Shown one piece after another: positions 1-42,250 of a stretch of 42,250 bases of DNA. The DNA comes from an uncultured Gemmata sp. GTDB taxonomy: Bacteria; Planctomycetota; Planctomycetia; Gemmatales; Gemmataceae. Below the pieces are notes generated by a model. The model was given only the letters and a program-made list of their open reading frames with translations, had not been told where the DNA came from and did no database searches. Every line of letters begins with the position of its first letter. Within the stretch, counting starts at the first letter, position 1. The translations under genes were made by a program, and so were the position numbers. The DNA lies in contig CALDUT010000015.1 in NCBI GenBank assembly GCA_937924775.1, forward strand, positions 1 to 42,250, read 5' to 3'.

Positions 1-1
1 A

Positions 2-514
2 CAACTCGCCAAGGCGATTAACTTTGGCCTCTTGTACGGTATGGGGGCTGGGACCTTCGCTAAGTATGCCCAATCGAACTACGGAGTGACTCTCACCGAG
101 GAGGAAGCCCAGCAATACCGAGCGCTGTTCTTCGATGCCTACCCCGGGTTGAGGCGGTGGCATCGCCGGCAAGCCGGAGCGACGGATGGCAAGGCCATCA
201 CGACCAGAACCCTGCTTGGTCGGTATCGCCTTGAAGTCATGAAGTACGCCGAGAAGCTGAACACGCCGGTGCAAGGAAGCGGTGCCGACGGGCTGAAGGC
301 CGCCCTGGCTCTGCTGTGGGAACGCCGCCATGAATGCCCCTCGGCCCGGGTGGTACTGGCCGTGCACGATGAGCTGGTGGTCGAGGTGCCCCGGGACGAT
401 GCCGAGCGGGCCCAGGAATGGCTGGTCCGCTGCATGGAGGACGGCATGCGGCCACTGTTGGACCCGGTGCCGTGTGTGGTCGAAGCTACAATAGCCCCGA
501 CGTGGGGCGGATAA
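2..514 (+). CDS. Family A DNA polymerase, C-terminal fragment (5' end outside window)
   Basis: This is the C-terminal palm/fingers part of a family A (Pol I-like) DNA polymerase. The frame is open from base 2, so the start lies left of the window. The O-helix motif is at the very start (K-A-I-N-F-G-L-L-Y-G) and motif C follows near residues 120-128 (A-V-H-D-E-L-V-V-E), with the metal-binding His-Asp. About 170 residues are visible. It lies 75 bp upstream of a tyrosine integrase that abuts a tRNA gene, so I infer it belongs to an integrated element (phage- or plasmid-derived) rather than being the housekeeping polA. A displaced chromosomal polA cannot be excluded because the N-terminal exonuclease domains are not visible. 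Confidence 0.9.
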   Translation, partial: QLAKAINFGLLYGMGAGTFAKYAQSNYGVTLTEEEAQQYRALFFDAYPGLRRWHRRQAGATDGKAITTRTLLGRYRLEVMKYAEKLNTPVQGSGADGLKAALALLWERRHECPSARVVLAVHDELVVEVPRDDAERAQEWLVRCMEDGMRPLLDPVPCVVEATIAPTWGG

Positions 515-576
515 CCGCCGCCGCACATTGCGCGATGGTGCGGGAACTGGCTATTCTGTTCGCAACCTGTTACTTC

Positions 577-583
577 GGAGGAA
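577..583 (+). promoter_or_regulatory. Ribosome binding site of the integrase
   Basis: GGAGGAA lies 6 bases before the ATG at 590. It fixes the integrase start and marks it as a separately translated gene after the polymerase stop at 514. Confidence 0.7.
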
Positions 584-589
584 CCCTCG

Positions 590-1873
590 ATGGCATCTGT
601 TTCGCGCGAACCTTCGGGCGCTTATCGGGTGCAATATGACGACCCATCAACGGGCAAGCGGCGGACGCTGCGGCTTCCCGTGCGGGACCGTAAAGCCGCC
701 CAAACAATCGCGGTTCACGTCGAACACTTATTGAACGCCGCAATTACCTGTTCGCCGGTTCCCCCGGCGACGGCCCATTGGGCGGCCTCGCTCGGTGAGC
801 CTCTCCGTTCTCGGCTGGTTAAGGCCGGGCTGGTCCCAGATACCCGCCCGCCGGCCGTACCGACGTTGGGATCGTTCGTCGAAGAGTATCTCGCAAACCG
901 GGCGGCCGAGGTGAAGGCCAGTACGATGAAGGTCTTACGCCAAGCGGCCCGCTGGCTGCTTCGCTCGCTCGACCCCAAAGTACCCATCGACCGGGTGACC
1001 GCGGCCGATGCCGACCGGGTTCGTGCCGAGTTGCTGCGGGGGCGAGCCAAAGCAACGGCCAACAAGTGGACCCGCTACGCCCGGGAGTTCTTCAACGCGG
1101 CCGTGAACCGTGGCCACATTCACCGCAACCCCTTCGGGCATATCAAAGGACTGGCCGTTGTGGGGAACCGGGAGCGGCGGATACTCGTTCCCTCCGATGA
1201 GGTGCGACGGGTGCTCGACGTTATTCCGTGCCCGCAGTTCCGCTTGATCGTGGCCTTGGCTCGTTGGGCGGGGCTTCGAACGCCGTCCGAGACAATGGCC
1301 TTGCGTTGGAGCGATATTGACCTGCCCAACGGCCGGATGGTTGTTCGAGCCAGTAAGACCGCCCACCATGCCGGGGGCGGGGTGCGAATCCTGCCGATCT
1401 TCCCCGAGGTGCGCCCGTACCTCGAAGAACTCTGGGATACGCTGCCCGAAGGGGCTTCGGACCGGGTGATTACTCGTTACGACGATTCACCGAACTGGCG
1501 AACCCAACTGAACCGTTGGTGCTTGATGGCCGGGGTGAAGCCATGGCCCAAGCCGTTCCAGAATATGCGAGCGACTCGGGCAACTGAACTGGCGGACCGG
1601 TTCCCGAGCCATGTTTGTAGTTCGTGGCTCGGTCATTCCGAGCGAATCGCGGACCAATTCTACCGATCAGTGACCGACGAACACTTCAAAAAAGCGACGC
1701 AAAATCCGACGCAAAATCCGACGTTGCGGGGTGCTGCAAACAATTGCACGAACGCGAACACTTCGCCACAAACACTGGAGCCGCAAGGGTTTTTGCGTTC
1801 CCTTACGGCTCGGTGCAAAATAGTGCAAAAGTGCTCAGTGGGTGAGGCGGGATTCGAACCCGCAAGCCCCTAG
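590..1873 (+). CDS. Tyrosine recombinase / integrase
   Basis: A 427-residue site-specific tyrosine recombinase expected to integrate and excise the element whose right end is here. There is an N-terminal arm-binding-like region, a SAM-like core-binding domain at about residues 92-185, and a catalytic domain from about 200. Catalytic residues visible are Arg230 (G-L-R-T-P-S-E), Lys256, box II Arg327-x-x-Arg330, His349 (W-L-G-H-S) and nucleophile Tyr358. Box II has Arg where most relatives have His (HxxR). Residues from about 365 form a low-complexity tail rich in Asn and Thr. The last dozen codons are the antisense of the tRNA-Leu T-arm and acceptor stem, and the stop codon lies inside that tRNA gene, typical of tRNA-targeting integrases. 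The upstream polymerase is probably part of the same element. Confidence 0.93.
   Translation: MASVSREPSGAYRVQYDDPSTGKRRTLRLPVRDRKAAQTIAVHVEHLLNAAITCSPVPPATAHWAASLGEPLRSRLVKAGLVPDTRPPAVPTLGSFVEEYLANRAAEVKASTMKVLRQAARWLLRSLDPKVPIDRVTAADADRVRAELLRGRAKATANKWTRYAREFFNAAVNRGHIHRNPFGHIKGLAVVGNRERRILVPSDEVRRVLDVIPCPQFRLIVALARWAGLRTPSETMALRWSDIDLPNGRMVVRASKTAHHAGGGVRILPIFPEVRPYLEELWDTLPEGASDRVITRYDDSPNWRTQLNRWCLMAGVKPWPKPFQNMRATRATELADRFPSHVCSSWLGHSERIADQFYRSVTDEHFKKATQNPTQNPTLRGAANNCTNANTSPQTLEPQGFLRSLTARCKIVQKCSVGEAGFEPASP
1696..1719 (+). repeat. Two tandem 12-bp repeats in the integrase 3' end
   Basis: GACGCAAAATCC occurs twice in tandem (1696-1707 and 1708-1719), followed by a third partial unit GACG. 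It shares the GCAAAA core with a second pair at 1813-1834. The position, about 120 bp from the presumed crossover site, would suit arm-type integrase binding sites. That role is inference; the repeat also simply encodes a duplicated T-Q-N-P peptide. Confidence 0.5.
1813..1834 (+). repeat. GTGCAAAA direct repeat pair next to the att site
   Basis: GTGCAAAA occurs at 1813-1820 and 1823-1830 with a TA spacer, followed by another GTGC. The pair ends 5 bp from the 3' end of the tRNA gene. It may be an integrase or excisionase binding site, by analogy with other tRNA-integrating elements. Confidence 0.4.
1839..1873. other. Probable att region (tRNA 3' end overlapped by integrase)
   Basis: These 35 bases are shared by the tRNA-Leu T-arm and acceptor 3' half (minus strand) and the integrase 3' end (plus strand). 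Elements that use a tRNA 3' end as attB restore the tRNA on integration and leave a direct repeat at the far end. That second copy would lie left of this window, so the exact core cannot be defined here. Confidence 0.6.
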
Positions 1874-1923
1874 CGGAGCGGGGGATTTTAAGTCCCCTGT
1901 GTCTGCCATTCCACCACTCACCC
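1839..1923 (-). tRNA. tRNA-Leu(UAA)
   Basis: An 85-nt cloverleaf on the minus strand. The acceptor stem GGGTGAG pairs with CTCACCC, with discriminator A and no encoded CCA. The anticodon loop CTTAAAA carries UAA and is closed by a five-base-pair stem. There is a long class II variable arm, as expected for leucine, and a T-arm GCGGG-TTCGAAT-CCCGC. The gene looks intact, and the integrase reading frame enters it antisense from the left, marking it as the integration target. Confidence 0.95.
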
Positions 1924-1932
1924 GGTGGGGAA

Positions 1933-1961
1933 ATCATGGCAGACACATAGGTCAACGGCAA
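1933..1961 (-). promoter_or_regulatory. Putative promoter of tRNA-Leu
   Basis: Read on the minus strand: TTGCCG (1956-1961), a 17-base spacer, then CATGAT (1933-1938), with nine bases before the tRNA 5' end. This fits a sigma-70-type promoter with a very short leader. It is a match by eye only. Confidence 0.35.
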
Positions 1962-2170
1962 GAGGCCCCCTCGGAGAAGACAAACTAGCAATCTTCCACT
2001 AATATTGCGCAATTGCCATGCAGACGAGCAAAAACGAGTTTGGTGAAGATTCTTCTAAAGAGTTCACCGGAGTTGTCATCGCAGAACCAAGTTGCGAATT
2101 CCCAGGAGTCGCTCCAACGATGAGGAATACCGTGGCTAGCCCCTCATGGCGGCACGGTGAGTCTACAAGG

Positions 2171-2491
2171 TTACGTGAAAACTCCGGCCATTTCCACCAG
2201 TTGCCGGACTTTATCCACGCCTAAACGATTCACCAAGCCACAGATGGTTTTGAGATCGGAGAATTGCGGGGTGGCTTTTCGTCCGCGTTTGCCGCCTGTG
2301 GGTTTACCGCTTTCCCGTTTGATGATCGACTTGTAATTAGAAATCAGATTGGGGGCCAATTCGGTGTCGAATTGTTCCCGGATGTAGTCTCGCAGCTCCG
2401 TATTCTTAGCATCCCAGCCTTTGGTTTCCAAAGCCGCCCAAACCATCTTTTTTTGAGAAATTTTTTCTTCGGCTGCCTTGACTTTCGCCAT
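2171..2491 (-). CDS. Small basic helical protein, planctomycete-type, putative DNA-binding
   Basis: A 106-residue protein starting at ATG 2491, with GAGGA about ten bases upstream. The frame extends further upstream, but those residues look non-coding. The N-terminal half (S-Q-K-K-M-V-W-A-A-L ... Y-I-R-E-Q-F ... N-L-I-S-N-Y-K-S-I-I-K) has the helix pattern of small planctomycete proteins that resemble a winged or HTH domain. A basic Gly/Lys/Arg linker (G-K-R-G-R-K) follows at 67-72. A C-terminal helix (L-V-N-R-L-G-V-D-K-V-R-Q-L) completes it. A DNA-binding role is inferred from the fold-like pattern and charge. It lies just outside the integrated element. Confidence 0.7.
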   Translation of the reverse strand: MAKVKAAEEKISQKKMVWAALETKGWDAKNTELRDYIREQFDTELAPNLISNYKSIIKRESGKPTGGKRGRKATPQFSDLKTICGLVNRLGVDKVRQLVEMAGVFT

Positions 2492-2734
2492 CGAGAGTGT
2501 CCTCGGACAGAACTGTTGCGGAGCTTGGTGCCAGAAATCGTTACTATTATTTATATACATTCGATTCCCATGTGTCGTCAATAATTGCCATTTCTCACAC
2601 AATTATCGAACCTGTTACCACACCCAGCAATCAGTCTCTATCACATCTTGCTCGAAAAGTATTGCAACGTTATACCTCACGGAGGGCTAACTGCGTTTTG
2701 CCAGCCGGTGTGACTTGTATAGCGCGGCCTTTCA

Positions 2735-3412
2735 TCAGTGAGGATTCCGCAAGGATTCCACTTCGGGTAAATCTTCGAGTGTATTCAAAGCAAATGCCTG
2801 CAAGAATCGCTTCGTTGTTCCATACAGTTGCGGTCGTCCCAGCGATTCATGACGACCTACGACACGGACCAAACCTTTTTCCATGAGTTGCCGGACCAAT
2901 TCCCCGCTGGCTACACCGCGGATCGCATCAATATCTGCACGCATGATTGGCTGTTTATAAGCAATAATGGCGAGTGTTTCCAGCAATGCCGTACTGAGTT
3001 TCAATTCATAGCCGGTGCGTTTGAGACGAATGAGCCACGGGTGAAATCTTGGTCGCGTCAAGAGTTGATATCCACTCGCGATTTCTTCGATTTGGAAGGC
3101 CGTGGCGTCACTATCATACATTTGTTGCAAGCGTTGAATCGCCGAACGGACTTCCGCCACATCCATCAGACCGGCCACCTCCGCCATTCGCCGGGCCGTG
3201 ATGGGTTCGTCGGCCATCATGAGTACGGCTTCGACGCGGGCGAGTTTCCCATCGCGGGCGAATGCCGAGCAATGGCCATGACGTTCGACCATGTCACGGC
3301 TAAAGCGCCATCTCCCGGGCAAGGAGCAGTTGGCCCGGGGTTGCGACACCGGACGAGCTGTCGCAGTGCCATACCGTTGGCGGAGATGGTTCATAAACGC
3401 GACCCTGACCAC
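2735..3412 (-). CDS. scpB: Segregation and condensation protein B
   Basis: ScpB is the winged-helix partner of ScpA and the SMC ATPase in chromosome condensation. The core from about residue 55 is recognisable (L-A-R-V-E-A-V-L-M-M-A-D-E-P-I). It is followed by the conserved stretch around L-E-T-L-A-I-I-A-Y-K-Q-P-I and the region G-L-V-R-V-V-G-R-H-E-S-L-G-R-P-Q-L-Y-G-T-T with F-L at its end. Length (225) matches the family, with about 50 extra N-terminal residues, some of which may be untranslated; Met7 (3394) and Met41 are alternative starts. No scpA or smc is adjacent. It diverges from nuoH. Confidence 0.9.
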   Translation of the reverse strand: MVRVAFMNHLRQRYGTATARPVSQPRANCSLPGRWRFSRDMVERHGHCSAFARDGKLARVEAVLMMADEPITARRMAEVAGLMDVAEVRSAIQRLQQMYDSDATAFQIEEIASGYQLLTRPRFHPWLIRLKRTGYELKLSTALLETLAIIAYKQPIMRADIDAIRGVASGELVRQLMEKGLVRVVGRHESLGRPQLYGTTKRFLQAFALNTLEDLPEVESLRNPH

Positions 3413-3480
3413 CTTCCTTCTTGTTCTTGCATGCGAAGCAAGATACAGTAACGACCTATCGGCGTCACGAGGAACTGGCT

Positions 3481-3485
3481 GAGGG
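3481..3485 (+). promoter_or_regulatory. Ribosome binding site supporting the GTG start of nuoH
   Basis: GAGGG lies seven bases before GTG 3493. This favours that codon over the in-frame ATG at 3421, which would leave only 8 bp between nuoH and the divergent scpB and add 24 non-hydrophobic residues. Confidence 0.5.
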
Positions 3486-3492
3486 AGTGACT

Positions 3493-4728
3493 GTGCCAGA
3501 ATTCTGGTCCGCCTATTTACCGTATCCGTGGAATTTGCTTGTGGCCGGCATTGTGGCGGCGGCTTTCCTCTTTGGAATTGTTGGGATAACAGCGTTTCTA
3601 GGTATTTGGGCCGAACGGAAGGTGGCAGCCCGAATTCAGGATCGCCTCGGCCCCAGCCGTGTTGGTCCGGCGGGGTTGCTCCAATCGCTGGCGGATGGGA
3701 TCAAGTTGATTGTCAAGGAAGATGTGGCCCCGGCGGGGGCCGATCGGTTCTTATTTCGCTTGGCTCCGTATTTGGCGTTTTGTGCGAGTTTCTGCGGTTT
3801 TCTCGCCTTGCCCTTTGGTTATCACCTTGCGGCCAGTGCCAATCTGGAACAGCCACTGACGATTGGTGTTTTCTTTATGCTCGCGGTGTTATCAAGTGAA
3901 GTTTTCGGAATTGTGATTGCCGGTTATGCCTCCGCGAGCAAGTGGTCGTTGTTCGGGGGGGTCCGCGAAGCGGCCCAGGTGGTGAGTTATGAAGTCCCGC
4001 GGGCGATCTGTGTGGTGATTGCCGTTTGTGTGGCGGGGACTCTCAACCTCCATACCATCGGAACGCAACAACAAGGCTGGTTCTGGAATTGGCATCTGTT
4101 TCATGATCCGTTCACTTATATCGCCTTCTTTTTGTTCTTTATCACGGCGACTGCCAGTTGTAAGCGGGCACCGTTCGATTTGGCGGAAGCGGAAAGCGAA
4201 CTCGTAGCTGGATTCCACACCGAATACAGCGGTATCCGGTGGTCCTACTTCTTCTTGGCCGAGTACGGAAGTATGTTCGCGATCAGTGGTTTGGCGACCT
4301 TATTGTTCCTTGGTGGCTGGCATAGTGGGTTGTTACCCTTCGAACCGAGCCAGCGATGGGGGTTTTGGTGGGGCAATTTGGTGAATTTCGTGGTCTTCAC
4401 CGGGAAATGCGCCCTGCTCATTCTGATTATGATTTGGATGCGATGGAGTTTGCCGCGGCTGCGGATTGATCAAGTCATGATGACCTGCTTAAAGTATTTC
4501 CTGCCAATCAGTTGCGTACTGTTGGTCGGAGTTTGTCTGTGGCAACTGTGGGTTCCGGTACAGATCGCCCAGGCCATGAATAGCATCTTGGCCGGAGGAA
4601 CAGCTTTTGGTATTGCGATTCTGATTTTGAGCCTCCTTCGCACACCACCGGCGGCTGCGGCCAGTCGGCAGATGCTCCCGGGGGCGTGGGAAGGCCGCCC
4701 CACCCCCCTGACTGCTGAGCCCAAGTGA
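3493..4728 (+). CDS. nuoH: NADH-quinone oxidoreductase subunit H
   Basis: NuoH is the membrane subunit of complex I that joins the peripheral arm to the proton-pumping arm and lines the quinone channel. The family signature is near residue 40 (G-I-W-A-E-R-K-V-A-A-R-I-Q-D-R-L-G-P). Later hallmarks are R-A-P-F-D-L-A-E-A-E-S-E-L-V-A-G-F and E-Y-S-G-I-R-W. About eight membrane helices are visible and the length (411) fits. No other membrane-arm subunit is in the window, so this is a lone nuoH, 9 kb from the nuoE/F-like genes. The frame is open to an ATG at 3421, but the GTG at 3493 has the better ribosome site. The stop overlaps the next start (TGATG), indicating translational coupling. Confidence 0.93.
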   Translation: MPEFWSAYLPYPWNLLVAGIVAAAFLFGIVGITAFLGIWAERKVAARIQDRLGPSRVGPAGLLQSLADGIKLIVKEDVAPAGADRFLFRLAPYLAFCASFCGFLALPFGYHLAASANLEQPLTIGVFFMLAVLSSEVFGIVIAGYASASKWSLFGGVREAAQVVSYEVPRAICVVIAVCVAGTLNLHTIGTQQQGWFWNWHLFHDPFTYIAFFLFFITATASCKRAPFDLAEAESELVAGFHTEYSGIRWSYFFLAEYGSMFAISGLATLLFLGGWHSGLLPFEPSQRWGFWWGNLVNFVVFTGKCALLILIMIWMRWSLPRLRIDQVMMTCLKYFLPISCVLLVGVCLWQLWVPVQIAQAMNSILAGGTAFGIAILILSLLRTPPAAAASRQMLPGAWEGRPTPLTAEPK

Positions 4729-7037
4729 TGCGTTGCGCACCGATTGCGGCGGTCGTCCTCATCGGGGTCGGTTATCTGCACCCTCTGATCCTTCAGCCGA
4801 CGCAGACCTTCGCCGCCGACTACTCGGACTTTGTCGCAGAACATCTGCCGGCTCGCATATTCCTTCATCGGGAATGGTCTCGGACTGGGGAGCTACCGCG
4901 ATGGAATCCCTACCACTTCTGCGGTACCCCGTTCCTTCACGACATTCAGGTGGGTATCTTCTACCCCCCTTATGCCGTGACTTTTTTGATTGAAGAAGAA
5001 TATTTAGGTTCTGCATTAAGTTGGATTGTCGCGATTCACCTCTTCGTCGCGGGATGGGGAGCTTACCGCTACGCCCGGTCGCAGGGATTGAGCGCAGGGC
5101 CCAGTGCGCTGACCGCGGGGGGATTCATGCTGTCCGCGAAGTGGATGACTCATCTGTTTCTGGCCGGACACACGATCACCGTGGGTTTGGCTTGGTTACC
5201 TTGGCTGTTGTTGGCCACGGAAGCCGGGATCATGCAGCGTAATAGCTTGGCCGTGTTAACCGCGGGCGGTTTATTGGCCTTAGTGCTACTAGGAACCCAT
5301 CCGCAATGGGCGTTTTACGCGATTGTGTTTGCGGCTATTTGGACTTTTCCTCCCGGGCAGGCAGACCGGGCCCGGTGGATCGGCACTTGGGCCGGAGCCG
5401 GCGGCATCGCCTTCGCTCTGACGGCTGTTCAAATTCTGCCCACCCTCGAAGCCGCCCAATGGTCAACCCGCAGCGACGGGGTCGATTCGACGGGGGCACT
5501 GATCCTTGGATGGAATGCCTTTCTGCGCTCTGTCGGGCCCCCGCGTAGCGAAAATTTTCCTCAGGCTTGGGAGATTCAGGGATGGATGGGGTTGTTCTGG
5601 CTGGCCGCGGCGTTCGCCGCGCCGCTGTTGAGCCGTGGGCGAACCGTTTGGCATTTCGCGGTTTTTTGCGGATTGCTGATCTTTTCTTTCGGCGGTGCGG
5701 TTCTCATCGATTGGCTCCCGGGATTTGATCTTTTCCGCGTTCCCAGCCGGATGCTTTTGATCACGGCCCTACCCCTGGCACTACTGGCCGGTCGAACAAC
5801 GCAGTCTCTCATGCTTTCGGCGTGGTCGCCACACAGTTTACTGCAACTATCGCGTGGATTCCGTCGCGCGGTGATAGTAGCCGGTTTACCCACCCTCATC
5901 GGTCTCAGCTTGCTTCAACAGGGAATGTGGACACCGTTTATCATTTACGGATGTGTGGTGTCTGTCTCGCTGATAGTATTTGTGAGAATGTTGCGACCAA
6001 TCGGGCCCCCTCCTTCCTGGCGAACCGGCGTTTGGTGTGGGATTCTGGTGGCGGATTTGCTTTCCCCAACCCTCTTATTCCCGGCGGTGCGGCCCCAAGG
6101 AGAACTCTATCCCACTTCACCCATTCTTGAAGAGCTTGCCCTCACCCAGCCGGCAACGACCCGGGTGTTGGATTGGGATTATGGCGATAGTAGCTCACGA
6201 GCAGCTATTCTGGGGATCGGTGCCCCTCAAGCGCTGGTGCGGCAACTCCCCACGCCACGCGGCTACAACCCTCTCGATGTGCGGCATTATCGCGAGTTGA
6301 TTGCTTTTATTGTGGACGACGACCGACCCATCCGCGGCAACAGCCCCTACACACAACAGGTTCTTTCGAATTTTGAAGTGGGGAATGAACCGCTTTTCCG
6401 GTTGCTGTGTGTCACCCATCTCATCGGCCCCCCGAAGACTCCGCCCTACCCGGGACAATGGCTAGCGCAAACCGCTGACCCGGCTCCCCCTGCGACTCCG
6501 CCCCTCCTCCCACAGTCCCCCCGTGTTCTTCCCCACCATCAACTGTGGAAAGCCCAGGAGCCACAACCGCGAGCCTGGATCGTACCCCAAGCGGTACTCT
6601 TACCAAAAGGGCAGGAATTAGCCGCTCTCAAAGAATACGACTTTCACTACACGGTGCTGATTTCCGGGGACAGTCTGCCGGAGTACTCCCCGGGTCGCCA
6701 ACCAGGTACTGCTCGGATCAAGACTTATCGACCCAATCGTATCGACGTGGAGTTGGACGGCACGGCCGGATGGCTGGTTCTTTCCGAAGTATGGTTTCCC
6801 GGCTGGAAAGCGACCGTGGATGGTGAAACGACGCATGTTTATCGCGGCAACCATGCTTTTCGCGCAGTGCCGGTGCCGGCGGGTTCCCGTTCTGTGGTGT
6901 TGGAATTTTTGCCCCAATCGTATGTTCTCGGCTGGTGGATCAGTCGAGTTGCATTGATCAGTTGGCTCTTGGCCATTGGGCTGACCTTCCTCTTTCGCTG
7001 GATCCGCAGACAGTGGGCAACCCCCAGGGGTCCATGA
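4728..7037 (+). CDS. YfhO-like polytopic membrane protein
   Basis: A 769-residue integral membrane protein with an N-terminal membrane segment, a loop rich in Asp/Trp/Pro (Y-S-D-F ... W-N-P-Y-H-F-C-G-T-P), about ten to twelve further helices to about residue 450, and a soluble C-terminal domain ending in a final helix. The C-terminal W-F-P-G-W-K-A-T-V-D-G pattern is typical of the bacterial YfhO family, GT-C-like proteins linked to cell-envelope glycosylation. The substrate cannot be read from sequence. Its ATG overlaps the nuoH stop, so both are probably on one transcript, although no functional link to complex I is known to me. The C-terminal loop at about 590-615 is Pro-rich. Confidence 0.75.
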   Translation: MRCAPIAAVVLIGVGYLHPLILQPTQTFAADYSDFVAEHLPARIFLHREWSRTGELPRWNPYHFCGTPFLHDIQVGIFYPPYAVTFLIEEEYLGSALSWIVAIHLFVAGWGAYRYARSQGLSAGPSALTAGGFMLSAKWMTHLFLAGHTITVGLAWLPWLLLATEAGIMQRNSLAVLTAGGLLALVLLGTHPQWAFYAIVFAAIWTFPPGQADRARWIGTWAGAGGIAFALTAVQILPTLEAAQWSTRSDGVDSTGALILGWNAFLRSVGPPRSENFPQAWEIQGWMGLFWLAAAFAAPLLSRGRTVWHFAVFCGLLIFSFGGAVLIDWLPGFDLFRVPSRMLLITALPLALLAGRTTQSLMLSAWSPHSLLQLSRGFRRAVIVAGLPTLIGLSLLQQGMWTPFIIYGCVVSVSLIVFVRMLRPIGPPPSWRTGVWCGILVADLLSPTLLFPAVRPQGELYPTSPILEELALTQPATTRVLDWDYGDSSSRAAILGIGAPQALVRQLPTPRGYNPLDVRHYRELIAFIVDDDRPIRGNSPYTQQVLSNFEVGNEPLFRLLCVTHLIGPPKTPPYPGQWLAQTADPAPPATPPLLPQSPRVLPHHQLWKAQEPQPRAWIVPQAVLLPKGQELAALKEYDFHYTVLISGDSLPEYSPGRQPGTARIKTYRPNRIDVELDGTAGWLVLSEVWFPGWKATVDGETTHVYRGNHAFRAVPVPAGSRSVVLEFLPQSYVLGWWISRVALISWLLAIGLTFLFRWIRRQWATPRGP

Positions 7038-7130
7038 TCCAACCATTTTGCATGATCCGCCAAGTTCTTACGGAGCGTTGCGAATCCACTTTGTGAGAAT
7101 CCCCCGTTGGGTTTTGCATTGGACCACGCT

Positions 7131-7946
7131 ATGATCCCGGAAACTGCCTCCCGCCTACCCATTATTCAGCTTCGCAACATCACCATCCGCTTTGGTTCCC
7201 AAACAGTATTAGAAGGGCTGAATCTCGACATTTTCCCACAAGATACCCTGTGTGTGGTGGGCGAAAGCGGCTGTGGCAAAACGGTGCTGTTGAAGCTCAT
7301 GGTGGGTCTGCTTCAACCCACCAGCGGGGAAGTACTGTTTGAAGGCGCCCCCTTGCACACACTTTCTGAAACCGCCCTGACCCAACTGCGGTTGCGCATT
7401 GGCTTCTTGTTTCAACAAGCCGCGTTGTTCGATAGTTTGACAGTCTTCGATAACGTGGCTTTTGGCCTGCGGGCCAAAGGTGGAATCAGCGAAGCCACGA
7501 TTGCCGCGACGGTCCGCGAACGGCTTCTGGAAGTCGGGCTGCCAACCACGGTAGCATCCAAAATGCCCGCGGAACTCTCTGGCGGTATGCGCAAGCGGGT
7601 AGGGCTGGCCCGAGCGCTGGCACTGGACCCCGAAGTGATGCTCTACGATGAACCAACCACCGGCCTGGACCCAATTATGACGGATGTCATCAACGAACTG
7701 ATATTACAAACCCGCCTCCGCCGCCCGGTGACGAGTGTGATCGTCACGCACGAATTGCGAACGGTCCAAAAATGTGCCAGTCGGGTTGTGATGCTCTATC
7801 CGCGGTCGCGGTTGAGCGCGGCTGAGCCACAGGTTCTCTATGATGGGCCCCCCAGTGGCTTAGCCACGGCTAACGACCCCCGGGTGCGCCAGTTTGTGGA
7901 GGGCGAGGCCCGCGATCGGCTCCAAGAGATGCGCGAAAACGAGTGA
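7131..7946 (+). CDS. ABC transporter ATP-binding protein, MlaF-type
   Basis: A 271-residue ABC ATPase. Walker A is G-E-S-G-C-G-K-T at 44-51, the Q-loop is in F-L-F-Q-Q-A, the signature is L-S-G-G-M, Walker B is V-M-L-Y-D-E-P, and the switch His is in V-T-H-E-L. The combination L-S-G-G-M-R-K-R-V-G-L-A-R-A with F-Q-Q-A-A-L-F-D-S-L-T-V-F-D-N-V is typical of MlaF/Ttg2A, the ATPase of retrograde phospholipid transport to or from the outer membrane. ATG 7131 is preferred to an upstream in-frame TTG at 7107. No MlaE permease or MlaD-like MCE protein is adjacent, so the partner genes must be elsewhere. Confidence 0.88.
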   Translation: MIPETASRLPIIQLRNITIRFGSQTVLEGLNLDIFPQDTLCVVGESGCGKTVLLKLMVGLLQPTSGEVLFEGAPLHTLSETALTQLRLRIGFLFQQAALFDSLTVFDNVAFGLRAKGGISEATIAATVRERLLEVGLPTTVASKMPAELSGGMRKRVGLARALALDPEVMLYDEPTTGLDPIMTDVINELILQTRLRRPVTSVIVTHELRTVQKCASRVVMLYPRSRLSAAEPQVLYDGPPSGLATANDPRVRQFVEGEARDRLQEMRENE

Positions 7947-8076
7947 ACTGCTGACCCACGGTGCCAACCTCAGCGATCTGTGAGAATCTCAACACCCCAT
8001 GATTTCACCAAGTGGCTTACCACGAGCGTTTCTTATGGAAGATGGCCATTGGAAACGGACTGGACGCGGCAGAGTT

Positions 8077-8850
8077 TCATTCTAATAACGACCACTTCCA
8101 CTTCTTCATCGGTTCTAATTGCGCGTGGTCGGTCAGGTCGAATTGGAGGGGGGTGACGGTAATGTAGCCTTCGTCCAGGGCTGTTACGTCGGTATCCGGG
8201 TGTGGATCGGGGCAGCTGAAGTCGGGGCTAGTCCAGAAGTAAGTCCGCCCGCGGGGATTGACCCGGCGATCGAACTTCTCTGTGTAGGGCGTGATATTTT
8301 GCGGCAAAACTTTAACACCGCGAATCGGCCCTCGCTCCAATACCGGGATGTTGACGTTGAAAAGGCTTCCTTTAGGCGGCTGATGACTCAAAATCTGCTC
8401 GATCACTTGCCGAGCGTAATAGGCAGCACGCGGGAAATCGTAGATTTTTTTATCGTACTCCAAAGAAACCGCGATGGCGGTCTGCCGGTAAAACGCGCCT
8501 TCAATCGCCGCGGCCACGGTGCCGGAGTACAGAACGTTGATACCCGCGTTACTGCCGGCATTCAACCCGCTAATGATGATATCCGGCGGATCGGGAAGCA
8601 ATTCGAGCAAAGCCAACTTGACACAATCCGCAGGGCGGCCTTCCACGGCCCAACCCACAAACGTCTTGCCGTCGTCATCGAAGACCTCATTGACCAGAAG
8701 CGGCGTTAGAAGGGTTACGGAATGCCCGGCGGCACTCTGCTCGGTGGCCGGGGCGACCACGGTCACTTCGCCCAACTTGCGTAACTCGCTCCGCAAGGCT
8801 CGTAAGCCGGGTGCGTAAATACCGTCGTCGTTCGTCAGCAAAATCCGCAT
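8077..8850 (-). CDS. surE: 5'/3'-nucleotidase SurE
   Basis: SurE is a metal-dependent nucleoside monophosphate phosphatase of stationary-phase and stress physiology. The start M-R-I-L-L-T-N-D-D-G-I-Y-A-P-G carries the metal-binding Asp8-Asp9. The later motif S-G-L-N-A-G-S-N-A-G-I-N-V-L-Y-S-G-T-V-A-A-A supplies the conserved Asn and Ser residues. Length is 257, normal for the family. The frame is open 42 codons further upstream, but the ATG at 8850 begins exactly at the conserved N-terminus. It stands alone, convergent with the ABC ATPase gene. Confidence 0.95.
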   Translation of the reverse strand: MRILLTNDDGIYAPGLRALRSELRKLGEVTVVAPATEQSAAGHSVTLLTPLLVNEVFDDDGKTFVGWAVEGRPADCVKLALLELLPDPPDIIISGLNAGSNAGINVLYSGTVAAAIEGAFYRQTAIAVSLEYDKKIYDFPRAAYYARQVIEQILSHQPPKGSLFNVNIPVLERGPIRGVKVLPQNITPYTEKFDRRVNPRGRTYFWTSPDFSCPDPHPDTDVTALDEGYITVTPLQFDLTDHAQLEPMKKWKWSLLE

Positions 8851-9128
8851 AAAGACTATCCTTGAAACGATCGCGGATCGCCCGGACCCAGAGATTGTAT
8901 GAATAGAAAGAAAATCGATGGAATCGAGTGCATCGGGTGGAGGCGTTGTAGCTGCTGTAGCGGATCTAGCGAACAATAAGAATTCAAATTGGCGTCCGAC
9001 AGTCCTTGACGATCACACCGCTTGCTGTTATTGCAAAAAAATTAGGAAGTTCTACAACTTCCTCCAACACAACAACAGAGCTGTTAACGATTTGGGTTCT
9101 GCCCATTGCGGAAGAGGCTCATCACCAC

Positions 9129-9134
9129 GGGAGG
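9129..9134 (+). promoter_or_regulatory. Ribosome binding site selecting GTG 9141
   Basis: GGGAGG lies six bases before the GTG at 9141. It supports that start over the upstream in-frame codon at 9006, whose extra 45 residues have no family-like features. Confidence 0.6.
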
Positions 9135-9140
9135 CGAGCC

Positions 9141-10514
9141 GTGGAAACCTCAATTTTCCTCGACTTTCTGCTGCCCAACGCCGCGTCGTGGTTTTACTTT
9201 TCCCTCCTGCTGACGGTTGCGCTGTTTTTCCAATTCACCCGACCGCTGTCGCTCCGCAATCTCGACTTACTCATGCTTTTTGCCCTCGTGCCGGGCTTCT
9301 TACTGCTTCAGGAGGCGGCCCATTGGGCGGAACGAGCCCATTCCGCCTCGGGAGCCGACGCGGCCAGTTGGAAGTTGCGGGCCGCGCAGGAGAGAACCTT
9401 TGGCTACGGCTGGTTGTTGGCGGCTTCCCTTTATTGGTTCCTCCGCGCCGTCGGCGATATAGCTCTGATTCGCCGCCCCCTGATGAATACGAATCTGAAC
9501 TTGCCGGGTTTGAGCTGGTTGGGAATTGCTCTATTTATTTGTTTAACAGCCGTGGCCCTGCGTCGAACCCCAGATCAACTGGAAAAGGGAACTGTCGGCA
9601 AACAGCCGGTGTCGATTGAACATGTGCAAGAGACGGCCACGGCGGTCGTCCACACGGCCCAACGCTCCAACGGCAGCGATCCTCCGCCGGCGGTCGCTCG
9701 CTTTCTCGCCGAACGCAGCCTGGCCATGTTCTGCCATGCCGCAGTGATTGTGGGTTTGGTCATGATCGGCTGGCGGCACTTCGGGGACCTGACCACCGGA
9801 ATCGGTACAGCCACGCTTTACACTTTGCTTCCTTTCACGGCTTATAACATCGGCCAAGTCCACCACATCTGGCCCACCGCATTCATCGTTTGGGCACTAT
9901 TTGCCTATCGGCGTGCAGCCCTCGCGGGATGGTTGTTGGGTATTGCGGCCGGTACGTCGGTTGTCCCCGTCCTGCTATTTCCCCTGTGGTTTGGCTTCTA
10001 CAGTGGCCGAGGGGGGAGCCGATTCGGCTTGGCGTTTCTCACGGCAGCCGCTCTGAGCGTGGGCATCACCGCGACAGTACTCTGGATCGACGGACCTACC
10101 GGCTGGGATGTGGTGAACGCCCTGCACCTCTCCGAATGGAAACCCTGGAAAGCCCCGGACCCCACGAGTGAAAGCATCTGGACAGGGGCGCACTGGGCCT
10201 ATCGATTGCCGGTGTTTGTAATGTTTGTCGGTTTTTTGGTCAGCTTGGTGGTTTGGCCAGCGCGCAAGAACCTCTCACACCTGATCGCTCTGTCCGCGGC
10301 TGTGTTAATTGGTGTTCAGTTTTGGCATAGTGACCGGGGCGGGCAGTATGTGCTGTGGTATTTGCCACTGATTCTGATGATGATCTACCGACCCACACTG
10401 ATAGCGGCCGAACCGCCGCCCGTGATACCGGGCAGCATGCTGGCCCGTTGGGCCGGCGCAGCTTGGCGCATCGTCCGACCCTCCAACGAACAGCAAAAAC
10501 CTCTGGCCGTCTGA
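9141..10514 (+). CDS. Polytopic membrane protein of unknown function
   Basis: A 457-residue protein with about ten predicted membrane helices: two near residues 15-60, two at about 95-150, and a cluster from about 190 to 425. A soluble loop at about 155-195 and a short basic tail complete it. The motif R-P-L-S-L-R-N-L-D-L-L-M-L-F near the start of the second helix and W-H-S-D-R-G-G-Q-Y-V-L-W-Y-L-P in the last third look like family landmarks. The overall style resembles membrane glycosyltransferases (GT-C class), but I see no decisive catalytic motif and assign no function. It converges on the Fe-S/CNB gene. Confidence 0.7.
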   Translation: METSIFLDFLLPNAASWFYFSLLLTVALFFQFTRPLSLRNLDLLMLFALVPGFLLLQEAAHWAERAHSASGADAASWKLRAAQERTFGYGWLLAASLYWFLRAVGDIALIRRPLMNTNLNLPGLSWLGIALFICLTAVALRRTPDQLEKGTVGKQPVSIEHVQETATAVVHTAQRSNGSDPPPAVARFLAERSLAMFCHAAVIVGLVMIGWRHFGDLTTGIGTATLYTLLPFTAYNIGQVHHIWPTAFIVWALFAYRRAALAGWLLGIAAGTSVVPVLLFPLWFGFYSGRGGSRFGLAFLTAAALSVGITATVLWIDGPTGWDVVNALHLSEWKPWKAPDPTSESIWTGAHWAYRLPVFVMFVGFLVSLVVWPARKNLSHLIALSAAVLIGVQFWHSDRGGQYVLWYLPLILMMIYRPTLIAAEPPPVIPGSMLARWAGAAWRIVRPSNEQQKPLAV

Positions 10515-10657
10515 CCCGGCGTGGGTCGTCAAAACAAACATGGCGGCTCTTTCACAAACTCCAGCAAAAGTCACTGGCGATGAATTCCGCCGACAAGCCC
10601 AAGTCCTTCAAACGATTAAGACTCAAGCGTAAAATTCAGCCCCAAGAAAAAGAAACT

Positions 10658-13411
10658 TCAGCCTCGTATGTTCAGCCGGGCCAACACTTCCTCCATCAAT
10701 CCCGGCCCTGAGAGGCGGAAAGCCGCTTCGTGCGGGCAAGCCTCCACGCAGAATGGCTCCTCCCCGCCACAGAGATCGCAGTTGACGGCCCGCCGCGCCG
10801 CGGTCAGATGGGGATTGCCGTTGGCCTGATCAGCCGCAGCCGGGTTGGGAATCGCCCGCGGCACCATGTGAATGGCCCCGTAGGGGCAATTGCGTTCGCA
10901 CAATCCACAACCGATACAGTGGTTCTCAATAATCACTTCCAAGTGATTCCCATGCCGGTGAATCGCATCGACGGGGCACCCCTCCATACAGTACGGCTTG
11001 TGACACGAGCGACAGGACGTGGCCACGAGGAAATCCCCAAAGCGTAAGCCTTCACGCAACAGTCGGGCGTTACCATCGTGCGAATCGGCACAAGCCCGGG
11101 TACATTCGTCGCAGCGTGTACACGTTTTCAGATCAAGAACCAGTAGGCGCTGCCCCTGATACAGCCCTTGGCGGACATACTCGCGGAGCAAGCCCGGCGG
11201 TGGGTTCCCCTGCACTCCGGGGACCGCGGCTCGGGGGATGGATCGTAAACCCTCCCGCAATTTCGGGAAAGCTTCACACAAATGGCGAAAGACCGGCCCC
11301 GGCACCCGCACGATTTCGACCGGGTCCAAGGCCGCGACGGAAGCGGTCCGAACGCCGGGGCGATCGGACAGGAGGGCAGTTTCTCCGAAGTAATCCCCGG
11401 CCGACAGCAAGCGGAAAACCTGCTCTCCGCCCCCGGCTTGTGTGAACACTTTCACAGTTCCTAAACGAATGATGTAGAAAGCGGCGGCCGTATCCCCTTC
11501 GGCCACAATCTTTTCCCCCGCGGCCACGCGGCGAAACTCGGCCCCTTTGCCATCAACACGTTCGCGGAGGAGGAATTTCACTGCCTCTTCGCGTTCGGCG
11601 GCATCCAGCAAGGCAAAGATACGCCCGCTACGCACACAGGTTTGAATGGCACGGAAAGAGTACATCTCTTCGATGTCGCCGCGAGCGGATTCGGCCCGTT
11701 GCATCATATCCAACAGGTTGCGGGTCACCTCGTAGACGATCACGGGTCCACGAGCCTGGGGGTGGCGAATGGCGATCGGCCGACCGTTGTCGTCGTAAGC
11801 CAATGCGATCTGCGGGTTATCGGGTTCGGCCACCCCTACGACCGTCGCGGTCCGGGGCCGCTGCGTAAGGCAGGTCATTTCACCCAATACGAGTTCTGTG
11901 CCGGAAGCGACGCGAAGCAACTGCCCGTAGTCGCTGGTGGCATCCGTGTCGGTGCGACCCCACAGACGTTCGAAGAAACCTTTCTTTCGGGGGGGAGCAG
12001 AACCGCGGGAATAAAGCTCGAATTGGCCAGTGCCTTGCAGGAGAAACGCGGTATTCCCGTATTCGCCTTCTCGGCACAGCAGTTTGCGCTCGCCCGGCCG
12101 TATGATCCAACGGCGAACCGAACCTTCGTTCCACTTCAAATACGAGTAGGGTATGGAACGGAAGGGGAAGATGACACGCGAGCCGCGAGTAGGGCTCTCA
12201 TAGGCCAGCCAGATGTCCCGCATTTCATCGGCTGTCAGAAAATCCGAACCTGAGGGGAAGGACGTGTTGGGGTTGACCGGAATTTGTTCAGGCGAATCCG
12301 GCCACGCTCGGGGTTGGACACGCCGCCGCAGAGACAACGCCCCCGTGGGGCAACTGTTCATGCATTCGCCGCATTGAACACAGCTCGATTGCCCCATCAG
12401 GTTATCCAAATCGAAGCTGATCCGAGTACCGTACCCTCTGCCAGTATGACCAATAACCTTGAACGGCTTCACTTCCGAACAGGCCCGCACGCAACGGTCG
12501 CACAAAATGCAGCGGTCATGATCGACGACCACCGTTCGCGAGGAATACGGGTAGTCACGATCGATCTGCCGGTTCCACTCCTCCCACGCCTGATGAGCCG
12601 CGGCCTGCTGTTCCGCTTCGATCGGCGTCTGCAGGATGTTCAGCGGAAACCGGCGCGACTTGGGATGAACCGCGGCCGGATTATTACGACTTGGCGAATC
12701 TGTATTACGGCGAACGCAATCGCGGACACCCTCTGGACTCACCCCCAACGCGTGGGCAACTGCAAGCAATTCGTCGTCGTAGCGTTTGGCGTTCCCCAGT
12801 GATGGAAAGTAATGATCGGCCAGCAGCAATTCCGCGAGCATCCGCACCGCGTTGTTAACCTCATCGGCAGCCCGTTCGACGACCCGAAAATCGGCTTTCT
12901 CCCGGGTTTGCGGGTTGTAACCATCGATGCCAGCACGGGTTGTAACGACCATATTCGTTTCGACCCGGTGCTGACACGCCGGCACCAACCTCCGCCCCGG
13001 GGTGAGTTTGCCCCGTTTCATGGTCGATACGTGAACCGAACACATCCGGCACACCGCCACGGGCGATACATGGCGCTGATGGCATAACACCGGGATGCGT
13101 GTGCGGAGATCGTCTTCGGCCCACAGGCCTTGCTCCACCAACCGAACCGCGGCGTCGTGGATCGTCGTGGTTCGTGGAATCAATTGCCCTTGGGCATCAC
13201 GCAGTGGATTGCCCTGGGCATCGGTTTTGGGTACGGCTCGTGGAACGCGGACATTGTAACCGTCGATCACAATGTCCACGAATTGTTCAAACCGCTGGAG
13301 GGTTTCTTTTTCGCGACGGATGAGGACGTCGTTCTCATCGCGAGCAAAGAGGGATTCTTCCTCCCGCCCCAAGAGATCCAGATCGATATCAGGATTGGTG
13401 AATTCCGGCAT
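10658..13411 (-). CDS. NuoG-like iron-sulfur protein with two cyclic-nucleotide-binding-like domains and a polyferredoxin tail
   Basis: A 917-residue fusion, last gene of a four-gene operon. Domains in order: a NuoG-type [2Fe-2S] ferredoxin (Cys110, 121, 124, 146); a linker matching the NuoG region that normally binds an extra cluster but lacking its Cys set; two [4Fe-4S] sites (Cys301/304/307/311 and 344/347/350/354); a first CNB-like beta-roll at about 430-560; a second, more typical one at about 600-715 (G-D-Y-F-G-E-T-A-L-L); and a C-terminal HycB/DmsB-like domain with four more four-Cys sets (764-774, 800-812, 832-842, 878-892). It has no molybdopterin domain and no membrane segment. It probably relays electrons from the NuoEF protein encoded 33 bp upstream. 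Ligand gating through the CNB domains is inference, and the first is divergent. Confidence 0.88.
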   Translation of the reverse strand: MPEFTNPDIDLDLLGREEESLFARDENDVLIRREKETLQRFEQFVDIVIDGYNVRVPRAVPKTDAQGNPLRDAQGQLIPRTTTIHDAAVRLVEQGLWAEDDLRTRIPVLCHQRHVSPVAVCRMCSVHVSTMKRGKLTPGRRLVPACQHRVETNMVVTTRAGIDGYNPQTREKADFRVVERAADEVNNAVRMLAELLLADHYFPSLGNAKRYDDELLAVAHALGVSPEGVRDCVRRNTDSPSRNNPAAVHPKSRRFPLNILQTPIEAEQQAAAHQAWEEWNRQIDRDYPYSSRTVVVDHDRCILCDRCVRACSEVKPFKVIGHTGRGYGTRISFDLDNLMGQSSCVQCGECMNSCPTGALSLRRRVQPRAWPDSPEQIPVNPNTSFPSGSDFLTADEMRDIWLAYESPTRGSRVIFPFRSIPYSYLKWNEGSVRRWIIRPGERKLLCREGEYGNTAFLLQGTGQFELYSRGSAPPRKKGFFERLWGRTDTDATSDYGQLLRVASGTELVLGEMTCLTQRPRTATVVGVAEPDNPQIALAYDDNGRPIAIRHPQARGPVIVYEVTRNLLDMMQRAESARGDIEEMYSFRAIQTCVRSGRIFALLDAAEREEAVKFLLRERVDGKGAEFRRVAAGEKIVAEGDTAAAFYIIRLGTVKVFTQAGGGEQVFRLLSAGDYFGETALLSDRPGVRTASVAALDPVEIVRVPGPVFRHLCEAFPKLREGLRSIPRAAVPGVQGNPPPGLLREYVRQGLYQGQRLLVLDLKTCTRCDECTRACADSHDGNARLLREGLRFGDFLVATSCRSCHKPYCMEGCPVDAIHRHGNHLEVIIENHCIGCGLCERNCPYGAIHMVPRAIPNPAAADQANGNPHLTAARRAVNCDLCGGEEPFCVEACPHEAAFRLSGPGLMEEVLARLNIRG

Positions 13412-13444
13412 GATGGCACCACCGATGAGAAAATTCGCGCAAGT

Positions 13445-15538
13445 CTAACTCTCCAGGCTTCCTTTACCCGCCGGCTTGGGGCGCAAGTCTTCAGGAAAGT
13501 AGGTCAACGCGGTGGCCAGCGGAATCGGGGCGACATAACCCAGGCCGCAAATGGATGTCAGTTGCAGCGTGCGGTACAAGTCGCGGACATCATTCGCCAG
13601 GCGTTCGGCTTCCGTCCCCATGTGGGCTTGACCAGCGTCACGGCGTTGCAATAGATCAGTACCGATTTGCACCAATTTCTGCGAACCGATGCGGCAAGGC
13701 ACACATTTCCCACACGATTCGTTGCGGAAAAATTCCGTGAAGTTGACCGCGTGATCGAGAACGTCCACATTCCCGGCGTACACGATGATGGCAGCTCCGA
13801 GCATGGGTTCCACGGGCAAGCGGAAGACACTGTTCATGTTGCGGAAAAAGACCAAATCGAGAGGAAGCTCGAGGACATCCAGCTCGTTCGCCCCCAGCGG
13901 AACACGGGCTTGCAGGAACCACTCCATAAACGCCGCGTCCGTTGGTGCACGGTCGGCGATTTTGGCAACAGCTTCTGCCCGTTTGCGTTCGTCGAACTTC
14001 GGATCGATCGGCAGTTTGGCGGGTAAAAGCCCTCCGGAAGGTCCGGATGTGGCGACTGCCCGCAGCGGACCGTTGATGATTCCCCCACAGTAACGGGGGT
14101 CGGTCAGAAGTTCCCGCAGCGGCAGGCCGATGGGGACTTCATAAACTCCGGGCCGGGCCACATCTCCACTGACGGAGAACAGCCGCCGCCCCCCCAGCTT
14201 CGCGGTAGCTGGAGTCGGAGCGTGCCAGCCCCCCTTTTCGTACTTGTCCCCACCGAAAAGCACGATCGCCGGAGCCCAGGCCAATGTTTCAACATTGTTG
14301 ACAACCGTGGGTTTGTCGCGGAAACCGTTGGTCGTCAACTCGGGGGGGCGATTCCGCGGTTGCCCCCGGCGATCCTCCATCGCTTCAATGAGGGCTGACT
14401 GTTCGCCACAGATGTAACCCCCTGGGCTTTCAAAGACCTCGACGGAGAAATTGCGTTTGGTGTCGAAAATGTTGTCGCCACAGGCTCCAAGACCCTCCGC
14501 ACGGCGAATTTCTTCTCGTACAGCCTGAATTTGCTCGTGATATTCATGCCGGATGAATATATAGCCCGCGGTCGCTCCGGTCATCAGCCCCGCGAGGATG
14601 ACCCCCTCGACCACCAAATGAGGCATGCGCAGCAGCAGTTCACGATCTTTGAACGTGCCCGGCTCGCTTTCATCGCCGTTGCAGATGATGTATTTCTCGC
14701 TGACTTCCAATCGTTCGTCGGCATCACCGGAGGTCGCCCGCCACACATCCAACCACTTCTGATAGGTCTGCGCCCCGGCCCCGCCCATGCCCAACAAATT
14801 GGCGGTTTTCAACTCCACGAGCATGGGGTGCCACTTTTGAATGTAATTATCCAGTTCTTTCCCGGTCAGTTCGCGGGGGGGCGGAAGGAGCGGTCGGCCA
14901 AGATTCTTCAAATAGTCGGTGAAACGACGCACCGCGCGGTAATCTCGGGGCCATTTCTGCCGGCCGTAAATGTCTAAGGACCAGCCCGCGGCCTCCAACG
15001 GGGGGGGATCATCAGGGCCGACGACCGGCTGACAATAGCCGCGATTGGCATTGGTATGGGGAAGGTAGCCCGCGTCGGTATCCGGGGGTGGAGGTGGTTC
15101 ACCGCACGCCAAGCGGCGAAGAACCCCCTCGAGGAACGGCTGATCGCGTTGGCAATACACCCAGGCGTGTTCATCGGCGGGCATGGGTCGTTGTTCAACC
15201 CACACCGCCGGGGCCCGATCGCAACGGCCCAGACACGACACCCCCTCCACACAAATCGTTTGCCCAGTTTGCTGAACCAATTGCTGAGCCACAACGGGCA
15301 ACCCGTAGCGGTTGTCCAATAAATGAGCCGCGCCGCGGTGGTGGCAAATGGCATCCCGGCACACGCGCAGTACGATTTTCGCGGGATTTGTCCGCTCCAG
15401 GACAAAGGCCGGGAAGTAACTGCTCACTTCCTCGATCCGATACAGCGGCACACCGCTTTCCTCGGCTAGCTTTTTCAGCTCTTTGTCGGGAAGAAAGCCA
15501 TAGCGATTCTGAATCTCACGCAAGCGTTGGACAATCAT
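13445..15538 (-). CDS. NuoE-NuoF fusion, NADH-oxidising flavoprotein
   Basis: A 697-residue fusion of the 24-kDa-type NuoE and 51-kDa-type NuoF modules of NADH dehydrogenases. The N-terminal part has the thioredoxin-like [2Fe-2S] ligands Cys60, Cys65, Cys102 and Cys106 (CX4C and CX3C). A linker of about 60 residues follows. The NuoF part has the Gly-rich FMN/NADH site (L-G-M-G-G-A-G-A-Q-T), C-N-G-D-E-S-E-P-G-T-F-K-D-R (Ser where Gly is usual), E-S-P-G-G-Y-I-C-G-E-Q-S-A-L-I, and the [4Fe-4S] ligands Cys609, 612, 615 and 664. It should oxidise NADH and reduce the Fe-S protein encoded downstream. Fusions of this kind also occur in hydrogenase and formate dehydrogenase diaphorases, but no such catalytic subunit is nearby. 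Confidence 0.93.
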   Translation of the reverse strand: MIVQRLREIQNRYGFLPDKELKKLAEESGVPLYRIEEVSSYFPAFVLERTNPAKIVLRVCRDAICHHRGAAHLLDNRYGLPVVAQQLVQQTGQTICVEGVSCLGRCDRAPAVWVEQRPMPADEHAWVYCQRDQPFLEGVLRRLACGEPPPPPDTDAGYLPHTNANRGYCQPVVGPDDPPPLEAAGWSLDIYGRQKWPRDYRAVRRFTDYLKNLGRPLLPPPRELTGKELDNYIQKWHPMLVELKTANLLGMGGAGAQTYQKWLDVWRATSGDADERLEVSEKYIICNGDESEPGTFKDRELLLRMPHLVVEGVILAGLMTGATAGYIFIRHEYHEQIQAVREEIRRAEGLGACGDNIFDTKRNFSVEVFESPGGYICGEQSALIEAMEDRRGQPRNRPPELTTNGFRDKPTVVNNVETLAWAPAIVLFGGDKYEKGGWHAPTPATAKLGGRRLFSVSGDVARPGVYEVPIGLPLRELLTDPRYCGGIINGPLRAVATSGPSGGLLPAKLPIDPKFDERKRAEAVAKIADRAPTDAAFMEWFLQARVPLGANELDVLELPLDLVFFRNMNSVFRLPVEPMLGAAIIVYAGNVDVLDHAVNFTEFFRNESCGKCVPCRIGSQKLVQIGTDLLQRRDAGQAHMGTEAERLANDVRDLYRTLQLTSICGLGYVAPIPLATALTYFPEDLRPKPAGKGSLES

Positions 15539-15594
15539 GGCCGTGTCTTTCGGTCAGTCCTTCACCGCCAATTAGCAAAGACGGTACGCGGGGG

Positions 15595-17235
15595 TCACAT
15601 TCCGCGGAGCCACTCGGCAATGTCGCGGGTTTTTTGAGGGAAACGCAGGGGCGAACCACGGCCTTGAAGCGGAAAATCGCCGTGGTGGTAGTTGTGGCAA
15701 TCGGTGCAATTGTGGCGAATGCCCCCTGCGCGGCTGGTCGAGCCATCGGGCCATTGCACCCGCGTCTGTGTCGGTGCATGGCAGCTTCGACAGGAATCAA
15801 TCCCCACAATCGCCACCGGCTCCGGTTGGTTGGCCTCCATCGGGCTGATTTCGCGGCCCTCAGTTCCCGGATGGCACGTCGCACAACTGGCCCCACGATG
15901 GGCCGCGTGATTGAACTTCGCATGGGTGAACCACACCGTGCGATCCGGAACCGGTCGAATGCGGAATTCGTGAAGATTCTCAGGATTGCCGACGGTTTGA
16001 TGGCACTTGGTACAACCATTTTCGCCGCTCAGAAGCAGCTGTTCGGCCCGTTGGGCCAATTCACTGGCTATGGTATCTAACGATGCCGCCGCGGAATTCG
16101 GCCGCGGAGCATCGAGTCGGCCTCCGGGTTCGGCGGGTTCTCGCAAAGCCGGATGCCCCCCGGCAATCAGTTCCTTGACATAACCGGCTTTCAGAAGTGG
16201 CCGCAATTGAGCCGGTTGTATCCGGTGTGGCACATCGAAGCGGGGAAGCACAAACTTCAGCTCCCCGCTGCTGACCTGCCCTTCGATCGCCGTCGTGGGG
16301 TGGCACGCCCGGCAATGAAGTTCGTAATTGATGGGCAAAAAGTAAGCTCCGGCAGCCCGGGGAGGCAACAGCGAGCGTGTCGGTGCCCCCCATTGATCGA
16401 GCGCGGCTTGGGATTTCTCAAAGCCACGGGTGCCAATACCCGCATCCAGCTGGTGACACGACGCACAATCAAGTTGAACCTGATCAGCATCGGTTTGACC
16501 GGGCTTGCGGTAACGTTCGGCGACTTCAGGCCCATTCCACTCTTTGAGCCGGCCCAAAGTCATCGCTTCTTTGCCGTTCTTCGTATAAGTTTGCCCCAGA
16601 TTCATATGAACCGCGTGACTGAAGGTGAGCGTTCGTGGTTTGTGGGCGATGTTGAGGGACCGGAATTCGGGGTGGTTGGTCACGAAGTTGGTCACGGAAT
16701 TGTGATAAGGCGGATTCGCACGCGATTTCGCCGGTTCGAACCACTTCGCCAGGTCGGAATGACACCGGTTACAATCCGCATCGGCCAGACGAACCAGCGA
16801 GTGCTGTCGTCCACGATGGTCGTGATGACAGTTCGAGCAGCGGTTATGCAGGGCCCGCGCGGCGTCGGTGGCGGAATCGTGATGCCCGAACAGCGGACTG
16901 TCGGCCCCGGCGTGGCATTGACCACAGGTCAGGTCGTGCCAACGGTCGCGGACGTTCAAAAATTTACCATTCAGAGCGTCTTTCCAAGAATAACTGGCGT
17001 GACAGGCCACACAGTTGTCGTCGAAAGCGGCATGAGGGTTGGTGAGGGGGCCATGAGTATGGGCATAAGCTGTTTGCTGGGAATGAGTTACATCGATAGC
17101 CGCCCAAGCACCGGCGGCACAGAACGCCATCACCGCCAAAATGTACTGCCCTCGGCGCAGGCGATCCGGATTGCGGAAATAGCCGCGGCGGCCCGTGTAG
17201 CGATCCGATAAATCTCGACTCGGTGAACGGGGCAT
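15595..17235 (-). CDS. Decahaem cytochrome c, membrane-anchored
   Basis: A 546-residue protein with ten CXXCH haem c sites (in order VA, GQ, SN, NR, AS, RA, TK, AT, RS and TD between the cysteines). A basic N-terminus precedes one hydrophobic segment at about 30-48, which is a signal anchor or uncleaved signal, so the haem domain faces the periplasm. Extra His residues (H-H-D-H-R-G, F-S-H-A-V-H-M, H-A-K-F-N-H-A-A-H) can supply distal haem ligands; F-x-H-x-x-H is common in cytochrome c3/c7-like domains. It sits 52 bp or less after the cytochrome b gene and 56 bp before the NuoEF fusion. It is a plausible exit route for electrons from the membrane. An in-frame TTG at 17268 is a weaker start. 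Confidence 0.9.
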   Translation of the reverse strand: MPRSPSRDLSDRYTGRRGYFRNPDRLRRGQYILAVMAFCAAGAWAAIDVTHSQQTAYAHTHGPLTNPHAAFDDNCVACHASYSWKDALNGKFLNVRDRWHDLTCGQCHAGADSPLFGHHDSATDAARALHNRCSNCHHDHRGRQHSLVRLADADCNRCHSDLAKWFEPAKSRANPPYHNSVTNFVTNHPEFRSLNIAHKPRTLTFSHAVHMNLGQTYTKNGKEAMTLGRLKEWNGPEVAERYRKPGQTDADQVQLDCASCHQLDAGIGTRGFEKSQAALDQWGAPTRSLLPPRAAGAYFLPINYELHCRACHPTTAIEGQVSSGELKFVLPRFDVPHRIQPAQLRPLLKAGYVKELIAGGHPALREPAEPGGRLDAPRPNSAAASLDTIASELAQRAEQLLLSGENGCTKCHQTVGNPENLHEFRIRPVPDRTVWFTHAKFNHAAHRGASCATCHPGTEGREISPMEANQPEPVAIVGIDSCRSCHAPTQTRVQWPDGSTSRAGGIRHNCTDCHNYHHGDFPLQGRGSPLRFPQKTRDIAEWLRGM

Positions 17236-17287
17236 GGGACTTTTACTCGTAAGTGCCAGTTGTCGCAATATGAAGTCAGGCCATCAC

Positions 17288-18169
17288 TTACCAAAATTTC
17301 AAGGCCCGATAGGCGTGCAATAGCATCAAGCCCGTCATAGCGACCGATAAGGGTAAATGTAACAACAACCAATTATGTAACCAGAAATGCAATCGTGCTT
17401 GTTCGTCCCAGCGTCGGCGTAAGTCGGCCAATTCCTGCAAGCGTTCGAGAACCGAACGCGCCGCGGGCGGAACCGCTTCCCGAAGCCGGCTAAAGCGCTG
17501 CTGCGCATCCGAGGGTGTCGCCAACAACGATCGCGAATAACTTCCCGATTGCAGGTAAGGAACCAGTTCCTGATCGCGAAAAGCAATCAATTCCGCCGCA
17601 AGCGGCCCCACGACCACCGGTTCTGAGGATTCCGCTTCTGGGGGCACCGTCACCAAGCTGGTAATCAGCCGCCCGGCTTCATCGGCATGGTAATGGCCCA
17701 AGCGGTCGATCTGCGAAGCGATGGACTCGCCGGGAATGTCGTGGAGCATTTTCTCCGGCAACCACTGCTGCAGGATGAGGCCCCAAATTCCGCTGGCCGT
17801 GACCAGAAGAAAGAGAATCATCACCGTGGCCGGCAAGGGCCCCCCGAAACCAAACCCGGCATGCAGAAGAATGATGGGTAAACCGATAAGCCCCATCCAG
17901 ATGTGCCAGCGCATCCACGCCCGTGTGCTACCTAACCGTTTTCCTCGCAACCACTTACGCGGCAACATCAGCATCTCAAAAAGAACAATCGCCCCCCCCA
18001 GAAGACCACAGGCCACGCCAAAGCCGCTACTCGGCTGCGGCGGCCATTCCCACAGGCCCACCGCGGCTCCGGCCGCGGCCAGCAGGATGACCCCCAGTGT
18101 GATGCCGACCGTGGCGAGGACAATCGCCAGTACGCGGTCGCGAACCGGTTTTGTCCTCCCCAAAAGCAC
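17288..18169 (-). CDS. Dihaem membrane cytochrome b
   Basis: First gene of the minus-strand operon. A 293-residue protein with about five membrane helices: 14-38, 50-70, 88-107, 112-135 and 270-288. Two helices each carry a histidine pair 14 residues apart: His89/His103 and His271/His285. That arrangement is the signature of two stacked b haems in ferric-reductase and cytochrome b561-like proteins, which move electrons across a membrane. A soluble, charged segment of about 120 residues separates the last two helices. GTG 18169, with GGGAG six bases upstream, is chosen; an in-frame TTG at 18199 would add ten residues. Its role as the membrane link between the NADH-oxidising proteins and the periplasmic haem proteins is inference from operon order. 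Confidence 0.8.
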   Translation of the reverse strand: MLLGRTKPVRDRVLAIVLATVGITLGVILLAAAGAAVGLWEWPPQPSSGFGVACGLLGGAIVLFEMLMLPRKWLRGKRLGSTRAWMRWHIWMGLIGLPIILLHAGFGFGGPLPATVMILFLLVTASGIWGLILQQWLPEKMLHDIPGESIASQIDRLGHYHADEAGRLITSLVTVPPEAESSEPVVVGPLAAELIAFRDQELVPYLQSGSYSRSLLATPSDAQQRFSRLREAVPPAARSVLERLQELADLRRRWDEQARLHFWLHNWLLLHLPLSVAMTGLMLLHAYRALKFW

Positions 18170-18512
18170 TGGCAACTCCCACGAAAAAATGGATGCCAAG
18201 GTCTTGTGCGGGATACTAACTCACCTTTCCCAAGGGGTCAATCAATCGCCCAAAATCTTGATGAAATGCAGACACTTCGCGGAACATGGCGGGCGATTGT
18301 AAGAGTTGGGCAAGAATGACTCACCCTGTGGCATTCACCGCCACGGTGAAATCCACAAAAATGCCTGGCCGCCCCCCAAACGCTTGCATCCCGCTACAAA
18401 AAGCTGGAACATGAGGTACGATTTCCTCGACCCCTACGGCGCACGGCTCCACGGCGATCAGACCCTCTGCCGCCAGTGGTGTTGGATTGTTGGGCCCCAT
18501 AACCATGGCATT
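18170..18512. other. Divergent intergenic region between two cytochrome operons
   Basis: About 340 bp between the cytochrome b gene (minus) and the first pentahaem gene (plus). An open plus-strand frame crosses most of it, but its translation shows no domain or signal. It should hold the promoters of both operons. The only clear structure is the 17-bp palindrome at 18334-18350. Confidence 0.5.
18334..18350. promoter_or_regulatory. Perfect 7-bp inverted repeat, candidate operator
   Basis: TTCACCG-CCA-CGGTGAA is a 17-bp palindrome with a 3-bp centre in the shared upstream region of the two divergent cytochrome operons. Its size and position would suit a dimeric regulator controlling both sides. 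A small RNA hairpin is the alternative. It was found by eye only. Confidence 0.3.
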
Positions 18513-19973
18513 ATGAATCAAACCGGGACGATCCTTCTGCTCGCCATCGCGGCTTTCTCAGTGACCGGTTTGGTCGTTTCCTTGTATGGGAAATCCGAAT
18601 CGGTGACGGTCGCTGTCCCGTCGTTACGCGACCTCCCGCACCCCTTGCCAACCTCGCGCACGCTGCATCAACCCGTCGGCATGGCCGGTTGCCTGGCCGC
18701 GGCTTGCCACGGTGGGCCGGCCGAGCGAACGTTGGCCCGGCAATTCGACGCCCGCACATGGCAAAGTTCCGGGACTTGCTGGGCCGCGGCCGACCCACAC
18801 ACGGCCGCTTATAGTCTTCTGACCGATCAACCCTTGCGACCGGTCCGCGTTACGGCTCGGCACATCATGGAACGCTACGCCCCGGGAAAACCAGCCACAC
18901 AGGAACTGCGGTGCTTGGCTTGCCACACCAATCCGGCCTTGGCTCGGTCCGAGCTACTGCATGATACCCGGGCTGCGGTTCTGCGTAACGAAGGTGTCGG
19001 TTGTGAGGCCTGTCACGGCAATGCCAGTGGTTGGATCAACAGCCATACCACTTGGAACGGCGACCGGTCGCGTGTGTATGCGGAAACCGGGATAACGCCG
19101 CTTTTCGACTTGGGCGAGCGGGCCATGACCTGCGCTGGCTGCCATGTTGGTGCCCCGGCGGATCCCGAGCGGGGCTGGCCGGTGCGTGACATGAATCACG
19201 ACATGATCGCTGCCGGTCATCCGCGGTTGAATTTCGATTTCGCGGAGTATTTGCGTCGCTTACCGCCTCATTGGCTAGAGAAGGATCGCACCACCAATAC
19301 CGCTCGCCCGCTCAATCCGGCCAAGGTATGGTATGTGGGCCGGTATGCCCAGGCCGAAGCGGCCTGCCGCTTACTCGCCGATCGGGCTCAACGTGCGGGT
19401 ACCGATCCCCACACACCATGGCCGGAGTTTTCCGAATACAACTGTTCTTCCTGCCATCACAATCTGCGAGTTGCGAAACCCGATGACCCCTCTGCGGATT
19501 GGAGAAGGTCGGAGGACTATCTGGCCGGCCGCCCCTTGAGTGCCCCGTTGTGGCAGATTTTGTGGCCGGTGGGTTCCGCACCAGGCTTAGCAAAGCCTTC
19601 GCGGACGGATACGCTGTTGTCGCCGGTGGTCAGCTTGATGGAAGATAGTCGTCGCGGGCCGCCAGCGCATGCGGTTCCGCCGGTCGTGTTACAAATAGCA
19701 CAAACTCTTCGCGACAAACGGATTGCATTGGTAGCAGCACCCGATGCCGACGTGCAGCAGGAAGTGCAGCGCTTTCTGTCCTACGAGGGGAAGCTATTGC
19801 CCGAATGGGATACGGCGCAACAGCTCTTCTACGGGCTGGCCGCGTTCGATCGTGTCCAGGGGCACTATCCGGAGCAATTGTTGAAAACGTACCAATCGGC
19901 CGTGACGGCTTTCCGGAATAACGATTGGAATGAAGTGGACAAGGCTGTGGAGGCGATACGAAAAGGAAAGTAA
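18513..19973 (+). CDS. Pentahaem cytochrome c, first of three paralogues
   Basis: A 486-residue exported protein with five haem sites: one CX4CH (Cys60, L-A-A-A between the cysteines) followed by four CXXCH. ATG 18513 puts a hydrophobic signal anchor at residues 6-24; the frame is open 69 codons upstream but without signal features. Landmarks shared with the next two genes are G-V-G-C-E-A-C-H-G, the A-A-G-H-P-R motif whose His may be a distal ligand, a Tyr/Asn-Cys-x-x-Cys-His-His site, and a haem-free helical C-terminal region of about 170 residues. It resembles the cytochrome c-554 type of multihaem fold. It is probably a periplasmic electron carrier or reductase; the substrate is unknown. 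Confidence 0.87.
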   Translation: MNQTGTILLLAIAAFSVTGLVVSLYGKSESVTVAVPSLRDLPHPLPTSRTLHQPVGMAGCLAAACHGGPAERTLARQFDARTWQSSGTCWAAADPHTAAYSLLTDQPLRPVRVTARHIMERYAPGKPATQELRCLACHTNPALARSELLHDTRAAVLRNEGVGCEACHGNASGWINSHTTWNGDRSRVYAETGITPLFDLGERAMTCAGCHVGAPADPERGWPVRDMNHDMIAAGHPRLNFDFAEYLRRLPPHWLEKDRTTNTARPLNPAKVWYVGRYAQAEAACRLLADRAQRAGTDPHTPWPEFSEYNCSSCHHNLRVAKPDDPSADWRRSEDYLAGRPLSAPLWQILWPVGSAPGLAKPSRTDTLLSPVVSLMEDSRRGPPAHAVPPVVLQIAQTLRDKRIALVAAPDADVQQEVQRFLSYEGKLLPEWDTAQQLFYGLAAFDRVQGHYPEQLLKTYQSAVTAFRNNDWNEVDKAVEAIRKGK

Positions 19974-19995
19974 AGATCGACTCCCGCAAGGATGC

Positions 19996-21561
19996 GTGGT
20001 CCCATCACCGCGAGTAGGCACCGTGCGTAGCTTGGTATTGATGGCGGTCATCCTGGGTGGCTGCACCGCAGCGGGTCTGGTGAACCCGGTGCTTTCGCAA
20101 CCGAGTCCTGAAGGGCCATCCACTCCTCGTCTTAACAGTCAGACCGTAACATCCGCGTCCCCTCTTTTGTATGGTGTCGGTACCAGTCCTTTCCGTCATC
20201 GTCCGGCCACATCCTGTTCCGCAGCATCATGCCATGGGGGCGGGCAGATTGGCAAGGTTGGTAGTGAACATTCGACCTGGGCCCCAGAAGTATTTCCCGC
20301 CGGGGAGACGGATCCGCACAGCAGGGCCTACCGGGTTCTCTTCAACCCTGTGTCGGTGGAAATGGCCAAAAAGTTGAACCTCGGCGAAGCGCACAAGGCC
20401 GAACTGTGCCTCCAGTGCCACGCGGTGGTCACTTCCGACGAACCGGATATTCGCGAACAAATCCTTGCCGAAGGAGTGGGTTGTAGTGCTTGTCATGGTC
20501 CAGCGGAGAAATGGCTGAACGTACACTACCTGCCGGAATGGCAAACTCTCTCTTCCCGCGACAAATGGCAAAAATATGGTTTCATCCCCACGAAGAATTT
20601 GGTGGCTCGGGCATTGAATTGTGCCCGTTGTCACCTGGGCGATTCCACCCGGGAAGTCAACCACGACCTCTACGCGGCAGGTCATCCACGGATCACGTTT
20701 GAAGCCGCTAGGCTCCATTATCAGCCCGATTACCGCAAACATTGGGCCGAACAACTCCCGCAGCCAGATTTCGAGATTCGTTTATGGATCGTCGGTCAAG
20801 CGGCCGCTTTGCGTTCGGCCACCGATCTGCTCCGGTCTCGTGCCGAGCGAGCATTGCCCCCCGGCGCTGACCGCGTATGGCCCGAATTCGCGAGCTATAG
20901 CTGCTACTCTTGCCATCAACGGATCGGTGACGACGTGATTCGCGGTAGCCTGTCGGCATCCCCTCGCCCACGCGGGGTCCCCGGCTGGGAAGTGTTGACC
21001 AACACCTGTGGGGATATTGCCGCACACTATTGCCGTATCGCCTACCCCGGTTTAAGCTCACCAACACTGATCGAAGTTCAAAAGCTAAGAAAATTGATGG
21101 AATCGCCGCGCCCCCCGTCTGTCGCGCGCGTCAAGGAGCAAGCAACCAAAGCCTTGGCCGAATTGGATGCTTGGCTGGTCGCCCTCCAAGCCGCTGAGGA
21201 CGAAAAGCCCCAACCGCTCCCCTCAGAAACGGCCGAGAAACTGGCTCATGCAATCGCCAATAACGCGTTGAGCCTGGGAGCTAACGGCGAAACCCTTCTG
21301 GCCGATCACGATTGGGATGCATTGGCGGCGAATTACCTTGGTTGTGCGGCGATGTACCATGCCAGCGCCGGGAAATTCCCCGCATGGAAGCGACCATTGG
21401 ATTCGCTGCAGGAGCAACTGCGGTTCCCGACGCCTTCGCAAGGCCGGTTCGATAGCCCGGCGGATTGGACTGTACAAAAACTGAACACGCTGCGAGATAA
21501 CTTCATCCAACTGCGGAACGTTACCGCACCGTCCGCAACCCCAAACGGGGGAAAGAAATGA
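19996..21561 (+). CDS. Pentahaem cytochrome c, second paralogue, putative lipoprotein
   Basis: A 521-residue paralogue of the preceding gene with the same haem order: CX4CH (S-A-A-S) then four CXXCH (L-Q, S-A, A-R, Y-S). The A-A-G-H-P-R motif and the G-V-G-C-S-A-C-H-G core are conserved. The N-terminus R-S-L-V-L-M-A-V-I-L-G-G-C has a lipobox, suggesting attachment to a membrane by a lipid on that Cys. GTG 19996 gives a 22-residue signal. GTG 20023 would give only 13, and the in-frame ATG at 19930 would overlap the previous gene by 44 bp. Same operon as its neighbours, with a 4-bp overlap to the next gene. Confidence 0.85.
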   Translation: MVPSPRVGTVRSLVLMAVILGGCTAAGLVNPVLSQPSPEGPSTPRLNSQTVTSASPLLYGVGTSPFRHRPATSCSAASCHGGGQIGKVGSEHSTWAPEVFPAGETDPHSRAYRVLFNPVSVEMAKKLNLGEAHKAELCLQCHAVVTSDEPDIREQILAEGVGCSACHGPAEKWLNVHYLPEWQTLSSRDKWQKYGFIPTKNLVARALNCARCHLGDSTREVNHDLYAAGHPRITFEAARLHYQPDYRKHWAEQLPQPDFEIRLWIVGQAAALRSATDLLRSRAERALPPGADRVWPEFASYSCYSCHQRIGDDVIRGSLSASPRPRGVPGWEVLTNTCGDIAAHYCRIAYPGLSSPTLIEVQKLRKLMESPRPPSVARVKEQATKALAELDAWLVALQAAEDEKPQPLPSETAEKLAHAIANNALSLGANGETLLADHDWDALAANYLGCAAMYHASAGKFPAWKRPLDSLQEQLRFPTPSQGRFDSPADWTVQKLNTLRDNFIQLRNVTAPSATPNGGKK

Positions 21562-23324
21562 TCACCCAACCGATTCACCGCATTCGTCGCTTCAGCCTAT
21601 TGGTTACGATCTTTGCGGCGGTGGTATTGGCCCTTTGGTCCGAAACCTCGCCGTCGCCACTGAGCGCGGCCGCCCCAGCCCCGTCGGTATCGGCATATCC
21701 CTTACCAAGTGCGGATGAGCAGAAAACCCTCCAATTGATCGGGGCCGCGGAATGCAAAGTGTGCCACAGCGAGGCCGAACCGGAAAAGATCGATCTCTAT
21801 AAAGAAACCCTGGGCTACGAATTCATCCGGTTGTGGGAAAACAAAGTGTGGTCAATTCACGATTTGCATTCCACCGCGTACAAGAATCTTCTCACGAACC
21901 GCACCGCGAACAAGGCTAGAAACGAGGTTCCCAACCCCACCGCGCAGCGGATGGAAGATAATCTCCGCCGCTACAAAGGGGAGAATTACACCGTCGCTAC
22001 CGATGTGGGGTGCTTGGCTTGCCATGCCAGCGTCCTTCGGCCGATTCATGTAGTTCCACCAGACAAATGGACGATGAAGTCGTTCATCACCATCGATGGT
22101 GTGGGTTGCGAAATGTGTCACGGGCACGGTTCGCTGTACAAAACCCGGCATCGCGACTCGCAGATCGACCCCGACAATGCCCCAGAAGGAGCCGTTCGTG
22201 TGGTCGAGTGGCGGGAAGTCGATCCGAAGACCAAATCCGCGTGGGGCTTAGTGAATCTGCGCGACCACACCACGGCAGTGGCTCAATGTGCTTCGTGCCA
22301 CATCGGCAATATCAAGGACGGTCGGTTTGTCACCCACGAATGGTATGCCGCCGGCCATCCGCCGCTACCGCCGCTGGATGTCGTCGCCTTCACGCGGGAA
22401 CAGCCCCGCCATTGGGGGCTCCCCTCGGAGCTGCCATACTTCCAAAAATTGTTGAAAAAGGACCCGAAGAAGGCCGAGGCGATCTTCCACATCCGCGCGG
22501 GGGAATCTCATGGGGTCCGACGGTTCGCGGAAGCCACCCTCGCTACCCTGCGTGAGTCGGTGAACCTGGCCAGCCAGCTGGCAGAATCGAGCCAGGGTGA
22601 AGGGCTGGATTTTGCTGCGTTCGATTGTGCGTCGTGCCACCACGATTTGAAGTACCCCAGCGACCGCCAAGCCCGGGGCTATCGGGGGAAGCCCGGCCGG
22701 CCACTCTTCCGCCCTGCGGCGTTCGCCCTAGCGAAGATCGTTGTTGAACATGCCGCGCAGATGGATAATGCCAATCAACACCTGAAAAACGCCCCGGCCC
22801 AACTGGCCGCGGCGGAAAAGCAGATGCTTGAGGCGTTCGCCTCTAAATCCTTGGGCGACCCCGCCAAGATCATGGCGGCGGCCGAGAATTTGATAAAGTG
22901 GTGCAATGAGACGATCTCACAACTGGGTGCAGTGCGTTACACACCAGCGGAAACCAAAAAGCTAGTTGCAAAAGTGATCGAAGCCACCCAACAGCCCATC
23001 GCCGACCCTGAAATCGCCCAGCTCTACACTTGGGCCTTCGAAACGTTGGTGTTGGATTTGGTTCCCCCCACCAAGGACGCCCAAGGCAAGCTCGCACCCC
23101 CATCGGGTGTTACAGAAATCCGCAGTAAACTCCGCGACCTCGTGGTCACCCGGCTTCGCCCCGAATCGGATTTCGACTATGAAGTTCCTGGGTCCATGAC
23201 GACCACTGGAAACCTCAAACCGGTGGATGCCCGCATCGGTCCACGGATGCAGATTTTCAATTCCTTCCGCTACGATCCTTTCCGCAAAGCTTTTCAAGAC
23301 ATCGAACCTTTGGCTTTGCGATAA
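21558..23324 (+). CDS. Pentahaem cytochrome c, third paralogue
   Basis: A 588-residue exported protein with a signal sequence at 10-28 and five CXXCH sites (K-V at 66-70, L-A, E-M, A-S, A-S). It shares G-V-G-C-E-M-C-H-G, A-A-G-H-P and the Asp-Cys-x-x-Cys-His-His site with the two preceding proteins, but its first haem site is CXXCH instead of CX4CH. The C-terminal 200 residues are helical, without haem. Its ATG overlaps the previous stop (ATGA), so translation is coupled. It ends 75 bp from the oppositely oriented giant cytochrome. Three related but diverged copies in tandem suggest three stations of one pathway rather than recent duplication. Confidence 0.88.
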   Translation: MITQPIHRIRRFSLLVTIFAAVVLALWSETSPSPLSAAAPAPSVSAYPLPSADEQKTLQLIGAAECKVCHSEAEPEKIDLYKETLGYEFIRLWENKVWSIHDLHSTAYKNLLTNRTANKARNEVPNPTAQRMEDNLRRYKGENYTVATDVGCLACHASVLRPIHVVPPDKWTMKSFITIDGVGCEMCHGHGSLYKTRHRDSQIDPDNAPEGAVRVVEWREVDPKTKSAWGLVNLRDHTTAVAQCASCHIGNIKDGRFVTHEWYAAGHPPLPPLDVVAFTREQPRHWGLPSELPYFQKLLKKDPKKAEAIFHIRAGESHGVRRFAEATLATLRESVNLASQLAESSQGEGLDFAAFDCASCHHDLKYPSDRQARGYRGKPGRPLFRPAAFALAKIVVEHAAQMDNANQHLKNAPAQLAAAEKQMLEAFASKSLGDPAKIMAAAENLIKWCNETISQLGAVRYTPAETKKLVAKVIEATQQPIADPEIAQLYTWAFETLVLDLVPPTKDAQGKLAPPSGVTEIRSKLRDLVVTRLRPESDFDYEVPGSMTTTGNLKPVDARIGPRMQIFNSFRYDPFRKAFQDIEPLALR

Positions 23325-23399
23325 AATTCTGATCCTGCAAAACACTTTCGATGCGGCAGGCTAGAATCCTCACCGCGTTGATGCATGTAGTGATATTTC

Positions 23400-26300
23400 T
23401 TACAGTCTAACAATCCGCCGGCGACGCCGCTTCGTCCGCCGGCGTTCTTCATACAAAGCTGTATCCTTGGGGTTGTCGCTCACAACCCACAGCTTACCGT
23501 TGCGAAGATACATTTTCCGCTGTTCGGCTTCGTTGAGCGGTCGCGCCCCCACACGGCCAAACACACCGATTTGGTGCCCGTTTTCATCTACCGCGCGGTC
23601 GCGGTCGAGCGCCCGGGCGACGTTAATGACCTTGCCGCCATGCGGCAACCGATAAGTGGCGACCAATCGGGGAGTTGGCCGAACCGAGAAGCCCTCATAA
23701 CCCGGTGTTTGCGGCGAGAATAACTGCACCACGCGTAAGCCATTTTTACCGTCGGCGATATAGGCAAACAAACTGTTGTAGGTAATGGCCAATTGAACCG
23801 AACGGGCATCGTTGATGTGCCCTTTAGCGTCGAAAATCTGATCCACACGCGGTTCATCGGCTTTCGTGATGTCCAGAATCACCAAACCTCGGGAACCTGC
23901 CGCGATGTAAGCGTAGGTGCGGGCCAAGTAAATGCTGTGGGCCTCGGCCATACGCAGCACCGCTTGGGGTACCGGTTTGGCCAAATCCGTGATGTCGAGA
24001 ACTTTGATGCCCTCCTCGTCACAAACATACGCGTAACGGAACTGGGCCGCGACCATCCGAGGCCGTTTGAGGTACTTCTCGTCAATAATCGACTCGATCT
24101 TCGGGTCTTTCGGGTCATCAATATTGACCACAACCAAGCCAATATCACAACTCACATAAGCATAGTGACCAATGATTTGGATATGGCGAGCATCGTAGAG
24201 AAGCCCATCCGGATTGAAACACACCTCTTTCTTCAGGAAGTTATTGACGGGGTTACCATCCAACGTAGTCATGATATCGACGACAATCATCCCTTCGTAC
24301 TTATCTGCGATGAAGGCGTATTTGTACATGGGATGAATGGGCTGCTCGTTGTTGGTGGGCAAGACTTTGCGATTGGGGTCGAGTGTCGCCGTGGTTGGGA
24401 AGGCCACCCACTGGGCATATTTTGTGTCAACGTAAAATTTCTGCCCGACAGGAGACACCGGGGCGGTGATGATCCGCTCGGCAAACGCCTTATCGTCGAT
24501 GAAGGCGATGTCGAAAACGCGAACCCCCCCTTCCCCACAGGCGGCAAAGAGATACTCGCTGCGGTGCTGGACCATCAGCACTTCTGATTTCTTCAGTGGC
24601 CGGGTAACGCCGGTGGCAATGTCGCGTCCTGGATGTTCGTAGGCTTGTTTCAGCAGCCCACCCGCGGCAGCGTGCTTCTTATACTGATCTGGGTAGGCAT
24701 AATAGTGCAAATCGCTGCCGAAAACCGCTTGCGGCTCGGTGGATTCCGTCACCACCACGCCAAATAACCCCTCTTCACCGGCAGCCACCCACGCATATTT
24801 GCCCATAAAATTCATCATGCCGGTCCCGTGCATGAGCAATTGGGCCAGAATTGCGTTGTTGTCGTTCTCTTTCGAGACATGGCAATCCGTACATGATTTG
24901 GTTTCGCGAGCCCCGCGACCGCGGACCGTGTGCGGAACATTTGTACTAAAGGCGATGCCGCTGAAGCCGCCACCCGAAATCGTGGGTTGCTGGGTGTAGA
25001 TCGCCTCCCGATTGCCGTTGTAGCTGGTGACGTGAATCGCACAGCTCGAGCGGGACGGATTAATCTTATTGCCCGTCGCGTCCCCATCACGAGCCAACAT
25101 ATACGTACAATCCCGCAATGTTTGGAAATTGTAGGCGGTGTAGTTGCGTTGAATATCGCCATCGCCGTGCAGCATCGGAGCTTTGATGTTGGCCCGCTGC
25201 GGCAGGTGGCAACCAAAACAGCTTGGGTTCCACGCAGAGTGGCAGGTCATGCAGGTCATGTTGTCGTTACTGTGGGCACAGTGGCCGTCGGCGGGCAGGT
25301 CGCCCCACACCATTTTCCCAGTACCCGGTTCAAAGCGGACCGTTTTCGCGAGGGCCGATTTTTCGTTGTAGCGGGGATGCTGGGGGTCGATCGTGTCTTT
25401 CACCTGAACGATCTCCCACTGCAACCCCTTCTCCACGGCGGAGTTTTGGAAGAAGCGTTTAGTTCCGTTGGGGCCCTCGCGGACTTCAAATCGCGGGGTG
25501 CCGAAGGGGGTCCGCAGGGCCAAAAGATTCCGCCCTTTGCCATCGGGCGACGATGTGTAACTGGCCGGGCCACTGGTTCGCAGCGTCGTGTACGACGAAG
25601 TCGTCCCATGGCAATCAACACATTGAATTTCGATGGCCGCGCGGACTTCCATATGCAAACGGTTGTTACCGTGCCCATCCTGGGAGAAGTGACAATCCAC
25701 ACAGTGCATACCCTTCTCCATGTGGATGTCTAAAAGATGAACAGGCAGGCCATTCCGGCATTGTTCATCGAGCCGGGTTTCTGCATCCCGAGCTTGCCGA
25801 GGCCCTTGGACCGGATCCGGAAACTTCATATCCTGGTGGAACTTTTTCGCCTTGAGAGGCCATTCGACCGCGGCGGCCATCTTTCGCGCATCTGGAGGGC
25901 CGACAGGATTGCCCTTGTGGTCGATCCATTGCCCGTGGCGATCTTTTTTGAACACCGCTCGATAAGCCCAACCATGACCATGAAAATCAGCAAAGTGAAC
26001 TTTCGTTAAGTGCGGGTTCAGTTGACTCAGTTCCGCGAGAAACTCGGGATCCGATAGATTGCTGCGGGCCGCGGATTCATTGGGGTTACGCAGCATGGAG
26101 CGGATCAGCTCCTCAGCGGTGGGGTTTTTCTGCTTCGCCGGATAGATGAAGGCGGCATCGCTTTCTTCGTCGTACCACATGTAACCGATGTAGCTATTCA
26201 TCACCGTGGTGCCGGGGTGAACATGGCATACCATGCATTGGCTAGTGGGAATGGAATTGGTGAATTGATGCTGAATCGGGTGACCACTTTCTTTTTTGGG

Positions 26301-27461
26301 AATTGTGGGGTCAGGATTGAAGCTATAGCCGCGGTTACCGTACTGGGCGTAAGGCCCGGAATGGACCGGGGAACGATCGTTGGCGTAAATGACGTGGCAG
26401 GCCGTACATCCGCTGGAACGGTAGTCGCCGGGTTGGTCATTGGTGCCCAGGAAGTTGAGGGTGGGGTCGAACAGGCGGGTTTTGTTAGCACTGACCAACA
26501 CGGGATCGGTGCGGTTCATTGTCCCCAGCCCCCGGGTACTGAGGCGGGTTCGTGGCCGCCCGGGTTCTTCGAGCCGCTCCGGAATGCCGATTTCGGGAAA
26601 GAACCGCCCCCCCGGTTCAAAGAACCGGTAGATGTTCGCCGGCTGGAAAATTTCGTAGCGGGGAAGCGGATCCAGTTGAGCAATCACTCCGCGTTTCTTT
26701 TCCTCTTCACTAGGCGGTGGATAGGTCTTCAGTCGTAGTGCCCCGCCGTGCATCCCATAGGCTTCCCCTACGACGGCTTGTTTCACCGGGAGCGTTCCGT
26801 TGTTGTAAGCGGCCGCTCCCCACAACATACAACCGGTGGTCATGATCTGCTTGCGGTTCACCTGGACTTCTTTGGGATGACAACCGATCGTGCCACAACT
26901 GATGTGAGCAATCCGAAAATCGCCCGGATTGACAAACCGAATGAACTCGGGAGACTCGTTATTCAACAAGGTGTAAGACCGTACCGGATTGGCCGAACTG
27001 AGCCAAAACTGGGGATGTCGCGGCAACACGTGGGCTTTGTTCTTCTCGATAGCGGTGGCATCCCCGCCGTGGCAATCGGTACAACCGATGCGGAGGGTCT
27101 CCTTGCCGTGCGGATCGGCAACGCCCTTGTGGCAAGCCAAGCAACCAGCCGACTTCGCATACGCTTCGGCAGCGGTTTGCTTCATCAATTCGACCTTAGC
27201 CCATTCGGGTGGCATGGGGAACGGATCTGCCGGATCGGTGGACCAATCGGGATTTTTCAAGTCGCGGGTTCCGTCACCGCGGGGCAACAGGTGCTGCACG
27301 GCAGACGTCGAAGCGGGTTTGGTTCCCGGTTGGCGTGCGTATGCCGCGAATGCCCCCACCACGGCCACCACCGCCAGCGGGAGGAACATCAACCACCATT
27401 GTGGCTTTCGGGAACGAATGGTCGTCGGTGTCTGGAATTGGACAATCCGGGCCCCATCCAT
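23400..27461 (-). CDS. Giant decahaem cytochrome c with LVIVD-type beta-propeller
   Basis: A 1353-residue protein. A signal anchor lies at about 22-41. Ten haem c sites span about residues 107-860: nine CXXCH and one CX4CH (G-T-I-G, third in order). Two of them are close together in the segment beginning C-M-T-C-H. The region from about 950 to 1270 has repeats of the LVIVD type, for example G-L-V-V-V-N-I-D-D-P, G-I-K-V-L-D-I-T-D-L and G-L-V-I-L-D-I-T-K-A, each preceded by an A-Y-V or A-Y-I strand; this predicts a beta-propeller. The tail is strongly basic (R-R-R-T-K-R-R-R-R-R). ATG 27461 has GGGGGAGG at good spacing; GTG 27470 is too close to it. The likely site is periplasmic or cell-surface. 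It may form part of an electron conduit with the facing operon; the propeller may hold a partner. Confidence 0.88.
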   Translation of the reverse strand: MDGARIVQFQTPTTIRSRKPQWWLMFLPLAVVAVVGAFAAYARQPGTKPASTSAVQHLLPRGDGTRDLKNPDWSTDPADPFPMPPEWAKVELMKQTAAEAYAKSAGCLACHKGVADPHGKETLRIGCTDCHGGDATAIEKNKAHVLPRHPQFWLSSANPVRSYTLLNNESPEFIRFVNPGDFRIAHISCGTIGCHPKEVQVNRKQIMTTGCMLWGAAAYNNGTLPVKQAVVGEAYGMHGGALRLKTYPPPSEEEKKRGVIAQLDPLPRYEIFQPANIYRFFEPGGRFFPEIGIPERLEEPGRPRTRLSTRGLGTMNRTDPVLVSANKTRLFDPTLNFLGTNDQPGDYRSSGCTACHVIYANDRSPVHSGPYAQYGNRGYSFNPDPTIPKKESGHPIQHQFTNSIPTSQCMVCHVHPGTTVMNSYIGYMWYDEESDAAFIYPAKQKNPTAEELIRSMLRNPNESAARSNLSDPEFLAELSQLNPHLTKVHFADFHGHGWAYRAVFKKDRHGQWIDHKGNPVGPPDARKMAAAVEWPLKAKKFHQDMKFPDPVQGPRQARDAETRLDEQCRNGLPVHLLDIHMEKGMHCVDCHFSQDGHGNNRLHMEVRAAIEIQCVDCHGTTSSYTTLRTSGPASYTSSPDGKGRNLLALRTPFGTPRFEVREGPNGTKRFFQNSAVEKGLQWEIVQVKDTIDPQHPRYNEKSALAKTVRFEPGTGKMVWGDLPADGHCAHSNDNMTCMTCHSAWNPSCFGCHLPQRANIKAPMLHGDGDIQRNYTAYNFQTLRDCTYMLARDGDATGNKINPSRSSCAIHVTSYNGNREAIYTQQPTISGGGFSGIAFSTNVPHTVRGRGARETKSCTDCHVSKENDNNAILAQLLMHGTGMMNFMGKYAWVAAGEEGLFGVVVTESTEPQAVFGSDLHYYAYPDQYKKHAAAGGLLKQAYEHPGRDIATGVTRPLKKSEVLMVQHRSEYLFAACGEGGVRVFDIAFIDDKAFAERIITAPVSPVGQKFYVDTKYAQWVAFPTTATLDPNRKVLPTNNEQPIHPMYKYAFIADKYEGMIVVDIMTTLDGNPVNNFLKKEVCFNPDGLLYDARHIQIIGHYAYVSCDIGLVVVNIDDPKDPKIESIIDEKYLKRPRMVAAQFRYAYVCDEEGIKVLDITDLAKPVPQAVLRMAEAHSIYLARTYAYIAAGSRGLVILDITKADEPRVDQIFDAKGHINDARSVQLAITYNSLFAYIADGKNGLRVVQLFSPQTPGYEGFSVRPTPRLVATYRLPHGGKVINVARALDRDRAVDENGHQIGVFGRVGARPLNEAEQRKMYLRNGKLWVVSDNPKDTALYEERRRTKRRRRRIVRL

Positions 27462-27861
27462 GTGCGACACCCTCCCCCGAATGAGGCTTCCTCGCCCTGG
27501 CGGAAGCGATTTCCGTGCGAAGGTTTCGCCTCATACCACAGTTCCGAGGTTTGTCAAGTCAATTTTCTAGCATTCACCCCCGGAGTTGCAGTAAATATCT
27601 CTGTGTGAAGGATTTACGCTGCTATCAGCGATCGTGTCTTCGAGGACACTGAGGACGGCTTTTGAGGTTATTAGGGGCAGGCTCGGTCCGCTCCAGCTGG
27701 CGAGCAGATGGGGCTTCCGAAAACGTCACGCAGTAGCTTTGCCCTTGCTCGCAAGGGGCGAATTGCTCTAATAAAGTTATCCAACCTCGTTGCCCCGGGA
27801 TGAATTTCCTTCGCGAGGGGCTGCCACCGGCCATTCCCATTGCACGCGAGTGACTCTCACC
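27462..27861. other. Divergent intergenic region
   Basis: 400 bp between the giant cytochrome (minus) and the DUF1501 gene (plus). It should contain both promoters. I see a weak GC-rich hairpin at 27742-27760 (GCCCTTG, CTCG loop, CAAGGGGC) without a T run, and a small hairpin at 27634-27649. No gene is evident. Confidence 0.4.
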
Positions 27862-29208
27862 ATGCCGACAATCGTGAACCGCCGCGAGATGTTACAAATC
27901 GGTTACGCGGGCCTCTTGGGTGCCGGCCTCTCGTCGTTGGCTTTCGCTCAACAGCCTCCGCTACGGGCACAACGTCAGCCGCCCCAGTCTGTGATTCTCG
28001 TTTTCCTGACCGGCGCGGCCAGCCATCTGGAAACCTTCGATCCCAAACCGGATGCTCCTGAGGAAATTCGCGGGGAATTCAAGGCGATTACCACCAAAAC
28101 CCCCGGATTGCTCGTTTGTGAACATTTGCCCAAACTGGCGGCGCGGTCGCACCTGTACTCGGTAATCCGCTCCTTGGCACACCGGGAGAACAACCATCTG
28201 GTAGCCACGCACCATGTTCTCACCGGTCACATGCAACCCGGGGCGTTCTTCGACAAAATCGCCTCACGTGATGACTTCCCGAACTACGCCGGGGGCCTCT
28301 GCTACTTCCGCGAGCCACCCCCAGGCACCCCCTGCGGTGTGAACCTGCCGACCTATCTCATGGAAGGCTCATTGCTGTGGCCCGGGCAACATGGGGGTTT
28401 TCTGGGGCCCAAGCACGATGTGTTACAAATCACACAAAACCCCAATCGCCCCGATTTCCGCGTGGAGAATCTGCGACCGGCCCCCGGTTTGGCCGTCGAT
28501 CAGCTCGCCGACCGCGTCACCCTTCTTGAGGCCATCAATTCCCAGCAAAAATGGCTGGCCCAAGCCGCAGAGACGCAAAAACTCACGGATCAACAGCGTC
28601 AAGCCGTGAATGTACTCACCTCTGGTAAAGTCGCGAAAGCCTTCGAGATGGATCAAGAACCGGCGAAAACCCGCGATCGCTACGGGCGGCACCCTTTCGG
28701 ACAATCCTGTTTGCTGGCCCGGCGGCTGATCGAAGCCGGTGTTCCAGTCGTTCAAGCCAATATGGGGCATGTCCAGAATTGGGACAACCACAGCCAGCTG
28801 TTCCAACGGATGAAAAACGACCTGCTCCCTCCCTTGGATACCGCCGTCTCGGCCCTACTCGACGATTTGCACGACCGCGGTTTGCTCGCCAGCACTCTGG
28901 TTGTCATGTTGGGGGAATTTGGCCGCGAGCCGAAGATCAACAAAGACGCGGGCCGTGAACACTGGGCCCCGTGTTTCTGTGGTCTTTTCGCGGGCGCCGG
29001 CGTTCGCGGTGGCCAGGTGATCGGCAAAAGCGATGCCTCGGCAGCCTACCCAGCCACCACCCCATATTCCCCAGACGATCTGGGAGCGACGATTTACACG
29101 GTCTTGGGAATTGACCCGCACGCGGAGGTTTTCGACCGGCTCCATCGCCCGGTACAACTCAACCGTGGCTCGGTCATTCGGCCGCTGTTTGACGGTGCAA
29201 CGGAGTAA
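27862..29208 (+). CDS. DUF1501 family exported protein
   Basis: A 448-residue protein with a twin-arginine-type signal (N-R-R-E-M-L-Q-I then a hydrophobic stretch ending A-F-A-Q-Q). It belongs to the DUF1501 family, sulfatase/alkaline-phosphatase-like proteins greatly expanded in planctomycetes. Visible landmarks are L-T-G-A-A-S-H-L-E-T-F-D-P-K-P near residue 55, E-N-N-H-L-V-A-T-H-H-V-L-T-G, and the late M-L-G-E-F-G-R-E-P-K-I-N with G-R-E-H-W-A-P-C. DUF1501 genes often pair with a DUF1553/DUF1549 cytochrome gene; here the neighbour is the giant decahaem protein instead. The enzymatic activity is unknown. ATG 27862 is chosen because it places the signal at the N-terminus. Confidence 0.88.
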   Translation: MPTIVNRREMLQIGYAGLLGAGLSSLAFAQQPPLRAQRQPPQSVILVFLTGAASHLETFDPKPDAPEEIRGEFKAITTKTPGLLVCEHLPKLAARSHLYSVIRSLAHRENNHLVATHHVLTGHMQPGAFFDKIASRDDFPNYAGGLCYFREPPPGTPCGVNLPTYLMEGSLLWPGQHGGFLGPKHDVLQITQNPNRPDFRVENLRPAPGLAVDQLADRVTLLEAINSQQKWLAQAAETQKLTDQQRQAVNVLTSGKVAKAFEMDQEPAKTRDRYGRHPFGQSCLLARRLIEAGVPVVQANMGHVQNWDNHSQLFQRMKNDLLPPLDTAVSALLDDLHDRGLLASTLVVMLGEFGREPKINKDAGREHWAPCFCGLFAGAGVRGGQVIGKSDASAAYPATTPYSPDDLGATIYTVLGIDPHAEVFDRLHRPVQLNRGSVIRPLFDGATE

Positions 29209-29273
29209 ATCCCCCAGCAACCGTATCGACCATGCCACTGAGTGAATACCCCCGGCGACGCGGATCACGCACC

Positions 29274-30215
29274 ATGCTTGTTCGATCGATTCTGGCTCCA
29301 CTGGCCTTTCTCACCTGGGTTGTCACCGCGTCCGCGGCCAACCCGACGGTGGAAATCCGCCCCCACTGGAAAACGGGCGAGGCCATTCGCTACCAAATGA
29401 CTAAAACACATATACGTGAGTTTGACGGCAAGGTTCTCCGCAAATTTCAAACGACAACCCCCGTGGAGGTAGAGGTTGTCGAAGTGGATGAGGACGGTAT
29501 CGTTCTCCGCTGGCGGCAAGGCAGCACCACTTTCGACGACCCCAAACAGGACGACGACCCGGTCGCCCGCACCGTCTACCTGATGGTCAAAGCCCTCGAC
29601 ATCGACTTGCAACTCGATACCGAAGGCGTTCTCATCGGTTTACGCAACTGGAAAGAACTCCGCGGCACCGGCCATAAGGTGCAGGAAGCAGTACTCAACC
29701 AAATGGCCAAAAGCGGCGTGGCCAAATCCACCATCGACACCGTGCGGAAAGAAACCGACAAACTCTTCGCCACCCAAGAATCCCTCGAAGCGGCCTTCCT
29801 ACCCCACCCGGCCCTGTTGGTGTTTCCCCTCGGCACAAGCTACGAATTGGGCCAAACCTTCCGCTACGAAACGAGCATTCCCAACATTTTCGGAGGTGAA
29901 ACTCCCTTCCCGGCCCTCGGCGAATACCAACTCAAAGCCCTTGATCCTGACACCGACCATGCCACAATCGTTTTCAAGCAAACGCTCCATCCCAAAGACT
30001 CCCCCCGGGTCGTGGAAGAGTGGCTGGCCGCGGAAGCCAAAAAAACCGGTAAGCCGGCCCCCAAAGACCTTCCTGATATTCAAATTGAGGATGTTTTGGA
30101 GTATGACATCGATGGGAAAACCGGGTGGGTGAAAACCGTGACCCACACCCGTACCGGGAAAATGGAGAAGTTGATCCACACGGAAACGGTCACGCTCACT
30201 CGCAAAACACCCTAA
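29274..30215 (+). CDS. Secreted protein of unknown function, 313 residues
   Basis: The N-terminal signal peptide M-L-V-R-S-I-L-A-P-L-A-F-L-T-W-V-V-T-A-S-A-A is followed by a beta-rich domain. Alternating strands and charged turns (E-V-E-V-V-E-V-D-E-D-G-I-V-L-R-W) and a Lys-rich central helix are visible. The style matches planctomycete exported beta-rich proteins of no known function. It lies 65 bp after the DUF1501 gene and 42 bp before another small secreted protein, so the three may be co-transcribed. ATG 29274 is used because it begins the signal peptide. Confidence 0.75.
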   Translation: MLVRSILAPLAFLTWVVTASAANPTVEIRPHWKTGEAIRYQMTKTHIREFDGKVLRKFQTTTPVEVEVVEVDEDGIVLRWRQGSTTFDDPKQDDDPVARTVYLMVKALDIDLQLDTEGVLIGLRNWKELRGTGHKVQEAVLNQMAKSGVAKSTIDTVRKETDKLFATQESLEAAFLPHPALLVFPLGTSYELGQTFRYETSIPNIFGGETPFPALGEYQLKALDPDTDHATIVFKQTLHPKDSPRVVEEWLAAEAKKTGKPAPKDLPDIQIEDVLEYDIDGKTGWVKTVTHTRTGKMEKLIHTETVTLTRKTP

Positions 30216-30257
30216 CCTGTGCACACACAGTGACTCTGCGTGCCAAGAAAGGTTCCC

Positions 30258-30767
30258 ATGCGTCCCATTCTCACTATTTCCATTCTGCTGTTAGGCTACG
30301 GAGTAACTGTCAGTTTCGCCGCGGATAAGGACAAATACCGATCCCAAACCGGCAAGTTCGCGATCCAATTTCCGGCCGGAGAGAAAATTTTCACTGATAC
30401 CAAAAAAGCCGGCGGTAACCTCGACATGCATTTCGCGGTCGTGGAGAAGGACGGCCAGACGTACATCGCAATGTACATGGATTTGCCCAAGGAAGCCAAG
30501 GACATCCCGCCCAAGGTGATTCTCGACGGGGCGGAGAAGGGTGCGGTCGATCAAAGCGGTGGCAGCGTGGAAATCTCCAAGGACATTGAGTTTGGCAAAA
30601 AGAAACTGCCAGGGCGCGAATTTGTCACCGACAAGGACGGGGCCAAAGTGAAGACCCGCGTCATCATCCATCAAACCCGCGTCTATATGTTAGCCGTCAG
30701 CGGCTCTCAGAAATTCCTCACCCAGGAGGGGACAAAATTCCTCGATAGCTTCGAAATCATTGAATAA
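30258..30767 (+). CDS. Small secreted protein of unknown function, 169 residues
   Basis: A signal peptide (M-R-P-I-L-T-I-S-I-L-L-L-G-Y-G-V-T-V-S-F-A-A) precedes a compact domain opening with F-A-I-Q-F-P-A-G-E-K. That F-x-x-x-F-P-x-x-x pattern, the run of beta strands and the ending F-L-D-S-F-E-I are shared by a widespread class of small exported bacterial proteins without known function. AAGAAAGG upstream may be the ribosome site. It is probably the last gene of the cluster beginning with DUF1501. Confidence 0.75.
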   Translation: MRPILTISILLLGYGVTVSFAADKDKYRSQTGKFAIQFPAGEKIFTDTKKAGGNLDMHFAVVEKDGQTYIAMYMDLPKEAKDIPPKVILDGAEKGAVDQSGGSVEISKDIEFGKKKLPGREFVTDKDGAKVKTRVIIHQTRVYMLAVSGSQKFLTQEGTKFLDSFEIIE

Positions 30768-31126
30768 TCCTTACGGTCTGATTCATCCTGCGGATGACTT
30801 CGCCAGATATCGGCCTAGGACCGATCCTTCGGTCGCTGTTAGGGTTACGCCAGGACGGAGAAGGCTGAGTGGCGCTAGCGCAGCGTTCAGTGTCGGTACC
30901 CACTCGAACCTGAGAATCCCAAAAATCCCGAATGCGGACGGTCACCAATCACGCAGAAGGCATCGATGCATGCATTAAAAAGGTAGTAAAATACATTAAA
31001 ATTCGTGTAAAAAATGTCCGTCCGTAGTTGATCAACGTGGACAATTACAAATGAGCGGCTGAAAAGCCAAAGTCACACTTCGTGGCTGTAGTGCTGAACT
31101 ACGACAACCTGGGCCAAAGCCTTTTG
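30768..31126. other. Intergenic region without a recognisable gene
   Basis: 359 bp between two convergent genes. It includes an AT-rich stretch near 30970-31010 and the palindrome ATGCATGCAT at 30966-30975. I see no convincing terminator or gene. Confidence 0.4.
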
Positions 31127-31843
31127 TCAACAACCATGGGTTCCGTTCGCGTTCTCGCTAGGGCGAAGGTGGGGGCTGTGTTGCACGACCACCCGGTCGC
31201 CATCCTGGATGAGAAGGTAGGGCGTCATCTGAAGAAATAGCCCCGTTTCCACGACACCAGGGATACTGCGGATGTCGCGATCGGTGGTGATCGGATCGTT
31301 CAGCGGGCCGATGCGGCAATCGAGAATGTGATTGCCGTTATCGGTGATGAAGAGTTGCCCGTTCCGTAGTCGCGGCTGCGGATCAAACCCCAAGGACTGT
31401 AACCGCCGCTTCACGGGCGTTCGTGCGAAGGGTACCACTTCCACCGGCAAAATGCCGCGAGTACCCAACACCGGCACCAGTTTTTCAGCACCCACGAGAA
31501 TCACCCTCTGCCGTGCCACGGATGCCACCACTTTCTCACGAAGTAACGCTCCCCCATAGCCTTTGATCAAGTTCCCCGCGGGGTCCACCTCATCCGCACC
31601 ATCTACACAAATATCCACATACTCGATCTCGTCAAAATGTGTCAGCGGAATACCCAGTTGGGTGGCCAACGCGGCTGAGGCTTCAGAGGTGGGAATTCCG
31701 CGTACGGAGAAACCCTGACGGACACGCTCCCCAAGGGCATGAATGAACGCTGTCGCAGCCCGCCCGGTACCCAATCCTATAACGCTGTGTGGAGATATGA
31801 GGTCCAAAGCCCGTTGTGCAATCGCTTCCGTAGGCTGTGGCAT
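31127..31843 (-). CDS. rpiA: Ribose-5-phosphate isomerase A
   Basis: It interconverts ribose 5-phosphate and ribulose 5-phosphate in the pentose phosphate pathway, in the cytoplasm. Family landmarks are G-L-G-T-G-R-A-A-T-A-F-I near residue 23, D-G-A-D-E-V-D-P with the catalytic Asp region, and K-G-Y-G-G-A-L-L-R-E-K. The late P-G-V-V-E-T-G-L-F segment is also conserved. Length is 238 with a normal N-terminus at ATG 31843; the frame is open 31 codons upstream but those residues look non-coding. It stands alone. Confidence 0.95.
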   Translation of the reverse strand: MPQPTEAIAQRALDLISPHSVIGLGTGRAATAFIHALGERVRQGFSVRGIPTSEASAALATQLGIPLTHFDEIEYVDICVDGADEVDPAGNLIKGYGGALLREKVVASVARQRVILVGAEKLVPVLGTRGILPVEVVPFARTPVKRRLQSLGFDPQPRLRNGQLFITDNGNHILDCRIGPLNDPITTDRDIRSIPGVVETGLFLQMTPYLLIQDGDRVVVQHSPHLRPSENANGTHGC

Positions 31844-31920
31844 CGCTGCTCCCGTTGGCTGTCCGATCACGATTATGATGACCACGGCCACCTTCGCCAA
31901 GCAGAATTCATCGCAGGGGT

Positions 31921-32157
31921 ATGTCACAAGACACACTCTCGGAACATTACTTCAGACTCGCGGACCAAATCCGCCGATGGGAATATCCAGGGCACACCCC
32001 GCCCGGAATACCCTATCAGGAAGATGGCTGGCCCCCCGCTTCAATAGGAGACGGCAATGACGCAGGTAGACTGAGAGACGTTTCAATGGCGCCGAAGGGC
32101 CGAGGTCGTCTGAGACGCTTATCCAATAAGCCCTGGCGGGTAGCCTATCGGACATGA
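31921..32157 (+). pseudogene. Possible truncated hypothetical gene cut by IS remnant
   Basis: The first 45 or so codons (M-S-Q-D-T-L-S-E-H-Y-F-R-L-A-D-Q-I-R-R-W-E-Y-P) look protein-like in composition. The frame then runs into the left flank of the transposase remnant, where it becomes Arg-rich and implausible. It may be the 5' end of a gene interrupted by the insertion. No family is recognised, and it may be chance. Confidence 0.25.
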
Positions 32158-32590
32158 ATAGGACCCCATACCCGACCGACCTGACCGACCGCCAGTGGAC
32201 GCCGATCGCCCCGCACTTGCCCAAGCCGAAGCCCGGCGGTCGGACCCCGAAGTACACCCGCCGGCAGATGGTCAACGCCATCCCCTATCAGGCCCGCAAC
32301 GGGTGCGTCTGGCCGGCACCGCCCTGCGAACTGCCGCTACCCCAGATCGTGTTCCACTACTTCCGCCGGTGGCAGGCCGACGACACCTGGGACCCCGGAT
32401 CCACGATGCCCTCCACATGAAGGTCCGGCCAGCGGCCGGGAAGAAGCCGAAGCCGTCCGCGCGGCTGTTATGTTAAAGGAGTACGAGCGGACGCTGGTAA
32501 GCAGCGAGGCGTTCATTAAGGTCGCCAAGATGCACCTCATGATCCACCGGCTCAAGCGGTGAGATTCATCCATTGTGGACAGGCTCTCAG
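32110..32590 (+). mobile_element. Degenerate IS5-type insertion sequence
   Basis: The transposase remnant is bracketed by an imperfect inverted repeat. The left end CTGAGACGCTTATCCAA starts at 32110. The right end, read on the minus strand from 32590, is CTGAGAGCCTGTCCACAAT. A second left candidate, CTGAGAGACGTTTCAATGG at 32071, also resembles the right end, so the true boundary is uncertain. No target duplication was identified. Confidence 0.45.
32154..32562 (+). pseudogene. IS5-family (DUF4096-type) transposase remnant
   Basis: The N-terminus from ATG 32154 (Y-P-T-D-L-T-D-R-Q-W then H-L-P-K-P-K-P-G-G-R) is the N-terminal domain of IS5-type transposases. The frame shifts at about 32385-32396 and continues as R-I-H-D-A-L-H. 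It then jumps to a third frame for the normal C-terminus (Y-E-R-T-L-V-S-S-E-A-F-I-K-V-A-K-M then R-L-K-R and stop at 32562). The DDE catalytic core is missing, so this is an inactive, internally deleted copy. Confidence 0.85.
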
Positions 32591-32726
32591 AGAGGATTGA
32601 ACGTTGGTATTGCACGTTCGAGACCGCGCGACGGTGTCCCAACCCGCAAAATCTCAAATCACTCTACCACGGCACAATCATACTCACTAATGAGGGCCAT
32701 ATCGCCGCAAGGTCGGCAACAGGTAG

Positions 32727-33243
32727 CTCCTCCACAAAAACCGCATCGGTGCTCCTTTCGAGCGTGCTGTGGCGCATCGGGTACGGCAATGGTTGGAACG
32801 CGTGCAACACGCGGCAGTCCAATCAGCTTGGGCCGGTATGACAGTGGCCCGAGAAGATTCCCCAAACCAGCACGAAGCCGAGTTGGATGCGTTGATCGTG
32901 CTGAAAATAGCGTCTTGGTCGCTTTGGAATGCAAAGCCGCATTGGTGGACCACCGGGAGTTGGAGGTGAACTTTCCCGATTACGCCAAGCGACCTCGTGG
33001 CTGACGGAGCCGATGATCCTCATACCCCTTTATAGGCGTCAATTCCATACATCGTCGTTTCAGCAGCAACATCAAAACCAATCAGGAATCGTGGAGCGAT
33101 TGGGCCCCGACGGGGTCATCGTCTTCACTTGGCCCAAGCAGCCGACTCATTCCATAATCGCGAATGCCTTTTCGACCGAGACGTTCGAGTGCCCGGATTT
33201 CGAAACAGCATTCAATCGCTTACTGAGCAGTTACGGTCTGTAA
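32727..33243 (+). pseudogene. Frameshifted PD-(D/E)XK nuclease remnant, DUF1887-like
   Basis: Three frames join into one protein. Frame one (from 32727) reads G-A-P-F-E-R-A-V-A-H-R-V-R-Q-W-L and ends near 32900 in H-E-A-E-L-D-A-L-I-V-L. Frame two continues N-S-V-L-V-A-L-E-C-K-A-A to about 32990. Frame three runs from L-T-E-P-M-I-L-I-P-L-Y to F-E-C-P-D-F-E-T-A-F and the stop at 33243. The E-L-D ... E-C-K spacing is the PD-(D/E)XK nuclease signature. The layout resembles the nuclease half of DUF1887/Card1-like proteins, some of which are CRISPR-linked. The N-terminal CARF-like part is not seen. Two frameshifts make it inactive. Family assignment at this level is tentative. Confidence 0.5.
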
Positions 33244-34438
33244 TGGTTGCTGGTCATTCGTGGTAGCTCAGGCGATCGCCCTTGGTGCTATCGCCGGCGC
33301 GTAATTTCTGAATGAATCGCAGACGCAGTAGCGCCCGTTAGCTGCGTACGCGAATTTGTGTGAGGGTGTCAATTTTCACTTCCAGGGCTTGAAGCCAAGA
33401 AGAAGGTCCGCTCGTGTTCGGCCCACGCCAGGAAGTTGGGCACCAGAAAGGGTAAGCATGGCGACAGCGCGGCCAAGGTCGATGTTTGATCGGTTGCGGG
33501 GAATTAGCTCCACAGGCCATACCAACCGAGAACAACCAAACTTTGCCGAGGAGAGCATGCCGGGACAAGTTTCAAATCGTCGTGAACAAAATAGTCGCGC
33601 CAGTCGAGATTCAACTCGACAACGTGTTGCGTACGAGGGGACCGGTGGTCAACAGGCTCGGTTTCGTTGGCTAAAGTGTCGTGGAGTCGATGCCGGAGTT
33701 TGATATCTGTAATCGCGTATGACCCGACGGACCCAAACCTGAAGGGAGCAGCCCAGCCGGGCATCGAATAATCCCCACCATTATTGTACCGGTTGGTGTT
33801 GTGTCGCCTCCTTGGCCAATTGCTGATTACCGCGCGTCAACGGCAAAGCAAAACCAAACTGTCCACAATCATCGTTTCCTCAGATGCCGCCATTCATGGG
33901 TGACTCCCCCTCGGTAGAAAAACTGGCACGGAAGCTGTTCTGGAGTCGCAAAACTGGAGGAGTCATTTCCCGCAGGGCCATGATTCGCCATTTTGTTGCA
34001 CTATAAGGCCTATCATTCAGCGCGGCAACGTCAGAAACAATTTTGGTCTGAACAGAATGATTTGGTCAGCACAAGAGGATTGGTTGCTCACCACCCACCG
34101 TACATACACATAAAAAATTGTACCACAAACTTCCGGGATTCCTTAAACCATTATTCAACTTGCCAGAGATACCGAAGGACCATATCCAACAGCGACCATT
34201 CCTGCCACCTTCTTATTACCTTCATTTCTTTGTCATTTGACTGATTTGACCTTCCGTTCAAACGGACCATCCCGAGAATTTGAACAACATCAAGCGTTTC
34301 ATGATTCCATAAAGAGGGATTCACGCAATCTCACATGAGAGGTAGCTCAATGGCAAGATGGTGTCCTCTGCAATCAGGGTGACGACCACCCACCCAAGGC
34401 GGGTTGCCACCGTTTTCAGGCAGCTACACGTCTGTGGG
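33244..34438. other. 1.2-kb region without an intact gene
   Basis: Only short, mutually inconsistent frames are present on both strands, and the DNA is more AT-rich than its surroundings, especially 33990-34330. A minus-strand stretch at about 33380-33764 gives two protein-like frames that could join through a frameshift, but I recognise no family. A six-base hairpin (GGCGAT/ATCGCC) lies at 33271-33295. I read this as decayed mobile or accessory DNA. Confidence 0.5.
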
Positions 34439-37396
34439 TTACTTCAGGGGGAGTTGCAAAATGGCGGCGGTCGCGGGAATTTTGCTCCGCGGGACACTGG
34501 CTGTGCCAATAACAATGCGATTGTTCTCCCAGACATCAAGGGTGTGAATCGGACCCAACGGGTATTCACCTCCCAACAGCCGGCGCCCTGTCGCGGCATC
34601 CCAAACCGCAATATAGCCACGACCTTTGGGGGCCGCCCCAGCGGAGATAAGCCGACCGCGGGAGTCGAAACGCACCGCGTGAACCCACCCGGGATGCGAA
34701 GGGGCTGGTTCCTCCGGAAATACTGGCTTCAGATCGGGATTGGGAAAATCCCGAATCACCTTCCCGGTGGCAACATCCCACAGCTTAACCGTACCATCGC
34801 TGGAGCCGGTGGCCAATAATTGGCCATCTTTTGAAAGCGCGAGACTAAAGACCTGATCGCGGTGGCCCTGACGTTCCGCGTCTTGGGGGGTGAGTTGCGG
34901 ATCCTTCTTATCATCTCTGTTGGGCTCGTTTTTCTTAGCTACAAATGGTGCAAACTCGCGGAGCAAATTCCCGCTGGCCACATCCCACAATTTAATACTT
35001 CGGTCAAAACTCGCGGTCAGCACCTGCCGATAGTCCCGGCTCCAGTCAACGGCATAAATGGGATGGACCAGTGTTTGGGGCATCGTGACGATATGGGCAT
35101 CGATTTGTTTCACAACGTTGTCTTTGCTCAGGTCGTAGATCCGCAGACGACCATCGTGGCCACCTGTCGCCAGGCGATTGCCCGTATCGTCGAAAGCGAC
35201 AGAGTCCACCAAGTTGGGATGATCGTAGCGTTTGATGGGGTTGGTGGAAGCGATTCGGAAGAGCCGAGCTTGTTTGTCGGCCGCCACCGTGTAGAACTGC
35301 CCCGCCGCGTTGAAGACTAGCCCACGCGCGGCCGCGGGATGATCGAACGACTGTATCGGCTGGCCGAATTCGGGTGGGATCGGTTGATTCGGGTAAAAGT
35401 CAATATTCCACGCGATCGTGGAATGGGTTTTATCGTTCAATAATCCCACAAGAACAGGAGCTGTTGGATGAAAAGCCAACTCCAAGACCGGGGCCGCCGC
35501 CGCAAAGCGACCGATCAGTGCACCGTCCGAGATTGTGAACAAATGCACAAATCCCTCCGCATCTCCCATGACCAACTTCTGACCATCTTTTGAGATGGCT
35601 ACCGCGGTGGTTGTCCCCTTCCCTTCGAAGGTCCGTTCTTTCTGCCCAGTATTGGTATTCCAACTGATAGCTTGACGGCCCCCACCGAATGTGATTAAAC
35701 GTTCACTATTGGGTGCCACCACCACCCGAGCGTTTTTATGGTTTGTGGCTACCACCCGGGTACAGGCGATGGGAGAAAGGGCAACACGGTGATCGGCCGC
35801 AACGGTTATCGCCAGCGGAACCGTGGGATGCAGAGCCAACCCGCGACTGCCGCTTACATGGGGAAAAGCTTGCAAGGAGTGCCCCAAGGCCAAGTCGTAG
35901 AGTATGGCGCGCTGATCCGCTCGCCCCACCAGTAATCGCGAAGCCGCGGCATTGAAGCTAAGGGCTAGCACGTCTGCGGTTTGCGGCAGTTTCTGAACCT
36001 CCTGACCATCTGCCAACGACCACAGCAGAACCTCTTTTCCCACACCCACGGCGAATTGCTTGTTGTCCCGGGCGAGTGCCAATGCCCGAGGGGCTGCATC
36101 CAACGGCCCCCATTCGCGGCGAGGCCGATCCGTTTTTTCCAAGTCCCACAGGCGGATGTGTCGATCGTCACCAATGGTGAGCAATTCTCCCGTCGCGGAG
36201 TTGAGCTGTGCGGCCACAACAGCCCCCTGATGGGCAGAAAATTCGACCTGAACGGCCTGACCGTTCTTCTCGGCCGGGGTGTCCTTCTCCGGGGGTTTCT
36301 TGGTGAGCAGCGGCAGTTTCCATCCTTTCACCTGACCGTCGGTCCCGGTGGTGAGAAGAAGCGGTTGCTTGGGGTGAAACATCACGGCCGTGAGGGGTTT
36401 CTTAGAAGCCGCAACCTCCGCAATGAGTTTTCCCTCGCGATTCCACAAGAACAGCCACCCATCAGCGCATCCGGCGGCGATCTGTTGACCATCTGGCGAC
36501 AGAGCCAGACACTCGATCTTCTCGGTGGCACCGCGACACGTCGCCACGGGTTGGTTGTTGTTGGTTGTGCCAACCATCACAACGCGATCGACACTGGCAT
36601 AGACAACGGTATTACCGTCGGGGGATAAATAGAGCGCCGTGATGGCCGTCTTGAGTTCTGGGAATTCCCGCGTCGGTAGCGCGGGGGCTTGCCAGAAACG
36701 AAGCATCCCCTCTTGATCCGTTGTGTACACTGCCTGACCATCGGGGCGAACGGCCAAGCCCGTGATATTCGTATCGTGTTGATAATGAGCGATCGGCTTC
36801 ATGTCAGTGGATTGAAAAAAGCGCAGGCTGTTGTCAGCATACGCCGCGGCCCACACCGGGGTGTTGGCCAACGGACCCAGGCCAATGACAGCGGCTTTCG
36901 GTCCAGAGATGGCCAGTGGGGCCTTCTCCTCACCTTGGGGGAACAAGGTAATCCGACCCTGGTCGTCTCCCGCGGCGAAAGTCTTGCCATCGGTAGCGAT
37001 GGCCACCGCGGTTCCCGGATTGTTCAAGGCGAAGGTTTTTGTGGCGGTGGGAACGGGCACTTCCCAAATGAAAACTCGGTTATCAGCCCCACCCGAAGCC
37101 AGCCGATCACTTTGGGGCGAAAACGCCACACACAACACTTGCCCCTTGTGTCCTTGCTCGCCCGCGTAGGTACGGAGTAAGCGACCGGTTGTAGCTTCCC
37201 AGAGTCGGACCGTTTGATCGAAACTGGCCGTGGCGATCCACCGACCATCGGGGCTAACTGCCACGGCCTCCACCGTGTCGGCATGGCCTTTCAGCTCGGT
37301 GAGAACCGTCCACGGTGCATCGTCCGCTGTCAATGGAACCACAGCGGCACCGATCAGGAGGAAACTGAAGAATTTAGAAAGTTGCACGAACCGCAT
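34439..37396 (-). CDS. Exported WD40-repeat protein
   Basis: A 985-residue protein with an N-terminal signal (F-F-S-F-L-L-I-G-A-A-V-V-P-L-T-A) followed by WD40 repeats over nearly the whole length, probably two beta-propellers. Typical blades are H-A-D-T-V-E-A-V-A-V-S-P-D-G-R-W-I-A-T-A-S-F-D and H-R-D-Q-V-F-S-L-A-L-S, with V-R-L-W-E or V-K-L-W-D endings. Repeats in the middle are degenerate. A Lys/Glu/Asp-rich loop (about residues 375-395) separates the halves. WD40 proteins act as scaffolds; export of such a protein is common in planctomycetes. It lies 99 bp downstream of dnaB on the same strand. No enzymatic domain is seen. Confidence 0.9.
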   Translation of the reverse strand: MRFVQLSKFFSFLLIGAAVVPLTADDAPWTVLTELKGHADTVEAVAVSPDGRWIATASFDQTVRLWEATTGRLLRTYAGEQGHKGQVLCVAFSPQSDRLASGGADNRVFIWEVPVPTATKTFALNNPGTAVAIATDGKTFAAGDDQGRITLFPQGEEKAPLAISGPKAAVIGLGPLANTPVWAAAYADNSLRFFQSTDMKPIAHYQHDTNITGLAVRPDGQAVYTTDQEGMLRFWQAPALPTREFPELKTAITALYLSPDGNTVVYASVDRVVMVGTTNNNQPVATCRGATEKIECLALSPDGQQIAAGCADGWLFLWNREGKLIAEVAASKKPLTAVMFHPKQPLLLTTGTDGQVKGWKLPLLTKKPPEKDTPAEKNGQAVQVEFSAHQGAVVAAQLNSATGELLTIGDDRHIRLWDLEKTDRPRREWGPLDAAPRALALARDNKQFAVGVGKEVLLWSLADGQEVQKLPQTADVLALSFNAAASRLLVGRADQRAILYDLALGHSLQAFPHVSGSRGLALHPTVPLAITVAADHRVALSPIACTRVVATNHKNARVVVAPNSERLITFGGGRQAISWNTNTGQKERTFEGKGTTTAVAISKDGQKLVMGDAEGFVHLFTISDGALIGRFAAAAPVLELAFHPTAPVLVGLLNDKTHSTIAWNIDFYPNQPIPPEFGQPIQSFDHPAAARGLVFNAAGQFYTVAADKQARLFRIASTNPIKRYDHPNLVDSVAFDDTGNRLATGGHDGRLRIYDLSKDNVVKQIDAHIVTMPQTLVHPIYAVDWSRDYRQVLTASFDRSIKLWDVASGNLLREFAPFVAKKNEPNRDDKKDPQLTPQDAERQGHRDQVFSLALSKDGQLLATGSSDGTVKLWDVATGKVIRDFPNPDLKPVFPEEPAPSHPGWVHAVRFDSRGRLISAGAAPKGRGYIAVWDAATGRRLLGGEYPLGPIHTLDVWENNRIVIGTASVPRSKIPATAAILQLPLK

Positions 37397-37495
37397 GGAG
37401 GGCTACCGCGGAGTGGGGCGAAAATCGGAAGTGCTAATAGTTTACGCGATCGGCCCTCAAACTTCACCCCATCCCAATACCTGGGACTCTGGGTA

Positions 37496-38875
37496 TCAAA
37501 CGCCTCCCCCCATCCCGATATCCGCGATGTAGTTTTCGTAGCGGTTGTACTCCTTGAGCCACGTCAACGTGATTTCCCCGGTGGGACCATTGCGCTGTTT
37601 CGCAATAATCACTTCGAGAATGTTATCTTCTTGGGCCCCGTCGAATTTACCCGGCCGGTGCAGCATCAGGACGGTGTCGGCGTCTTGTTCAATCGAGCCG
37701 GATTCACGCAGGTCTGACAGTCGTGGTTTGTGGTCTTGCCGCTCCTCGGAAGCCCGGTTCACTTGGGCCAGGGCGATCACTGGAATACCCAATTCGCGGG
37801 CCAAAAACTTCAGACGCCGGCTGATTTGGGCCACTTGTTCCTGACGCGGATCGCGGCGGTTTTCCGGTTCGATGAGCTGCAAATAGTCGATGACGACAAG
37901 TTTCAGGCCGCCGTCTTTTTCATGCTTTTTGTCCAACCGCCGGGCACTGGCAGCAATCTGAATCATGGTGCGGCTGGGTGTATCGTCGATATAGAGTTTC
38001 GCCCGGCGAAGAACATCGCCTGCGTCCATCAACTTTTGAATATCGTCGGCACTCAAGTGCCCCTTGCGGACTTTGTGACTATCAACCCGCGATTGGCAGC
38101 ACAGCAAACGCTCGGCCAGTTCAATCCGGGCCATTTCCAGGCTGAAGAACAGAATCACGGGGGAATGACCGCTGGCCAATCCCTCGGTGATGATGTTGCG
38201 CACAATATTGAGCGCAAAGGCAGTTTTCCCGACACTGGGCCGGGCAGCAATGATGATCAATTCCGAATTCTGCAAACCCGCCGTGATGTTATCGAGATCC
38301 ACATACCCGGTGCTAATCCCGCTGATCGAGAGGTTTTCTTTACCAACGCGGGCATCGATCCGCTGGTACGCTTCGGTAATAATTTCGGTCAGCGGCTTGG
38401 TTTCGCCCACAATGCCGGCTTTCGCGATGTCCATGATCCGCCGTTCAGCCTGAGCCACCAGTTCATCGGCGGATTGGGTGCGGTCGTAGGCATCACGAAG
38501 AATTTCATTGCTGGCATGAATCAGCCCGCGAATCATCGCGGCTTCACGGACTAATTGAGCATGGTATTCGGCATTGGCCCCGGTTGGCACGGATTCCCAC
38601 AAATCGACGAGATATTCCTTGCCCCCGACATCTTCGAGCTGCTTATTTTTGCGCAATTTGTCGAAAAGCAGAACCAAATCGACCGGTTGCCCTTCATTGG
38701 CAAGATCACAGATCGCCTGATAAATTTTCCGGTGGGCATCGAAATAGAAATTGTCGGCCACAATCACTTGTTGAACGCTCGGAAGTGTGTCTGGGTCGCG
38801 GAGAATGCCACCCAAGACGCCACGTTCAGCGTCGCGGTTTTGCGGAGGCAGCCGTTCAGCGAGAGAATCCGACAT
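37496..38875 (-). CDS. dnaB: Replicative DNA helicase
   Basis: The hexameric 5'-3' helicase of the replication fork. It has 459 residues, the family length. The N-terminal domain starts P-Q-N-R-D-A-E-R-G-V-L-G-G-I-L. The RecA-like motor has Walker A A-R-P-S-V-G-K-T at 211-218 and Walker B L-V-V-I-D-Y-L-Q-L-I. Other conserved motifs are F-F-S-L-E-M, L-A-R-E-L-G-I-P-V-I-A-L-A-Q-V-N-R and L-R-E-S-G-S-I-E-Q-D-A-D. No intein is present. It diverges from the transglutaminase-like gene; no other replication gene is nearby. Confidence 0.96.
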   Translation of the reverse strand: MSDSLAERLPPQNRDAERGVLGGILRDPDTLPSVQQVIVADNFYFDAHRKIYQAICDLANEGQPVDLVLLFDKLRKNKQLEDVGGKEYLVDLWESVPTGANAEYHAQLVREAAMIRGLIHASNEILRDAYDRTQSADELVAQAERRIMDIAKAGIVGETKPLTEIITEAYQRIDARVGKENLSISGISTGYVDLDNITAGLQNSELIIIAARPSVGKTAFALNIVRNIITEGLASGHSPVILFFSLEMARIELAERLLCCQSRVDSHKVRKGHLSADDIQKLMDAGDVLRRAKLYIDDTPSRTMIQIAASARRLDKKHEKDGGLKLVVIDYLQLIEPENRRDPRQEQVAQISRRLKFLARELGIPVIALAQVNRASEERQDHKPRLSDLRESGSIEQDADTVLMLHRPGKFDGAQEDNILEVIIAKQRNGPTGEITLTWLKEYNRYENYIADIGMGGGV

Positions 38876-39088
38876 AATTCGTCACGGGGGTCTTGAACTC
38901 AATAATACTAACTTGTACACTTAGAATTAATGTGCACATACTCCCCACGGTGGCGATAGGCATAGCAGGACAGGGAGAGAAATGGAAGCCCGATCCATCC
39001 GGATGGCTGGAGTCACACCACAGTGATACCGCGAACGCGGGTCTAGTGCGGATGTTCTTCCCTTTTTTCGCGACGACGAGGCCTCACT

Positions 39089-41011
39089 ATGTTTGCTCAG
39101 TGGCTACAGATCGTGAGTCTTGCACTTCTCGCTATGCTGCTGGTGCATGGAGGGGTTCGGGCCGACGTCGGCGATCCCCAAATACGCACCGAGCATCCCT
39201 GGTATCCCGGGGAATTGGCATGCTCAACCTTTGAGCGGCTCTTTGCCACGCAAGCCGAGGTCTACAGACGAGTGACGGGGCGCCCTGTCCGCACGGAGGA
39301 AGACAAGGTTCTGGCCTCGTGGTTGTGGCGAAACACTCACTATTGGCATGGCGAAGAAGGCGGGCAAGACCTCTGGGGCAAAGGGCTGGGCCAAGGACCC
39401 GACCCCAAGCAACGCGAATATTGGACCGGTCTTTTCGCTCACGGTTTTGCACTATGCGGCACCACCCATGCCCAATGGGTGGGGGAAATGGAGGAGCTTC
39501 TGGGCCACAGCCGCGGGCGAAGCGTGGGTACCGCGGGGCACAATTCCTTCGAAGTCTTCCTCACTGGCGGAGAATATGGCAAGGGTCGTTGGGTTCTTCT
39601 GGATCACGATCTCTCCACCGTGATTTTCACACCCGATGGCAAGCGGCTCATGGGCTTGGCCGAAATCGCCCCCAATTGGAAACAACTGACTGATCGGACC
39701 TTCCGCCCCGAACGTCAACGCGGCTGGCTACCCTGCGGGCTCTACGCCGGCGATGCCTCAAGCTTCTCGGCCTACGCCGTCGCCGAATACCTCAGTGGCT
39801 ACGCCGGACCACCGCCCATGGTCCATCTGCGCCGCGGAGAAACACTCCGCCGTTACCTGCAACCCGGATTGGACGACGGCAAAACGTTCGTCTTCTGGGG
39901 GCGCAACTACCGCACCGCGGGCATTCCCGGACCTGAGCGTTCGCGCACTTGGGTGAATCAACCAGAAAAAATGTACCAATCGAAAACCGGGACACCCCAT
40001 ATCGACGGCCAGGCCCGCTACGCCAACGCGGTCTACACCTACCGCCCCGATTTCCGCGGCGACTATCGGGAAGCCGTGGTTTCCGAAGATGACCAACAAG
40101 TGACTTTCGAATTCACTACCCCCTACATCATCGCGGCAACCCCCGCCAATGATCAACCGTGGGGCATCTACGACCCCGGCGCCCGCAACGGGCTAGTCCT
40201 GCGTGGCCAACCGTTGGGGAAAGTCGCGATTTCCGTCGATCGCGGGGCGACTTGGAAAGATGCCACCATGACCGACAAGATCCTCGATCTCACCGACGCA
40301 GTCAAAGGCCACCGACAATATTGGCTGCGTATTCACCGACCCGCCACACAGCTGAGGGATAGCGGATTGGTTATCACCACGGTCTGCCAATGCAATGTGG
40401 CAGTGCTGCCACGGCTGACCGATGGGGGCTGCCGGGTGTTCTTCGAAGCCGGCCAGCAAGCGCAAGTGAACGTGGGGCCGAATTTACCTCAAGTCACGCC
40501 GCACGTCGTCGCCGGCAAGATCAACTCCCCCACCGTTACACTGCAACTGAGTACCCCTCGCGGAGAGCCCATCCGGCAGATCTATGCCGCCGCCCACATT
40601 CGTTCCAGTTCACCCCCCGATCCCAAGATTCTTTATCAGATCGAATTGTCCACCGACGGCGGCCAGACATGGCAACCGCTGGTCAAAGATTGGAGCATCC
40701 TTCGCCAAGGCGATGAGCCGAAAGACTTCTGGAGCCAAAGCTTCTGTTGGGGGAAGATCCGTTTGACCGGGTCAACCCGATCGGTTCAAGTACGGTTCAA
40801 GAACAACGGTGGGAAAGCTTACCTGCGACCAGAAGTTCACTTGGTGTACCAAACACCGTCTTCAGATCGCACCCGCGTTACATTCGCATGGAGCGACGAC
40901 CGCGGCCATCACACACACAGTCATACGACCCAAGCAGTGAAGGAGGAGTGGGTGGTACCCACTGGAAAGAATGTCCAAACCCGCTGGGTCGAATTCGAAG
41001 TGGTGAAGTGA
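39089..41011 (+). CDS. Secreted protein with transglutaminase-like Cys/His/Asp core
   Basis: A 640-residue exported protein with a signal peptide at 5-25. The N-terminal domain places Cys123 in G-F-A-L-C-G-T-T-H, His151 in A-G-H-N-S-F-E-V-F-L and Asp172 or Asp174 in L-L-D-H-D-L. That order and spacing match the catalytic triad of transglutaminase/papain-like folds, which act as proteases, amidases or cross-linkers. The rest (about 230-640) is beta-rich with Ig-like sandwiches (S-V-D-R-G-A-T-W, L-S-T-D-G-G-Q-T-W). The substrate is unknown; a cell-envelope protein or peptide is possible. GAGG seven bases before ATG 39089 supports the start. It is divergent from dnaB and appears monocistronic. 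Confidence 0.75.
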   Translation: MFAQWLQIVSLALLAMLLVHGGVRADVGDPQIRTEHPWYPGELACSTFERLFATQAEVYRRVTGRPVRTEEDKVLASWLWRNTHYWHGEEGGQDLWGKGLGQGPDPKQREYWTGLFAHGFALCGTTHAQWVGEMEELLGHSRGRSVGTAGHNSFEVFLTGGEYGKGRWVLLDHDLSTVIFTPDGKRLMGLAEIAPNWKQLTDRTFRPERQRGWLPCGLYAGDASSFSAYAVAEYLSGYAGPPPMVHLRRGETLRRYLQPGLDDGKTFVFWGRNYRTAGIPGPERSRTWVNQPEKMYQSKTGTPHIDGQARYANAVYTYRPDFRGDYREAVVSEDDQQVTFEFTTPYIIAATPANDQPWGIYDPGARNGLVLRGQPLGKVAISVDRGATWKDATMTDKILDLTDAVKGHRQYWLRIHRPATQLRDSGLVITTVCQCNVAVLPRLTDGGCRVFFEAGQQAQVNVGPNLPQVTPHVVAGKINSPTVTLQLSTPRGEPIRQIYAAAHIRSSSPPDPKILYQIELSTDGGQTWQPLVKDWSILRQGDEPKDFWSQSFCWGKIRLTGSTRSVQVRFKNNGGKAYLRPEVHLVYQTPSSDRTRVTFAWSDDRGHHTHSHTTQAVKEEWVVPTGKNVQTRWVEFEVVK

Positions 41012-41524
41012 CAAAAAAGCATAGTGGGGCTGACCTCTCAGCATTTTGAGATTGTTAATCCCTCGGCTCGGTCGCGCTTTTCTTAGGAGTGTACAACAAC
41101 CCTCATGGGTGTAACGAACTCAAGCAATTCGTTACACCCATGAGGCTATCCGTTCCACGATGCTTATTTGGTTGGTGGCTGACTCGCAAAGGAATACTAG
41201 CATCCTGTAATAAGTCAGATTCCTCGACGAATTCATCACCAAGGCAGGCCGATCTGAAACGCCCACACCAGAGATTCCACTTTCATCACACTACCCTTGC
41301 GCGGCGCACAGTTACGCTGCTAGCACGGAATCACAAACAATTTGGTAAAGGGTACTTCAATTCCTGAGCCAGAAGCGGTCGGGAACAACGGGATCCCGTT
41401 GGACTGGCAAAAGACCGGTCGGAGATGCTGTTTTCGGTCGCAAATTGAGGTTTGGTGATCCCCTCGCTATTCGCGCCTTTTGGTACACCCGGCCTAAGGT
41501 CCATCGTCTTTACTCAAGACCAGA
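41012..41524. other. Intergenic region at the edge of an accessory block
   Basis: 513 bp between the transglutaminase-like gene and the DUF499 gene, which converge. It contains the perfect inverted repeat at 41101-41145 and two imperfect copies of a roughly 35-bp sequence (about 41046-41080 and 41446-41480) sharing TTGAG, TCCC and CGCG blocks. No credible gene is seen. Confidence 0.45.
41101..41145. repeat. Perfect 18-bp inverted repeat with 9-base loop
   Basis: The left arm CCTCATGGGTGTAACGAA (41101-41118) is exactly complementary to the right arm (41128-41145). The loop is CTCAAGCAA. There is no T run after either arm, so it is not a standard intrinsic terminator, though it could act in both directions between the two convergent genes. 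A mobile-element end or protein-binding site is equally possible. Confidence 0.85.
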
Positions 41525-42250
41525 TCACACCCAGTCCTTCGTCTTGAAGCCCAGGCTGTTCGCGTTCTCGCTTACAACCCGTCTGATCGTGTCGCTCGCC
41601 CCCTGCGGGAACTCGGCGTCGATCTCCAGCGTGATGCGGACCTTGGCGTTCGGGTCGGACGCCAACCGTGCGATCACCTCCTCGGCGATGGTGTTCAGCT
41701 TCGACTTGGCCAGCGCGGCGGTCACCTCGACGCTGCCCCGGAATGTGCGTGGTTTAAGCGGCGGAGGCGGCGGAGTGGGCGGGCACGGCGGGACAATGGG
41801 AGTTATCACTGGAGGAGAAATGATCACTGGGGGCGGCAGAACAACGACGATCTGCTGCGCGATGGCGTACTGCTTGGCTGCCTCCGGCTCGATCAGCAGC
41901 AGCGTGTCGTCGAGTGATACCCCGCCGTCGCCGAACTGGAAGCCGTCGTACTTGCGGTCCGTGAACCCGTAGGCGGTGCCGAAGAAGTCCTGACTGGCCG
42001 CGCCCTTGCCGATGACAGTCTCCAGCACCTTGCGGGACTTCAGCCGCGGCAGGTACAGGTAGCGCAGCGAGTCTTCCCAGAAGGTCATAGCCCGGACATG
42101 GGGCGTTTCGGACTTCCAATAGAACCGCTTCAAATGGTCACGCAAATGGATCGGCGACCACGTCTCGATCACCAACTCGTTCTCGCGGCAGACCCGCTCC
42201 AACTCGCCCGGCGCGTTGCCGCTGGTCGTGTTCAGCGGGAACGACTCGAC
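41525..42250 (-). CDS. DUF499 ATPase, C-terminal fragment (5' end outside window)
   Basis: About 241 C-terminal residues of a large DUF499-type AAA+ ATPase. The frame is open through the window edge. Family landmarks are F-Y-W-K-S-E-T-P-H-V, W-E-D-S-L-R-Y-L-Y-L-P-R-L, L-L-I-E-P-E-A-A, a Pro-rich linker (P-P-C-P-P-T-P-P-P-P-P) and a final domain opening R-T-F-R-G-S-V-E-V. DUF499 proteins are large ATPases found in anti-phage islands, often next to a DUF1156 DNA methyltransferase and other defence genes. The ATPase motifs are out of view. The sequence is more GC-rich than its left neighbours, in keeping with acquisition by transfer. Confidence 0.8.
   Translation of the reverse strand, partial: VESFPLNTTSGNAPGELERVCRENELVIETWSPIHLRDHLKRFYWKSETPHVRAMTFWEDSLRYLYLPRLKSRKVLETVIGKGAASQDFFGTAYGFTDRKYDGFQFGDGGVSLDDTLLLIEPEAAKQYAIAQQIVVVLPPPVIISPPVITPIVPPCPPTPPPPPLKPRTFRGSVEVTAALAKSKLNTIAEEVIARLASDPNAKVRITLEIDAEFPQGASDTIRRVVSENANSLGFKTKDWV

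What the first reader, a model, noticed from the sequence alone, without database searches (positions are those of the whole stretch)
10658..18169. NADH-oxidising module wired to haem proteins in one operon
Four genes in order cytochrome b, decahaem cytochrome c, NuoEF fusion and Fe-S/CNB protein are spaced 33-56 bp apart on one strand. They combine an NADH-oxidising flavoprotein, seven predicted Fe-S clusters beyond those of NuoEF, two b haems and ten c haems. No hydrogenase, formate dehydrogenase or complex I membrane arm is adjacent. The inferred function is NADH-linked electron transfer across the membrane to periplasmic haems, or the reverse. I do not know this gene set as a described complex.
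Basis: partly seen in the sequence, partly recalled or inferred. Interest (0 to 1): 0.8.

Follow-up and report, generated by a model that had tools for sequence, protein, structure and literature searches.

The report
Cyclic-nucleotide-linked NADH-to-haem electron wire
Four neighbouring bacterial genes appear to build a membrane machine that takes electrons from NADH inside the cell and passes them along iron-sulfur clusters and haems to the outer side of the membrane, with built-in sensor domains for a small signalling molecule; the set is kept together in many planctomycete bacteria and we found no description of it.

Summary
The operon is real and the cofactor count is right: NuoEF fusion, seven further Fe-S clusters, a cytochrome b with four invariant histidines, ten c-haem motifs. 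All four genes stay together in order in 15 of 18 same-genus relatives; the other 3 run off contig ends. Among the 80 best-matching loci of a named genome collection NuoEF adjoins the Fe-S protein in 76; the other 4 are cut by contig ends. The genome has a separate complex I cluster with its own NuoE, F and G. The Fe-S protein is a chimera: NuoG/formate-dehydrogenase-like clusters, two cyclic-nucleotide-binding domains with conserved ligand residues, then a HycB-like four-cluster ferredoxin. At least 17 other loci keep cytochrome b, decahaem c and ferredoxin core without NuoEF, so NADH input looks like an added module. C554-type cytochromes and a large nine-to-ten-haem LVIVD protein (23400-27470) belong to the same system. 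Best reading: a cyclic-nucleotide-controlled NADH:periplasmic multihaem cytochrome reductase. Direction, gating and final acceptor are inferred. Tested defining features of complex I, NAD-formate dehydrogenase, Bfu bifurcating enzymes and anammox Rieske/cyt b complexes are not met. Our paper searches found no description.

The parts
17288..18169 (-). cytochrome b-like membrane subunit (CYB), about 293 aa, 5 predicted TM helices, His99/His113 and His281/His295 (numbering of the 303-aa ORF that begins at 18199)
   Evidence: four His kept in 88/88 homologues, spacing 14 in all; TM2-TM3 loop mean 7.0 K+R against 0.6 D+E; AlphaFold pLDDT 90.6
15595..17235 (-). membrane-anchored decahaem cytochrome c (CYC)
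   Evidence: ten CxxCH, one N-terminal hydrophobic segment; ten motifs in 61 of 75 strong homologues
13445..15538 (-). NuoE-NuoF fusion: NADH/FMN flavoprotein with one [2Fe-2S] and one [4Fe-4S]
   Evidence: PF01257, PF01512, PF10531, PF10589; the eight cluster Cys invariant in 63/63, FMN/NADH motifs nearly so
10658..13411 (-). 917-aa chimeric Fe-S protein with tandem cNMP-binding domains (CNB protein)
   Evidence: Pfam, AlphaFold pLDDT 77.3, pTM 0.76, PDB matches
12350..13084 (-). NuoG/FDH-alpha-like part of the CNB protein: [2Fe-2S] C110-C146 and 2x[4Fe-4S] C301-C354; no N5-type cluster
   Evidence: Cys invariant in 80 sequences; structure match to NfnABC A chain Z 19.4, FDH alpha Z 19.1, complex I NuoG about Z 18
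11717..12139 (-). first cNMP-binding domain (about residues 425-565)
   Evidence: phosphate-cassette residues G510 80/80, E511 78/80, R520 80/80, A522 77/80
11267..11614 (-). second cNMP-binding domain (about residues 600-715)
   Evidence: PF00027; G676 80/80, E677 78/80, R688 79/80; CRP with cAMP Z 17.2
10712..11146 (-). C-terminal HycB-like ferredoxin part, 4x[4Fe-4S]
   Evidence: 16 Cys, 14 invariant in 80/80 and two in 79 with one gap; profile match to HDCR HycB3 7qv7_A, E 7e-21
18306..19973 (+). C554-type cytochrome a (4 CxxCH), divergent
   Evidence: PF13435; a C554 homologue lies in the held flank of 43 of 53 loci
19930..21561 (+). C554-type cytochrome b (4 CxxCH)
   Evidence: PF13435
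21558..23324 (+). C554-type cytochrome c (5 CxxCH)
   Evidence: PF13435
23400..27470 (-). large multihaem LVIVD-repeat protein (9 CxxCH and one CxxxxCH)
   Evidence: PF08309, motif count; co-occurs with CYB in 33 of 59 genomes, alone in 1, CYB alone in 4, neither in 21

Best explanation
The four genes encode one inner-membrane complex, a cyclic-nucleotide-controlled NADH:periplasmic multihaem cytochrome reductase. NADH is oxidised at FMN in NuoEF in the cytoplasm. Electrons pass by the NuoF [4Fe-4S] cluster to the [2Fe-2S] and two [4Fe-4S] clusters of the NuoG-like part of the CNB protein, then to its C-terminal four-cluster ferredoxin part, which docks on the cytoplasmic helical domain of cytochrome b. 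Two stacked b haems (His99/His281 on the inner side, His113/His295 on the outer side) carry them across the membrane to the anchored decahaem cytochrome c and on to C554-type and LVIVD multihaem cytochromes. The tandem cNMP-binding domains sit in the chain between the two Fe-S halves, so ligand binding can open or close the wire. Net flow is most likely outward and not proton-pumping: electrons moving from the negative inside to the positive outside are favoured by the membrane potential, so the complex would be a controlled outlet for surplus NADH. Shown: gene linkage, domain make-up, conserved ligand residues, core versions without NuoEF. Inferred: complex formation, pairing of His to haems, direction, gating, final acceptor.
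For: Linkage: 15 of 18 same-genus relatives in order, the other 3 cut by contig ends; 76 of 80 genome loci with NuoEF next to CNB, the other 4 cut; 42 of 53 loci with at least 6.5 kb upstream have all four; CYB found elsewhere in 10 of the 11 genomes that lacked it or CYC nearby. Cofactor ligands invariant. Cytoplasmic helical domain in CYB by positive-inside rule. cNMP residues E/R of both pockets kept in 78-80 of 80; two class III cyclase domains in the own genome. CYC and a C554 are one 14-haem ORF in L124 and L185. Separate complex I with its own NuoE, F, G. The large LVIVD multihaem protein tracks CYB, one genome per genus 16/0/2/19, Fisher p 1.2e-8.
Against: No biochemistry. The 80 loci were the best of 376 by match to the 917-aa query, so they favour the NuoEF-bearing form. 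10 of 53 loci lack a detected CYC and 10 lack a detected CYB within 9 kb, and one genome (G060) has no CYB found at all. One long-form CNB gene (L179) has no NuoEF found in the 7.3 kb upstream. The CYB fold has no Foldseek match below E 0.001 and its best haem-protein matches (cyt b561 Z 7.9) are within noise for helical bundles. E677 is lost in 2 of 80, E511 in 2 of 80. The Foldseek match of the CNB pair has rmsd of 10-22 Angstrom in the rows shown, so the domains are set differently from PKA/PKG. The final acceptor is unknown.
Confidence: 0.6

Rival explanations
1. The same complex works inward: electrons from a periplasmic donor collected by C554, LVIVD and decahaem cytochromes are pushed through cytochrome b to make NADH.
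For: Same anatomy; C554 of nitrifiers takes electrons from a periplasmic oxidase (recalled); anammox Planctomycetes have Rieske/cyt b complexes proposed to make NAD(P)H (PMC12954380, passages).
Against: Moving electrons to the negative side costs membrane potential and no bifurcating site is seen; no periplasmic oxidase is recurrently linked among the neighbour families that we could name (several were not identified).
Confidence: 0.2
2. The NuoEF serves complex I, in particular the scattered second complex I of this genome (lone NuoD on contig C19, lone NuoH in this window), and its place beside the cytochromes is incidental.
For: The genome has two NuoD but only two NuoF; the second NuoD stands without recognised nuo neighbours and a NuoH lies 5.9 kb from the operon.
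Against: NuoEF adjoins CNB in all 76 loci with room, whereas NuoH is near in 1 of 80. NuoEF branches apart from the own complex I NuoF, with formate-dehydrogenase-type NuoEF (the complex I row is a long branch). The NuoG-like partner lacks the N5 cluster and has no Q-module beside it.
Confidence: 0.08
3. A flavin-based electron-bifurcating enzyme (Bfu-like) that splits NADH electrons between ferredoxin and the haems.
For: Best PDB match of NuoEF is the bifurcating HydB; the CNB N-terminus resembles NfnABC and HydA.
Against: Bfu enzymes carry clusters B2-B5 in BfuB, which non-bifurcating relatives lack (PMC9304861, passages); here the columns with Cys in at least 90% of 63 NuoEF are the NuoE four, the N3 four and C377.
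Confidence: 0.05
4. A quinone reductase: cytochrome b hands electrons to menaquinone and the multihaem cytochromes are a side branch.
For: Di-haem cytochromes b of other families often bind quinone (recalled).
Against: CYB-CYC is the tightest pair (41 of 41 gaps at or below 150 bp) and is kept in NuoEF-less versions; no quinone site was tested for.
Confidence: 0.07

Closest known systems
Anammox Rieske/cytochrome b complexes with NAD(P) oxidoreductase (Kustd1480-1485, Kuste4569-4574)
   Same: Planctomycetota; membrane cytochrome b plus multihaem c plus a cytoplasmic NAD(P)-linked Fe-S flavoprotein (PMC12954380, passages)
   Different: They have Rieske and SUIV-like subunits and an NfnABC-like FAD protein; here no Rieske, NuoEF diaphorase, decahaem c and two cNMP domains
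NAD-dependent formate dehydrogenase / bidirectional hydrogenase diaphorase modules
   Same: NuoE-NuoF plus NuoG-like N-terminus; nearest NuoEF among those tested; FDH alpha N-terminus Z about 19
   Different: The catalytic molybdopterin or hydrogenase part is replaced by cNMP domains and a four-cluster ferredoxin linked to membrane haems
HycB/DmsB-type four-cluster ferredoxins and Hmc-like b/c/Fe-S membrane complexes
   Same: Four-cluster ferredoxin, membrane cytochrome b, periplasmic multihaem c; CYC weakly hits HmcA (E 3e-9)
   Different: No NrfD-type membrane subunit seen; NADH module and cNMP domains
PKA/PKG regulatory tandem CNB domains and CRP
   Same: Two CNB domains with phosphate-cassette Gly-Glu and Arg-x-Ala; Foldseek E 2e-13, CRP Z 17.2
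   Different: Fused into an iron-sulfur electron chain; domain arrangement differs
CbcL/ImcH-type b-c cytochromes of extracellular electron transfer
   Same: Inner-membrane b/c cytochromes sending electrons outward (PMC6295460, passages)
   Different: Those take electrons from quinol; here the cytoplasmic donor is an NADH flavoprotein

Membership tests
Respiratory complex I | Q-module and membrane arm encoded with NuoEFG | tested here: not met
   only a lone NuoH 5.9 kb away, near in 1 of 80 loci; the own complex I cluster is elsewhere
Respiratory complex I | NuoG His-Cys N5 cluster (PF10588 region) | tested here: not met
   PF10588 found in own NuoG but not in the CNB protein; no conserved Cys between 146 and 301
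NAD-dependent formate dehydrogenase | molybdopterin domains PF00384/PF01568 in the alpha subunit | tested here: not met
   absent from the 917-aa protein; present in L040 and L041 with the same scan
NADH-linked hydrogenase | hydrogenase catalytic domain | tested here: not met
   no such Pfam domain; FeFe_hydrog_A6 best stretch covers residues 280-365 only, 104.5 bits against cut-off 765
Bfu electron-bifurcating family | BfuB clusters B2-B5 | tested here: not met
   conserved Cys support only the NuoE and N3 clusters, plus C377; criterion from PMC9304861 passages
Bfu electron-bifurcating family | conserved F182/A202/M204 around FMN and NADH | not tested
   named, not aligned here
Anammox Rieske/cyt b NAD(P) complexes | Rieske subunit | tested here: not met
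   no Rieske domain in the four proteins, three C554 proteins or ORF 9006-10514
Hmc/Nrf-type complexes | periplasmic multihaem c plus four-cluster ferredoxin | tested here: met
Hmc/Nrf-type complexes | NrfD-type membrane subunit | tested here: not met
   no NrfD family among the 25 of 26 families shown for 21 CYB proteins at E up to 10
Di-haem cytochrome b / ferric-reductase-like proteins | two His pairs on two helices, spaced 13-14 (recalled) | tested here: met
   88/88, spacing 14; weak hits DUF4405 in 18/21 and Ferric_reduct in 8/21
Di-haem cytochrome b / ferric-reductase-like proteins | shared fold | tested here: inconclusive
   cyt b561 Z 7.9, QFR C and bc1 Z 6.7 among unrelated helical bundles
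cNMP-binding domain family | phosphate-binding-cassette Glu and Arg | tested here: met
   E511 78/80, R520 80/80, E677 78/80, R688 79/80
cNMP-binding domain family | ligand binding and effect on electron flow | not testable with these tools
   needs biochemistry

The most novel reading that the evidence does not exclude
A respiratory electron wire with a built-in second-messenger switch: cAMP or cGMP binding to tandem CNB domains physically joins or parts two Fe-S cluster groups, turning NADH-driven electron export to multihaem cytochromes on and off. The NADH module was plugged into an older cNMP-controlled b/c/ferredoxin complex that is spread through Planctomycetota.
Probability: 0.4. Interest if true: 0.9.

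Novelty: new variant of a known kind. Interest (0 to 1): 0.74.

Why it matters
If right, Planctomycetota and some Verrucomicrobiota have an undescribed NADH outlet that bypasses complex I and the quinone pool and delivers electrons straight to periplasmic haems, under second-messenger control. Direct ligand gating of a respiratory electron chain by cyclic nucleotides has, to our knowledge (recalled), not been reported. It would explain what some of the many multihaem cytochromes of these bacteria are for, and gives defined genes, residues and host strains for testing.

Tried and rejected
Formate dehydrogenase or hydrogenase remnant in use: rejected, the catalytic domains are absent while true FDHs in L040 and L041 show them with the same scan. 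Bifurcation: rejected on cluster content. Complex I service: unlikely.

CYB fold: no Foldseek match at E 0.001 or below; VIA-align rows are not above bundle noise; profile search of PDB sequences gave nothing better than E 0.03 and no haem cytochrome. Decahaem c (E up to 0.01) and LVIVD protein (E up to 0.1) have no PDB sequence match. So these parts remain without a structural relative found here.

Paper searches for this gene set gave no description. Read as passages only: PMC12954380, PMC9304861, PMC6295460, PMC5585712 (the last proved irrelevant). All other papers were seen as listings only. The library is open-licence PMC papers, so subscription papers are not covered.

Results against a simple story: on the CNB-core tree the long form needs two changes, one gain and one loss if rooted as drawn (midpoint, for drawing only), with L161 short inside the long group; on the NuoEF tree L177 and L183 group with FDH-type NuoEF and L176 and L178 stand apart, so NuoEF may have been gained or swapped more than once. 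Four of 37 strong-CYB genomes lack the LVIVD protein, and one LVIVD genome (G016, 68% complete) lacks a strong CYB. CYC of L044 is frameshifted half way. A C554 gene lies between CYC and NuoEF in many Pirellulaceae-type loci, so the four are not always contiguous.
Full report
WHAT IS THERE. The window is the whole contig C15 of a 4.79-Mb genome (97% complete) that lies nearest to hot-spring-type Gemmata MAGs in our hits (91% identical CNB protein in Gemmata sp. SKYG68, L063; 'hot-spring-type' is recalled). Protein 1 (CYB): four conserved His at 99/113 and 281/295, in 88 of 88 homologues with a spacing of 14 in each helix; some genomes are represented twice in this set. AlphaFold with 21 sequences gives pLDDT 90.6 and an all-helical protein. 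The loop between TM2 and TM3 has a mean of 7.0 K+R and 0.6 D+E, which places it, and by helix count the about 120-residue helical insert between TM4 and TM5, in the cytoplasm. Protein 2 (CYC): ten CxxCH after one hydrophobic anchor; 61 of 75 strong homologues have ten; of the other 14 several are cut at locus ends, split in two ORFs or fused, and four have nine. Protein 3: NuoE-NuoF fusion with all eight cluster cysteines invariant in 63 sequences. Protein 4: the CNB protein.

THE CNB PROTEIN IS A CHIMERA. Residues about 40-380 match NuoG and formate dehydrogenase or hydrogenase alpha chains (Z 19.4 to NfnABC A chain, 2.5 Angstrom over 214 residues; FDH Z 19.1; complex I NuoG about 18) with one [2Fe-2S] and two [4Fe-4S] but without the N5 cluster. 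Then come two cNMP-binding domains; both keep the Gly-Glu and Arg of the phosphate cassette (G510 80/80, E511 78/80, R520 80/80; G676 80/80, E677 78/80, R688 79/80). Foldseek's best matches are PKA and PKG regulatory tandems (E 2.2e-13) with large rmsd, so each domain fits but their arrangement differs. The C-terminus carries 16 Cys for four [4Fe-4S] and matches HycB3 of HDCR (E 7e-21). Twenty-eight cluster Cys in all are kept. The model has pLDDT 77.3 and pTM 0.76.

CONSERVATION OF THE SET. In the same genus 15 of 18 relatives hold CYB-CYC-NuoEF-CNB in this order; the other 3 (L045, L049, L051) are cut by contig ends. Outside the genus, of 20 loci drawn from the CNB hits, L024, L026, L027, L028 and L030 have all four in order, L025 and L029 have all four rearranged, L023 is cut, and the rest are NuoEF-less cores, formate dehydrogenases or other. 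A scan of 84,980 named genomes gave 376 relatives of CNB, of which the best 80 were kept. These are biased to the long form, because they were ranked by match to the 917-aa query. NuoEF is present in 76; the other 4 have 3 to 647 bases upstream. With at least 6.5 kb upstream held there are 53 loci: NuoEF 53, CYC 43, CYB 43, all four 42. Over all 80, 50 loci show all four: 41 in the window's order, 7 as NuoEF-CNB facing CYC-CYB, 2 otherwise. For 11 genomes that lacked CYB or CYC in the flank, CYB was found in 10. Neighbour families present in many loci were only CNB (81 loci of 88 examined), NuoEF (68), CYC/C554 (62) and CYB (50); the next were in 15 or fewer, several unidentified, with the large LVIVD protein in 10. 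Titles include Gemmata, Zavarzinella formosa, Rhodopirellula, Rubripirellula, Roseiconus and some Verrucomicrobia; MAG titles such as 'Kuenenia' or 'Akkermansia' were not verified.

THE CORE WITHOUT NuoEF. At least 17 loci hold CYB, ten-haem CYC and a shorter CNB protein (two CNB domains plus the four-cluster ferredoxin) without NuoEF found nearby: L031, L032, L034, L036-L039 and L159, L163, L166-L173 (in L168 and L169 CYC is split 6+4). Other versions carry 15- and 17-haem cytochromes (L174, L189-L192). In an even sample of 343 genomes of the phylum, 110 match at E 1e-20, a figure that includes NuoG/FDH-type partial matches; at least 11 carry the long form. In the phylum of G066 (Verrucomicrobiota by the title of its locus) 12 of 194 match at 1e-40, the only full-length one being the centre genome itself. 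On a tree of the shared core (81 rows, 51 long, 30 short) the long form needs two changes, read as one gain and one loss; the NuoEF tree is less simple. So the older unit seems to be a cNMP-linked b/c/ferredoxin complex, and NADH input an addition; NuoEF resembles the formate-dehydrogenase type more than the own complex I NuoF, which is a long branch.

LINKED CYTOCHROMES. C554-type genes lie in the held flank of 43 of 53 loci, and CYC and C554 form a single 14-haem ORF in L124 and L185, which argues for contact. The large LVIVD multihaem protein (23400-27470) is found in 34 of 59 relatives; 33 of these have a strong CYB (E below 1e-40), 1 does not (G016, 68% complete, where the operon runs off its contig), 4 have CYB alone, 21 neither; with one genome per genus 16/0/2/19, Fisher p 1.2e-8. 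Kinship beyond genus was not corrected for.

NOT COMPLEX I. The genome has two NuoF: this one and one in a cluster with recognised NuoA, D, E, F, G, H, I, J and an L-type subunit. There is also a second NuoD standing alone on C19, and a lone NuoH in this window, so a scattered second complex I without its own NuoF is possible; we keep that as a rival. NuoH is near in 1 of 80 loci.

HOW IT MOST LIKELY WORKS. NADH, FMN, NuoF [4Fe-4S], CNB [2Fe-2S] and 2x[4Fe-4S], CNB 4x[4Fe-4S], haem b inner, haem b outer, ten c haems, C554 and the LVIVD cytochrome. Because outward flow follows the membrane potential and no pump or bifurcating site is seen, export of surplus reducing power is the favoured direction (established bioenergetics plus inference). 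The CNB pair between the two cluster groups makes allosteric opening of the wire the natural use; two class III cyclase domains exist in the genome. Not shown: that the proteins bind each other, that cNMP binds, the direction, the acceptor.

KNOWN OR NEW. Every part belongs to known families; the assembly matches no family whose defining features we tested (membership table). Nearest in idea are the anammox NAD(P)-linked Rieske/cyt b complexes (PMC12954380, passages). Nine paper searches did not show this set; subscription papers are not covered. We file it as a new variant of a known kind, with a real chance that the cNMP-switched wire is a new kind.

Noticed in passing
3421-4728 and L193:8345-9721: Lone NuoH in the window and lone NuoD on contig C19: genes of a possible scattered second complex I without its own NuoF.
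   Followed up: partly
23400-27470: 1356-aa LVIVD-repeat multihaem cytochrome without PDB sequence match that tracks the cytochrome b across genomes.
   Followed up: partly
L124:3945-7082 and L185:12302-15469: CYC and a C554 cytochrome read as one 14-haem ORF.
   Followed up: partly
L174, L189, L190, L191, L192: Versions of the core with 15- and 17-haem cytochromes flanking cytochrome b and the CNB ferredoxin.
   Followed up: no
CNB protein residues 446 and 514: Two extra Cys in the first CNB domain, kept in 72 and 76 of 80, one inside the phosphate cassette; possibly redox-sensitive.
   Followed up: no
1-1923: DNA-polymerase-like fragment, an integrase-like ORF (590-1873; both named by eye) and a tRNA-Leu at 1838-1923 overlapping its end: looks like the edge of an integrated element.
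   Followed up: no
L044 CYC: Decahaem cytochrome gene of G017 is frameshifted half way, in a two-contig assembly.
   Followed up: no
L179: Long-form CNB gene with no NuoEF found in the 7.3 kb upstream; the same genome has a second copy with NuoEF (L180).
   Followed up: no
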